Positions 1 to 64,000 of a stretch of DNA of 64,000 bases are shown here, in pieces. The stretch spans positions 27,153,926 through 27,217,925 of the forward strand of contig OX243825.1 in the NCBI GenBank assembly GCA_945859605.1, read 5' to 3'. Each line of letters starts with the position of its first letter. Positions within the stretch are counted from its first letter, which is position 1. The stretch is from Lumbricus rubellus. Lineage: Eukaryota > Annelida > Clitellata > Crassiclitellata > Lumbricidae. Made by a program: the position numbers and the translations under genes. Under the pieces are notes generated by a model. The model was given only the letters and a program-made list of their open reading frames with translations, did no database searches and was not told the DNA's origin.

Positions 1-448
1 CTTGGCAACAGCATTATAGTGATATGATGCAAACTCTAGATTACTTATATTTCATGATATAATTTCATGTTCCTTAACCTCATCCATGGAAGACCAGATT
101 TCATTACAAGTGCAATAAAAATTGATTTGGAATTTTGGATATGTAGACTGTTGGTTTAGGTGATCATATATTTTCTTGATTTACATCTACAGAGGCTCTA
201 ATATTTTGTTGGGAACTAGTCTTTTATACACTTTCTCGTGGTTCCTGTGATTTTAAAGGGTTGCTCAGTTAACCTGCAAGATACTGGCTCCTTGAGAGGT
301 TGCTCATTGATATCCTTGTTCCAGATTTATTATGAAGAGTGCTGCTCACATATTTAAAATTTTGTATTCATTATTATTTATTACAAGTAAGTAGGCCCTA
401 CAAATTATGTTTTACAAGCAATTCAGTTACGTTAAAAATAACACAGTT

Positions 449-515
449 GTTGCCAGTGATGAGCATAATAATTATGAGCATAATGACTTTTTTGTTTCCG
501 TCTTTCTGAGGCAAT
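449..515 (+). ncRNA. C/D-box snoRNA-like gene, array copy 1
   Basis: The terminal stem GTTGCC (449-454) pairs with GGCAAT (510-515), with a final G-U. Box C is GTGATGA at 456-462 and box D is CTGA at 506-509, next to the 3' stem. The region just before box D, the expected guide for 2'-O-methylation, reads TTGTTTCCGTCTTT. Its length of 67 nt is normal for this class. The rRNA or snRNA target is not known to me. Seven further copies below share the stem and box C. Confidence 0.72.
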
Positions 516-1002
516 TGACTTGCAGATGATTTAGCTCATGTGGTGCAGACAGTATTAGGTTGCTTTTTGTGATTCTCGAATGTGCCTTCAATTGTCTGAA
601 TTATTTTCTGCATTTCAGGTTCTTTTCTTGTTATGAACTGATTTCAAGCACTTATTTTAAATAGTGATGTGATCACAGCTATGGCTTCTTTATAATACAC
701 TATATAATTCCATGTTCTTCAACTTCTTCCACCGAAGACCAGATGTCATTGTGCCTGCAAACATTGACTTGTATGTCTAGAGTTGATTCGCATAGGTAGA
801 TATAATTGTATAATGTATGTGCATGCATTAGGGTGATCATAAATTATATTTTCTTGAATTCCTTTTGCAGAGGCTCAAATATTGTTTCTTTTTCTAGGAA
901 CCAAATTTGTCTGCCATATTTCATGTTGCTCAATCAATTGCACTGAAAAGCATTACAGGTCACAGCACCAGGTTTATTATATGTGCATGCATATGTCCCA
1001 GC

Positions 1003-1732
1003 AGGTGACCCATCATAATAGCCCCGTCAAAACAGCCCGGTCAAAACAGCTCCGTCATAATCGCCCAAGGACAAAACAGCTCAGGTTTTATAGATCTTAA
1101 ATAGAAGCTGGATGTATAATAAAACGCTTGAGGAATGAAAGCTGGGAATTCGCTTTATAAATCGAAGCTGGATGAATGATAAAACGCTTAAGAAATGGAA
1201 GTGGGATGAAGGTATTAATTTTTCAAATAGAAGCTGGATGGATGATCAAACGTTTGAGAAATCGAAGCTGGATGAAGGTTTTATAGATCTTAAATAGAAG
1301 CTGGGTGAATGATAAAATGCTTAAGAAATGGAAGCGGGATGAAGGTATTTATATTTTTAATAGAAGCTGGATGGATGATGAAACGCTTGAAAAATCGAAG
1401 CTGAACAAAGGTTTTATAGATCTGAAATATAGGCTGGATTGACGATCTTAAATAGGAGCTAGATGTATGATAAAACGCGAAGTTCGTTTACCATCGCGAT
1501 CATTTCCGAATGTCATCTTAAACTTTACAAGCATTATTTTCATCAATTCGGCTTCCTTAAAAAGACGTTAACTTATTCGGTCTTTTTTCACAAAAATCGT
1601 GTTATTTCGCGACTTTGTCGGTCCCCAACAAAACAGCCCCGGGCTGTTCTGACGGGGCTATTTTGACGGGGCTGTTTTGTCGTTGGGCGATTATGACGGG
1701 GCTGTTTTGACCGGGCTATTATGACGGGGTGC
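1003..1732. mobile_element. MULE-like foldback element with tandem-repeat core
   Basis: The terminal arms are inverted and internally repetitive, built of GCCCCGTCAAAACAGCC-type motifs (about 1010-1085 and 1627-1730). The element is bounded by the direct repeat TGTCCCAGC (994-1002 and 1733-1741). A 9-bp target duplication fits Mutator-like elements. The core (about 1085-1480) holds some ten spaced copies of a degenerate GAAGCTGGATGAATGAT motif, alternating with runs like AAACGCTTGAGAAATG. No transposase frame is present, so the copy is non-autonomous. It interrupts the snoRNA array. Confidence 0.7.
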
Positions 1733-2118
1733 TGTCCCAGCCACTGAGGCATAATTACGGTACTCTCCGGACTTGACCGGCTGCCTATTGATTTTGTTTT
1801 GATTAAGCGCCTGTGAATAAGCTGGTTCTCGCGACTTCGCTTTTGTGGGCGCTGTAGAAGTCTCGAGATTACGATTACAATTATTACAAATTCTGTTCAC
1901 AATTTTTTATGTAGTAAGCTTATTCATCATTCATTAAGTGAATGATGGGAGCAATTAAGTTACAATGCTGCTGCTGACAATTCAGTTGCTCTATAACATA
2001 AGTTTTTTTCAATCAGTTCATAACAAGAAAAGAATCTGAAACCCAGAAACTAATTCAGATCATTGAAGATGCATTCCAGATTCTCAAAAGCAGCTTAATT
2101 TTGCAACAATAAACGGTT

Positions 2119-2194
2119 GTTGCCAGTGATGATTATACTATAAATATTATTGAGGACAATAATTTTTCAATGACTTCCCAGCAACTGAGGCAAC
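2119..2194 (+). ncRNA. C/D-box snoRNA-like gene, array copy 2
   Basis: Stem GTTGCC (2119-2124) pairs perfectly with GGCAAC (2189-2194). Box C is GTGATGA at 2126-2132 and box D is CTGA at 2185-2188. The pre-D segment is GACTTCCCAGCAA, unlike copy 1. The interior lacks the GCATAATAAT run found after box C in most copies, so this is one of the more diverged members. Confidence 0.62.
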
Positions 2195-3011
2195 CAACTG
2201 TGAGATGATCTATCACATGTGACTTGTAGATCATTATGGTGCATTTTTCTTAATAAACTGGGATGCACTTGCAATTATATGAAGTGATCTGAATTAGTGT
2301 CTGCATTTCAGATTCTTTTCTTGTTATGATTTCATTGGTAACATTTATTGTATTGAATACTCAGCAGTAGCATTGTGTGATTTGATGACTGAATTTCTTA
2401 TAATTATCTTGTGATGTAATTCCCTGTTCTTCAACTTCTTCCATTTAAGGACCAGATTTCTTTGTGCTGTAAAACATTGATTTGGATATATGTAGAGTTG
2501 GTTTACGTATTCAATGTATAATCTATGTGCATGCATTGGGGTGAATATATATTTTCTTGCCTTTTTCAAAAGGTTTTATATATTGCCTTTTCATGGATGC
2601 CATACTTTTCTGCAATGATTCTTGTGGCTCTGATGATATCGATGAATTGCTCATTCAACTTAAATGTTAACTGCATTGAAAAGCATTGTCACAGCAGCAT
2701 CTTTAAGATTAAAAATACTGTTCACAAGTTTGAAATCATTGATTAAGGATGTGATTGGAGCATTTCAGTTGCATTGAAAATAAAAACAGTTGTTGCAAGT
2801 GGCAGAGAGGTGGGGGAGGGGTGAATTAGAAGATTGTAAAGATTTCGTAATATTTTGATGAGTTGCTCAATCAAACTAAAAGTTGACATTTCATTGAAAT
2901 GCATGGTCCCAGTTTATTTTGAAAAATACCAATCCCAAATTTGACACTTTGTATTCAATATTTATTAAGTACATAATTGAAGGGATTCAGTTGCGTTAAA
3001 AATAAACAGTT

Positions 3012-3085
3012 GTTGCCAATGATGAGCATAATAAAAATGAGCAATTGAGCATAGTGAATTTTTTGTTAGTCATTTCTGAGGCAAC
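3012..3085 (+). ncRNA. C/D-box snoRNA-like gene, array copy 3
   Basis: Stem GTTGCC (3012-3017) pairs with GGCAAC (3080-3085). Box C is ATGATGA at 3019-3025 and box D is CTGA at 3076-3079. The pre-D segment is TTTTTTGTTAGTCATTT. It sits about 220 nt after a decayed core near 2790. Confidence 0.7.
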
Positions 3086-4273
3086 TGACTAACAGATGAT
3101 TTAGCTCATGTGGTACAGACATGAGGTTTCTTTTTGAGATTCTGTAATTTTTATGTCTTCAATTGTTTTTGATGATCTGAATTAGTTTCTGCATTTCAGA
3201 TCCTTTTCCTCTTATGAAGTCAATGTTAACACTTATTTTATGGAGTGCTCAACCAAATGCTTAGCAGCAGAATTAAGTGATTTGATGATGGCTTATTATT
3301 GCTTGATATAAGCTTATTCTATGATATAATTCCATGTTCTTCAACTTCTTTCACTGAAAAGCAGATTTTCTTACAACTGCCATAAAACATTGATTTGGAT
3401 TATGTAGAGTTGGTTCACGTATGTATGATGCATACCTAATGTAGATGCATGCATGTATATGTGTGCATTAGGGTGATCGCTGATCATATCTTTTCTTTGA
3501 TTACTTTTACAGAGTATTTTTTCAAGCTTTTCGCAATATTCCATGTGTTTTAGTGTTTTCAATAAACTTCAATGTTAACACAGCACTTAAAATCATTGGT
3601 GCAGCTGCATATTTATAGTTTAAACACTATTCACAAGTTTGAAATCTACTATTCATTATTTATTAAGTACATGACGGAAGCAATTCAGTTGCGTTGAAAT
3701 AGAAGCAGTTGTTGCCAGTGATTAACATAATGATTCTATAACTGAAATCATAAACCTTGGACAACCAGATAATAGGTGATTTAGCACATGTATGTCATGT
3801 GGTTGCTTTTATAAAATCCGGAATGTTGTCTTCAATTAGTTTTTGCATTTTAGATTCTTCTGTTCTATGAACTTATCAAAGTCCTTTATTTTATAAAGCA
3901 ACTGTATACTCAGCAGCAGCATTAAGTGATTTGATCTTGGCTTCAGATTCCTTATATTTTGCCAGATTTAATTCCTTGTTCTTCAAATTCTTCTAGTGAA
4001 AACCAGATTTTATTGTGCCGTAAAACATGGATTTGGATACATGGTGTTAATATTGTTCTTTTTTAACCAAACTTTTATGCAAAATTTCAGGAAGGTCTAG
4101 TATTATTGAAGGGTTGCTGAATCAACCTAACGGTTAATGCACTGAAAAACATTCATTCCACAGCTGCTTGTATAAATGATTAAAAATACTGTTTGCGAGT
4201 TTGAAATCTAGTATTCCTCATTCTTTAAGTGAGTGAAGGAAGCAATTCATATTCATTGAAAATAAAAACAGTT

Positions 4274-4339
4274 GTTGCCAGTGATGAGCATAGTAATAAT
4301 AATCAGCATAATGATTTTTTGTGTGCCATCTGAGGCAAC
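4274..4339 (+). ncRNA. C/D-box snoRNA-like gene, array copy 4
   Basis: Stem GTTGCC (4274-4279) pairs with GGCAAC (4334-4339). Box C is GTGATGA at 4281-4287 and box D is CTGA at 4330-4333. The pre-D segment is TTTTTTGTGTGCCAT. At 66 nt it is the shortest intact copy. Confidence 0.72.
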
Positions 4340-4506
4340 ATATGAACAGACAAGTTTAGCCCTTGATTTACAACATTAGTTTGCTTTTTGGGGTCATAGC
4401 TCTTGTTTTATTAAAAAAAAACTGTTTACAAATTTGAAATGTTGCATTCAATATTCATCAAGTACATTATAGAAGCAAATAAGTTACTTTAGAAACAAAC
4501 ACAGTT

Positions 4507-4574
4507 GTTGCCAGTGATGAGCATAATATTAATGAGCATGATGACTTTCAGTTACTTGTTTTTTCTGAGGCAAC
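4507..4574 (+). ncRNA. C/D-box snoRNA-like gene, array copy 5
   Basis: Stem GTTGCC (4507-4512) pairs with GGCAAC (4569-4574). Box C is GTGATGA at 4514-4520 and box D is CTGA at 4565-4568. An internal ATGATGA near 4538 matches a C' box. The pre-D segment is TTTCAGTTACTTGTTTTTT. It starts only about 230 nt after copy 4, so the units here are compressed. Confidence 0.74.
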
Positions 4575-4932
4575 TGAGTAACAGATATGGCAGGAAAACA
4601 TTTTGTTGCCTTTTTTGAGAATCTGGAACTGCTTGCTATTATCCACAATGGCGTGAATTTGCATGTCAGATTCTTTTTGTGTTTTGGAATCGTTGAAGCA
4701 CTTACTTGTAAAGCGACTGAATTCTCAGCATAAACATTGAGTAATTTTTCGACAGCTCTGGATTCCTTATATTGCACGATAGAATTATTTGCTTTTCAGC
4801 TTCACTTAACAGCACTGAGAAGGACTGTATATTTATGATTAAAAATACTGTTCATAAGATTGAAACCTGCTATTCATCATTCACTAATTTTGTGATTGGA
4901 GCAATTCAGTTGCATTGAAAATAAAAACAGTT

Positions 4933-5007
4933 GTTGACAGTGATGAGCATAATAATCATAATGATAATGAGCTTGATGACTTTTCAGAAGCCTCGGTCTG
5001 AGGCAAC
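4933..5007 (+). ncRNA. C/D-box snoRNA-like gene, array copy 6
   Basis: Stem GTTGAC (4933-4938) pairs with GGCAAC (5002-5007) with one mismatch. Box C is GTGATGA at 4940-4946 and box D is CTGA at 4998-5001. An internal TGATGAC before the guide resembles C'. The pre-D segment is TCAGAAGCCTCGGT, richer in GC than in the other copies and so the easiest to search for a target. Confidence 0.68.
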
Positions 5008-5263
5008 CAACTAACAAATAATTTAGCACATGTATGTAATGTGTAAGTCATTATGTTGCTTTTTTTAAAGATTCTGGAATTCATTTGCAAGCATCTTCAA
5101 TGGTCTGAATTTGTTTCTATATATCAGGTTCTTATTTTTGTTTTGGACTTGTTGAGAGCATTTAACCCAGGCATTTTATTGAGCAAGTGAATGTTCAGAA
5201 ACAGCATTGAGTAGTTTTATGACAGCCTTCTATGAATGAATGAATGTTGAAATGAAAACAGTT

Positions 5264-5334
5264 GTTGCCAATGATGAAAACAATAATAATGATGATTATA
5301 ATGAAACTTTTTCACACCCTCACTCTGAGGCAAC
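5264..5334 (+). ncRNA. C/D-box snoRNA-like gene, array copy 7
   Basis: Stem GTTGCC (5264-5269) pairs with GGCAAC (5329-5334). Box C is ATGATGA at 5271-5277 and box D is CTGA at 5325-5328. The pre-D segment is TTTTTCACACCCTCACT. The interior carries ATGATGATTATAATGA, which could supply C'. Confidence 0.7.
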
Positions 5335-5721
5335 TGACGGACAGGTGGTTTAGCACATGTGGTACACACAACATTAGATTGTTTTTTCGAGATTCCAAAA
5401 TGTGCCATCAATTCTCTTGAATGATCTCAATCTGCATTTCAAATTCTCTTCTTGTTTTGGTATTTATTGAAAGCACTTATTTTATAGAGCAACTGAATTT
5501 TCAGAAGCAGCATGGAATGATTTGATCAGAGCTTTGAATTCTTTATATTGCACGATAGAATCCAACATTCTTCCACTGAAGACCAGATTTTATTGTGCCG
5601 TAAAACATTGATTTCGATATGTAAGGTATTTTTAAAGTTTGAGACAGAATTTTGAATAAATGTTTAGCAACAATTCGAATAATTTCACAATTTTAATTAA
5701 TAGTTCTAGATGGTTTACACA

Positions 5722-5830
5722 CACACACACACATACGCACACAGACAGTGATACATATATAATATTTTTATATATGTGTGTGTATATTGTACACCTATAT
5801 AATATATTATGTATGTGTATAATGTATATG
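5722..5830. repeat. (CA)n / (TG)n low-complexity stretch
   Basis: A CA-dinucleotide run is followed by TATATA/TGTGTG sequence inside one array unit. The short reading frame across it is spurious. Confidence 0.8.
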
Positions 5831-6058
5831 CATGCATTAGAGTGATCAAATATTTTGTTCCAAATACTTTTGTACGCACTCTAATATTATTGTTTCAAGT
5901 TAGAACCTAACTTTTCTGCAAAATTTCTTGTGGCTCTAGTAATATTGAGGGCTTGCCCAATCTAAAAGTTAACGGCTCTGAGAAGGTGTGTTACAACTGT
6001 TAATGATTAAAAATACTGTTCGCAAGTTTGAAATCTGGTATTCGTCATTTGTTAGAGC

Positions 6059-6429
6059 AGTGGTTCTCAAACTTCTGCAGGCCGTGGACCGGCAAAAATT
6101 TATTTGGGAAGCTCGCGGATTGGTAACTTTAATGGCAAGCACAAACAAAAGCGAACTATAGTATAAAAAGCTAATTATAGGGTTCTTTAAAATTAGGGAT
6201 TTTTTAATTAATAAAAATTGTTTATACAGCCATTTGGCAAGTTAAAATAAGGAACTGGTAAGGTATTTTTAAAGTTTAAGACAGAATTTCGAATAAATGT
6301 TTAGCAACAATTTGAATAATTTCACAATTTTAAATATCTAAATTAATAATTATAATTTATTTTTCACTCTCAGACTTCTTCACGGACCGGCGATCAGGAC
6401 TCCGCGGACCACCACTTTGAGAACCACTG
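6059..6429. mobile_element. hAT MITE (CAGTGGTTCTCAAACTT ends)
   Basis: The ends CAGTGGTTCTCAAACTT and its inverted counterpart AAGT...GAGAACCACTG define a 371-bp element. It is flanked by the perfect 8-bp duplication TGTTAGAG (6051-6058 and 6430-6437). These ends and this duplication length are typical of the hAT superfamily. The interior is AT-rich and non-coding. Confidence 0.88.
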
Positions 6430-6482
6430 TGTTAGAGTATGTAATGGAAGCAATTTGGTTACACTGACAATAAGAAACAGTT

Positions 6483-6549
6483 GTTGCCAGTGATGAGCAT
6501 AATAATAACAATGAGCATGATGACTTTTCACGCCGGGATCTGAGGCAAC
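6483..6549 (+). ncRNA. C/D-box snoRNA-like gene, array copy 8
   Basis: Stem GTTGCC (6483-6488) pairs with GGCAAC (6544-6549). Box C is GTGATGA at 6490-6496 and box D is CTGA at 6540-6543. A perfect ATGATGA C' candidate lies near 6517. The pre-D segment is TTCACGCCGGGAT. It is separated from copy 7 by a hAT MITE insertion at 6059-6429, which partly explains the large gap. Confidence 0.74.
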
Positions 6550-6929
6550 TGACGATCTAGCACATGTGGTACATGCAACATTAGGTTGCGTTTTTCGAAT
6601 CTGGAATGCACCTTCAATTGTCTTAGATGATCTGATTTAGTTTCTGCATTTCAGATTCTTTTCTTGTTATGATCTCATCAAAAGCACTCCTTTATTACAG
6701 AGCAACTGATTGCTTAGCAGCAGCATTGAGTGGTCTGATCACAGATTTGAATTTCATGTAGCATTGCACGATATAATTTGTGTTCTTTGACGTCGTCCTG
6801 ACAAGACAGCAATCTATAGTTTGAGTGAGCTAGACATTCGATAGATATTCTGAATATTTCGATCCCTGGAACACAGATCAGATGTGTTGTTGAAAATTGA
6901 ACTTATTTTAATCCAAGATGATTTTGTAG

Positions 6930-7128
6930 CTTCTTCAAAGCAGCTATTCTGGCAGAGGCGCTCCCGAATGCAGAGCGGACACTGCATCGGAGTTTCACAC
7001 CGAAGCGCTGAGCAATTGTGAGTGAAGGACTTGCCCAAGGTCCTTACGCGGCGAGGTGGATTCGAACCTCGAACCTTCCCGCTCCAAGGCAACGACACCA
7101 CCACTACACCACCACGCTTCACAACCAA
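6930..7128 (-). mobile_element. tRNA-derived SINE, copy 1
   Basis: Read on the minus strand it has a tRNA-like head with an A-box-like TGGTGTAGTGGTGG and a B box GGTTCGAATCC (complement at 7058-7068). The body is GACTTGCCCAAGGTCC-type, with a 3' part carrying GGGAGCGCCTCTG. Related copies lie at 25077, 49436 and 59865. The reading frame seen across it is not a gene. Confidence 0.85.
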
Positions 7129-7367
7129 GTGACCGACCATAGCAGATGCCCATTGTAGTATGCATGTGACATGTAGGAGCTTTTATCTGAATGCAAACTT
7201 TTCATGTTGCAAGGCAAATGTTCAACCAATCTGTGTCACACTTGTCGGCTGCCGTGTCTTTGGTAAATACCATCATATATAAATGCTATGAATGAATGAA
7301 TGAATGAATGAATGAATGGAGCTACAATTTTACATTGTACATCATATTTTTCTCTACGTGTTGGCAG

Positions 7368-7470
7368 GTGTGTTCGAAGGTATGAAGGCCACCTGAACAG
7401 AATTCATCCATGTGGAACTGCGTTCAGTCCGTGTGGCAGATACATTGCCACTGGATCCGAAGACAAATGT
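7368..7470 (+). CDS. WD40 protein resembling WDR27, third-last exon
   Basis: An acceptor TTGGCAG precedes the exon and a strong GTAAGT donor follows at 7471. After one base completing a split codon, it encodes 34 residues containing CVRRYEGHLNRIHPCG and AFSPCGRYIATGSEDK, the D-A/B strands of a WD40 blade. The phrase PCG-AFSPCGRY-A-GSED is what I recall from the C-terminal blades of WDR27. That assignment rests on memory and needs a search. It ends in phase 0, which matches the next exon. Upstream exons were not found in this window, so the 5' part lies to the left or across the snoRNA array. Confidence 0.75.
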
Positions 7471-8100
7471 GTAAGTCATCAGCACATTCACTTGTTGACC
7501 ACTAGTCCATGATTTTGTGCATCACACATTTTATTTATATTTATTGGAACATTGTTCAGTACAGTTATGTTCCTTACTATACTGTAAAAGAAATGTTATG
7601 TGATGGGTACAATGGTACTTTAGCTACTAACATTGAGAATGCTATTTAAATATAGTGAAAATATTGTACCTTGAAATCAGCACCAATGAAATAATGACTG
7701 AGAATGTTGCACCATTGAAATCAGCAATGAGAGTAAGCAATGAAACATTGTTTATTTCACCAATGAAGTAAACAATGCATTACTGAGAATATCGCACCAT
7801 GTGATGAAACTGAACCAGTGAATTATTGGAAATATTAACAAATGAAATGAAGTCTAAAATTAGTACACTATGAAATAAACAGATTATTACACCATTTAAA
7901 ATAAGCAAAACTTAAGATATATAATATACAATGAGAATATTGCACCAGTTGACTGAACAAAAAGATGCTAACATGATGCAAAATAGTGAGAAATTTGCAT
8001 TCTCCTGTGTGTGCAAAGGTTGAAGGTGTTGTTATGAAAGAGTGATTTCTGTACATTAGTGTGTTTCAACCATATTGCCGAGTCATACTTAAATCAAGAA

Positions 8101-8225
8101 TTGTTCTTCGCGAATGAATCTTTGGTTGCTGACCTACTTTTGGAATTCTCTCCATGTCTGAGGCTCAGTTGATTGTTTCATTTCATTCTCGACTGAAAAC
8201 TTGCCTCTTTCTAATTGACTGCCTG
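8101..8225 (+). mobile_element. LINE (CR1/L2-like) 3' coding fragment
   Basis: The translation contains FWNSLHV and SRLKTCLFLI-like pieces, the remnant of the conserved C-terminal LWNSLP...FK..LKTHLF stretch of CR1/L2-type reverse transcriptases. It is short, broken and lies in a WD40-gene intron. Confidence 0.55.
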
Positions 8226-8490
8226 CCTCCTCTTTCTCTTTCTCTTACGGACTGGTCTTCTGGGTATTTAGTTGATTACGGCTTGGTTGTGGCATGGTTG
8301 CATTAGACACCGTTTTCACATTTGAAGTCTACTTGAGGTGACATATTTGTGCGGTTCAAGTCATGTTCATTGTGAATCGAGGTAGAACAAAATCGTCTCT
8401 TTCATGTCATATTGTGTATATTATTTGCATTTGTTCTATAGATGCATCGCACGTGCAGTCTCAGTTCTGATTGTTATCTTAATTATCCAG

Positions 8491-8589
8491 GCGTACATAT
8501 ATGACATCCGAAGTGGTAGCTACCTCGAGAAGTTGACTGGACATACAGAGACGGTTCTTAACGTCTTATTCCATTCGCAGTATCCACAG
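8491..8589 (+). CDS. WD40 protein resembling WDR27, penultimate exon
   Basis: The acceptor is AATTATCCAG (to 8490) and the donor is GTACTC at 8590. It holds exactly 33 codons, phase 0 on both sides. The translation starts AYIYDIRSGSYLEKLTGHTE and continues through VLNVLFHSQYPQ: the end of one blade (YIYD), then the GH of the next (LTGHTETV). Joined to the previous exon it reads ...GSEDKC-AYIYD, a normal WD40 transition. The intron before it contains a LINE 3' fragment at about 8101-8225. Confidence 0.78.
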
Positions 8590-9336
8590 GTACTCGATGT
8601 CTTCCTAAATAAGTGTTACATTTGCAGTCATGTATTAACAAGCACTGCTTACACAACAGAAGCCAAGTAAAGATGATAGCTTAAACTAACCTTGATCCCA
8701 CCCACTTCCTTGTTTTTAGTCACTGCTCATTGTGTGCTAAGTAATTAGTACTTGAATGATAGTTGTAAAAATAATATTAAGGAAAAATAAGTAAATAATG
8801 ACAGCATACAGAGTGCACATTGTGAACTAGTGGCAACAAGGCATAATTTTAGTAACGATCATGAGCAGTAATGCTAGGAATGTGGGATGTAAAAGGATAA
8901 GATATGTAACTAAGTGCAGATGTGTTGACCAATAATAAGACCCCTGCATTATTATATTCTAGAAATACAGTAGCAACTTTTTCATTTAAGTTTAATATTG
9001 AATAGAGAGATTTTGAAATGAATCAAATATGGTGAATGAAATAAATTAAATCTTCAGCTTTGCAACGCTTCGATGTGCGATTTAAATTGCGTGTTTTATC
9101 GGGAAAATCCTAAATTATATATTAGTAATTAACATATGATTCGGGTAGGCATGATGTAATACCTTCTGTTTTAAAATTATTTTGGATAATGTGGTTGAGA
9201 TGTAATGTTTGCAAAAAGCAGAATGATTCACATTTCTGAAAATAATGCATTTTATTCATGTTGCAGTACTTTCCACTTGTTCTAATATGTGCATGAATTT
9301 CATGTTTTAAATATTTTGTTACATGCTTTGCTTCAG

Positions 9337-9387
9337 TTGATTACCTCAACGCTCGATGGATTCCTGAAGGTGTTTGTTACGAAATGA
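9337..9387 (+). CDS. WD40 protein resembling WDR27, last exon with stop
   Basis: A CTTCAG acceptor precedes the exon. The 16 codons LITSTLDGFLKVFVTK end in TGA at 9385-9387. With the previous exon this gives ...YPQ-LITSTLDGFLKVF, the last WD40 strand pattern (L-T-TLDG-L-F) expected at the C-terminus of WDR27-like proteins. No clear AATAAA follows at a usual distance, so the 3' UTR end is undetermined. Confidence 0.7.
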   Translation: MITSTLDGFLKVFVTK

Positions 9388-12300
9388 TTCGAACATCTTA
9401 CAGACAAATAATGGTAAATGAAAAAATTTGTCTAATTGTTTGTATTTATAAACTTGTATGGATTCAGTTGTCATTATCTCTTTTGTATTTTGTATTTCAC
9501 TGATTGGTTCCAAATTTACAATGCAATTTAGCTCCTTGGCTGCTCTCTCCACAAGCAGATAATTGCAAGTGGTTTCCACCAGTGCTATAAGTGGTTAAGA
9601 CCTTTGGTTCCTCTATCACAGTCGAGAATGCACATATTGCACAGTTCCCAGTTGGATTGATTTGAACCAGCGATGACTTGAATATTGCCCCTTTACTTTC
9701 TATGCGTTTTTTAATTGCACCCTGGTGGCATCTTTAGCCAGACTTTCTAATTCAGTTTTCCATCTATCAAGCCTGCTTTCCATTCTCTTGGCTGCCGAGG
9801 TGTATAATACTATGAACTAACATTGATTCACTCCTTTACCTTGCATTTAATCTTACAAATAAGTCAATCCAATCAGTCGGTCAATTATAGCCAGTCGATC
9901 AATTCGTAATTCAATATTAAGTCATTTATTTACCAAATTGTCTGTACAGTTTTCTGTGTGTTTTAATCTATGAAGAAACTCAAATAACTTTGATATGACT
10001 GCGTTTTTACTTTTAGGTGAAATCGGTGAAGCATGTTTTACTTCTGCTGAAACATCTGATGACTGGATCTTCTATCACAAGATTTCCAGTTCATTATCCG
10101 TCCCGATGTAGGCTAGTAGGAAATCTACTTTTGTGTTGTCTAACGTAGGAATAGACCAATCAATAGCAAGTTAAACGCAAAGAAGTTGTTGAATTTGTGT
10201 GTTTTGCAGCGATGAAACAGTTGAACAGTTAGCCACGGATTAAGTCCAAATAGGATAATTGCACCCGGTGTGTACAAAAGAACTTTAAAATCGCTTAAAT
10301 CTAGATGTAAATGTACATTTTTTATTATGCATTATGTCTTCAGGCTTCAGCATTAATTTATTAAAGAAAAATGTTGTAACATGAACAGATGTGCAACTCC
10401 ATTTCGTTTGTGCAAAGTGAATTTCACTGCTGTTCACTTACAGTGTTGTTGAAGCTAAAATCTGCAACACTCGTGCTAGCTTAAAAGGATGTCCTTTTCG
10501 TTAGGATTGCTGCCAGTGTTCTTGTTACTGCTATAATATTATAAATCGCAATTAATTGAATCACATTCCACTGTACAGTTGTCTTTCATGGTGTTGTTGC
10601 TGTGAATTTCTTGTAGGGGATCTTGTTGTCATGCAGTGATATAATTATAATACTGTTTTCTTATAAATCTGTAATTAATCAACAAATTTAAAATTCCGTG
10701 CCTCTGCCCCTCCGTGCATGCGTAATGTAAATGTAAAATCTTCATATAAATCGGTCGCTCATTAGGCTATTCCTACTTGAATAGAAGCTGGAATGATGAA
10801 AAGACGAAAATGATTTGAAAAGAAGTTGGACAATTAAATGCAAGGAGCCAGTTAATGTTCAAAAAGAGGTTGGATTGATGATGAGAAATCTTGTTAAAGC
10901 TGAAATGTCGCACCGTCTTTTGTTTCACGTGATCTGGAAAACCGGCTGGTGATCGGAAACAGAAAAAAACGGGAGAATGAAGCTGTTTATACATTTCAGT
11001 GATCTGCTTTTTCTGATTTCCTTCGACTGTTGTAGTGCGTCTAAACCTGGGACGAAAACAGGGCTGTTTTAAGGAATTCTTAGAACTGCACAACTTCTTT
11101 CCTTTCCCATCCTCTATGGTAGCCTAAATTACCTCCAATCAGAGGACAATGACCTTTTTGCTAGTTTTAACTGCAGAAGTGCTTCTACAACTGCACAAAT
11201 TTATTTAGAACTGCACATCTTGTGTGCAACTGCACGTTAAAAAGCGATGGCTCCCAGATCCCTGCAATACAACTTACAAGTCCATGAGGGTCGGTAAAAG
11301 ATGCGAAATCGAGAGGAAGGTCAGAACTCGTAAGCTTGATTCAACGGCATCAACTTTAAAAGGAGGGAAAAAAATTATTGCCATTTACTAGGCTACATGT
11401 AAAAATAATGTTGAAAATTTAAAAATAATGTTGAATTAGGCACCAAAGCTCTAGCCTATTAAAAAACTAAATTCTACACCTACAAAGCTGAGATAACATT
11501 ACCGATATGTGGTAAATGGACATCGTTACAATATGATCTGATGTGGCACCGAAACGACCCCGGTCATTTTATTTCTATTTACATGTATATACTTCTATAT
11601 ATATAAATTATAGGCCTATATATATATAATTTATATATATATATAGGCTATATAATGTAGATATATTAATTTGTGTGTGTAAGTGTGTTCAGGTGCACGC
11701 ATAGGTCTATTAGATTGCATGTACCTGTGTCAGGGTATCAGGTCTATTAGTTTGTCTGCGAACTTACTGCGAGTGAACGTTCTCCTAGAGAAGATGCACT
11801 GCGCGGCGAATGTCAATCCTCTAACCTTGTTGCTTTTCATGTCCTATTATTTTAGGTCGGGATAAAGACAATCAATACTTAATATAATTATTGATCTTCA
11901 TGAATTCACAAAAATACAGGAAGCACTCGATCATCAGCAACAGCTATAATTTCGTAGATCGATTCCATTCTTCTATTCCTCAATTGCCGTTGCACTTTGT
12001 GACCTCCAATTTATTCCACTCGCACCGATGACCCCTACTGATTCAAGTGCTTGTCTGCTGCGGCCTTTCAATGCATGTGTCTTTTAATGCTCGTACGTGT
12101 ACGACTTTTGTACGTTTATTTGATAGTTTAGGGACTCGTGGAAGCTTTGCATGCCTAGGGTCAAGTCAAGAATTTCATCGTATGCTTTCGTGTCGCTTGC
12201 TAATAGGCCTACTTCGATGCCTGCATCTCTCTATGCTTTCGTCTTTCTATGTTATGGGTGTACCGTGTGTCTTTCTAACTGTGTGTAGCCTATCTTTCTA

Positions 12301-12605
12301 TAAAACTACATTCCCCATATGGCCTACCGTGCACAGTCACTAATTTTGCTTGATTAATCATTCTGAACTTAAGTCTGACCTATAGGCCTATGGCCTAATC
12401 ATAGGCCTACATTTTAGACTCGAAATTCGAGTAACCGAAATCAGTTGGTAGAAATTTATACCCCAAGACCAGGGTCTATTATCTTAACCTCTAATCGCAG
12501 TAGAAAGATCGTTAGGCCTACAAAGGTCGCCTGTGAAAAAGCTGATTCCCGCTGTTGAGATGATTATTTGGTTAACATGGTCAATGGTCATTGGTCATCC
12601 GGATC
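9388..12605. other. Intergenic stretch without recognisable gene
   Basis: I see no coding pattern. It contains a short run of the GAAGCTGGA-type repeat at about 10776-10885, an AT-rich palindromic stretch at 11590-11655 (TATATA around AGGCCTATA), and the first dense TAGGCCTA motifs of the window from about 11610 on. A GCCTGTGAAAAAGCTG segment near 12530 resembles one at 1810 beside the first foldback. Confidence 0.6.
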
Positions 12606-13167
12606 GGTTTCACGACAACTGGTCAACCGACAACTCGTCCACCGAAATAGAAGCCGGATTAATGAGAAAGCGCTTAAGAAATTGGAAGGTGGATAAAGGA
12701 TCTTCATTTATGAAATAAAAGCTGGATTTATGAAAAGACTTTCATGGTTTTCTAGCCTAATTGTAAACTGGACTGAGGATTTTCATTCATTTACTTCAAC
12801 ATGCATCCAGCTTCTATTTCAGATCTAAAACACCTTGATCCATGGAGCTTCCATTTCTTAAACGTTTTTTCATCAATCCAGCTCCTATTTCACCTGTAAA
12901 AGTACCTTCATCCAGTTTAGCCTATATTTCCCAAGCGTTCTGTGCATGAGTTCAGCTTCTAGTTCACCTGTTAAAGAACCCTCGTCCAGCTTCCATTTCT
13001 CAAACGTTTTCTCATCAATCCAGCTTCTATTTCAGCTGCAAAAACCATCGACTAAAACATTTTCAGGGAACATTTTGTCGTTAACTGTTTGTCGATGAAT
13101 CAATATTTCGTGGACGAGTTGTCGTTGGACGAGTTGTCGGTGGACGAGTTGTCGTGACTCGTGACAC
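12606..13167. mobile_element. MULE-like foldback element with GAAGCTGGA repeat arms
   Basis: The ends are inverted (GGTTTCACGACAACT at the left; complement of GGTGTCACGAGTCACGAC at the right). Both lead into tandem ACAACTCGTCCACCG motifs. It is bounded by the 10-bp direct repeat CATCCGGATC (12596-12605 and 13168-13177), in the MULE range. The inner arms carry the GAAGC[TC]GGAT repeat forward at 12650-12730 and reversed (ATCCAGCTTCTATTTC) at 12795-13045, so the whole element can fold back. Its core repeat is shared with the 1003-1732 element although the TIR motifs differ. Confidence 0.75.
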
Positions 13168-13669
13168 CATCCGGATCTAGGCATGAGGCAAATCGACTCC
13201 GCCCACATCGACATATACATGGATGCGACTGGTCGGGCTGTCTTGATTGACGCACATGACATAAGTCTATTATGTGTAGGCCTACATGTAGGTCTATTAT
13301 ATTTGATTGTGTCCTCAGAATGCGGCACCTTTAGTCAACGTGACGTAAGCTTACCTAACCGATATCATTGTTCCGTTCATAGATCTCTATGATTATAATA
13401 GACGTCTGAAGAAGAAGCTTGAGAGACTGCTGCAGTGTAAATGCGAGCAAAAGATACGAAGAAAGATCTACGTTGTTCCAGAATTTTCGCTGAAACGGGT
13501 AAAGAGCGTTGAATTTAATATACGTGAATTTAAAAATGGCAGTTGGCCGTATATTGTTCTGACAGAACAACGAGAGAGTAAGGGAAAGAATAATTATAGA
13601 AGGCCATCAAAAATATATTTAAACTAAGCTTACAAGCGACGACGACAGGAATCGTTTTCAACAGGTCGA
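13168..13669. other. Intergenic, nothing recognised
   Basis: It contains short unconvincing frames on both strands and no conserved motif. It leads into the satellite that follows. Confidence 0.5.
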
Positions 13670-14745
13670 CCTCCATATTTATGAATTTAAACTTATCCCC
13701 ACAAAATGACTATGTTTACACGTAATATTTTTTAGACCTAGGCCGCTATAGGCGTTTAATTAGGCCTAGCTGCACCTTAATTAATTATGAATTTAAACTT
13801 AATTATCCCCACAAAATGACTATGTTTACACGTAATAGTTTTTAGACCTAGGCTGCTATAGCCTATAGGCGTTTAGGCCTAGCTGCACCTTAACTAATAG
13901 CCTAATTATGAAGTTAAACTTATCCCCACAAAATGACTATGTTTACACGTAATATTTTTTAGAACTAGGCCGCTATAGGCGTTTAATTAGGCCTAGCTGC
14001 ACCTTAATTAATTATGAATTTAAACTTATCCCCACAAAATGAATATGTTTACACGTAATATTTTTTAGACCTAGGCCGCTTATAGACGTTTAGACCTAGC
14101 TGCACCTTAATTAATTATGAATTTAAACTTATCCCCACAAAATGACTATGTTTACACGTAATATTTTTTAGAACTAGGCCGCTATAGGCGTTTAATTAGG
14201 CCTAGCTGCACCTTAATTAATTATGAATTTAAACTTAATTATCCCCACAAAATGACTATGTTTACACGTAATAGTTTTTAGACCTAGGCTGCTATAGCCT
14301 ATAGGCGTTTAGGCCTAGCTGCACCTTAACTAATAGCCTAATTATGAAGTTAAACTTATCCCCACAAAATGACTATGTTTACACGTAATATTTTTTAGAA
14401 CTAGGCCGCTATAGGCGTTTAATTAGGCCTAGCTGCACCTTAATTAATTATGAATTTAAACTTAATTATCCCCACAAAATGACTATGTTTACACGTAATA
14501 GTTTTTAGACCTAGGCTGCTATAGCCTATAGGCGTTTAGGCCTAGCTGCACCTTAACTAATAATTATGAAGTTAAACTTATCCCCACAAAATGACTATGT
14601 TTACACGTAATATTTTTTAGAACTAGGCCGCTATAGGCGTTTAATTAGGCCTAGCTGCACCTTAATTAATTATGAATTTAAACTTTTCCCCACAAATTAA
14701 TTATGTTTTAGACCTAGGCCGCTAGGCGTTTAGGCCTAGCTGCAC
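13670..14745. repeat. ~105-117 bp tandem satellite, about ten copies
   Basis: Each unit contains TTATCCCCACAAAATGACTA, then GTTTACACGTAATA, then TTTTTAGACCTAGGCCGCTA, GGCGTTTA and GGCCTAGCTGCACCTTAA. The CCCACAAA landmark occurs near 13695, 13806, 13923, 14028, 14132, 14242, 14359, 14468, 14582 and 14687. Two subtypes (CTAGGCCGCTATAGGCG and CTAGGCTGCTATAGCC) partly alternate, suggesting dimer-level amplification. Confidence 0.92.
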
Positions 14746-14864
14746 CTTGAGTCGTTTAGCTCGCTTGTTCGCAAGTTGGTATGCCTTAGCTTCCTATCAA
14801 AATCTTTCCCACCGTTCGAGAAACTTTGCAAAAAAGCCGACCAAGACCACTTTAAAAACATATA

Positions 14865-15645
14865 CACTGTGTCCACGATAAAGTAGAACCCAATAAAAAA
14901 TGTCATAACTCGGTCAAACCTTTCAGGATTTGTCTGAAATTTTAAACACAACAACAGTGGCCATATTTACACGAGATCCTAAAGCCGATTCGAAATACGC
15001 TGCAGTTTGTCAAATTTATGAGCGTTTGAGATGCAGCACCGAAAAATGCAACTTTCCAACATGCAAAAGCTGAAATGAGGCAAAACTTAGTTTAAAATTG
15101 TGCTCAGAATGTCATTTTTGTTCACAAACACACGACCGTAGACGTAGTAGTGTAGTAGCTGTCCCGGAAGACACTCGGTTTCATATCCGCGGCTGTGGCC
15201 GCCTAGCAGTCCAAACCTCGATCCGTGTGCATGTACCGGAGTATATATATAGCGCGTTTTTCGCTCCCGTATTCATGACATCGATAACCGTAGGGCGCGT
15301 CTGATTGAAGAGTGGCAGCTGTTTGACCAGGTGATCATCGACCGGACATCAAACAGTAGCCTCTACGTTTATGGTCGTGTGTTCGCGAACAAAAATCACT
15401 ATCTGAGCACCATTTATAGCTGAATTTTGCTTCTTTTCAGTTTTTCCATGTTGGAAAGTTGCATTTTTCGGTGCTACATCTCAAACGCTCATAAATTTGG
15501 CAAACTACAGAATATTTCTAATATGCTTTAGGATCGCGTGTAAATATGGCCACTGTTGTTGTGTTTAAAATTTCAGACAAATCCTGAAAGGTTTGACCGA
15601 GTTATGACATTTTTTATTGGGTTCTACTTTATCGTGGACACAGTG
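14865..15645. mobile_element. Foldback MITE with TA target site
   Basis: Two inverted arms of about 240-280 bp (14865-15145 and 15370-15645) surround a short centre. The ends read CACTGTGTCCACGATAAAGT and its complement, flanked by TA on both sides (14863-14864, 15646-15647), suggesting a Tc1/mariner-related family. The arms differ by scattered substitutions. No transposase is present. Confidence 0.82.
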
Positions 15646-15872
15646 TATATATAGTCTCAAAACTATAGCCTATAAATTATTCTATATGAGATATGGTGAT
15701 GGATAAGAAACTTTAGCGACGTAGGCCTATAGGTCTACTATTAGCCTACAAGTTTAATATGCACATAATAATATTGTAGGCCTAATCTTTGGTATATCGT
15801 TTGCTAACTTGCTATGTGTGCCCAGGCTTGGTCGTATAGTCGTAGTCGAAAGCTTTATCTCTGGCTTCTAAA

Positions 15873-18110
15873 CAGGGCTGAAAGTGGTTTGGAAAAGTTG
15901 CCGGGTCTCACTTTGTGAAGCGCCGAAGGCGCGAAGCTGCGAGTGCCGAAGGCATGAAGCCCACACCGACTAGGGGGTCTGGGGGAGCGTCGTAAGCTCC
16001 CCCAGCGGGGTCTGGGGCGGAGCCCCAGCCACCAACGCATTTTTAGCTCTGTTGACCTCAACTGGAGCCCTTTTTAGGCTCTTTTTTGCCAGTTATTTAT
16101 GAACGATAAAATCATGAAAACTTAAATAAGAAGTCGTTTTGCAGAGTCGCAGACTAACTAGTAACTACCAGTATAAGAATGTCAAAATTTTATTGTATAA
16201 GAAATGGGCTTAGTCTTTACTATAACCACAAAAGTTAAAAGTTTAGGCATATAGCCTAACAAGTTTATAAGTATACTGTCATATGGGTAGGTCTATAGGC
16301 CTACTATATAGAAAAATCATAGGGGCATGTCATATGTAGGGAGTTTTACGAGTACAACCAGTGGCGGCGCCAGGATTTCAGTTTTGGGGGGCTGAAACCC
16401 AAGCCCTTCCTCTCAGGGACGCAAGTAGAACATTTTCCTTAAGGACGGTACGGTAGATCTGCATGCGCTGGAGACGCGAAGCTGCGAGTTCCGAGTGCAG
16501 GGAGCTCGTATCGACTATAGGGGTCTGGGGCTCCGCCCCAGAAACCAGCGCGTTTTTCGCTGTTGACATCGACAGGAGCACGTTTCAGGCTCTTGTTTGC
16601 TAACTGTTATGAACGATTTTCATAAAAAAATTTGAATTTCCACATTGCAATAATAGCATTTGGGCGGTCATTTTTACTAAATAGCTCATCATTTCAATGC
16701 TGAAAGTCGTGGATTATGACTTCAAAAGTGTCCCCTTGTATAGGTCATTGTTTAAATTTTTTGGATATCAGCACTTTAATGGTAACATTTTAAGCTATCG
16801 TCTTAACAAATTTCTCATAATTATTTCATTGCTGAAAGAAATGGTTTATGAGTTCAATCTTGTTCCTCCATGTTGTATAAATTATCAAATTCCACACTGC
16901 AAGGGTATACCAGTTTTGCTGTCGTCCTAGCAAAATTGTTCATGGTGGATAAACAGTAGATAACACTCTAGAAACTTTCAATGACATTTTCGAGATATTT
17001 TTGAAATATTGGGGTAACAGCATCTCCGTCCACAATCACAAACTGCGGGGTCTCGTGGATCGTCCCCTGGCCCCCAAGTCTCCACCCATGACTGATGTTG
17101 CTAAATGAACACCCCTTTTCCCAATGTATAGTTGTGTAGAACTACCGGCGTAGCCCCTCAGCAGGCCGGCGGGCCGGACATGATGCACATAACCTCATCA
17201 CGGTCTGCGGCACATTCTATTAGCATAAGCATCGGCACGCTATTGTAGAGAAATTCAAAATTGCTGTCCTTGTGAATCTCATCCCCTTCTTCCGCCAACC
17301 CGGGCTCAACACCCTTCTCCCGGCAGCTCGGACTCACACCGGGCCAAACCTCAGCCCCTCTTCTTCCGCCAGCTCGGACTAACACCGGGCCAAACCTCAG
17401 CCCCCCCTTCCTCCGCCAGCCCGGACTCACACCGGTCCGGACCTCAGTCCCTTTGACCCCCGCGCAGACCTCAGCCCCTTTCCCTCCGCCGCCTTGGACC
17501 TGCAGCCCCTTCCTCCCGCTAGCCCGGGCTCAGACTGGTCCGGATCTCAGCCCCTTCCCCCGCCAGTTCGAAACCTCCAGTCCTCTTCCCTCTTCCAGAC
17601 CGGTTCGGACCTCAGACCGGCCGGTACCATTAGAGTATAAATAAGAGGACTGTATGCATGCATTGCTAGTGTTGAGTCGCAGAGAGAGTCGATGTACGGG
17701 AGTCGAGCCCAGTGGCAATTGATGTCTCACATGTGAGTCGATGTATGACCGTCCGCCACAGTTGAGGTCCGACAATAAGATAATAATAACTTTTAAGCCG
17801 ATACATGGACATTCATTGCTTTTTGCTTTGGGATGAGGCTGAGTCACATTTAAGTGCTTAGCCCCCTAACCCCTCCCCTGGTGCCGCCAATGGCATAAGC
17901 ATCTACACTATGATAATATAGTTGATTTTGTTGCCCAGTTGGTTATTGTCTAGTTTCCTTATTACGAAGTAAGCCGTTTTAGACATTTTCAGCCTTTTGC
18001 TTTGAAGGGGCTGAGCCACGTTGCGACCCGGCTGAGACCCGGCAACAGGAGGTCTCCAAAATCGATGCCGGGTCTCAGACCCGGACAGACCCGGCTCACT
18101 TTCAGCCCTG
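15873..18110. mobile_element. hAT element with CAGGGCTGAAAGTG ends
   Basis: The left end is CAGGGCTGAAAGTGG and the right end is the complement of CAGGGCTGAAAGTGAGCC. Both are flanked by the exact 8-bp duplication CTTCTAAA (15865-15872 and 18111-18118). The element is 2,238 bp but has no intact transposase. It holds a GC-rich CTGGGGCGGAGCCCCAG-type block repeated at 15990-16030 and 16520-16545, a second hAT-like left end CAGTGGCGGCGCCAGGATTT at 16359, and a GC-rich minisatellite (separate entry). A short member of the same family lies at 47293-47605. Confidence 0.85.
17280..17610. repeat. GC-rich ~40-47 bp minisatellite
   Basis: About seven or eight imperfect copies contain CAGCCCCTTCCTCCGCCAGC followed by CCGGACTCACACCGG. 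It lies inside the hAT element at 15873-18110. The proline/arginine-rich frames across it are by-products of composition. Confidence 0.8.
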
Positions 18111-18329
18111 CTTCTAAAGCGCCACTTGAAAGCCAAACGCGTGGAACCAGCTTATTCACGAGCGCTGCGTTGAGTCAAAAAGGTTGTCCGTATTATAGGC
18201 TAGAGTAGTCCAAAGGAGGTCCGAGTTCGTACAGTCATTTAAATTTATTCTATACACAAGTAAACGTTATTCTATCGCTTTATGGTTCTGAATTATTCGC
18301 CTGGCGCAGAATGATTATTTTTCTTCATT

Positions 18330-18605
18330 CCGATTTCTACTTTGACGCGAATCCTTTCAACAATCCAGCTTCCATTTACGCCTATAAACAAAAATGCGTT
18401 TCGTCAATCTGTCTTCTATTTGAGCAGCAATTGCATGTTTCACCGATCCCACTTCCATTTAAATGACACTCTATTAATCATCAATCAGCACCGATTTCAG
18501 GAAGAATCTTTGCACCGTTTCCCACTTCCATTTAAGTAAAAAATATTTTCATCAATCCGACTTCAATTTTTAAAAAATCTTTTCGTCAAACCAACTTGTG
18601 TGCTA
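18330..18605 (-). repeat. Degenerate ATCCAGCTTCCATTT array
   Basis: Some seven spaced copies of an (A/C)TTC(C/T)ATTT motif, each followed by a variable segment and CATCAATC. This is the reversed form of the GAAGCTGGATGA repeat. It lies between a hAT element and a foldback element. A GAATAAGCTGGTTCC motif (complement, about 18146-18160) sits on its left side, as beside the other arrays. Confidence 0.65.
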
Positions 18606-18640
18606 CCAGCGCAAAAACCCACTTAATGCCACATGATTCA

Positions 18641-19806
18641 CAGGGTGGGCCATAAAAAGGTAATCCCCTACGGTTTTTCCCCAATATCTTGGCCAGAAGT
18701 AAGAATTTCGAAATGAAATTTTACAAGCTTAAAGACAATTCACATTTACACATGATGGTCAGATTTCATCAAAATATTTCAAACAGATCAAAAGTTATAG
18801 CACTTTTAGTGAGGCCACACACCGTTTTTTGACGATTCAAACACGCGATGCAACAAAAAAATGGCAAAAACAATTTAATTATTCTGGCCAATATCTTGGC
18901 CGAAAGTAAGGATATCGAAATGAACTTTTACAGGCTTAAAGACAATTCATATCTACACATGATGGCCAGATTTCATCAAAATATTTTAAGCAGAACAAAA
19001 GTTATACCACATTCAGTGAGGCCCCCACCGTTGTTTGACGATTCTGAAGGGTGACGCAACAAAAGTAGCAAAAAACAACTGTATTAAGTCTCATCTCAAA
19101 TATTTGTTGTCAAATAGCCTTGATATTGGGAGATGATCATTATTATTACTATTTAAGAAAGAAACAGGGTTCCAGCGTAGCTGCACGTCACTGAGAAATC
19201 ACTTTAACAAGATGACAATCAAATTGGTAAATAAGGAATCTGTCAGGTTAATCAACAGGTACATCAAGAACTTTGCAAAGAGACTCAAAGGAAGTTTTGG
19301 CACTGGTGGTGGGCACAATGAACACAAGTTGTGAAGCACTACCAAGTTCATTTGACAACAGTTATTTGAGACGAGACTTAATGAAATCGAGTTTTTCTTA
19401 CTTTTTTGTGTTTCGTTTTTGAAAAGCGGTGGGTGGCCTCACTAAAAGTGGTACAACTTTTGTTGTGTTTGAAATATTTTGATGAAATCTGGCCATTATG
19501 TGTAAATATGAATTGTCTTTAAACCTGTAAAGATTCTTTCTGAAATTCTTACTTCTGGCCATGATATTAGCAAAAAACCTAATTTTTTTGCGTTTCATTT
19601 TTGAATCGTCAACAAACGGTGGGTGACCTCACTAAAAGTGATATAACTTTTTGTTCTGTTTCACTTATGGTGATGAAATTTGGCTATTGTAGCCTACGTA
19701 GATATGAAAAACCTTCAAAACCGTGGAACTGAATTTGAAAATTTCCTATTTTTAGCCAAGATATTGACCAAAACTCGTATGGGATTACTTTTTTTGGCCC
19801 ACTCTG
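18641..19806. mobile_element. Foldback element with ~200-bp repeated arms (CAG[GA]GTGGGCCA ends)
   Basis: The ends are CAGGGTGGGCCATAAAAA and the complement of CAGAGTGGGCCAAAAAAA. Two direct copies of a ~200-bp segment on the left (CCAATATCTTGGCC...CACTTTTAGTGAGGC...GATTC) are matched by inverted copies on the right (19390-19800). No convincing target duplication was found. A single-arm relative starts at 25758. The reading frames seen in the arms are shared only because the DNA is repeated. Confidence 0.78.
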
Positions 19807-19980
19807 TAGAACGCTGTAGCGATGGATCAATCAAGATCCTTGAGGGAAAGGGAAGGGCAAAGACGCAAAAACTTGTTTGAGACCTGAGATCTATTATGTT
19901 TGCGTATCAGTTCCGTTACCACAAAAGACCATCGCGTAAGAAATTGGAATAGTAAATGATATTTATACTACATAACATGT

Positions 19981-20044
19981 AAGCCTATCCTACCTGAAAA
20001 TTTTCAGGTGGGATAGGCTTTAATCATGCTTTAACGAGCATGAT
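19981..20044. repeat. 40-bp near-perfect palindrome plus a second hairpin
   Basis: AAGCCTATCCTACCTGAAAA (19981-20000) is followed at once by its complement (one G-T difference) with no spacer. Next comes the hairpin ATCATGCT-TTAACG-AGCATGAT at 20023-20044. No gene is adjacent. Confidence 0.85.
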
Positions 20045-20823
20045 AATAGGCTACTGCTAAGCCATCTTCTTCCTTTCGTCTTCTCTTCGTTCTTATGTTT
20101 TCTACTTTATTGTGTTTCTTCTATCTTCTTCTCTTACTCTTTCATTTCTTTCCTCGCTTACCACATCCATTAATTCCTCGGTCAAATTCCCTTTCTTTGT
20201 TTCTCCATTCATCTTCTTTTCATTTCCCTCTATCCATGTTCCAGCCCTATCTCTTCCTCTTCCTATACATGTATAATAATTATGTTCTTCAACAATTCCA
20301 TCCTTTATTTCTTTGTTTCCTTCATGTTACATTTCAATTATTTCTCTTCATTTCTAATATCATTATCTTACACGTGTAAGCTTACTGCTTCCGCGATTTT
20401 GATCTAGCCTATTTGCAGCCGTACGTGGGAAGCATCCTATAGATTCCACATAAATACATTGCGGAGATGTTGATCTTGTACTGCCTCTGCCATATACTTC
20501 GCTCAAACTAATGCGCTTAATAACTCACGTAAGCATGATTGTGCAAATATAGCCGATACTCATTATCTGTATAATTATGTGGACAGCCTTTGCGGTCTTC
20601 TTTCAATCAGTCTTCAGTTGAAAGGTTTAGGCCTATTATATAGGCTACATGACTGTAGAGATTCTCAACCAGTGTGTCGCGAAGCGATCGGAAGTGTGTC
20701 GCGTAGAAGTGGTGTGTCGTTGGTGTGTCGCGAAGAACTGGTGTGTCGCGAATTCTCACAGCATACAATCGTCGTTCTTGCATTACAGTGAATTGTTCAC
20801 TTTTAATTAGCAGTATGGCAGGC

Positions 20824-20862
<39 letters not shown>

Positions 20863-21314
20863 GCTGTGAGGATAAATTCGAAGGACTTCTATTCCATTAG
20901 ATCGCAAGCGGGAGCAGCCACACTGTTTGCCTTATAAGCCCACATGCACTCCCTATGACATAGACTACAGTCGGCCTATGAGACATTGGGGAGCGCACCG
21001 ATTAAAATTTTACCCAACGTTGTAGCTTTCGAAAATACTGGGAAAATTATCATAAAGAAACAGAAATTTTGCAATTCTAAAATTGATGACGCGGAATGGT
21101 TGGATGTGCTATCTTAGCTGTTTGCGTATCCACAGCGTGACAATTTGCCATAATAAGGAAGGTTGACTAAGTCCAGGGACACAGAAGTTCCAATGGCCCA
21201 ACTATCTTAACTAAAAAAATTACCTGTACCTAGGTCAACGTTTTCCAGTTTGCCGTTACAATAATTCGACCTTTTGACGGGCGTTTGGTTTCGGTATTGT
21301 GTTTAGATAGGCTA
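20045..21314. other. Intergenic: pyrimidine-rich tract, hAT remnant, (TA)n
   Basis: A CT-rich, low-complexity tract runs from 20060 to 20370. At about 20660-20755 there is ATTCTCAACCAGTGTGTCGCG with GTGTGTCGCG-type repeats, a degraded hAT end. A (TA)n run occupies 20826-20860. I see no gene. Confidence 0.6.
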
Positions 21315-21724
21315 CAGGGGCGGATCCGGGGGGGGCCAATCCGGCCATCCCTCCCCCCATTGAAAACTGCCATGGGACGTGGCCCCCCATTTGGTCTGAA
21401 ATTAGCAATACGAATATGTGTGTAATGGATATTGGCCCCCCCCTATTCGGAAAATTGTATGGAACGTGGCCCCCCATTCGCTTTTTAAGTTGAGGACTAA
21501 AAAAAGGTCATCAACTTTTTTGGCGGGATGAAATGGTATGATTTTTCCGAAAAATTGGCCAGATGATTAAAAAAAGGTCATCAACTTTTTGGGCGGATGA
21601 AAAGTACTTTTTTTTCCTCAACGACCGATCACTATTTTTCGAACTTTCAAAAAATTGTCCTTTTTCCCATCCAAGATCTAAGATTTTGCCCCCCCCCCTT
21701 GAAACCGTTCTGGATCTGCCACTG
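21315..21724. mobile_element. hAT MITE (CAGGGGCGGATCC ends)
   Basis: The left end CAGGGGCGGATCCGG and the inverted right end (complement of CAGTGGCAGATCCAG) enclose 410 bp. The perfect 8-bp duplication ATAGGCTA flanks it (21307-21314 and 21725-21732). Poly-G/C tracts adjoin both ends. Confidence 0.9.
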
Positions 21725-22115
21725 ATAGGCTATTATAGGCCTACCCTTATCCTATGTTTTTTACCTTGAGCTATTAGACTGGCTTGGACTAAGAATAATC
21801 TATAATATTTCATGCTCTTTTGAAATCTAAAACAGTTTTATATAACTGCTATAGAACTTTAGCTGTTTCCATTTGTTAGCCTTTTAAAAGCTCTAGGCCC
21901 TATATAAATATTCTGAAATACGTTTTTTATATCCATGCGTCCATGCTTACAAATAAGCATGTTTGCCTATAATATAATATTGCTAAGATAAAAATAATGC
22001 AGCTTATGATTTTCTGATCAGGCATCTAATTAGGAGTGACAGTCAAAGAACGATTACAGGAACTCAGATCTGAAATCTGGATAGAAGCAGCTGCTATTCA
22101 AAATAAATATTAAAG

Positions 22116-23207
22116 ATGAACAGCACATCATCGCCTGCAATGTGTGTTCCTCATAACGACTCTAGCAACACATCATCGTCGTCGTCGTCGTCGTCATCAT
22201 CATCGTCATCGTCTCAGACCCAGAAACCTCTTGAGTCGAAATTCTACTACAGTGCCAGTGTCTCCAGTGTCCAGATCCTCACCATTTCAATCGGTGCCAT
22301 CGGAATCACGAGCAACCTCTTCGCTCTCATCGTCTTTCTTCTGCACAAGCCACTCCTCAAACGTCCGGCCAACTACTTTCTCGTCGGTCAATGTTCCCTC
22401 AACCTGCTCGTCAGCATCATGCTCATCCTGATGAGCATGGTCGACGGTAGTCACTGGCCACCGTCCGTGGCCGTTCCAATGTGCTACATGTGGAACTCGC
22501 GAGCCATCTTCAGCGGTCTATTCCTGTCTTCGGTCTACAACATCACACTGTTGACCGTTGAGCGCTACCTTGAGATCGTGCATCCCATCAAGCACCATCT
22601 GATGATCAGCAAGCGCAAGGTCATCGTAGGGGTCATCGCTGGAACTCTGAGCGGCATCATCGTCAAGGCAACCATGGCTTACTCATCCGTCAACGTCATC
22701 AACGGAGTCTGTACGATCGGATACTATCCGACCATCGCAGCGACGCGCATGGCCGTCATCGCCAACTTCATCTTTGAATACTTCATCCCAATCATCATCT
22801 TTGCATTCTCCTATGCCAGCATGGCACACTCTCTGCGCCGCCTCTCGAAGACCACTCGACCGGCAACTGAAAGAGCAGGAGCAGCGCCACAGACAATGGA
22901 TCCGAAGATCTCTCGCGCCAGACGTAACATCATCAAAATGTTGCTCATCGTCGTCCTTGGATTCGTCCTCTGTTCATCCTTCAAGCAGTTTCTCCTTCTA
23001 GCAAGTCTCTTTGGTGACGCAGGAGTGAATCTGAGTGGAGTTGTTTACAACATCGCTCAGGTCTTCTCATACTTCAACTGCTGCAACGATCCTTTCATCT
23101 ATGGATTCTACTACGAGGAATTTCGCGCTGGAATTCGCAAACTGTTCTGTCGTTTTCAGTTGAAGAAGTCGTCGACTCCAAGTTCGACCAGAACAACAGA
23201 AGAGTAA
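22116..23207 (+). CDS. Intronless class A (rhodopsin-like) orphan GPCR
   Basis: One exon encodes 363 residues with seven hydrophobic segments. The extracellular N-terminus has N-x-S/T sites and a run of 14 serines (about residues 20-33). TM1 contains GITSNLFALIVFLL (N1.50-like). Cysteines near residues 122 and 199 can form the TM3-ECL2 disulfide. ERY near 149-151 replaces DRY. TM7 ends in NDPFIYGFYY, a variant of NPxxY with D for P. The usual TM6 CWxP is missing (FVLCSSFKQF instead). A short Ser/Thr-rich tail follows C345. It acts in the plasma membrane; ligand and G protein cannot be read from the sequence. The start ATG is the first in frame. Single-exon, fast-evolving receptors of this kind are expanded in sea urchins. 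Overlapping short frames in other phases are shadows. Confidence 0.93.
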   Translation: MNSTSSPAMCVPHNDSSNTSSSSSSSSSSSSSSQTQKPLESKFYYSASVSSVQILTISIGAIGITSNLFALIVFLLHKPLLKRPANYFLVGQCSLNLLVSIMLILMSMVDGSHWPPSVAVPMCYMWNSRAIFSGLFLSSVYNITLLTVERYLEIVHPIKHHLMISKRKVIVGVIAGTLSGIIVKATMAYSSVNVINGVCTIGYYPTIAATRMAVIANFIFEYFIPIIIFAFSYASMAHSLRRLSKTTRPATERAGAAPQTMDPKISRARRNIIKMLLIVVLGFVLCSSFKQFLLLASLFGDAGVNLSGVVYNIAQVFSYFNCCNDPFIYGFYYEEFRAGIRKLFCRFQLKKSSTPSSTRTTEE

Positions 23208-23304
23208 TTCAGCTTAGAAACACAACAGATCAAGTACATGTAGGCTATATTCAAACAATTCGAGAAACATGTCAAGGAACTCCACTTAGAGATAATTCCG
23301 ATCT

Positions 23305-23305
<1 letters not shown>

Positions 23306-23337
<32 letters not shown>

Positions 23338-23348
23338 ATTGTTGTTGT
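23306..23348. repeat. (TTG)n in GPCR 3' UTR
   Basis: A run of about 13 TTG triplets with one TTA, downstream of the receptor stop codon. Confidence 0.9.
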
Positions 23349-23466
23349 AGTATTACGTTGAACCTAAATGTATTTCGTAATGTGTGTTGCAATATCTAAG
23401 TCTCTTATTGCTTGTAGAAGTAGCGTAGATTACATGCTTGTGCTGACGCATGTAGGCTTATGCATA

Positions 23467-23472
23467 AATAAA
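23467..23472 (+). promoter_or_regulatory. Polyadenylation signal of the GPCR
   Basis: AATAAA lies 260 bases after the stop codon with no other candidate between. It gives a 3' UTR of roughly 280 nt. Confidence 0.65.
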
Positions 23473-23838
23473 CCGAGTGTTGATATTAATATTGTTGTCA
23501 TAATTCTTTTAAGCGGAGCAATGGTTGCGTTTGGATTCTTTTGAATTAAAGACCAAAGTCATCTGAACCTCGTCTTTGGTTGAACAATGATCACGCAGGG
23601 CTAACTGAGATCCATCATCAACACAGTCATAACAACAGGCAGTTACTGTCGCTGCGTTATTTTGTTCACCGCGTCTTACTCCACTTATAGCCCAGTGACA
23701 GGCCTACCACTCCTTGGTTCCCAAGATCTTGGCTTTTTCAATCGTATCTTGGGACCTTGGATTTTTTACTTGGCTTTTTTCTGCCAGCTAAATAACAACA
23801 ATCCTAGCAATAATCCACTAAATAATAATAACCTAAGC

Positions 23839-24214
23839 CAGCTGTTCCCAACCCGTGGCCCGCGGGCCACAAGTGGCCCGCGAGGCCTCAAAAAATGGCC
23901 CGCCAGGCCTCAACAATGGCACTCAGCTCTCAAAGATGTAACAAAAATATATGAAACAATTGACAATTTGGACAGGATAGAACATTATATACTCATTTTT
24001 TATTACAATTTATTTTATTTTGAAGTCTATAAACATCAAACATTCTAATTTGAATTAAATATAATTTTTTTATATACTTTTAGTTAATTAAATTTTAGCA
24101 CTGTGGCCCCCTAAATGCCCTAATGTCCGTTAACTAAGAAAAAGTGGCCCTCGTGTCCTCCAACTTAGAAAAAGTGGCCCTAGAGTCCAAAAAGGTTGGG
24201 AACCACAGTGACTG
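23839..24214. mobile_element. hAT MITE (CAGnnnTTCCCAACC ends)
   Basis: The left end is CAGCTGTTCCCAACCCG and the right end the complement of CAGTCACTGTGGTTCCCAACC; the left has lost a few bases. The flanks ACCTAAGC (23831-23838) and ATCTAAGC (24215-24222) form an 8-bp duplication with one mismatch. The interior has repeated GTGGCCC motifs. A reading frame running into it from the left is not a gene. Confidence 0.8.
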
Positions 24215-24539
24215 ATCTAAGCAATAATTCACTAAATAACAATAATCTTAGCAGTAATATAACTATGGCTCCATCTACTGACTATAATAGCATATAGGTG
24301 TATCCGACTTACATGTATTATTATTCTCTGAACTGTTTGCTCTCTCATGTTAGTTCTTTGTGACGACACGTGCAATTTCGCGAGATTCCTCGCAAAGTCG
24401 CAAATAACTTGATAAATGATAAAGATAAAATTAATTATTTCTGCGTTATTGTCAGATTGTTTTTTCTAAATAAAAAGCGAATATATATATAGTTGATCAC
24501 AGATACTTATATTAATAACAACAGACATTAGACCTATAT

Positions 24540-24861
24540 AATAATTTATTCTCTTTATTGAAACAATCTCGGTTGACAGACCGCAACCGGTATACAATGT
24601 GCAATTATGCACTTTAAACAATTCACAAGAACGGAGATCACATGCAGAATAGCCTACACAAATCTTAACTATACGAACTGGACAGACAGCAAAATAAAAT
24701 ACAGAAGTAATGATAAAGTTTAGGATACGGTAGTCGTTGCTTAATTAACTCGTTGAGATCACCCTGCAGGGGTCACTTCTGGTCATGCTTTTAAGTACTG
24801 GAAGAAGTCATAGGAAGACAAGCTGTAGCGGTAGAATTATTCGAAGCAGAGCGAATGCCCT
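24540..24861 (-). other. Possible 3' UTR of the minus-strand gene
   Basis: Unique-looking sequence between the putative stop and two tandem AATAAA signals. No repeat family was recognised in it, unlike its surroundings. Confidence 0.3.
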
Positions 24862-24927
24862 TCATCTGTCAACTGACTCGATGATGATGATGATGCCACT
24901 GCACTCCTTGACGTCGTCTTCCTGTTC
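24862..24927 (-). CDS. Possible last coding exon of an unidentified minus-strand gene
   Basis: On the minus strand a good acceptor (TTATCGGCCTTCGCAG) is followed by 22 codons, EQEDDVKECSGIIIIIESVD plus R and a stop. About 310 nt downstream are two AATAAA signals (complement at 24545-24550 and 24554-24559). The I-run comes from an ATC repeat, so the tail is variable. The frame is chosen only because it is the one following the acceptor, and no upstream exon was identified. It could be non-coding. Confidence 0.3.
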   Translation of the reverse strand, partial: EQEDDVKECSGIIIIIESVDR

Positions 24928-25076
24928 CTGCGAAGGCCGATAACATGTCATCTGTCAGCATGCAGAATCATAGGCTGATCAATATGACAAGTGACAACAT
25001 CAACAACTTGTAAGGCTTCATTCAGCGTATCTGATGCAGAAATCGTGTCATTTTGAGGTGCAGTTATAGTCAGTTG

Positions 25077-25305
25077 AGGGGGCGCAGTGGTGTATTATAG
25101 TGGTGGGTTCGGTGCACTGGAGCCGGATGGTTCCAGGTTCGAATCCACTTCATGTCGTCGCGTAGAGACCCTGAGCAAGTCCTTCACCCGCAGTCGCTCG
25201 GGTGCTTGGCGTGAAACTTCGATGCAGTAAGCCTACCTGTACGCGCTGTAGTCTGGACCGCCTTTGAGTAGAGAGAGCTTGAAGAGGCGCTATATGAAAA
25301 TGTAG
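25077..25305 (+). mobile_element. tRNA-derived SINE, copy 2
   Basis: Head with B box GGTTCGAATCC, body CCCTGAGCAAGTCCTTCACC, and 3' part CCGCCTTTGAGTAGAGAG...TGAAGAGGCGCTATATGAAA. The 3' part can form the same short hairpin as the LINE ends in this window. Confidence 0.88.
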
Positions 25306-25423
25306 GCCTATGTGATTTATTAATTGATAGCATGTACTGTAGGCCTACTACTGCTCCTGATTAGACCACTCGATCGATCTCTCGCCTGATTAATCCATTG
25401 TTATACCACTGAGAAGCGGTCAC

Positions 25424-25462
25424 CGGCCACTAATAGCAGAAATTTTCTGCTATTAGTGGCCG
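25424..25462. repeat. 39-bp perfect palindrome
   Basis: CGGCCACTAATAGCAGAAA (25424-25442), one T, then its exact complement to 25462. The centre GAAATTTTC resembles that of the palindrome at 19981. Confidence 0.92.
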
Positions 25463-25757
25463 CTGACATGATGGATCGGAGCTTGGCCTGCTAGGCAATT
25501 ACGCATTAGCATTAGAATCTTAGACTCAGTAGGCCCTACATTAGGCTATTGCATATAGACAACCAGCGCAGTTCTTCCCGTATAAAAATTGATATGCACA
25601 AACTTTGGTATGCCACCAATCAGGCATGGCACAGAGGCCCCCGGCTACACAGCAGCACAAGGGCTCCAGCGGTCGATTCTTTGCTTTCAGAAAATTCAGA
25701 AAGTACCGTGATCAAATATACAATTATTACATGTAGATTCTACATTGTAGATAATAC

Positions 25758-26010
25758 AAGGCGGGCCATAAAAGACCCCTTTCGGTTTATTGCCATTAAC
25801 TTGGCCCAAAGTAAGGATTTGAAATAACATTTTACTTCGTTAATTTAAAGGCAATGCATAGGCCTATAACTTATAGCCTACATTCAATGGCCAAAATTCA
25901 CCGATATAATATTTCCAACCGAACAAAAGTTAAATCACTTTTAGTGAGACTACCCACTGTTTTTCACGATTAAAAAACGTAATGCAACAAAAAGTTTAAA
26001 AAATGCCAGC
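25758..26010. mobile_element. Single arm of a foldback related to 18641-19806
   Basis: It starts CAAGGCGGGCCATAAAA and contains TTGGCCCAAAGTAAGGATTT, AACAAAAGTTAAATCACTTT, TAGTGAGACTACCCACTG and AATGCAACAAAAAG in the same order as one arm unit at 18641. No inverted partner was found, so it is a solo or truncated copy. Confidence 0.75.
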
Positions 26011-26234
26011 GCGTTGGAAAGTAGTCCAACTCGCGCTTTTCACGACGATCTGGCAACCCCGCTTAGAAACAACAAATACTTTCTGGTGTGTCAACACTAC
26101 GAAACAGTTGCTAGTTTGAGGATATTTGCGAGCTTGAAAGTACGGTAGTTACCGTAGTTCTGCAACGCATAATAAATATTGACAATTCGTCTTAATCAAG
26201 ACTGCTCGTGAATACCAGTCACTATGAGGATTCA

Positions 26235-26480
26235 AATTCTAAATTATTGTAGACAATTTGGAGGAGCCAGGTAGCGCAATGGTTACTACGCTGGCGTAGA
26301 AAGTAGGCCTACTCTAACGAGTTCGCTCCCCGTCTAGGGCGGACATGCCTTGTAGGTTGCTATTAGAGCCGGTTATTGCAGGCTGTCTGTTCTGTTAGTA
26401 GTTAAGATTTTATGTATTCTGTAGTGACAGTCTGAGTTCCTGTAAATTGTTCCAACTATAACACTGTAACCGGTCGCGAT
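26235..26480 (+). mobile_element. Second tRNA-like SINE family, forward copy
   Basis: GGTAGCGCAATGGTTACTAC resembles a tRNA A-box region, and GAGTTCGCTCCCC about 50 nt later resembles a B box. The element runs into the microsatellite block. Its first ~75 bp reappear inverted at 26936-27010 on the other side of that block. Confidence 0.6.
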
Positions 26481-26505
26481 TTGTCTACCGGATTGTTGAC
26501 TAAAC

Positions 26506-26876
<371 letters not shown>

Positions 26877-26924
26877 TTCGTAAACAATATTGATGCAAAA
26901 CAATAAAAAGAGATAGAAATAATG

Positions 26925-27012
26925 TTGCTCTGGAACGGCCTACTTTCTACGCCAGCGTAGTAACCATTGCGCTATCTGGCTCCTCCAAATTGTCTACAAT
27001 AATTTAGAATAA
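26925..27012 (-). mobile_element. Second tRNA-like SINE family, inverted partial copy
   Basis: The complement of the 26236-26310 segment, including the GCGCAATGGTTACTACGCTG head, lies just right of the microsatellite. The two copies form an inverted repeat around it. Confidence 0.75.
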
Positions 27013-27679
27013 TAATAATTATTATTATTATTATTATTGTTATTATTATTATTACATACCAATGATAATTTAAGTTACCGGTACCAGTAAGTTAACTGCT
27101 GGAACATGATCAACAACAGTTATCGGATCCAAAAAGTTCTGGTCGATTGCTGGGCTTCGACGTCACGGCGCCCTACTCCGATTCACGCATGCACGTTCAA
27201 ATGTTCATACACCCTCTCCTACCTACATGTGTATATGTATAGGACCGACCTGTGAGTTGACAAATCTTGTCTTTGGCCAATTCGTATAACTGCAGTCTAG
27301 CCTAGCGTGCCTAATGCAACGCCGTAGGCCCATAGCTTACATGTATATGTTAGGCCTACCTACTTACATGTTGGCCAAGTCTTCATTGTGACGGGCTGTG
27401 TGCCTACTTGTGAGAAAGGTCAATTGTTGTCGATTAAAGCAACTTATTCTGTAAGTTAGTCTTTCTTGTCGATACAACGCGTATGGTAGACATTATAATA
27501 TCTTGTGGAGAACTGGAGACAGTCCATAGAAGAGTATTTATAATTGTGTTTGACGGAAATGTGATTACTCGTCATTATATTTTGTGCTTTGTTACCGAAC
27601 GACACTTGCTGAGTAAGTATTTGAGACGTTTGTGCATTATGTGAGCGAGTATTCAGGACACTATATATTAAGGCCTAAG

Positions 27680-27995
27680 CATAATGGCTAAACAAGGCCC
27701 GCGTACCCCGTCGAGCAACCAGGGCGGGATCCACAAGTTGGTTACTGGAAGAAAAGCAGAGGAAAGAAAAAGATCTGATACAGGGCATGATACCGGGTGG
27801 ACGAGGTAGAGGCAGACCTAATATGACATGGATGGACAACATTCGAGCCTGGACTGGAATGACGATGGAGCAGATCACGAGAAGCAAGGAGGATCGACTG
27901 GAATGGAAAAGGATAATTCATGGTGCGGCCAAACCTCGCTGCGAGGACGGCTGAAGTTCAAATTCAAGTTCATACATCATCAACTATATAACCGA
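27680..27995 (+). mobile_element. RTE-type LINE, 3' coding end
   Basis: One frame reads GRGRPNMTWMDNIRAWTGMT, then EQITRSKEDRLEWKRIIHGA and AKPRCEDG-stop, the conserved C-terminus of RTE-type LINE proteins. The intact element at 51267 ends in a homologous GRPRMGWIANVITWMELP... stretch. A GTTCAAATTCAAGTTCATAC tail follows. The 5' part is missing. Confidence 0.75.
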
Positions 27996-28004
27996 TCAGA
28001 ATTT

Positions 28005-28140
28005 ATTATGGCGCCCCTTCAAGATCTCTACTCAGAGGTGCTCCCGGCCTAGACCAAGCACAGAAAGCAGTATTCAACAGCTGTTGGTGAAACCGCGAAC
28101 AGCTTGGGAGTTGTCGTATAGTCAAGGGAAGTCCGTTCCA
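28005..28140 (-). mobile_element. CR1/L2-like LINE or SINE 3' tail fragment
   Basis: The complement contains GGGAGCACCTCTGAGTAGAG...TTGAAGGGGCGCCAT, the hairpin tail shared by the SINEs and LINE ends here. It lies just upstream of the first CARD exon. Confidence 0.6.
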
Positions 28141-28202
28141 TCAATCATCATAGGCGTAGGCTATTATGAAAATTAGTAATTTATGCCTTTGACATGTCAC
28201 AG

Positions 28203-28485
28203 AAATAAGAGATGGAAGCGAAAATTCAGCATCAAGTGCTTAGTCGACATCGGGACTTTTTGGAAGACAGAATGGATGTGGATTCTGGACTTCTCGATAA
28301 GCTTCTAGCAAACGAAACTTTAGTTGGCAAAGATATTCGAGATATCAGGAAATATCAGACATTCGACGAAAGAAATTCAAGGCTTTTGGATTACATTCTG
28401 GAGAAGGACAAAGTCGATTGTTTGGTAATTTCGTTGGTTGACACGAAACAAACTCATCTCGTCAACTATCTCGATGGAGACGGAG
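28203..28485 (+). CDS. CARD/SH3/F-box/NHL gene, exon 1: CARD 1 (start codon 28212)
   Basis: A CACAG acceptor (to 28202) leaves nine bases of 5' UTR before GAGATGG, a good initiation context. An upstream untranslated exon is therefore likely. It encodes residues 1-91. HRDFLEDRMDVDSGLLDKLL, the ED(I)RDIRKY stretch and a final THLVNYLDGDGG follow the six-helix caspase-recruitment pattern, including the VDSGLLDKL helix 2 phrase. CARDs mediate homotypic binding in apoptosis and innate immune signalling. The exon ends in phase 1 before GTTAGT, after the DGDGG that commonly closes CARD exons. Confidence 0.82.
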
Positions 28486-28769
28486 GTTAGTATTATTGCA
28501 ATGTCCAAAATGTCAATTTTTTCATATATTTTTTGTTAATTAAGCTATTTGTAAACTACTTCAATTTTTATGCACGTTTTTGGTTTGTGATAGAGTTCCT
28601 ACCCGCTGTTGCATATATGCAACATAGCCAGAAATTTTAAAGGGAACCCCCAAAAATTTGGGATTTTTTTTCTGATGTACTGTGACCATAATAATTATAT
28701 GCAAGTTTCACGTAAAATAATTTTCACACATCTAGAAGTTACTTTGGGCTAAACAGGGTTAATTCTTTG

Positions 28770-28850
28770 AGAGATGAGGGCCATTTTTGAGGACTGGCGG
28801 GCCATTTTTGAGGCCTCGCGGGTCACGGGTTGGGAACCGCTGTTAATTAC
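28770..28850 (-). mobile_element. hAT end fragment
   Basis: GGCCATTTTTGAGG repeats followed by CGGGTTGGGAACCGCTG, the complement of a CAG[CT]GGTTCCCAACCCG end like that at 23839. The other end was not found. It lies in the intron between exons 1 and 2 of the CARD gene. Confidence 0.6.
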
Positions 28851-29438
28851 AGTTAGGCTACAACATACGCTATCTATCAGCTCTTAGTCGCCATGGGAAG
28901 CCGCAGACAGAAACATAGGCCTACGCAACACGAATTTATCAAGAAATTTTTAAAAATTGAAAGACAGCATTCTTTAGAATTTAGATTAAATGATTTGAGT
29001 GAGTAGACCTAACCACATAATAGTGACACGATTTTAGTCCGAATAACAGTTTAATAACGTTTACTTATGTGTAAGCCTACTATAGGCCTACATGCTATTA
29101 AGTTCTACTGTTCCAGTAGGCCTATAGGCTAGGTCTCTGAAGCAAAGAACAATAACAGAAGACCACCATTATCTGCAATTATTTTCGGTGCTCTAGTCTG
29201 AGTAAAATCAATTTGTAATTTTCATTAAGCAATAATCTAGCCAATTCGTTGTGTAAAATTATAAGAAAATGGCTAAATATCTTTTCCGCTCTCACGATTT
29301 TTATTTATGTCTATTATTACCAGGTGTTTATCATCATCGCTTCCAATTGACTGAACTATACTCTGATGGATTCGGCAGCGATAGGCTGCGTAGACTGAAT
29401 TATTACCTTGCTAGAAACTTCATTGCCCTCTGTTTCAG

Positions 29439-29744
29439 ATTATAAGACGGAATATGGTGACGATTGGCCGCTGGGTGAGGAGCAGATCTCGATTCTTAAC
29501 GCAAATCAAGAGACCTTGGTGGATCTTCTCGATCCATCCTGTCTCATTATTCAGATGTTCTCGGCAGGAATACTCAACTATCGACAGCAGAAAAGCATTT
29601 CGAGCGAAACGAATGTCTTTGTGAAGACTCATAATCTGCTGGAGATTATAAGGAGACGCAGTTTAAGAGACTACAAGAAGACAATTGAAAGTCTTCATGC
29701 CACGAACCAGAGTCACATTGCACAGATCCTCGAGAAAGGAGGAG
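29439..29744 (+). CDS. CARD/SH3/F-box/NHL gene, exon 2: CARD 2
   Basis: Acceptor CTCTGTTTCAG. Phase 1 at both ends; residues about 92-193. Key stretches are LNANQETLVDLLDPSCLIIQ, the NLLEIIRRRSLRDYKKTIES helix pair and HATNQSHIAQILEKGGG. They match the second half of a CARD (F-x-x-AL..T.Q.HLA..L). The last codon splits before GCAGGG, so the intron would be GC-AG. The reading frame otherwise runs to a stop at 29761, which would truncate the protein at this point. I prefer splicing because the same GGAG-split junction is used in exon 9. Confidence 0.78.
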
Positions 29745-30168
29745 GCAGGGCGCTCTTTTAATTTTCTATCTATTACATACATGTAGCCTACCTGATGAAA
29801 TTGTTCAGATCAAAATAATTTTGGACAGCTGAAGAACCAACTCAAAATCACAGCAATGTCAAAAGTATAATATTATGCTAATGAAACAGATTAGTTTGAC
29901 GCAGATAAACAATTCATAGGTAGCCTATAATCTATTTATCTATTATAGGCCAAGGCCTAATAGTTTTACAATCACAGATAATATTTCGGCCTCTAGCAAT
30001 AATTAAGCTAAAGTGTGATTGGGGTTCAAGTGAAAGGCATGTCTAACTGGTGTCAATGTACATGTATGTCAATATACTGTATAATAAACAACAGCCGCAG
30101 GTGATGGTGCTAAGAATTGCGTAGATTATGACTGATAAAAATCCGAAATCGTATCCTTTCCGTTTCAG

Positions 30169-30594
30169 TTGTTATGAGAGTTCACACTCAGCTGAATTGC
30201 GAAGAAGACGATGAAACTGAAGAAGAGATCATCGCAAGATTCGCGAATGTTTTGAGCGGGAAATCGTTGGAGACGTCCAGTCGCATCCTCGAGGGAACTC
30301 TGAACGTCATCGCTGCCAAGAAAGGGCAAAGCATCGTTCTGTACGTCTACTGTACAACACTGAAGGATCTGATTGGTCTGCAAGAGATGAACGTGTCAGG
30401 AAAACTGCGAGCCATAATTAAGACAATATTTACTCAGCTGTTTTCCCATGTTTCGTGGACGTCGGTGAACGTTGAAAATCTCGAGTCCGTTGTAAAATCT
30501 CTGTTTAATCAACTGCTCTGTCGTTCACAGATTCAGCAAATGACAATCTATTTCGACGACGATGAATACAACAAATGCAGGTCATACTTTTCTG
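30169..30594 (+). CDS. CARD/SH3/F-box/NHL gene, exon 3: TRADD-N-like alpha/beta domain
   Basis: Acceptor CCGTTTCAG, donor GTGAGA; phase 1 at both ends; residues about 194-335. After an acidic stretch (CEEDDETEEEII) comes a central KKGQSIVLYVYCTTLKDLIG followed by a helix (VSGKLRAIIKTIF). This beta-strand, helix, 'S-G-L' pattern is what I associate with the TRADD-N type ferredoxin-like fold, known beside death-fold domains in animals and bacteria. A second half (VENLESVVKSLFNQLL) may be a decayed repeat. Exon 10 is its closest relative in the gene. The fold call is inference from pattern and needs structure prediction. Confidence 0.72.
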
Positions 30595-30634
30595 GTGAGA
30601 ATTTGTTTATGTGCCTTCTTTTCTGTCTTTAAAA

Positions 30635-31116
30635 CAGAGGTGTCAAACCATTTTGGTAGCGGGCCAGTGTGAACATCTTCCAACAAGTGGCGGGTCAGTG
30701 TGGACATCTTCAAAAGGTTGTCGAAGCTCCTGAGCGAAATTGGGTAGTGGTCTAAGAGGGAGCTACGGGCTTGGCCAGCTAATTCCCAGAATTTTTAAAT
30801 AGTGTTTCGTAACTTTCAAATTTTTTCCCCAGACATCCAACCGGAAACAATAGATAGGCCTAGGCTCCTAGCAGTAGCCTACACACTAGTACACAGTCTA
30901 CAGTCTACACAGAGCTGCGCGTCTGAGCAAAAGCGACACAGTAAGAAAAAACCTGCATGTATTTGGCGCTGACTGTAAAATATTAAAATTTGAACTATTA
31001 TCCTCTAAAATATAAAAATTTGTGCTTTTATCCTCTAATTTTGTAATCTTTAGGGAAGGTTCCGCTGTCCAGAAAAATCGTCGGCGGGCCAGCGGGCCAG
31101 CTCTTTGACACCCCTG
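30635..31116. mobile_element. hAT MITE (CAGnGGTGTCAAA ends)
   Basis: The left end is CAGAGGTGTCAAACCATTTT and the right end the complement of CAGGGGTGTCAAAGAGC, with GGGCCAG motifs inside both. The flanks CTTTAAAA and CTATAATA agree at six of eight positions, a worn target duplication. It sits 40 bases after exon 3 of the CARD gene. Confidence 0.78.
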
Positions 31117-31368
31117 CTATAATAGAACCAATGCTCAGATTTCTGTGGAAATTTCAGATATCGCTTCTCATTGTAAAAGTGGTGGTTCTCACACAGATCA
31201 CGAGTCTCCTGAACCACCGTAAACCCTGTTTTGTTATGGTATATAAATTGACGTCAAGCTGAGGTACCTTACATTCTCCGGCTTGACTTGGTTGAACTTG
31301 CCGTGCTGTGCAAAGTGTTGACATGATTCATGATAATTTATTTGTGCGTGGACATCATTCTTTGCCTT

Positions 31369-34300
31369 TTTGTGCTGGTGTTGTCTCATGAAATTATCAT
31401 ATTGTGCTGGTGAGGTATCGTGAAATCATTATCTTGTGCTAGTGTTGTCTCTTGAAATTATTATCTTGTGCTATTGTTGTCTCATGAAATTATTATCTTT
31501 TGCTGATGTTCTCTCATGAAATTATTATCTTTTGATGATGTTGTCTCATGAAATTATTATCTTTTGCTGATGTTGTCTCATGAAATTATTATCTCTTGCT
31601 GATGTTGTCTCATGAAATTATTATCTTGTGCTCGTGTTGTCCCGTGAAATTATTATCTTGTGCTCGTGTTGTCTTGTGAAATTGTTATCTTTTGGTGGTG
31701 TTGTCTCGTGAAATTATTATCTTGTGCTGGTGTTGTCTAATGAAATTATTATCTTGTGCTGGTGTTGTCTCATGAAATTATTATCTTGTGCTGGTGTTGT
31801 CTCATGAAATTATTATCTTGTGCTGGTGTTGTCCCGTGAAATTATTATCTTGTGCTCGTGTTGTCTCGTGAAATTATTATCTGGTGCTCGTGTTGTCTCA
31901 TGAAATTATTATCTTGTGCTCGTTTTGTCTCATGAAATTATTATCTTGTGCTCGTTTTGTCTCATGAAATTATTATCTTGTGCTCGTGTTGTCTCATGAA
32001 ATTACTATCTTGTGCTCGTGTTGTCTCATGAAATTATTATCTTGTGCTGGTGTTGTCTAATGAAATTATTATCTTGTGCTGGTGTTGTCTCATGAAATTA
32101 TTATCTTGTGCTGGTGTTGTCTCATGAAATTATTATCTTGTGCTCGTGTTGTCTCATGAAATTATTATCTTGTGCTGGTGATGTTTCATGAAATTATTAT
32201 CTGGTGCTCGTGTTGTCTCATGAAATTATTATCTTGTGCTCGTGTTGTCTCATGAAATTACTATCTGGTGCTCGTGTTGTCTCATGAAATTATTATCTTG
32301 TGCTCGTGTTGTCTCATGAAATTATTATCTTGTGCTCGTGTTGTCTCATGAAATTATTATCTTGTGCTGGTGATGTTTCATGAAATTATTATCTGGTGCT
32401 CGTGTTGTCTCATGAAATTATTATCTGGTGCTCGTGTTGTCTCATGAAATTATTATCTTTTGCTGGTGTTGTCACATGAAATTATTATCTTTTGCTGGTG
32501 TTGTCTCATGAAATTATTATCTTGTGCTCGTGTTGTCTCATGAAATTATTATCTTGTGCTCGTGTTGTCTCATGAAATTATTATCTTGTGCTAGTGATGT
32601 TTCATGAAATTATTATCTTGTGCTCGTGTTGTCTCGTGAAATTATTATCTTGTGCTGATGTTGTCTTGTGAAATTGTTATCTTTTGGTGGTGTTGTCTCA
32701 TGAAATTATTATCTTGTGCTGGTGATGTTTCATGAAATTATTATCTTGTGCTCGTGCTGTCTCATGAAATTATTATCTTGTGCTCGTGTTGTCTCATGAA
32801 ATTATTATCTTGTGCTGGTGTTGTCTAATGAAATTATTATCTTGTGCTCGTGTTGTCTCATGAAATTATTATCTTGTGCTAGTGTTGTCTCTTGAAATTA
32901 TTATCTTGTGCTATTGTTGTCTCATGAAATTATTATCTTTTGCTGATGTTCTCTCATGAAATTATTATCTTTTGATGATGTTGTCTCATGAAATTATTAT
33001 CTTTTGCTGATGTTGTCTCATGAAATTATTATCTCTTGCTGATGTTGTCTCATGAAATTATTATCTTGTGCTGATGTTGTCTTGTGAAATTGTTATCTTT
33101 TGGTGGTGTTGTCTCGTGAAATTATTATCTTGTGCTGGTGTTGTCTAATGAAATTATTATCTTGTGCTGGTGTTGTCTCATGAAATTATTATCTTGTGCT
33201 GGTGTTGTCTCATGAAATTATTATCTTGTGCTGGTGTTGTCCCGTGAAATTATTATCTTGTGCTCGTGTTGTCTCGTGAAATTATTATCTGGTGCTCGTG
33301 TTGTCTCATGAAATTATTATCTTGTGCTCGATTTGTCTCATGAAATTATTATCTTGTGCTCGTTTTGTTTCATGAAATTATTATCTTGTGCTCGTGTTGT
33401 CTCATGAAATTACTATCTTGTGCTCGTGTTGTCTCATGAAATTATTATCTTGTGCTGGTGTTGTCTAATGAAATTATTATCTTGTGCTGGTGTTGTCTCA
33501 TGAAATTATTATCTTGTGCTGGTGTTGTCTCATAAAATTATTATCTTGTGCTCGTGTTGTCTCATGAAATTATTATCTTGTGCTGGTGATGTTTCATGAA
33601 ATTATTATCTGGTGCTCGTGTTGTCTCATGAAATTATTATCTTGTGCTCGTGTTGTCTCATGAAATTACTATCTGGTGCTCGTGTTGTCTCATGAAACTA
33701 TTATCTTGTGCTCGTGTTGTCTCATGAAATTATTATCTTGTGCTCGTGTTGTCTCATGAAATTATTATCTTGTGCTGGTGATGTTTCATGAAATTATTAT
33801 CTGGTGCTCGTGTTGTCTCATGAAATTATTATCTGGTGCTCGTGTTGTCTCATGAAATTATTATCTTTTGCTGGTGTTGTCACATGAAATTATTATCTTT
33901 TGCTGGTGTTGTCTCATGAAATTATTATCTTGTGCTCGTGTTGTCTCATGAAATTATTATCTTGTGCTCGTGTTGTCTCATGAAATTATTATCTTGTGCT
34001 AGTGATGTTTCATGAAATTATTATCTTGTGCTCGTGTTATCTCGTGAAATTATTATCTTGTGCTGATGTTGTCTTGTGAAATTGTTATCTTTTGCTGGTG
34101 TTGTCTCATGAAATTATTATCTTGTGCTCGTGTTGTCTCATGAAATTATTATCTTGTGCTGGTGATGTTTCATGAAATTATTATCTTGTGCTCGTGCTGT
34201 CTCATGAAATTATTATCTTGTGCTCGTGTTGTCTCATGAAATTATTATCTTGTGCTGGTGTTGTCTAATGAAATTATTATCTTGTGCTCGTGTTGTCTCA

Positions 34301-35622
34301 TGAAATTATTATCTTGTGCTCGTGTTGTCTCATGAAATTATTATCTTGTGCTGGTGATGTTTCATGAAATTATTATCTTGTGCTCGTGTTGTCTCATGAA
34401 ATTATTATCTGGTGCTCGTGTTGTCTCATGAAATTATTATCTTGTGCTGGTGATGTTTCATGAAATTATTATCTTTTGCTGGTGTTGTCTCATGAAATTA
34501 TTATCTTTTGCTGGTGTTGTTTCATGAAATTATTATTTTGTGCTCGTGTTGTCTCATGAAATTATTATCTTGTGCTCGTGTTGTCTCATGAAATTATTAT
34601 CTTGTGCTGGTGATGTTTCATGAAATTATTATCTGGTGCTCGTGCTGTCTCATGAAATTATTATCTGGTGCTCGTGTTGTCTCATGAAATTATTATCTTG
34701 TGCTGGTGATGTTTCATGAAATTATTATCTTGTGCTCGTGTTGTCTCATGAAATTATTATCTTGTGCTCGTGTTGTCTCATGAAATTATTATCTTGTGCT
34801 GGTGATGTTTCATGAAATTATTATCTTGTGCTCGTGTTGTCTCATGAAATTATTATCTGGTGCTCGTGTTGTCTCATGAAATTATTATCTTGTGCTCGTG
34901 TTGTCTCATGAAATTATTATCTTGTGCTGGTGATGTTTCATGAAATTATTATCTTTTGCTCGTGTTGTCTCATGAAATTATTATCTTGTGCTCGTGTTGT
35001 CTCATGAAATTATTATTTTGTGCTCGTGTTGTCTCATGAAATTATTATCTTGTGCTGGTGATGTTTCATGAAATTATTATCTGGTGCTTGTGCTGTCTCA
35101 TGAAATTATTATCTGGTGCTCGTGTTGTCTCATGAAATTATTATCTTGTGCTGGTGATGTTTCATGAAATTATTATCTTGTGCTCGTGTTGTCTCGTGAA
35201 ATTATTATCTTGTGCTGATGTTGTCTTGTGAAATTGTTATCTTTTGGTGGTGTTGTCTCATGAAATTATTATCTTGTGCTGGTGATGTTTCATGAAATTA
35301 TTATCTGGTGCTCGTGCTGTCTCATGAAATTATTATCTGGTGCTCGTGTTGTCTCATGAAATTATTATCTTGTGCTGGTGTTGTCTCATGAAATTATTAC
35401 CTTGTGCTGGTGTTGTTTCATGAAATTATTAACTGGTGCTGGTGTTGTTTCGTGAAATTATTATCTTGTGCTGGTGTTGTCTCATGAAATTATTATCTTG
35501 TGCTCGTGTTGTCTCATGAAATTATTATCTTGTGCTCGTGTTGTCTCATGAAATTATTATCTGGTGCTCGTGTTGTCTCATGAAATTTTTATCTTGTGCT
35601 GGTGATGTTTCATGAAATTATT
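31369..35622. repeat. 32-bp minisatellite, ~133 copies, with 1,440-bp higher-order duplication
   Basis: The unit is GTGCTSGTGTTGTCTCATGA followed by AATTATTATCTT. Variants (CTGGTGATGTTTCATG, CTTTTGCTGATG, ATCTGGTGCTCG) recur in order. The segment from 31441 reappears from 32881, exactly 45 units later. Further on the offset becomes 1,408, i.e. one unit was lost. Units are head to tail without spacers, so this is not a CRISPR array. It fills about 84% of intron 3 of the CARD gene. Confidence 0.97.
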
Positions 35623-35660
35623 ATGCTTTCGTATTTAAATCTACATTGTTACAATTACAG

Positions 35661-35886
35661 AGAGCAGATTTGTTCGCGCAGTTAGTGACTTCGATCCATT
35701 GAAGATGAACGCAAATGAGACAGAGGAATTATGGAAGACTTTGCAGAGAGAAAACTGGAGCGACACAGGAGGAGATATTTCAATAAATTACTTTATAGGT
35801 CCAAACGAAACCTTTGATCTATCGCAACTGGCGCTTTTCGTTGAGAAAGGAGAGAATTTCGAACTAAGAGATTTGGTGGATATTGG
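35661..35886 (+). CDS. CARD/SH3/F-box/NHL gene, exon 4: first part of SH3
   Basis: Acceptor CAATTACAG, donor GTGAGT; starts in phase 1 and ends in phase 2; residues about 336-410. RFVRAVSDFDPLK matches the first SH3 strand (cf. ALYDY; the MAGUK type VRALFDYDP). After a long insert of roughly 40 residues, LALFVEKGENFELRDLVDIG matches the diverging turn (LSFKKGE.LEI). The 5.1-kb intron before it is mostly the 32-bp minisatellite. Confidence 0.72.
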
Positions 35887-36059
35887 GTGAGTAGCTATTG
35901 CATGTATACAATACTTGTATGTATACAGGGTGGCCCAAAGAAGTGATAACACCTCGTATATATAATGTACTATAATTAGTTCAAATCTGTTTAGACTATA
36001 TCCATAATAGCTTAAAAAGTTCACTAATTTACTTACTTAACAGTTTAGTCATATGACAT

Positions 36060-36515
36060 CATTGCCCGCCTTCCTCGATTCTCCCACATTTCTTCATTCA
36101 TGACTGAACAATTTCACTGGCTTCCATTCTCGACCCGTATACAATTTAAGGTCCTAATTTTGGTCATCAAGTCTCAAATGGGTCTTGCTCCGAAGTATCT
36201 GTGTGATCAGATACTTCGCCCCCCTTCTGCCACTTCGCTGCGTCCTCTTAGGTCCTCTGATCGGCTTGACCTCTTTGTCCCGCGAGTCAGGACCGCCATG
36301 GCGCAATCCAGATCATTTGCCTGCATTGGTCCCTTTCTATGGAATGGGCTTCCCCCATCAGTTCGCTCTGCCATCCTCTCTGGTAGTGTATCCTCATCTT
36401 TCTCTCGTCTAAAAACTTGCCTTTTTTCTCGGAGATGAACGGCGAACGCACTGGGAACGCTTCTGAAAGGCTCTTGCTGCAAGAAGCGCTTTATAAATTG
36501 TCAGATAAGATAAGA
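36060..36515 (+). mobile_element. CR1/L2-like LINE 3' end
   Basis: The 112-residue frame contains FHWLPFSTRIQFKVLILVIK, GLAPKYLCDQI, LRSSDRLDLFVPRVRT, FLWNGLPPSVR and FSRLKTCLF, the standard C-terminus of these LINEs. The 3' UTR GGGAACGCTTCTG...AGAAGCGCTTTATAAAT forms a hairpin, and a short AGATAAGATAAG tail ends it. The 5' part is missing. Confidence 0.88.
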
Positions 36516-36604
36516 TCATTATTACGACAACTTCCGGTCGACATTTTTTATTTTTTATTTGCCAATCGTCAACTTCTGCGTGTTTTGAAGATATTTTAAC
36601 CAGA

Positions 36605-37248
36605 ATGACAAAATTCACAACAAAAGACCGTATTCTTATTAAAAATTTGCGAATTGAGAAACATTGGAGTGCAAGGCAAATGAAAAATGAGTTTCCACAC
36701 AAAGCCTATAGGGTCAGTCGGGTTATTAAATAAATTTATAATGACGGTAGGCCTACAACAGAACGTAAACGCGGAAGTGGTCGGCCAAAGTCTGCTAGAA
36801 AACGACAGAACATTGAGCGGGTGAGTGAACTGATCTGCAGTCAAGAAGATGATCTTCACAGTCACAAAGTCCGTGGGAAATTCAAAGAGAAACGGGTAGG
36901 CTATATCACGGTCGTCGGTGCAACGTATTGTAAAGCAATATTTACAACTGGAAACGAACAAGCGTGTGATCAGGCAAACACAACGAAAATTGCAAATTGA
37001 AACGTTTGCAACGCAGTCAGCAGCTACTTAAACGGTTTCCTAATGACAGAAGTGTACGAACCATCTGGTTTACAGACAACAAGATATTCACCTTTGCCAC
37101 GCCAGTTAATTCTCAACATGGTCGTATTTATTCAGTTGAATCAAAGAAAAGACAATTAAGTTCCAGAAAGGAGACATACGAGAACGTGAACTTTTCAGCT
37201 GCGGTATCATGGTATCAGTCGGTGTTTCTCGCTTGCAAAAGTTGTTGA
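36605..37248 (+). pseudogene. mariner-like transposase, broken
   Basis: It starts MTKFTTKDRILIKNLRIEKH and continues with a helix-turn-helix-like region, then RKRGSGRPKSARKRQNIERV. After stops and frame changes comes LLKRFPNDRSVRTIWFTDNK, where FTDNK corresponds to the catalytic FTDE(K) motif. The C-terminal half with the remaining acidic residue is lost to the LINE and microsatellite that follow. It cannot make active transposase. Confidence 0.8.
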
Positions 37249-37290
37249 GAAGCAAGGGGACACACTGAACATGTTTTATGAGTAGCGTTT

Positions 37291-37421
37291 GTATGTATGT
37301 ATGTATGTATGTATGTATGTATGTATGTATGTATGTATGTATGTATGTATGTATGTATGTATGTATGTATGTATGTATGTATGTATGTATGTATGTATGT
37401 ATGTATGTATGTATGTATGTA
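37291..37421. repeat. (GTAT)n microsatellite, ~33 units
   Basis: An uninterrupted tetranucleotide run. Repetitive peptide frames on both strands (YIHT and MYVC patterns) derive from it and are not genes. Confidence 0.97.
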
Positions 37422-37770
37422 TATGAACATTTATATAGCGCCTTATAATAACCTCACGAAGGCGCTTAACGTACATGTAGCTACTAGACAGTTCTAAACA
37501 AGTGCGTCTTAATTGTCCTTGAGAATGTTTCATGAGATAAAAGCAATGCAGTATCGCGAATTGTTAATGGAAGACTGTTCCAGTATGTAGGTCCAATGCA
37601 TGAGAAGGCGCGGCTGGCCCGCATCACTGTACGGGAGCGTGGGACTATCAAGTCCCCACGAGTCGCAGAGCGCAGAGACCGACGACCTGGTTGGTTGGAG
37701 ACGGGGATACAGAGCTCCCTAATATACTCCGGAGCCCGGCCAACCATTGACACTCGTCCCATGACGATGA
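37291..37770 (-). mobile_element. CR1/L2-like LINE 3' end ending in a (GTAT)n tail
   Basis: On the minus strand the frame contains GDLIVPRSRTVMRASRAFSC, IGPTYWNSLPLTIRD and HETFSRTIKTHLF, a LINE C-terminus. The 3' UTR then has AAGCGCCTTC...GAAGGCGCTATATAAATG-type pairing arms (37430-37470). It passes directly into the (ATAC)n run read as (GTAT)n on the plus strand at 37291-37421. The microsatellite therefore marks the LINE 3' end. Confidence 0.82.
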
Positions 37771-38517
37771 TCTTGAATGTAATTACTACTTGGCATACGA
37801 GAGTAAATTACAACACGTTATATTGATTCAATTATATTAAATGACCCTTTGCTAGGAGGTGTTATCACTTTTTGGGGGCCACCCTGTATATACCGCCATG
37901 TGTTTATATGTATGCATGCATATTATTATGTATGCATGTATGCAATTATTGCAATATGCATTCATGCATGCAAAAGATATGTACAGGTGTTACAGTTTGA
38001 ATTCAAATATATACAGTATGCACAATACACACACACTCAAGCACGCAAACACACAGGCTACATGTGCACATACCTACACACCCCACACACACGTGCGCGC
38101 ACACATACGATGCATGCGCGTTTGCATTTAAATTTCGTGTAGACTCGCAGCTAAGCCATAGCAGCTGATTAATTTACAAATAGGCCTACATAGCGCAGTT
38201 GTACACGTCTATTTTGCAGGTGCGAAGGCCTTGACGCCCAAAGTCCAATCACTATTAATTATTATCTCTATTCGTCACACATAGGCATATATTATTATAT
38301 ATGCCGTAACAGCCCTACACTTAACTACATGCATACTTGCATAGGTACAATGTGACATATAATTGTGCATAAATATACACATGCAAGTCATGCATGCATG
38401 TAACTGTGTGATTTTCTTACTTACTTACATGCATTCATGCATGCATCCATACATACTGCATACACACATACAAACAAACAAACCAACAAACAAACAAACC
38501 AACCAACAGACAAACAC

Positions 38518-38592
38518 ACCTACCTACCTACCTACCTACCTACCTACCTACCTACATACATACATACATACATACATACATACATACATACA

Positions 38593-38626
<34 letters not shown>

Positions 38627-38672
38627 CATACATACATACATACATACATACATACATACATACATACATACA
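38518..38672. repeat. (CTAC)n(ATAC)n microsatellite
   Basis: About nine CTAC units followed by about thirty ATAC units with one TATA interruption. It lies 80 bases before exon 5 of the CARD gene and is the complement in sequence of the run at 37291. Confidence 0.96.
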
Positions 38673-38753
38673 TGCCCACGGTACATACATTCATATTATA
38701 TGCATGCATGCTGCAATTGCAATCGAGTAACTGCAAGATCGTTTCTATGCTAG

Positions 38754-38855
38754 AGACAATAACGTCATTTGGTGGAAAGCAAAGCGCTTGAGAGATGGAC
38801 AGATCGGATTCATTCCGAGAAATCGAGTAGTCATCGATTACAATTATATTCAAAA
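38754..38855 (+). CDS. CARD/SH3/F-box/NHL gene, exon 5: second part of SH3
   Basis: The acceptor GTTTCTATGCTAG (to 38753) gives the phase required by exon 4 and joins ...LVDIG to DNNVIWWKAKRLRDGQIGFI and PRNRVVI. This restores SH3 spacing, with the double Trp, the G-GFIP turn and the NRVV strand. The exon can end at AA|GTGAGT (38855, phase 2) or read on to a TGA two bases later. The splice is preferred because the donor matches consensus and exon 6 continues in frame. If the TGA is used, a separate gene starts downstream. Confidence 0.74.
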
Positions 38856-39647
38856 GTGAGTCACAGAATTATATCGCATGCCATCAAATTCAAAATTTTT
38901 CATTTGCATACGGTTTAGGGCCTTAGGCTACATATCCGTGGGGCGGGGGTCAGAACCGTCAGGTGCAACAGTGCAACTGTCCGGCAGAAAAATGTTCGCA
39001 ACCTAATAGTGGGCGGGTCAAAACTGGCGGTAAGTAAACGATCACGTGGATGAAACAAACTCCCTGCAATGAAAATTCATGCAGAGAAACTATGCAGGCG
39101 ATGCCGTATTCAGGAATTTTCCTCTGAGATGTCTGGACCAAACACTGGTCGATAGGTAACCGACCGTGGCTAACCGATCACATAATTTTATACGGGGGAA
39201 ATAGCGTTGAGTTTCATGTAATCTTTATTAATTAAGCTTATTACTATTATTTATGAAATGCTACCCTTACTACAGTTGGTAAAAATAATGGAGCTCGTTG
39301 TCACATTTCTGCTTTAGAAAACAAAACAATGAAGTTCCGTTTTCAGCAGGTTTGTTTTTAAATATTTATTTCCGTAATATAAAGACTTTCATATCATAGC
39401 CTACATCATGCTAGCATATATTCCTCGTTGAAACTAATACCGTAAAGTTGTCATTTGCTGATAAAATTGCGCAAACAAGGTTTTTAAGTTTAACATGCAG
39501 TTTAAAATGTAGCAAAATAAAACAAAATCGTCTTTTTGTCGTATTTTCGGTTTTTATTATTTTCGCACCGAGTAGGGCTATTATGGTTACATAAGATAGA
39601 CATTTCGCACAGTGTCTTGCACATTCTTAGCCTATAATAGGCTACAG

Positions 39648-39732
39648 ACGAATCGTTGTGAATCTTGTAGATCGGCTAGATGCGGCGGATCAGTTGGCGA
39701 CGAGGCAGAAGTCCAGCTGTTCACCTAAAACT
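39648..39732 (+). CDS. CARD/SH3/F-box/NHL gene, exon 6: linker
   Basis: Acceptor GGCTACAG, donor GTAAGC. The first base completes a Lys codon left open by exon 5, and the exon ends in phase 0. It encodes about 29 residues (RIVVNLVDRLDAADQLATRQ, then KSSCSPKT) with no domain I recognise. It is included because both splice sites and both phases fit. Its short length means chance cannot be excluded. Confidence 0.55.
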
Positions 39733-40047
39733 GTAAGCGTTATAATTGTATTAGGCCTATTATTATTATTGTTATTGTATTTGAATGACTGTCTGCGTAG
39801 AAATGTCTCTTTCTGGAGGCAGACTCCCGCACTTAGCGGAACTTGCAATCCGAATACGGAACCCACGTGCACTGTTGCTAACAGCTATAGACATCTACTC
39901 TCTGTATTGCCTGAATGTGCTAGACATAGCCTAGGCTTAGACTACTTGGAAATCCGATCGATATTTGTATCATTGCTATTTTTAACTGGGACGTGGTGGT
40001 AGGCTATATCGGTTTGTTCTGTGTCTTATACATGTAACTGGGTGCAG

Positions 40048-40134
40048 GTTTCTAGAGCGACCATGGACAAGTTGACCACTAAAATTGTCTGTGAGGAAGG
40101 CGATGGCAAAACCACCTCATTTACCACTTACTCG
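40048..40134 (+). CDS. CARD/SH3/F-box/NHL gene, exon 7: linker
   Basis: Acceptor AACTGGGTGCAG; 29 codons, phase 0 at both ends (VSRATMDKLTTKIVCEEGDG, then KTTSFTTYS). The donor GTTGGC is weak, and a MITE begins five bases into the intron. An in-frame ATG in the strong context GACCATGG (40063) could instead start a separate gene containing the F-box-like, CARD and NHL exons. The sequence alone does not settle this. Confidence 0.5.
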
Positions 40135-40139
40135 GTTGG

Positions 40140-40411
40140 CAAGGCCGTAGCCAGGATTTTTTTTTGGGGGGGGGACACCAGACTAAGGTGTTTGTGGATG
40201 ATTTAGGCCTAATGATTTAATCTGTATTTAATATGTATTGTAAACATTAATGTCAAATAGAAATAAGAGCTTCAAAACGAAATCCCTTTAGTTCTTACAT
40301 CATTATTGTGTTAGTAGCCCATTATTTGCCTATAATGCATAATTTCACTATATCATTATTTCATTTGGAGGGTTGTTCAGACACTCAAAACACCCCCTAG
40401 CTACAGCCTTG
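40140..40411. mobile_element. hAT-like MITE at an exon edge
   Basis: The ends CAAGGCCGTAGCCAGGATTT and the complement of CAAGGCTGTAGCTAGGGGG enclose a T/G-rich left part and an AT-rich body. The flanks TCGGTTGG and TGGGTTAG match at six of eight positions. It starts five bases after the end of exon 7 of the CARD gene. Confidence 0.65.
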
Positions 40412-40512
40412 TGGGTTAGCATAAGAACCAAATAGAGCCGTTGTCGTCGTCATTATCATCGTGTAGACACGGAGTGTTTGAAAGTATATAAACAAGCTGC
40501 TTCAATGATCAG

Positions 40513-40711
40513 GCGAATGATCTGCCTCTGGAGTTGCTGGACATAATCCTTCGCAAGACATATCTCCATTGCATCATCTCATGTGAGAAGAATCAGTCGA
40601 CGATGCGTCATCAAGACGTCATCGTTCGCAAGTTGTCGATGGTCGACAACTGCTGGTTTCACAGAGTCAACAGACGAAAGTTCAAGAAGTCTGTCTGGCG
40701 CCACCTGGCTG
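40513..40711 (+). CDS. CARD/SH3/F-box/NHL gene, exon 8: F-box-like segment
   Basis: It follows CAATGATCAG and ends before GTGAGA; phase 0 to phase 1; residues about 503-568. NDLPLELLDIILRK matches the LP.EL...IL opening of an F-box. After an insert, VRKLSMVDNCWFHRVNRRKF and WRHLAG match the L..VC..W......LW half. An F-box would bind Skp1 and recruit an SCF ubiquitin ligase. Together with the C-terminal propeller it would have a substrate-adaptor layout. The family assignment is tentative because of the insert. Confidence 0.62.
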
Positions 40712-40886
40712 GTGAGATAATAATTATCAGATTTAGCTTTAATCGTCCAAGTTCTACATGTAACTGTCTCCATATTATTATCATATCGCCTCTGAATAGG
40801 GATCTGGAAAAGTCAATGGATAAATATTATTCCGATTGATTGATCACACCGTCATGAAGAAGCTATAGTATTATAGCCTATAGCTT

Positions 40887-41500
40887 CAGTGGCGGCGCTA
40901 CGGGAGGTCGCGGCAGGTCATTTGACCTGCCTATTTTGCTCACGACCTGCCTAATGACCTGCCTAAAAAACTTTAGATTTTTTAAATATATTTTACATTC
41001 GTTTATTTGAGAGTTTTAAATGAAAAATCAACATTATTTTTCCTCGCCCAAAAGATCACTAGTGTTGTGGTGCAATTATATCCAACTGACTTTTACGTCT
41101 GATCTTATCTAGTAGCTAAATAGGTCTATCCCCTATGGGATATGAGATTTATAGGAAACCTATAATTATATGAATCAAACAGAAAGGATAGGAAAGGAGG
41201 GGAGTCTCAAAGGAAGGAGTAACTGGTAGAAGGATGAGGCACGGGTGCCTGCTATCACCACTCCTCTTTAATTAGCATATAGGCTACATAAAAGAACTAA
41301 TACAAGAAGCAATGGAACTGACAGGAGAGGGTATAAAAGTGGATGGGTTGAAAACTCATACACTGTAATAGTCCAGCTACTGTAGGCTACCTTTAAGATT
41401 TGCCGACGACCAAATTCAATCATCAATTTCTTCGACCTGCCAAATAGTTCCCATGACCCCGATGCGACCTGCCGAAATTATAGAGCTGGCGCCGCCACTG
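40887..41500. mobile_element. hAT MITE (CAGTGGCGGCGC ends) containing a LINE fragment
   Basis: The left end is CAGTGGCGGCGCTACGGG and the right end the complement of CAGTGGCGGCGCCAGC. The flanks TATAGCTT and CCTAGCTT agree at six of eight positions. The interior has GACCTGCC motifs near both ends. At 41220-41410 there is a decayed reverse transcriptase piece (HGCLLSPLLFN and LRFADD, the RT motif 4-5 region). It lies in an intron of the CARD gene. Confidence 0.78.
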
Positions 41501-42265
41501 CCTAGCTTGGTCTCTACCAGAGTTTCAAAGAGTTTACAAAGTTTTGTGCTTTAACGTTAGGTCAGGAGAACAGTGGACCTCGACACCTTCTTCATTAATT
41601 GTTTGCATAAATCACGATAAGAATTTCCTGGTATTGTATGGTGCAAGGATAACCTATAAGAGAAATCAGTTGACTTCCTCGAATCGACATGCACAGTTGC
41701 ACACTCTGGAATACGATACGCTACAGCTGGCAGTGATGGGTCTATGTAGCACTCTAACGGTCTAACCGCAGAATTGTTACATTGTTGCAGCGTAGTAGGC
41801 CTATACCTGTGCGGTAGTAATCCAATGCTACATTTTAGTGCATATTCAGTGCATGCATGTAGGCTATTATGATCGTCTTTCTTTGCATGCAAACTATCAT
41901 CACTAATAGACCTGCTTTGAATTCAGCCTTCAATACACCGTAATTAAATTGTAGAATTTAGGCTTAAAGTTTTCTGTTAGCCGGAAAACGATAATAGTCA
42001 AACTCGTGTACAGTAACTGTACACTTTGTGATTGTAAGTCTAACTTTTGAGAAAGTGATTTGCATTTTTACGAGTGATTGGCGCAAGATTGGCGCAAGGA
42101 ATCCTGCGTGCTTTCACTGACAGCCTGAAGAGCGGAATTGTCTCCAAATTTAATTAACTCATTGTAGGCCTACAGATTATGCATTGCTATTATCAGCATA
42201 ATAAGACCTAGTAGCTATTATTAATATTATTGAACCATGCCGTCTTCTGCATGTATTTTGTACAG

Positions 42266-42661
42266 TCGTCTATGCAAAATTCGGCATAAGAGGTACCATC
42301 TACAGAAACAACCGGGAGTACTTTACGCAAAACATCGAGATGCATAGTCTGATTAAACGACTGAGGCAAAACGATTGCCTAACAGACTATGAAGTGAGAA
42401 TCATCGGTAGACAGAAGGACAATCAATTCAAAGCTTTCGCGAAGGACAATCATTTCAAAGCTTTCGCGAAGGACAATCAATTCAAAGCTTTCGCGAAGGA
42501 CAATCAATTCAAAGCTATCGCGAAGGACAATCAATTCAAAGCTATCGCACGTTTAGAGGCTGTCCTGAGACGCATCGATGACGAGATGTACCAGACATTT
42601 GTCATCTGTCTACGCCAGACGGATCAGAAACATGTGGCGAGAGTCGCTGAAAACGGAGGAG
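42266..42661 (+). CDS. CARD/SH3/F-box/NHL gene, exon 9: CARD 3 with internal nonapeptide repeat
   Basis: Acceptor GTATTTTGTACAG, donor GTTCGC; phase 1 at both ends; residues about 569-700. The CARD features are MHSLIKRLRQNDCLTDYEVR at the front and YQTFVICLRQTDQKHVARVA-ENGG at the end. Between them a 27-bp unit is repeated five times in frame (42415-42549), giving KDN[QH]FKA[FI]A five times. This adds about 36 residues where a helix 3-4 turn is expected. The ENGG-G end repeats the junction seen in exons 1 and 2. Confidence 0.82.
42415..42549 (+). repeat. Five in-frame copies of a 27-bp coding repeat
   Basis: Units start AAGGACAATCAATTCAAAGC and end TTTCGCG or TATCGCG. Differences are few (CAT for CAA in unit 2, ATC for TTC in units 4-5), so the expansion looks recent and is probably length-polymorphic. 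Confidence 0.95.
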
Positions 42662-43506
42662 GTTCGCATTGGATTTGTTTGCATTAATCTATGATAAAAA
42701 AAATGATAGACCTACATTGAGATGCATATTGCCATTATATCATAAGACGTGCTTGTATTAACCTACCGGTATGAAACGCTGCGAGTAAGGCATTTTTCGC
42801 AAAGAATTACAGCCTATCATTTCTTGTCGATAGCTTTTTTGTTATTTAACTAGTCCTAGTTGAAGTTTGAAAGTTATTAGACTAACTCCATTTCCCCACA
42901 ATTTCTCAGTAGACCAGTAAATAATTTAACACAAAATAATATAGAGAATGAACCAGGAAGAAAATTTGCACACGATGTATGCTTTTAGGCCTACTACAGA
43001 ATGATGAAAGAATAAACTTTTTAGCTGACTGAGAAGTATAATAGGCCTTGCATAATTATTATCCAAGACATTTGCACGGAACTCACTCCAAGCATCCATT
43101 TCCAATAAAATAAGCATAGCCTATATTTACAGACATCACAATAGAAATTTGTCAAAACAATTTTTGTTTTTAGGCCTACAAGTAGGACTAGGCCTAGGCC
43201 TACTGATTCGCATTGACGTCGACCTGAAATGTTAAACATACAACAACGACTTTTATGAAAACAAAATCTTCTATTGGCGTGTGGTTAAACTCATGCGTAG
43301 CCTAACGGTTGAAACTTTCATGAATCTTTAACTAGCAGACTGCATTAATTGTGGTCCGGTTATTTTTATCGGATATTAAATATTTAATAACAGCAACCTT
43401 TTCACGCTTAGCTGTTGAACCAACTAAGGTAAACAATGCTGATGTGCAAATTTAAGTTTCTGCTTTCTGATCTGTTTAAATATATTTTTATTTGTATCCT
43501 GCATAG

Positions 43507-43884
43507 TTGTTCTGAAGGCAACGATTCTGGGCGATGACATACGACGCAATGGATCTTTCAAACGAGCTCTAGTCAAGAGCTTAAACTCTCTTGAAGATAA
43601 ACACCAACGAAGATCGCATCAAATTGAGAAACTCTTTAATCAACTAAAGAATGACAACATAGAAATCCTCAATGCCACTCGAGATAAAAATCCAACGCTG
43701 TCGCTTTGGTGCAGATCGCAAACAGCTCTTGAAATCATGGCTTCTGTAGAATTCTGCAGGCGTCTGTTAGATATAATTCTTGCCTTGCTACCTGATTGTC
43801 AATTCTTTGGTGCTGAAGGAGCTCATGAAATTGCAAAACCTTCCGTTATCAACATTGATGTCGATCAGCTGAAGAAAACAGCTG
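43507..43884 (+). CDS. CARD/SH3/F-box/NHL gene, exon 10: second TRADD-N-like domain
   Basis: Acceptor TGTATCCTGCATAG, donor GTAAGT; phase 1 at both ends; residues about 701-826. HQIEKLFNQLKNDNIEILNA, then NPTLSLWCRSQTALEIMASV, then EFCRRLLDIILALLP parallels exon 3 (strand, S-L-x-x-x-C strand, T-x-x-L helix, leucine-rich helix). As in exons 2-3, it directly follows a CARD exon, so a CARD plus alpha/beta exon pair appears to have been duplicated. The assignment is from pattern only. Confidence 0.7.
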
Positions 43885-43919
43885 GTAAGTGGATTCACAG
43901 TTAACGATATCATCCCGCA

Positions 43920-43996
43920 TGCATGATAGGGTGGCCTGGTTGTTGCTTCAACCAAAGCATATTTGGTTGCCAAATAAAATGATTTGATTTGATTTG
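43920..43996 (+). mobile_element. LINE 3' tail fragment with (GATTT)n
   Basis: TGGTTGCCAAATAAAATGAT followed by repeated TTGATTTGATTT, the typical short tandem tail of an L2/CR1-type LINE. It lies just after exon 10. Confidence 0.6.
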
Positions 43997-44980
43997 ATCC
44001 ACAGTATAATAATTAATAATTATACCAAAGAGGCTTCGGTATCGTTGATCCAAATATCCGGGAAAGATAGCTTTTAACTTTCGGCAATGGGTTCACAATA
44101 ATATTTCGCCTTTCCCGATAGACAGGTGAATTTCAGCCCAAGAATGTAAAAAAAATGTAGGCTAGGCCTAAGTCTTACCTACATGTTACGCACGCACTTT
44201 ACGACATCCCCGGCTTCGCCACTTCCGGATCATCGTACGAAGAGGCAGCGTGTTGCTGTGGTTTGCCCATATAGCTAAAGGACTTACATTTGCTGAAGCA
44301 GATATTGAAGGGCCTCCGACAAAAGGGCACAGACAAAAGCGCGCAACTACTCGGAAAAGTGTCTAATGTCTGCGTTTCGCATGAACTAAAGATGCAGCAG
44401 CTATTATGAATTCAGTTTTAAAGTCGAGCATAGGGCGGATTTTGCGAAACAAGAGCGATAGAGGTGGCGGGTTATGTGGTCGGAGAAGTAAGGTTTTGAT
44501 AACCTAGATTTCAAACAGGAGAATTTTGAGTAAATGTAGCCTATGGGTGATGCGGAGACAAATTTCTAAACATGCAAATAATACATGTAATTATAGCCCT
44601 GCATTCCCTGTAAGGAGTGGCATAGTTTGTTTATCTTCCAGAAAGAATGATGAATACGATATAAGACTTAGATAAACTAGGGGATGGTGGATATCTGTGG
44701 TAGGCCTACCTCGGTCTTTTCGGTGTAACGTTTTAAGGCGCGGAATGCCATCACGATTTGTGGTTGATAGATATGAAAAGATCTGGAATTTTCTTATAAG
44801 AATTAATTCAGTTTTAGAGTGGGTTCAAGAAAAGGAGATGTGATGTCTGATGCAGCGGTCGTGTTAGCTTCCCTCTCAAAATGATCTGTTAAGCGATGCA
44901 TTTGGGGAGGTTCCTTTAGATGCATTTTATACCAGAGAATAAGCAACTGTTGTGTTTTCTTTTGTCTGTGTATATTTCAG

Positions 44981-45885
44981 TGTTCAGTTCATCAGCGTAC
45001 ATTTTGACATCGATACTTGAAGTTCACGAAGAATACGTCGTTGGAGTTGCGAAACTTAGCGACAGAATCTGCGTGCTGTGCGGCTCAGCTGGAAATCCAA
45101 CTGCGGTTATTGTGCTCCTTGTCTTTGAGGATCGAAGTCCGTTCGGTCTTCAGCGGAGGATCAACGTTCAAGAGGTCATGCGACCTTGGGACATGGCATC
45201 CAGTCGCGTGGAAAATTGTCTGTACGTTACGGACCTCGGAAGTCGATGCATTTGGAAGATTGCGGGAGATGATTATAAATTGACACTGTGGCTGTCTGGA
45301 ATTAGTGCGCCGTTCACTCTTTCAATTTCCGGTGACGGTCAACTGTGTCTTACGAGGGTCGGTCAACCGCTGTCCAGTCTAGAGATCTACAGATCTGATT
45401 CTCGTCTGTGTCTTAATATTCTGTTACCCGAGGAGATCAATGATCCGCTTCACGCAGTGGAGACGTCGACTGGAAACTTCGTCATCCTGTATCGAAGGGG
45501 ACTGCTTCAAAGGGTGAAGGATTCGTGTGGATTGACTGATCGAGAACCAAGTGATGGGAATCAGCTGTGGGGTGTAAGTGAAGTGACCAGGGACGGACGT
45601 ATGCTGACCAATTGTTTTGGTCCTGCGGATGGATCGCAGCGACTGAATCACCCGGAGCATCTCGCCGTCGATTCAGACGTGTTTGTGGCGGACACGAAGA
45701 ACGACAGAGTGGTTCAGCTGAACTCTAACCTGACCTGGAATAGAACTCTGATATCGACACATCAGAAGAATGTGTCAGTGGGAAGGATCAATTGGCCCAG
45801 CAGATTACATTACGACGATCACAACAAGCAGCTGTGTGTCGCAAGTCGATTAAACGGATGTGTTATCGTTTATAATTTTCACTAA
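44981..45885 (+). CDS. CARD/SH3/F-box/NHL gene, exon 11: NHL-type beta-propeller and stop
   Basis: Acceptor TGTGTATATTTCAG; the first two bases complete a Val codon from exon 10, and the frame is open to TAA at 45883-45885. It encodes residues about 827-1127. Blade-like phrases recur: WDMASSRVENCLYVTDLGSR, then CIWKI; LNHPEHLAVDSDVFVADTKN, then DRVVQL; INWPSRLHYDDHNKQLCVAS, then VIVYNF. This is the NHL repeat pattern (HP.G..V...G...V.D..N.R..V). NHL propellers bind protein or RNA partners. An in-frame ATG at 44920 lies in the intron and would give a hydrophobic N-terminus, so it is less likely as a start. Confidence 0.84.
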
Positions 45886-46139
45886 TACACTATAACTCTG
45901 TTCATCGCTAAAGCATCAAAATTGTGCTAATTTTTTCCTACAATTTTGCCAATTGTAACTCATAAATTAATTATTTACTCTTCGTTAATTTTCTCATGTT
46001 TGTCTAATCCTTTAATCGATTCTTACGTTTCTGAATAGTTTGTATGCGCTGGACTAACTTTTTAAAAATTCTTTTAACCAATTTTCAGCCTACATTTTAC
46101 AAAATTAATTTCTCTTTCTCTTCACTCTCTGTCTGTCTG
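45886..46139. other. 3' flank of the CARD/NHL gene
   Basis: AT-rich and without recognised repeats. I do not see a clear AATAAA, so the 3' end of the transcript is not defined. Confidence 0.4.
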
Positions 46140-46496
46140 TCTGTCAACGTTGGGGGGGCAAAAATCTAATTTTTGCCCGAAAATTTTTTTGTCATCCGGC
46201 CGAAATCTTGAGAAAAATTCCCGTTACGTTTGCCCGAAAATTCTGACCACCTTTTTTTAATCATTTGGCCGAAATCTTCTGAAATTTTCCGTTACTTTTT
46301 GCCCAAAAGGTCTGACTATACCGTTTTTGTTCGGGCAAGTCTGATTTTTCGGGCAAAAAGACCCGGAAAAATTAAAAAAACTAATTTTTTTTAAAAACTT
46401 TTTAATTTTTCCGGGTCTGCTTGCCCGAAAAATCAGACTTGCCCGAAATTTGGGGGGGCATTTGCCCCCCCCTGGACCCCCGTCTCCTACGCCTAT
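46140..46496. mobile_element. G/C-tract MITE with inverted interior
   Basis: TTGGGGGGGCAAAAATC on the left and GGGGGGGCATTTGCCCCCCC with TGGACCCCCGTCTCCTACGC on the right. Between them are TTGCCCGAAAA and TTTTCGGGCAA motifs in both orientations, and a local palindrome centred near 46385. Ends of this type occur on hAT-like MITEs, but no target duplication was identified. Confidence 0.55.
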
Positions 46497-47039
46497 GTTA
46501 AATTGGCATTCTAAATAGGCCTATAACCTTAGTGTAAATGTAGACCTAAAAGTAGGCTACATGTAAATAATATTATAATTAGCCTAGTCTATTAGGTCAC
46601 ATTCTTCAACAATTATTGATTGATTATTTCAAGTTTATTCGCACATGTAGGCCTAAAATGTAGCCTACAGTTTTTGTACACGTGTGGATATGTAGGCATA
46701 AACGGCTTTACATAAAAGGGGAAGGGAGTGAGGAGAGATGGAGAGGGAGAGGAGACAGGTAGGTAGACAGGCAGGTAGGTACCGTAGGTATATAGGTAGG
46801 TAGGCCTCAAAATTGATTATAAAGAACATGATTACATTGGCATCAATGCATGGGTACACCCAAAAGAACATAAGGTTTCGCTAAGCAGGGTCACCCTAGA
46901 TTCGTCAAATATCAGGCCTGACCCACGGTCTCGGTCTCGGACTGCCACAGGCCCACAGCCCAACACCGCGCCTTTGCCTCTGCCTGCCCTTTACTGTGAA
47001 ATGACCTTCCTAGCTAGGCCTTCTATTATTCGGGCTCAG

Positions 47040-47172
47040 ATATTATCTGGTGGCTTTACTTTTCTGCCAGGTGTCTTACAACTTTTCCTTTCCAGGAGTT
47101 CTTCGCACTGGGAGCGCCTCTGATTAGGTTGTGCTCTGAGAGGCGCTTTATAAATCCAACAATAGAATAGAA
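47040..47172 (+). mobile_element. CR1/L2-like LINE 3' end with (ATAGA)n tail
   Basis: GGGAGCGCCTCTGATTAGG then GAGAGGCGCTTTATAAATCC forms the same hairpin as the other LINE ends. An AATAGAATAGAATAG tail follows. Confidence 0.72.
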
Positions 47173-47292
47173 TAGACAGTGTCTGTTTGAACACTAGGCC
47201 TATATGCAACATATACCTCACTATAAAGTGACTATATGTTTTCAAACAATACTTGAATATGGTGACTATAGCCTATAGGAATATACTACAAC

Positions 47293-47605
47293 CAGGGCTG
47301 AAAGTGAGCTGGGTCGGTCCGGGTCTGCGACCCGGCATCGATTTTCGAGACCTGCTGCTGCCGGATCTCAGCAGGGTCGCACAAAAGGTCGCCATGCAGG
47401 TTCCAAAACGCCTCTGAATAGCTAGTCTGTAAGAGGCGCTTTATAAATGCTCGTATACAATACAATACAATAAGTAAAAATGGTCGGATTTTTGATAATT
47501 TTGGGCAATAGACTAAGAAAACGTGGTCAGAAAATTTACGGGTTAAAGGCGCGCTCGTCCGCCAAAGTGAGACCCGGCAACTTTCCCAAACCACTCTCAG
47601 CCCTG
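47293..47605. mobile_element. Short hAT element of the CAGGGCTGAAAGTG family
   Basis: The ends CAGGGCTGAAAGTGAGC and the complement of CAGGGCTGAGAGTGG are flanked by the perfect 8-bp duplication ACTACAAC (47285-47292 and 47606-47613). It includes GGGTCTGCGACCCGG motifs and an inserted LINE 3' hairpin with an (ATACA)n tail at about 47405-47472. It is the short relative of the element at 15873. Confidence 0.9.
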
Positions 47606-48218
47606 ACTACAACAACAGCAACTATCACTAAGCACGTACGAAAGTTGATGTAAGATATAAAGAGACCTAATTAGAGTGGCCTTCTGAGTTCTGACTTCAG
47701 TCTCTAATGCAGTCGTCATTTCTCTCAGGCAGCTAGAGCCTATGATAATTATTATGGTAGCCTATAGGCCTAGTTGGCTAAGCTAGGCCTACTGGTCGGA
47801 TACTGGTCTACAGGAAAAATACTTAATTGTGGTTATGGCATGTCATACGGAATGAAAGCTTTCTAGTACATGTATAGGCCTACCTAATAATATAAAACAG
47901 CACTTCAAACCGATTTAGGCTAGCCTAAGTGCGAGCATACGCGTTGAGTTTAGGCTACTCAAAGCCGTATAGGCTACTGTACCAGCGTGCGAGCTTTGAT
48001 GAAGCGACACTGGTGACATCCAGCGAATGTAGAGGTAAATATCATTAGACATTATCGAGTCGTAGGCTTAGCCTAAGTGAAATCGGTTTGGCAATAATTA
48101 TTCGTCTACAGACTTTTCTTCATCTACAGCACTATATATAAGTCTTGTCTACAGAAAAGATGTAAAAAAAAGACTTAAACTGGGGAGCAATCTCAAATAG
48201 GCTGTTCATGGCAGTAGT

Positions 48219-49287
48219 CAGGCCCGCCGACAGAAATTCCGGGCCCCTGGGCAGGGAAGTCATGGGCCCTAGGCTAAACTGTCGTTCGACTTTTTATAGC
48301 AACTTTTAATATATAAAAAAACAAATAGAAATAGCAAAAGTGCGGGTGCGGATGTATGATAATGCATAGCCTACACTTACGATTCCAATCAGTTCTTAAA
48401 ATTTTAGGAATTTAGTTTTCAAAATGATAAAAAAAACTATGATGACATTGTGGTAAAGTAAAAAGTAAAGTAAAGTGATATGTGGTCTAATCAAAAAGCA
48501 ACCCTTTCCGGATTTGACTTCAGCAAAAGCGTTTAGTCTTATGATATCCTGCAGGGTAACCATTTTGTGATTTTTGTCTGGGAACCTATAAAATGCACTT
48601 CGGAAATGCTCTTTTTATCGCCAGGTAAATTGTCCGGATGTCTTGGAGGACCGTTTTTTATGCTGTAGCCTAGTAATTCTATACGGTCTCAATCGTCCGT
48701 GTAGACAGGGGCCCCTGGAGGCAGTGCCAACATAAAAACCAAGCCTTTTACAGTTTCTGTAATGTCAGGATTTTCGCAAGTCTAATTTATAATGTCATCT
48801 TCTGAAATTATGATGCCACATCACAAATTTCATTCTCATCCACGATCCATTCGGCTATGATAATCATGAACTTTTAATTCACTCGAATCAACCGGTGTAA
48901 GAGTGATTTAGCCTACGGGCTCTGATTTGTCTTCAGACAACGTAGGCCTACGTAAGAGACTTTTTACAGAAGAGCGTTTTGAGACAGAAGTGAGCGTGTC
49001 CTTTGGAAAAACCCTGATTAGGCCTAGTTATAAGGTAATGGACATGCAGTTGCTTGAAAGGTGAAGCTTAAACAGTACTGTTGTAGCCTACTTGTGTGAT
49101 AGTAATATTGGGCTATTATTATTCAAAACGGCATAACTCCTAAGCTTTCTATAGGCTAAGCCACACGTAATCAACATTATGACATTTTTTATAACCAGTG
49201 TAGCCCGGGCCCCCTCCGGGCCCCTAAAAGTCGCCGGGCCCCTGGGCAGAGCACCCCCTGTCCCCCCCCTCCCTCTCGGCGGGCCTG
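48219..49287. mobile_element. hAT element with CAGGCCCGCCGA ends
   Basis: The ends CAGGCCCGCCGACAG and the complement of CAGGCCCGCCGAGAG are flanked by the perfect 8-bp duplication GCAGTAGT (48211-48218 and 49288-49295). GGGCCCCTGGGCAG occurs near both ends in inverted order. At 1,069 bp it lacks an intact transposase frame. Confidence 0.9.
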
Positions 49288-49435
49288 GCAGTAGTCGAAG
49301 AGTTTAAACGTCCAAATTTGAATGATATTCCGTGCTAAACGGAAACTACAGTGCAATGATTTGAGGAGTACGTACGCTTTTATTACGCTCAAAGTGAACG
49401 CTGACAGGCCGAACAAGAACACAACTGAAAAGTTT

Positions 49436-49650
49436 GTGGGGCGCGGTGGTCTAGTACGTGGTGGCGTCGTTGCCTTGGAGCCGGAAGGTCCGAGGTTCGA
49501 ATCCAGCTCACCGCGTAAGGACCTTGGACAAGTCCTTCACTTACAATTGATCAGCGCTTCGGCGTGAAACTCCGATGCAGTGTCCGCTCTGCATCGGGAG
49601 CGCCTCTGAGTAGAGAGAGCTGGAAGGGGCGCTATAACAAGTGCACATAG
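49436..49650 (+). mobile_element. tRNA-derived SINE, copy 3
   Basis: The best-preserved copy here. It has an A-box-like TGGTCTAGTACGTGG, B box GGTTCGAATCC at 49494-49504 and body GGACAAGTCCTTCACTTAC. The 3' hairpin is GGGAGCGCCTCTGAGTAGAG...GGAAGGGGCGCTATAAC. The ACAAGTGCACATAG end is duplicated once. Confidence 0.9.
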
Positions 49651-50579
49651 GCCTACAAACATAACAAGTGCACATACAAACAACTGATGACAATATTTTA
49701 AATTATTTGTCTAACCGATTGCTATCTATGCCCATCTAGGTACATTTTGGGTGACCCGTCAACGGGACGATGGTCCCCTTAATTTAAGGGGTTCTCTCTT
49801 GTTGCTTTTTGTGATTATTGGGCTACATGCATAATAACATTATTAATGTTGAAATAATAATTATTATTATTATTATTTTGAAGCAATGCTTTTTAATCAC
49901 GGTAATGGTCAAGACATTTCCTTTGGAATAGCCTTGCCCACGTGACATTTTTGCCGCGTCTTTCGGTCCGTTTTCCTTCAATTAAACAATATGGTTATGT
50001 ACGCTTTTACGCAGTTTTTTGTCGTTTAGATGGTTTGTCGGCCCTTTAATACCGAGTCTACGCAGGTATGTCTTCTTTATTCTTATCTAAAGGTTCTTCT
50101 ACAGTCTACACAAAAATTGCATTTTTGCCCGTTTTGCGTGGCTGCGTGTGGACCTGTGTTAACTCCAATTCATTCGTTCGATTTCAAGAATTTATATAGC
50201 GCCACTTATTTTTCCAATATGATCGGTTTGATTGATAAAAATTCTGAGCAGTTTCTAATGTTACCTGATTTTGAGCGATTAATTCGAGTTCCTTTCAACT
50301 GTAAATAATTATGAATGTTTAGCTTCGCAGGGTCGCAACAAAACTTATAAATTAGCTGTAGGGTAACATTCATCATCAATTGCCCAGGTCAGCCATGTTG
50401 CAGAGATGTGTTGGCATGCCATGATGGATGGGTATCTATCACGTTCTCGTCTCTTATTATCAACGCAATATCACATCTTGGCTTTGTATATTCAGATTTT
50501 TTTAACTAATTAGTTAGAATTTGAATAACCTATTGAGCTAATAATTAGCAAATTAAATGGCTTTTAAAATTATTTACCC
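49651..50579. other. Intergenic, no gene recognised
   Basis: A 92-residue plus-strand frame at 50030-50308 (contains CCPF-like cysteine pairs but no family pattern) could not be supported as a gene. A short (ATT)n run lies at 49858-49880. Confidence 0.5.
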
Positions 50580-51040
50580 GGTGTAAAGGTTTCAAATTAC
50601 CCCCTCCTAAACATTACCCCCATGAAAACTGTAATTTGCATCAATCATCGCATTTATTGCACTAAAAAATCAGATAATTCATCACGCTTCTTGTTTTGGT
50701 CTAAAGATTTTCATCCGTCATCCCACTTCGTGGTTTGTTATCAATATTTTCATCTGTAACTAAAATACTAAATCGCCACTGAAGTTACATGGAGAAATGG
50801 CTTCGAGGCTATTATTTTTTTCCCAATTAAGATATTGATAACAAACCACGAAGTGGGATGACGGATGAAAATCTTCAGACCAAAACAAGAAGCGGGATGA
50901 TTTTTCTGATTTTTTAGTGCAATAAATGCGATGATTGATGCAAATCTAGTTTCCAGGGGGGGGGGTAATCTGAAACCGGTTTCAAGTTACCGGGGGGGGG
51001 GGGTAATGTTTAGGAGGGGGTAATGTGAAACCTTTACACC
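50580..51040. mobile_element. Foldback MITE with ~190-bp arms
   Basis: The left arm starts GGTGTAAAGGTTTCAAATTA and the right arm ends with its near-complement (TGTGAAACCTTTACACC). The arms (50580-50765 and about 50825-51040) match through long shared stretches such as AACAAACCACGAAGTGGGAT in inverted form. The right arm has gained a second GGTTTCAAGTTACC unit and G-tracts. No coding capacity. Confidence 0.85.
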
Positions 51041-51250
51041 AGTGTAAAGGTTTCAAATTACCCCTCCTAAACATTACCCCCCCCCCCCCAGTAACTTGAA
51101 ACCGGTTTCAGGTTACGGGTGTAGGATGAAACCGGTTTCAAGATACCCTTGGGTGGGGCCAGGGGGTTAATCTCAAACCGGTTTCATCCTACCCTTTACA
51201 GTTTCAGGTTACCCCCATATAATACATTCATCCAGCTTCTATTTCACCTC
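51041..51250. mobile_element. Second foldback element, left arm
   Basis: It begins AGTGTAAAGGTTTCAAATTA, then has repeated GAAACCGGTTTCA motifs, then GTTTCAGGTTACCCCC, and ends in ATCCAGCTTCTATTTCACCT. The matching right arm is at 58434-58885. The RTE LINE between them carries the flanking repeat ATTTCACCTCT, so it split this element. Confidence 0.7.
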
Positions 51251-51266
51251 TTGTCTTGTCTTGTCT

Positions 51267-53320
51267 TTAACCTTCCTCGATTCGAGGGTTGGTCGCTTCA
51301 TGGACATGCCTTCGCCACTTTTTCCTGTCCTCCGTCTCCTTCAATATCTGCTCGAGTGGTAGTTCCATCCATGTGATGACATTAGCGATCCATCCCATCC
51401 TCGGTCTTCCTATTGCCCTTGATCCCGACATCGTACCCTGTATTATTTCCTTCTCCATACAGCCCCCCTGTTTCCTCATCAAATGACCGAAGTAAATGAG
51501 TTTCCTTCTTTTTATCGAGTTCAATAAGGTTCTTTCTGTTCCAGTTTTCTTCAGTACCCATTCATTTGTTCTTTTCTCCGTCCATTGTACTCTCAAGATC
51601 TTTCTTAGGCATTTCATTTCAAAAGCATTTATTCTGTCTTCTTCTCTTTTTCTGATCGTCCAACTTTCACACCCATAAGTCGCCACTGGCCATACCAACG
51701 CCTTCATAAGTCTGATCTTGGTAATCATTTTTATATTATGACTTTTCCATATTGTCTTCAACGCTGTCCCTGTGTTGAGTCCTCTTGCTAGTTTTTCTCG
51801 TATATCTTTGCTGCTATCTGCGTCTTCAGTTATCATCGATCCTAGGTAATGAAAGGTGTCTACCTGTTCCAGTTTTTTCCCTCCGATTTCAATATTACAC
51901 GTTCTACCTTCTTGTGTCATGACTTTAGTTTTATCCATGTTTATCCTCAGACCTCTCTTCTCTCCTGCTTGATGTAATCGTTCTGTTAGTTCTTGCAACT
52001 CCAATTCTGTTCCTGCTAATAGTACTATATCATCTGCATATCTTAGGTTAGTAATGACCCTGCCTCCTATCCGTATTCCTCCTTGCCATCCAACCAGTGC
52101 CTCTCTCATAACCACCTCTGCCATGATGTTGAACAAATGAGGTGACATCACGCATCCCTGTCTCACTCCCTTCTTTATTCTGAAACCTCCTGATAGTGTA
52201 CCTGCAACCTTTACTTTAGCTTGTTGTTTGCAGTATAATTTGTTCAGTAGATCAATGATATGTGCCGGGAAACCCATTTCGGCCATTGTCACCCATAACT
52301 GTTCATGTGATATACAGTCAAACGCTTTTGTAAAGTCCACGAAACACATGTATAGCGGTTGCTGGTGGTCGTGCATTTTCTGCATGATAATTCTAAGATT
52401 TGTTAGTTGGTCTCTGGTGCCTCTTCCTCTTCTGAAACCGGCCTGTTCGTCTGCAAGTTCCGATTCCGTCTTCCCTCTTATTCTCTCCAGTATGATCCTT
52501 AGGATGACCTTACTGGCATGAGATACCAGGGCTATGGTTCTGTAATTTCCACAATTTCCCAAGTCTCCTTTTTTTGGTATTGGTATGAAAATTGAGTTCG
52601 TCCAATCCTCTGGCCATTCTCCCGATTCCCATAACTCCTTGCAAATAAGATGCATACGATCCAGTGCAGTCTCTCCTGCTGCTTTAAATAACTCTATTGG
52701 TACTTCGTCCATCCCTGCACTCTTCCCGTTCGCCACTTCTTTCATAGCTCTTGCCACTTCTGATCTTAGTGGAGTTGGTTCTCTTGTGTATCTTATCTCT
52801 TCACTTGTGCTTGCATCTTTGTCATCATATAGCTCTTTACAATATTCTTTCCATCTCTCTGCAATTCCTTCTTTGTCTCTTATCAGTTCTCCTGATGTTG
52901 TCTTTATTCCAAGTAGTTTTGGGCTGAATTTCCCAGTTAGTGTCTTGACCGTTTGGTATACTTTTTTCATGTTCCCTTGCTTGTTATTCTCTTCCAGCTC
53001 GTTACATGTCTCTTCTATTTGCTTTTGCTTATCCTCTCTCACTTTCCTCTGTACTTCTTTTTTTAACTCTCTGTATTGTTCTCTGTCGTTTGTTTTTGCC
53101 TCTCTCTTTTTTTGTATCAGTGTGAGTGTTTCAGTGGTAATCCATGCTTTCTTCTTTGGTCCCTTTTTGTATCCTATTATTTCTTCTGCTGTTTCTAGGA
53201 GTATATTCTTGGTTGTTTTCCATAGTTGTTCCGGTGTTTGTTTCTCTTCTTCTATTTCCATTCCTTCAAACCGGTTCTTTACTTCTATAGCAAATTCTTC
53301 TTCTTTTAATCCCTGTAGAT
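51267..53320 (-). pseudogene. RTE LINE ORF, reverse transcriptase part (separated by insertion)
   Basis: An open frame of over 664 codons. In the 664-residue numbering, RT motifs occur in order: SAGMDEVP (about 181-188), IFIPIPKKGDLGNCGNYRTI (224-243), VDFTKAFD (308-315), GVRQGCVMSPHLFN (365-378) and LRYADDIVLLAG (406-417) with the catalytic YADD. TFHYLGSMI and a C-terminal GRPRMGWIANVI...WRRHVHEATNPR follow. It would copy LINE RNA at the nicked target. The frame continues upstream of its first Met to 53320, where a transposon cuts it from the endonuclease part. As it stands the two halves cannot be translated as one protein. A long frame on the plus strand is its antisense shadow. Confidence 0.9.
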
Positions 53321-55468
53321 TAGGGTGGTGCTTAAGATAGGGAAAAAATAAATCGCTTGCTTTTTTGTGGTCCTGCTATCCATAACTATTCCAACTGGTC
53401 TAAAATTATTAAATAAATTTTTTTGAAATTTATACATTAATATTTAGAGGTAGCTCAATGACCACGAAGTTTATAAAAAGAGCGATTTTTTACAAATGAA
53501 AACACACAAGAGCTGTTTCGGTAAACCAGACTTGTTTAACTTTTTCTGACAATAACACATAAATTAAATGGTCAGTAGACTCTACATTTAAAAAAACCTG
53601 ATGGGTTACAATTAAAAAAATGCAATAAAACAAAGTTAAATGTCGCAAAATTATAAATGTTCAGAACAACGTTCATTGTAACTTTCTTAGTTTATCTTGG
53701 TTGAGGCAGCGAGTGTCTCTTTCTTGGTGTCTGGATAAGCCTGACGGTGCTGTTGAACAACTTGTAGCAAATACAGAAGCTGTGATTCATTATGAGTCAT
53801 TAGGACACTGAATTCCTGGATGAGTGCCACGTCCTTTCTGCATGGTCGTTGACAACTTTAATGGCATGTGCTGACTCTGCAGCCTTCTGGTAGACCTCCC
53901 TATCTTTCAACAGGTCAGGATCTACAGTGAGAATTCTATCTGGAAGTTCCATTAATCCAAACAGAGTTTGGGACTTTGCAGATATAAATTTCTAAAAATG
54001 TTTGTCAGTGAACGTGTCCAGGTCAACACTGATTCGTTTAGTGTGACCCTGCTCAGTGTCATCATCATTTTGCATAACTGTAATCAATAGCCTCTTTGTA
54101 GCAGAACTTCCATGTGTTTTGAAAATTTCAGAGATGCTACTTTGGACATTGTCGTGTTGATTGCCAAGTATTCAAGAAGTAATTTCAGAAGATGAAGGTC
54201 ATTGTAAGGAGCATTGGCTGCCAATGGAACTGAATTCCAGGCTTTCAAGTACACACGTGCAGCAAAGACACTAACATCCTGTAGTGTCTTCTCTTCTCTT
54301 TGTGTTAAGTGGAACTGGCCTCTAAACATCCACACCTTTAAACAGTAAATTGCCTTTGAGAGCCAGCGTGCATGATGCATGCATGACTCCTCTCTGTAAG
54401 ATGGAATCAAGAAAGATAATTTAACAAGTTCATTGAATTCTCTGTAGTCATCTCTTGGCTGACTGTTTTCCAGATAGCTGTTTGCAAAACTAAACAACAT
54501 CATCTTTGATGTCTTGCAGTGTTAGTACGGTGTTATTTGTCAATCCTGTTTCATATTTCTGTTGATCAATGAAATCAATGCCAATGACCTTGAAATCGCT
54601 TAACGAGTGAAACTTTAGGTGATGATGGGATCCCAGACAGACTTGAAACACTGCACCAATGATCAGCTCATTGCATGATGCCTGCATGCTAGTGATAGCA
54701 ACTCCTTACCTAGCTTCAGTTCTAAGAGGATGCAGGCGCCAGCAATCCAGCCAGTGTTGGAACTTGTTGTACCAAAAGACATTGCTCGAACTCTATCAGC
54801 TATGCCCCATTCCTCCAGAGTCACGTAGACAACTGCAGCTTGATCTTCACCTGTTTCCCTTGCTAGCTTTGCCACAGTAAGAAGGCTGGAAACTCTATTG
54901 CCGGAAACAATTACTGGGAAGTCTATCAACCTTTTCTTTACTTGTAAGATCAGCAATTATTTTGCTATCACAGTATACTACAAATGGTACATTACATTCA
55001 GTTTGAAACTTCACTTGTAAAACTGTTGCTTGCTTAGTCCTCTGTTTGATTCTTGCTCTGCGAATTGTAGTGATATCGTCAATTCCGTGACCGAGGCTTT
55101 TTACAGCAAGACTGGATGATGTCAGCAAAATAATGATAACGACTCATGACAGAAATTAATTTTGTGGGAGTGTCATGTAACTAATATGTGATTATTTTAC
55201 TGGTCTATTTATTTAGTTGGCCAATTACAGTTTCAAAACTGTTGTACTCAAATGGATACACTGCAGTTCAAACTTATGATTGCCATAATGCATTGCTGAT
55301 CCTTACTATTTCGAACCTGTAAACTGTAAAGCTTCAGTGTCATTGAGCTACCAGTAAATATTCACCAGTGGAGTAGATATTTGGCCTGAATTTTTTCTTT
55401 ATATATATGAACAAAAGTAGATTGCAGGAGGTTCATATTTACAACATCTGAAAATAAGCTCCACCCTA
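53321..55468 (-). mobile_element. DNA transposon (hAT-like, 8-bp TSD) inside the LINE ORF
   Basis: The ends TAGGGTGGTGCTTA and the complement of TAGGGTGGAGCTTA are flanked by the perfect 8-bp duplication CTGTAGAT (53313-53320 and 55469-55476). The length is 2,148 bp. The 8-bp duplication suggests hAT, though P-type elements also make 8 bp. It carries broken transposase-like frames on the minus strand. Confidence 0.88.
54084..55128 (-). pseudogene. Transposase-like protein of uncertain family, frameshifted
   Basis: Four overlapping minus-strand frames in different phases (55128-54895, 54956-54663, 54687-54490, 54503-54084) appear to be parts of one protein. Distinctive stretches are FGTTSSNTGWIAGACILLE, LACRHHAM and HELIIGAVF, then YREFNELVKLSF, HHARWLSKAIYCLKVWMFR and VYLKAWNSVPLAANAPYNDL. 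I recall similar proteins from repeats in cnidarians and echinoderms but not a named superfamily. The frame changes show it is inactive. Confidence 0.7.
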
Positions 55469-56482
55469 CTGTAGATCTTCTAGATTTAGTTTCCTCGTTC
55501 GTGTTGTTTCTCTTATCTTTCTTAGTTTTATCTTTACTTTTGCCACCAGTAACTGGTGGTCCGTGTCACAATCCGCCCCTGGGTATGTCTTGCAGTTCTT
55601 GATGCTTTCTTTCCATTTTTGTGCGATTGCTATATAGTCTATCTGGTTTCTTGTTTTTCCATCTGGTGATATCCATGTATATAATCTTCTTGGATGATGT
55701 GTAAACCTTGTGTTGCTAAGACTCAGCTCCTGCTCTGTGCAAAAGTCCATTAGTCTTTCTCCTGCCTCGTTTGTTTCACCTAATCCTCCTTTTCCCACCA
55801 CTGCTGCTCTTACTTCCGTCAATTGTTTTCCTACCTTTGCATTAAAATCTCCTATTATCATCAAGATGTCCTGTTTCGGTATCTGTTTTACGACTATATC
55901 TAGTTGTTCGTAAAATTCCTCCGAACTATCTTCTTCCGCTGTTAGTGTAGGTGCGTATACCTGAATTATGGTAAGATTCCTTGGTTTGGCACTTATTCTT
56001 GCCATTAGCACTCTATCATTAATTGGTTGATATTCTAAGAGTACCCCTGTTAACTTCTTATGTATCCACAAAGCCACTCCTCTTTGTCCCTGCTTATCTC
56101 CTCCTGAGTAAACAATGGTATGACCATCTTCTGTCGTAAAATGACCCCTTCCTGCCCATCTTGTATCCGACAATCCGCATATCTCCACTCCAATTCTTTC
56201 CAATTCCCTTCCTAGAATTTGGAGCTTGCCCACTTGTAGCAGGGTCCTCACGTTCCATGTCCCAATATGTACTGTTTTTCTTAGTTGTAATGTTATCCTT
56301 TCTTCTACCCTTTCACAATCTCCACCTCCTTCCCTTCCAGTAGCCGATTTTCCGACCCTGTCCTGGTTGCTCGGCAGGGGACGCGGACCTTGGTTACCCG
56401 GGCGACGTCCGAGCCGGTATGTTATGTTGTGTCTGTGACTGTCCATGTTGCTGATTGGGAAAATAAGGTGGTAGTTTCCCAC
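55469..56482 (-). pseudogene. RTE LINE ORF, AP-type endonuclease part (separated by insertion)
   Basis: Begins at Met (56482), 338 residues before running into the inserted transposon. EEP-fold motifs: TWNVRTL (75-81), LSDTRW (104-109), IGDFNAKVG (210-218), NQIDYIAI (279-286) and CDTDHQLL (305-312), so the catalytic Asn/Asp/His positions are present. Homologous endonucleases are often annotated as craniofacial development protein 2-like. It nicks target DNA to prime reverse transcription. The last codons before the insertion (NLEDLQ) lead in frame into the RT part on the far side of the insert. Confidence 0.88.
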
Positions 56483-56594
56483 GTCTTTCCACCTCGCAGT
56501 GGTTGTTCTTTGTGTATGATATACACTCCGACCAGCCTTTTCATGTGTAAACCGTTAAAGGCTACTAAGAGCCGTCCTCCGCCTTACCATAATA

Positions 56595-58214
56595 CTGCCG
56601 TGCTAAGCAAAAAGACAGTAACTCAAGTTTTTCCGTTTTTGAGTTAGCACTTGTTTTCACATCCTGATAACATGTTCTATCATATCTGGAAACAGGGAAA
56701 CGGTATCGGTCCGGGAACATGGAAAAAAACGGAAACGAAATTAACAGTATCTCAAAATTGGGTCGTCGTGCTAAGCAAAAACGCAGTAACTTGAGTTACT
56801 GTCTTCTTGCTTAGTATTCCATGTATATTAATGGCCGACCGATTTACAGATTATCAATATCTCGGCTTTCAAATCACCTAGAATCGTCATCTTGGTGTCA
56901 AAACATACACATTCAAGGTCAAGGAGTCCAATAAGGTCATCTAAAAGTTTACCCATGGGTCTGAATGGCGGCCATTTTCCAAAATGGCGTTCAAAATATG
57001 GATTTTTCAATTTCTCAACTTACAATTTTTTTAGAATCGTCATCTTAGTGTCAAAACATACACATTCAGGGTCAAGGATTCCCATGGAGCCATCCAAATT
57101 TTCCCAATGGCCTCAATGGCGGCCATTTTCCAAAATGGCCGACCCAACAAGAAGGATTTGTCAATATCACGGCTTTCAATTAACTTAGAAACGTCATCTT
57201 GGTGTCAAAATATACACATCTCAGGTCAAGGATCCCAATAGGGCCATCACAAAGTTCCTCATGGCCTCAATGGCGGCCATTTTCCAAAATGGCGGATCCA
57301 AAAAGAGGGATTTGTTAATATCTCGGCTTTCAGTTCACTTATAATTGTCATCTTAGTGTCAAAACATGCACATTTCAGTCAGGGATCTCAATAGGGCCAT
57401 CACATAGTTCCCAGGGACCTCAATGACCACCAGTTTCCAAAATGGCCGACCCAAAAAGAGAGATTTGCAAAATTCACATTTTGGGCGGCCATTTTGAAAA
57501 TGACCGCCATTGAGGCCAGATGAAATTTTGGGTGGCCCCATTGAAGTCCTTGTCCCTAAATATGTATATTTAGGCACCAAGATGACGATTCTAAGTGGAT
57601 TTAATGCTGAAATATTAAAAAATCACGATTTTGGTCGGCCATCTTGAAAAATGGCCGCCGTTGAAGCCAGAGTTGGTTTTAGATAGCACTATTGGAATCA
57701 TCGTCCCTAAATATGTATGATTAGACACTAAGATGACACTTCTAAGTGAAATAGAAGCCGAGATATTTAAAAATATGTATATCTGTCGGCCATTTTGAAA
57801 AATGGCTGCCATTGGGGCCAGAGGGCAAATCTGCAATGGCCCTATAGCAAAATATTTTTCTTAGGACATGTTCGTCGTATATACCAAATTTCATTCTTGT
57901 ATCGCAAAGAGAACAATTATTTTTCACCAGCCCGCTCCACCATACGATGAGTTACTGCTTTCTTGCTTAGCATCAAACCGATGTTCATTTCTTCGATGCT
58001 AAGCAAAAAAGCAGTATCTCATTTTTACACAATTTTTACTCAAATTTTACAAAAAACTAGTTTAGTTTCAAAATTCAGTAGTTTATATATAACTGCTTGT
58101 AAAAATTCAGAAAGATTCTAGCTTTATTTCTGGTTGAATTAAACCGATTTCTTCTTTATCGTTTTACGCAAAATCATCTTTTTTGAGTTACTGTCTTTTT
58201 GCTTAGCACGGCAG
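56595..58214. mobile_element. DNA transposon/foldback with ATGGCGGCCATTTT repeats
   Basis: Perfect inverted ends CTGCCGTGCTAAGCAAAAAG (continuing to about 30 bp), flanked by AATA on both sides. The interior has ~145-bp units with ATGGCGGCCATTTTCCAAAA and GTCATCTTGGTGTCAAAACA. About four units run forward (56830-57480), then about three reversed (57480-57890). TIR-like GCTAAGCA motifs recur at 56770, 56810, 57965 and 58000. No transposase. Small frames on both strands are repeat artefacts. Confidence 0.85.
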
Positions 58215-58433
58215 AATACAAGACCTGCTGCTGCCCAGATCTTTGCCGCCCACGTTAGCCAACTTTTCAGGGTTCCTGCAGAGCCTTCCCACCTCGCGTA
58301 GCGCCCTAGGTGGTACTTCAGCATAGCTTTCACCACTGATGGTATAGCCCCTGCAGGCAATCCCTTACTAAGTTGTTAACACCCCCTCACCACTTTGAGG
58401 TGTGGGTCGGACTTTGAGGGGGATTTCACCTCT

Positions 58434-58885
58434 AGAGAACCTTAATCCAGCTTTCATTTCTCAAGCATTGTTTTCGTCAATCCAGCTTCTATTTCACCTC
58501 TAGAGAACCTTCATCCAGCTTCCATTTCACCTCTTAGAGAACCTTCATCCAGCTTCTATTTGACCTCTAGAGAACCTTCATCCAGCTACCATTTCTCAAA
58601 CGTTTTCGTCAATGCAGCTTCTGATTTTTTTTTACGTCTAACACTTAGTTAAATGGATTGACGCAAACAACTTTTGTGAAATGGAAGCTGGATGAAGGTT
58701 CACTGTAGGTAAAATGGAAGCTGGATGAAGGTTCTCTGTATGTGAAATAGAAGCTGGATTGACGAAAACAACTTTGAGAAATATAAGCTGGATATACGGA
58801 ATTCATTCGGAATTCAGAGGGGGTAACCTGAAACCGGGGGTAGGATGAAACTGGTTTCAAGTTACGAGGGGGGGGGGTTAATGTT
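58434..58885. mobile_element. Second foldback element, right arm
   Basis: Reversed repeats (ATCCAGCTTCTATTTCACCT, separated by CTAGAGAACCTTC) run from 58440 to 58620. Forward copies (AATGGAAGCTGGATGAAGGT) follow to 58800. It ends with GGGGGTAACCTGAAACCGGG and GAAACTGGTTTCAAGTTACG, the complement of the left arm at 51041. Confidence 0.75.
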
Positions 58886-59864
58886 AGCAGATGAACTTCC
58901 TGAATTCTGACTATGATATACTTTCATTTCTCAATCACCTATTGTTTTACTGCAATATTTTATCATTGATAGGCCTACCCTGTTTTCTTATAATTTAGCA
59001 CTGATACCAACTTTTCATAGAACATAGCATTAATACCATGCTTTCATCACTCATCATGACTCATGCATGCAAGTTTTACTTCTACTATGAGATGTTTTCA
59101 TTGTTTATGCAACTTCTGGTTCTGTATTTTCATTGCTCATTCAACTGATTGTTTCACTACAACAATGTATCTGTCTTAAAATAATTTATGGTGCTAAACC
59201 ATGCGTTTGTGCTTAAAATAATTTGAAGAAATCTATGTGTTAGAAGCTTGATTGCTGGAAAAAATAGTAACTAGTATAAATGGATGTTGGATTGATGCTC
59301 AATGTATTGATGCTCAAGCTACATGTTACAATGGGCAAATAATTAGGAATGCTCAAACGATAGAATACCCAAAATGATCTGCATTACTTTGTCAAGTCCA
59401 TTGCTCTTCTTTTTTATTAGTCCAAGTGAATGTCTTTGTTTATGTTGTCTATCCAATGTATTTATGGTCTGCCCTTGTTTTTTTCTTTTGAAGCTTGCAA
59501 GAAGTTGTGTGCGATTTTGTCAACTGCATTCTCTCGACATGTACATGACTAAACGACTGGAATCTTGGTTCAACAACTGTGTGTAGGTCTGCAGGAGTTT
59601 TGTCTAATATCATCGATTTTTATTTTTATGCAGTTTTCAAATCTCTGCGATGCTCCGTAGCCACCTCATTTCTGCTGTAAGATTTCTTTTTCTCATCTTT
59701 CTTTTTGATTGGCCACCATTGCGATCTGTATTTAAAATTGGGGTTGTAGGCCTATCATAGTCTTTCATATTTTCTCTTGGTTTTCTTTGTTAACTCAGCT
59801 TCTATATATTATTTTCATGAATTCAAGAGCCTGTCAACTGCGTCCAATTCTCCTATACAAGTCT
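58886..59864. other. Intergenic, no gene recognised
   Basis: AT-rich, with short frames lacking any family pattern. Confidence 0.5.
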
Positions 59865-60095
59865 GACCAGTGCTTTAATGGATATATTTGTTGCCTTGCA
59901 GCCCAAGCCTAAGGGTTGCAGGTTCGAATCCACCTCAAACTGCCTCATAGGGCCTTTGAGCACGTCCCTCACTCGCAAATGCTCATGTGCTTTTGTGTGA
60001 AACATCGATTCATTGTCCGTGCTGTAGTCGGGAGCACTTCTGAGTAGTAATCTTGAAGGGGTGCTATAACAATTGCACATACCCACATATATACA
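59865..60095 (+). mobile_element. tRNA-derived SINE, copy 4 (most diverged)
   Basis: Poor A box, intact B box GGTTCGAATCC, body AGCACGTCCCTCACTCGCAA, and 3' part GGGAGCACTTCTGAGTAGTA...TTGAAGGGGTGCTATAACAA. Confidence 0.82.
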
Positions 60096-60483
60096 TACAT
60101 AGCTTCTCCTTGGATGTTTATAGTTATTGATGGCTCTGAGTAGGGTTCGGAAGGGGAGGAGATGGGAAGGGGAGGGGTGGGAAGGCAAAGGAAGGAGAGA
60201 GGAGTGGAGGGGAGGAGAGGGAGAGGGTAGGTGGAATGGAGGTAGGTAGGGATATTTGGATGCTCTTTTCATCCACAGCAACGCGTGGCCGGGTACGCTA
60301 GTTTTCTTTATAGAAAATGTATCGAATCCTTGATGATGGAAAGATGGTACACGAAAAAACTAGTTGAAACTGAAGCTGGACTGATGAAATGAACTCTTAA
60401 TAAATGGAAGTTGGATTGATGAAGATAATGCTTGAAAATGAAGGAGTATTAATTTTAAAAAATGAATTTCTTTTTCATTTCAT

Positions 60484-60720
60484 TCATTTCATTTCAGGCA
60501 TTTATATAGCGCCTCTTCAAGAATATCTACTCAGAAGCGCTCCCGACCCAACCACGGCTAAAGAGAACAGTCTTAAGAGCAGAGTAGAACGTAGTCTCGA
60601 AGGCTCGAGGTATTAGACGTAGTTCCACAGGGAGCCCATTCCAGGTTGCAGGGCCAACAACAGAAAAGGCACGGCGCTGCGCAATAGAAGTGCGTGACCG
60701 GGGGACAAGAAGCTCAGCTT
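60484..60720 (-). mobile_element. CR1/L2-like LINE 3' end
   Basis: The minus-strand frame contains LLVPRSRTSIAQRRAFSVVG, PATWNGLPVELR and FYSALKTVLFSRG. It is followed by GGGAGCGCTTCTGAGTAG...TGAAGAGGCGCTATATAAAT. The 3' UTR matches the 3' part of the SINEs. Confidence 0.85.
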
Positions 60721-61809
60721 ATATGGAAGTTGAATTGACACATGGCCTGTAAATTCCTGTGATACTGGAAGTTGTACTAAAGGAAAGATTTCTTGTTTTA
60801 ATAAATAAAAGTTGGATTAATAAGGACCGTTCCTGCTGAGAAATAGACAAAGCTTGGAATTCTAATAGAGCTCTAGAAATCACTGTTAGAAGCAAATCAT
60901 GTAACAATTTGCTAACTGGTGTTTCTAGACTAATTTGACCCCCCTGAAAACGAAAATCGCGGTTAGCAAGTTGGATTTTTAGCGGTTCCATGGGAAAACA
61001 AGATGGCGGACAAAATGGCTGCCAATTGCTTCAAATGAATAAAAGTAAAGTATTTTATGTGATAGAAACACAGTTTTAGATTCTAAATTAAGACTATAGG
61101 GTTCAAGGAATGCAATGGAATTAAAGACATATGTAACACTGCAAGAAAATAAAAATGGAGGACAAAATGCTAAAAACCAATAACTTGATGAAAAATTCTT
61201 TCTCAAACATGAGTAGAATAGAACTGTTAATTAATGGAAGGTGAGTTGATGCGAAAAATCTTTGCTGAAATTGATATTTATGATGCTATACAAGTTCTCT
61301 GAGAATTTTTCAGCGCACCCAAAAACCACGTAAGGGAGACATGCTTATTCACCGGTGCAATTTCAAATCACGACGGCAATAGCCAGAGCTGCCTTGTTCA
61401 TTTCGGTGCCTGGTCAAAATCCGGGGAGGTTAAGCCGATAAATAAAAGTTGGATGACAATAGAAATGGTTTAATGAAAGTAAAGGCTTAAATTGAAACTG
61501 GATGCTGGATTGATGAAAAGATTTCCAGTTTAATTTGAACTTGGACTAATAAAAATCTCTGCTCTAGTTGGGTTGATTAAAACTGCTTGTGATAAATCAA
61601 TCTTAAGTGTACGAAGAGGTTTATTATTTAAACTAGAAGTTGGATTGGTGACATTAAATTTGAAAAAATGGAATTTGAATAATGAATATAAGTTTCTTTT
61701 AAACTAGAAGTCGAACTGATGAAAATAGCCATTGAAAAATGGAGGTGGGATTGATAAAGAGAGTTGTTTTCGTTAACCCAACTTCTATTTACACATGTGT
61801 TTTTGATTA

Positions 61810-62248
61810 GGCCTAAAAAAAAAATGCTGTGTTTCCGGTAACAGAGCTAAAAAAAATTGGGTAGGTAGGTCGGAAAATATTTTTATTTTGTAAAATATTT
61901 TTATGCAGTGACTATCCGAAAAAGTATACCCCACTAGTCTTTTTTGCACGCTGAAACAAAGTACGTGTTCTAAGCAAGTATAAACTGCCTATTTCCCGAC
62001 TGTCTGCACCTAAAACAGCTCTAGAAACAGTCCTATTAATTTCATTTTGTTGACGTCTCTTATGTTATGTCAATACAAATGTTAAAAAAAGATTTTTTGA
62101 AAAAAAATTTAAATTTTTTTTTGAAAAAAAAAATTTTTTTGAAAAAAAAAATTTTTTTAATAAAATTTTTTTACAAAAATATTTGGGTCGCGGCCGTAAA
62201 AATGGGTCGGTCGCGTTACCGGAAACACAACACTTTTTTTTTTACGCC
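61810..62248. mobile_element. Harbinger-like MITE
   Basis: The ends GGCCTAAAAAAAAAATGCTG and the complement of GGCGTAAAAAAAAAAGTGTT both continue TGTTTCCGGTAAC. The 3-bp flanks TTA (61807-61809 and 62249-62251) fit PIF/Harbinger. The interior is A/T homopolymer-rich. Confidence 0.75.
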
Positions 62249-63639
62249 TTAGTCCAGCTTCTATTTCATCAAAGAAATGAACAGTCCTTCTTGAACATTC
62301 AAAAAGTTCTGTTAATCAGTTCGACTTCTATTGAGGAATTTTCTCATGATAATCCAGCTTCCATTGCATCAATAGATCCTCCATGTACAGGCATTCTTTG
62401 CGCTAACCCAACTTCTATTTATTGAGGAATTGTCCTCATCAATCCAACTTCCATTGCGTCAAGCCGTATTCCACCTACAGCATTATTTTAACTAATCTAG
62501 CTTCTCTTTGTCAAGCGTTTTTCATCAGTTGATCTTTATTTATTAAAGCTGCTTAACATCGCTCCTAAATAAGCTGGTGCCCTGCGCTTGACTTTCGAGT
62601 GGCGATCGAAAAACTTGAAGATTATGATTACGAGCTTCTATTTCCGGAAGAGATCTTTATCAATATAGTTTCAATCCATTCACGAAAAATTCTTTTCATC
62701 AATTCCATTTAGGACAGAGTTATTCTCATCATTCCAACTTCTAGTTGAGCCATAATAATTTTCATTAGTCCATCTTCTATCTACCTAGGGCAAAATAGTT
62801 TCTTTAATCCAACGTCCGTTTAAGATGGAATTGATTTCTTTTACAGAGCTTCTGTTTACAACATTTTTTTCTATCAATCCTGATTCCATTTATCAACAAG
62901 TTATCTTCATCAGTCCAGGTTCTATTTCTGCTAGAAAAAATTAAAATTCAGCTTCTATTCATCACATGGTCCATTTAATCAATCCCACTTCTATTTGAGG
63001 AAAAATTGTTCTCATTAATTCAACTTCTACATAAAGTAGAATTTTCTTATTAATTTTGCTTCTATTTAAAATGGAATTTTTTTTCTCAATCTAACTTCTA
63101 TGTCTAATGGAATTTGTTTTTCTCAATCTAACTTCTATGTCTAATGGAATTGTTTTCTTCAATCCAACTTCTATTTGGAATGGATATTATTACTTCGCTT
63201 ATCCATCTCTACTTTCTGTCAATTCACTTTATTTTCATCAAGCGTTATTTTCATCGGTCCACTTTCTATTTCAACAAGGATTTCATCAATCCACCTTCCT
63301 TTTATCAGTTCTTTTCATCAATCTAATTGCTTTTTTTATTAGGAATAGCCAGTGACTAATAAATTGTTAGAGATTTTGTTGAACATAAAATGTAAAAAAA
63401 TTAGCAGATGCAAGAATAAGAATTCTTTGAAACAATGAAAGAAAAAGAACACCTTTAAGCTAGCTTGGCCGGCAGCAGCCATGGGTATGAAGGTGTCATG
63501 ACAAATGGTTCACGACAAATGAACCATTTCATGATTTCATGTTCTTTATCCTGTTTTACCCAGTTTCTGCTTAATCGATATTTTGATGTATATTTTAGAT
63601 TTTAAAGTTTTATTTTGTTAACAGTTAACCCTTGCACAT

Positions 63640-63751
63640 CGGAGAGTGAAACATGTGTAGCAGGACTCCAGATAGAGTACCATAAGTAAAGCCAAACTGA
63701 AGGGAGACAGTACAAGTGCAGTCAATGCGACAAAGCATTTACAACGAAAAA
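63640..63751 (+). pseudogene. Frame-shifted zinc-finger remnant upstream of the C2H2 frame
   Basis: The translation reads QYKCSQCDKAFTTKKW, then meets a stop in its own frame. The following fingers are shifted. Before it, CACATCGGAGAGTGAAACAT looks like a decayed H-x-GE linker. Either a frameshift occurred or this belongs to an unspliced exon arrangement. Confidence 0.5.
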
Positions 63752-64000
63752 ATGGAAATGGCGATGGAAGAACAATTAAAGCCATTCAGTTGCACTACAT
63801 GTTGCAAGAGCTTTGCAAATAAACATCACTTGGAAAACCATACAAGACTCCACACCAGCGATAAACCATACAAATGCAATCTATGTCACAAAGCATTTGC
63901 AGTTAAAAGATTCTTGAAATCCCATGTGAGAACCCACACCGGAGAGAAACCATACAAGTGTGATCTATGTGACAAGGCATTTGCAATGAAACATCACGTG
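63752..64000 (+). CDS. C2H2 zinc-finger protein, N-terminal part, cut by the window end
   Basis: An open frame from ATG 63752 to the end of the window. It has fingers FSCTTCCKSFANKHHLENHT, YKCNLCHKAFAVKRFLKSHV and the start of a third (YKCDLCDKAFAMKHHV). They are joined by TSDKP and TGEKP linkers, so these are tandem DNA-binding C2H2 fingers. A relic finger just upstream (63710-63745, YKCSQCDKAFTTKK) is in another frame, separated at an A-run. The true start may therefore lie further left, or the locus may be a pseudogene. Target and function cannot be inferred. Confidence 0.75.
   Translation, partial: MEMAMEEQLKPFSCTTCCKSFANKHHLENHTRLHTSDKPYKCNLCHKAFAVKRFLKSHVRTHTGEKPYKCDLCDKAFAMKHHV

Follow-up and report, generated by a model that had tools for sequence, protein, structure and literature searches.

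One copy of a large mosaic gene family with CARD and NHL-like propeller exons in Lumbricus rubellus

Exon organization of the locus

The region between 28 and 46 kb of the window (the whole 64,000-nucleotide stretch of DNA analysed here) is one copy of a large mosaic gene family that combines CARD and NHL-like domains; the encoded protein resembles intracellular proteins of signalling or immune type. Nine exons, all on the plus strand, have open reading frames and splice sites. The first exon, E1 (28212..28485), starts with an ATG, encodes CARD 1 and ends in a phase-1 donor (GAG/gttagt); it was found as a tblastn match of the protein P0001 and is also matched in eight paralogous loci, across which the identity of the next exon, E2, is 44-53%. 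E2 (29439..29744; phase 1 on both sides) encodes CARD 2 and has a GC donor (GAG/gcaggg), without the use of which the frame runs into a stop at 29761. E3 (30169..30594; phases 1-1) encodes TRADD-N-like domain 1 with a conserved G-x-S. A tandem array of ∼133 copies of a 32-bp unit (31370..35624, Tandem Repeats Finder) occupies most of intron 3, and the introns of this copy contain transposon-like relics in addition to this satellite array.

The SH3 cassette is divided between E4 (35661..35886; phases 1-2), which carries its N-terminal part, and E5 (38754..38855), which carries the C-terminal part (WWKAK...GFIPRNRVV) and whose phase-2 donor, AAAA/gtgagt, overlaps an in-frame TGA at 38857. The second half of the region consists of E8 (40513..40711; phases 0-1), coding for an F-box-like segment (DLPLELLDIIL...FKKSVWRHL); E9 (42266..42661; phases 1-1), coding for CARD 3, which is split by an in-frame minisatellite of five 27-bp units at 42414-42548 (Tandem Repeats Finder and alignment); E10 (43507..43884; phases 1-1), coding for TRADD-N-like domain 2; and the last exon, E11 (44981..45885), coding for an NHL-like beta-propeller and ending in a TAA stop. 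Four domain exons, E2, E3, E9, and E10, thus have phase-1 ends on both sides. An Rfam search returned nothing at gathering scores.

The sequence-only reading of this DNA had proposed eleven exons with compatible phases throughout and a total of 1,128 codons. The nine exons above have support from homology or from conservation among paralogues, and the intron phases stand from E1 to the E5 donor (1,1,1,2,2) and after E8 (1,1,1), but not for the two linking exons, E6 and E7, or the phases assigned to them. The figure of 1,128 codons is an arithmetical result reached only with E6 at 39648-39732 and E7 at 40048-40134; joined models with other boundaries of these two exons have 1,111 and 1,107 codons.

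The stretch between E5 and E8

Splice sites were scored with consensus frequencies, and the ranks are approximate: among all AG, the acceptor of E6 is in the best 42%, and among all GT, the donor of E7 is in the best 25%. At these scores, the interval 38858-40512 gives 269 two-exon phase-compatible links, a number reached by none of 200 dinucleotide shuffles; at least one such link was present in all 200 of them (mean, 59.5). At the strictest splice setting, 4 links are left and 19% of the shuffles have as many. Since every shuffle yields compatible links, a phase match across the join between E5 and E8 is expected anyway, and the argument for a single gene that had been built on the match through E6 and E7 fails.

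E7 was rejected as unneeded: a linker that ends at 39732 is already in phase 0, same as E8. Such a candidate linker (39648..39732), whose acceptor could be the one at 39647 (phase 2) or that at 39670 (phase 1) and whose donor gtaagc is in phase 0, fits by phase only, and five other candidates in the window outscore it on splice sites. When the linker candidates of the window were compared with those at the paralogous loci C20 and C18a, the best similarity was no higher than chance, 38 (C20) and 44 (C18a) of 200 shuffles doing as well, and neither this comparison nor the splice scores established a linker exon. An apparent conservation of the linker between C18b and C18c was also discarded, as the identity (∼0.7) barely exceeds the value for the preceding sequence (∼0.55-0.64); neither locus has a GT donor at the end of the supposed linker.

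Domain assignments

The assignment of three CARDs is borne out. E1 (E value 7.3e-07, 29.6 bits) and E2 (2.9e-06, 27.6 bits) both score above the Pfam CARD cut-off of 23.9; E9 (8.4e-4, 19.8 bits) remains below it, though its homologue in the protein P0002 is above (25.2 bits). The best PDB match of CARD 2 is the CARD of CARD9 (E value 0.019). The SH3 label is weakly supported by the best PDB match, the NCK2 SH3 domain (E value 4e-4), but the Pfam SH3_1 score (19.8 bits) is below the cut-off of 22.9. E5 is matched at the loci C15, C20, and L040. E4 by itself has no Pfam match above the cut-off; its local alignment with the exon at the same position in C20 scores 45, a value without a shuffle baseline for this pair. 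P0001 was considered as proof of an SH3 domain after TRADD-N in one chain and rejected, as the scores between its tail and E4 were reached by 521 and 367 of 1,000 shuffles.

The propeller was compared through P0002, a single chain that begins at the first codon of E8 and comprises counterparts of E8, E9, and E11 (the last with 41% identity) but, in the alignment, none of E10. Against the PDB, P0002 matches designed propellers (E value 5e-12), PknD (2e-7), and TRIM71 (only 0.13), the best stretch of these matches being one repeat of ∼38 residues. A fold search with its structure model, whose mean pLDDT of 50 is too weak to decide on the F-box, found TRIM2 (E value 1.3e-4; TM-scores 0.15/0.28). 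This sequence and fold similarity argues for a propeller, but Pfam NHL scores of the exons from E8 to E11 taken as a gene of their own, of E11 (16.6 bits), and of P0002 range from 15.6 to 17.9, all below the cut-off of 20, and the domain is therefore called NHL-like. A protein search with residues 1-180 of P0002 retrieved only P0002 itself among 382 candidates, and scans of viral contigs and genome contigs gave no confirmed relatives.

The TRADD-N label was judged by a beta-alpha-beta-beta-alpha-beta order with a conserved Ser at the beta2-beta3 turn. Alignments of the E3 family (A5, 13 sequences) and the E10 family (A7, 12 sequences) are homologous to each other (hhalign probability 95.9, E value 6e-9), and A5 has an invariant Ser55 and a near-invariant Gly53. 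The predicted structure of E3 reads E-H-H-E-E-H..., without a fourth strand, from a model (mean pLDDT 47) too weak to decide. Against the human TRADD N-domain, the A5 HMM scored -1.7 bits, reached by 1,533 of 2,327 reported shuffles, and A7 gave no score; the TRADD-N profile had no support in hhalign, and neither family had a Pfam or PDB match. Motif and layout agree with the label, profile tests gave it no support, and the domains are termed TRADD-N-like.

The F-box label of E8 has a similar standing: motif and layout agree with it, but Pfam gave 0 F-box hits in 12 family members, the PDB none, and hhalign probabilities of 1.0 and 1.5%, while the HMM scores of three F-boxes were reached by 618 of 2,764, 1,798 of 2,786, and 1,115 of 2,801 shuffles. 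The suggested link to SCF ubiquitination depends on this label, which gained support in no test.

Paralogues in the genome

Whether the region contains one gene or two was examined in the window's own genome (787 Mb). This genome has 146 matches of E8 and 60 of E3 (both at E≤0.01), as well as 133 matches of E11, so the idea of a unique gene does not hold. Eight loci (C15, C18a, C18b, C18c, C19, C20, C7, and C8) contain all seven exon types in one order and on one strand, so the proposed exon order is kept outside the window. These are loci with enough flanking sequence, seven of which were chosen for nearby E3 and NHL matches and C20 for its E3 match alone; because they were selected, the set shows order, not frequency. 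One of them, C18c, is degraded and has a stop inside its E8 match. Compact copies are found at C7:41.406-41.413 Mb and C19:31.494-31.503 Mb.

In genome-wide position lists, same-strand NHL matches lie within 20 kb downstream of 99 of the 146 E8 matches, against 5 cases on the opposite strand and 25 upstream on the same strand, which places the half from the F-box-like segment to NHL at no fewer than 99 sites. An E8 match lies within 20 kb downstream of 16 of the 60 E3 matches, with 0 on the opposite strand and 2 upstream. For the other 44 E3 matches, the lists show no E8 within that distance (C20, which is among them, has one by tblastn), and about 130 of the 146 E8 matches lack an upstream E3; at L039, C4, and L040, no E1-E3 were found in the 2.4-3.2 kb examined upstream of E8. 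Because the halves are listed apart across the genome, they can occur separately.

One gene or two

With a probability of about 65%, the region is one multi-domain gene of this large family. Besides the exon order in eight loci, this reading draws on the distance between the halves: in the six loci without SH3, the gap between the E3 and E8 matches has a median of 1,011 bp (787-2,236), similar to an intron, while the medians of the other five exon gaps are 525-1,412 bp, and it is the largest of the six gaps in two of these six loci. At E8, an AG acceptor is found at the same codon boundary, in phase 0, in 13 of the 13 copies examined (C18c excluded), and coding sequence should therefore precede E8. 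At E3, 9 of the 10 copies examined have a phase-1 donor directly behind the conserved YF motif, and in one of these nine the donor is GC. The clustering of E8 with downstream NHL matches and of E3 with downstream E8 matches, and the joining of E8, E9, and E11 in the single chain P0002, count for one gene as well. Against it counts that none of the linker candidates could be established as an exon.

Two neighbouring genes that duplicate together would be a possible, though unlikely, alternative. Gene 1, CARD-CARD-TRADD-N-like(-SH3), would end in one of three places, namely the TGA at 38857, a point shortly after E3, or a last exon that escaped detection, and gene 2, F-box-like-CARD-TRADD-N-like-NHL-like, would have a short first exon, for example with the ATG at 40063, which has a strong start context (GCGACCATGG). 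The separate occurrence of the halves and the start of P0002 at E8 are in keeping with this arrangement. A gene end near E3 is conceivable because its frame, if unspliced, stops ∼16 codons or less past the donor in nine traceable copies (at L038, within the donor), but the donors themselves argue for continuation. Likewise, both the window and C20 have an SH3 exon that reads into a stop, whereas at C15 and L040 good phase-1 donors take the place of an immediate stop in this exon. As for gene 2, E8 has a splice acceptor and lacks an ATG of its own there in 10 of the 13 copies, and in the six compact copies the gap between the halves is smaller than the 3,595 and 8,392 bp that separate two tandem neighbours of the family.

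A decaying pseudogene is a very improbable reading of the window copy: its satellite array, transposon-like intron relics, GC donor of E2, and minisatellite within CARD 3 might suggest one, but the nine supported exons are all open and have splice sites, unlike C18c with its stop in the E8 match.

Proposed architecture and relationship to known families

If the region is a single gene, its main transcript would be E1-E2-E3-linker-E8-E9-E10-E11, with the layout CARD-CARD-TRADD-N-like-F-box-like-CARD-TRADD-N-like-NHL-like. The E4-E5 pair may be an optional cassette with two outcomes: a phase-2 acceptor would continue the frame, or the protein would stop at the TGA at position 38857. Ligand binding would fall to the propeller, the TRADD-N-like domains could serve as the switch from sensor to output, and the CARDs may polymerise with other CARD proteins or recruit them; in the F-box-like segment there would be a further putative binding site, perhaps one for a ubiquitin ligase. 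A far-reaching extension, tentative and on balance doubtful, is that more than 100 loci form a modular immune-receptor repertoire, each a single chain of CARDs, switch, lineage-specific F-box-like ligase adaptor, and diversifying NHL-like propeller, with SH3 as an optional spliced cassette. If the one-chain reading is right, the loci amount to a large set of candidate sensors inside the cell, in which recognition likely falls to the propeller and output to the CARDs. With such families, one can test how invertebrates obtain varied recognition through gene duplication and exon cassettes, and binding of SKP1 by the F-box-like segment would tie CARD signalling to protein degradation.

The family sits with known mosaic death-fold families of marine invertebrates, as a variant with a new layout. 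In the main text of Kaur et al. (2021, PMC8195603), TRADD-N expansions in metazoans are described as lineage-specific, with large families in marine invertebrates that have 1-3 death-like domains, then TRADD-N, then a variable C-terminus, including SH3 in the sponge Amphimedon, WD40 propellers in the oyster and lancelet, and fusions to polyubiquitin and TRIM ubiquitin-ligase domains. The family described here shares with them death-like domains, a (putative) TRADD-N-like domain, SH3 after it, and a propeller, but has in addition another pair of CARD and TRADD-N-like domains, the F-box-like segment, and, as its propeller, an NHL-like one; neither 'NHL' nor 'F-box' occurs in that main text, and in searches of open-licence PMC papers no listed title or abstract start described the combination of CARD, SH3, F-box-like segment, and NHL. 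Similarly to SCF F-box proteins, E8 has, by eye, an LPxELLxxIL start and a W-x-x-L end, but no Pfam, PDB, or profile support. CARD 2 resembles that of CARD9-type adaptors, from which the protein differs by its NHL-like propeller. The C-terminal position of this propeller is shared with TRIM-NHL proteins (TRIM2, TRIM3, TRIM71, and Brat), of which the TRIM2 and Brat NHL domains are the top fold matches (low-confidence model, low TM-scores); here, CARDs take the place of RING and B-box, for which the joined models and exons have no Pfam match.

Conserved exon order and a probable single gene

The eleven exons that the sequence-only reading joined into one gene encode, in order, two CARDs (E1 and E2), a TRADD-N-like domain (E3), an SH3 domain (E4 and E5), two linking segments (E6 and E7), an F-box-like segment (E8), a third CARD (E9), a second TRADD-N-like domain (E10), and an NHL-like propeller (E11, the last exon). 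When rebuilt from the sequence, nine of these exons had open frames and acceptable splice sites (the donor of E2 is GC), but the two linking exons were weak. We consider it likely, at a probability of roughly 0.65, that the window contains one gene rather than two neighbouring genes meeting between E3/E5 and E8. The same exon order, proposed earlier as a check, recurs in the genome itself. Among 13 paralogous loci (nine chosen for the proximity of E3 and NHL matches, C20 for its E3 match, and C4, L039, and L040 for their NHL matches), all seven exon types are found in identical order and strand in the eight that have enough flanking sequence, including the degraded C18c, and the shorter stretches L037 and L038 carry E3-E8-E9-E10. 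E1 to E3 were not seen in the 2.4 to 3.2 kb upstream of E8 at L039, C4, and L040; L040 has an SH3 exon there. In the six copies lacking SH3, matches to E3 and E8 are separated by 1,011 bp at the median, a gap that ranks first (twice), second, third (twice), and fourth among the six gaps of its copy; at C15, which has SH3, it spans 19,747 bp.

The boundaries of the disputed join are themselves largely conserved in the copies examined. The phase-0 acceptor of E8 lies at the same boundary in all 13 copies examined, with a hydrophobic first codon (alanine in the window, ATG in 3), and 9 of 10 copies examined share the position of the phase-1 donor of E3, the exception being C7, which has none there. 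An unspliced E3 frame would soon stop past the donor, and in L038 inside it, which counts against one gene. The SH3 exons of C15 and L040 have phase-1 donors, and those of the window and C20 a phase-2 donor overlapping a stop. Given these donor phases and the phase-0 acceptor of E8, a single gene requires a further exon in between, a linker whose end is in phase 0, which we predict. The best-fitting candidates are a 59-nt exon at C18a and a 79-nt exon at C20; a window candidate at 39648/39671-39732 also fits, with five others having higher splice scores. Similarity among the candidates of different copies does not exceed chance.

Phase compatibility across the join, previously offered as support, carries no weight. 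At equal site scores, computed, like all splice scores here, with approximate consensus frequencies, the window sequence offers 269 phase-compatible two-exon links between E5 and E8, a number reached in 0 of 200 shuffles (mean, 59.5); every shuffle nevertheless offers at least one link, so that a phase match is expected with real or false exons. Stricter site settings leave 23 and 4 links, numbers that 6% and 19% of the shuffles, respectively, also attain. Most of intron 3 is occupied by a 4.25-kb array (31370-35624) of ∼133 copies of a 32-bp unit with 92% matches.

Domain assignments

The labels originally given to the domains fared unevenly. E1 and E2 score over the Pfam cut-off as CARDs; E9, also a CARD, scores under it and is interrupted by an in-frame minisatellite (27 bp x5, 42414-42548), which coincides with 37 residues more than in P0002, a protein matched outside the genome by the second half of the gene model. 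At C19, C20, and C15, the F-box-like exons of the paralogues also have repetitive stretches in a loop. The SH3 assignment is supported mainly in its second half. E11 is NHL-like, with a Pfam score under the cut-off. In the PDB, the homologous P0002 aligns over one repeat with designed propellers and PknD (E values of 5e-12 to 2e-7) and matches TRIM71 at an E value of only 0.13; the best fold matches of the low-confidence P0002 model are the NHL domains of TRIM2 and Brat.

The families of E3 and E10 are mutually homologous (hhalign P 95.9, E 6e-9) and share a conserved Gly-x-Ser, and by eye they resemble TRADD-N. HMM, hhalign, Pfam, and PDB comparisons gave no support for that identity, and a weak structure model of E3 lacks the fourth strand. 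The F-box resemblance of E8 is likewise by eye, with support from none of the tests. TRADD-N and F-box should both be read here as "TRADD-N-like" and "F-box-like."

Expansion of the modules in the genome

The window occupies C18:27153926-27217925 of a 787-Mb assembly. In that assembly, where counts are lower bounds and small contigs may represent alternative copies, there are at least 133 matches to E11 (131 scored of 779 candidates; some are fragments of a single exon), at least 60 to E3 (88 of 88 scored), and at least 146 to E8 (150 of 176 scored). Of the 146 E8 matches, 99 are followed on their own strand by an NHL match no more than 20 kb away; for 5 such a match is on the opposite strand, and for 25 it precedes E8 on the same strand. 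An E8 match lies within 20 kb downstream for 16 of the 60 E3 matches (opposite strand, 0; upstream, 2), and none within that distance is listed for the other 44. From these proximities, E8-to-NHL is a single module at many places, preceded in a subset of them by the CARD-CARD-TRADD-N-like unit. E3 matches with no E8 listed within 12 kb number 46; 24 of these are on C4, none with an F-box-like match listed within that distance, and they are perhaps a sister family with a different C-terminus. Within C4:5.42-6.01 Mb, 18 plus-strand TRADD-N-like exon matches fall in 0.6 Mb.

Relatives and proposed function

Outside the genome, the first half of the model matched a single protein at E values up to 10 (7,993 scored), P0001 (490 aa), in which CARD repeats precede an E3-similar segment (BLASTP E 6e-4). 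The second half matched 24 (7,998 scored), among them P0002 (531 aa, from a contig of 1,884 bases; E 2e-62); the remaining 23 are NHL-type by Pfam labels and prokaryotic where the source name tells. Since P0002 reads F-box-like-CARD-NHL-like, E8, E9, and E11 belong together. It begins at the first codon of E8 and is thus uninformative on upstream sequence. It also lacks the E10 domain, which suggests domain gain or skipping through the phase-1-1 exons E2, E3, E9, and E10, any of which could be gained or skipped with the frame intact.

The homology and layout of the domains are established by these comparisons. The layout recalls the TRADD-N families described by Kaur et al. (PMC8195603), where TRADD-N forms a bridge and, with death-fold domains, is combined with a variety of parts for recognition or effector action; TRADD-N fusions to ubiquitin-system domains are reported as well. 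By analogy with those families, the propeller may be the sensor of the protein and the CARDs its signalling part. The earlier proposal of SCF ubiquitination relied on the F-box label, which the tests did not support; a ubiquitin link, unsupported here, is possible. Mosaic death-fold expansions are already known in marine invertebrates; the layout here appears to be a new form of them, and the titles and opening abstracts of the open-licence PMC papers searched do not describe this domain combination.

Other elements of the window

Intron 4 contains broken reading frames (36596-37250) that resemble a relic of a mariner-type transposase; a 45-aa piece of them found no Pfam match. An intronless rhodopsin-type GPCR reading frame of ∼363 aa lies at 22107-23207 (Pfam 7tm_1, E 3.7e-26). 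On the minus strand, reading frames at 51267-56554 contain a reverse transcriptase domain (E 2.8e-41) and an endonuclease domain (E 6e-9) and are, by our reading, LINE-like.
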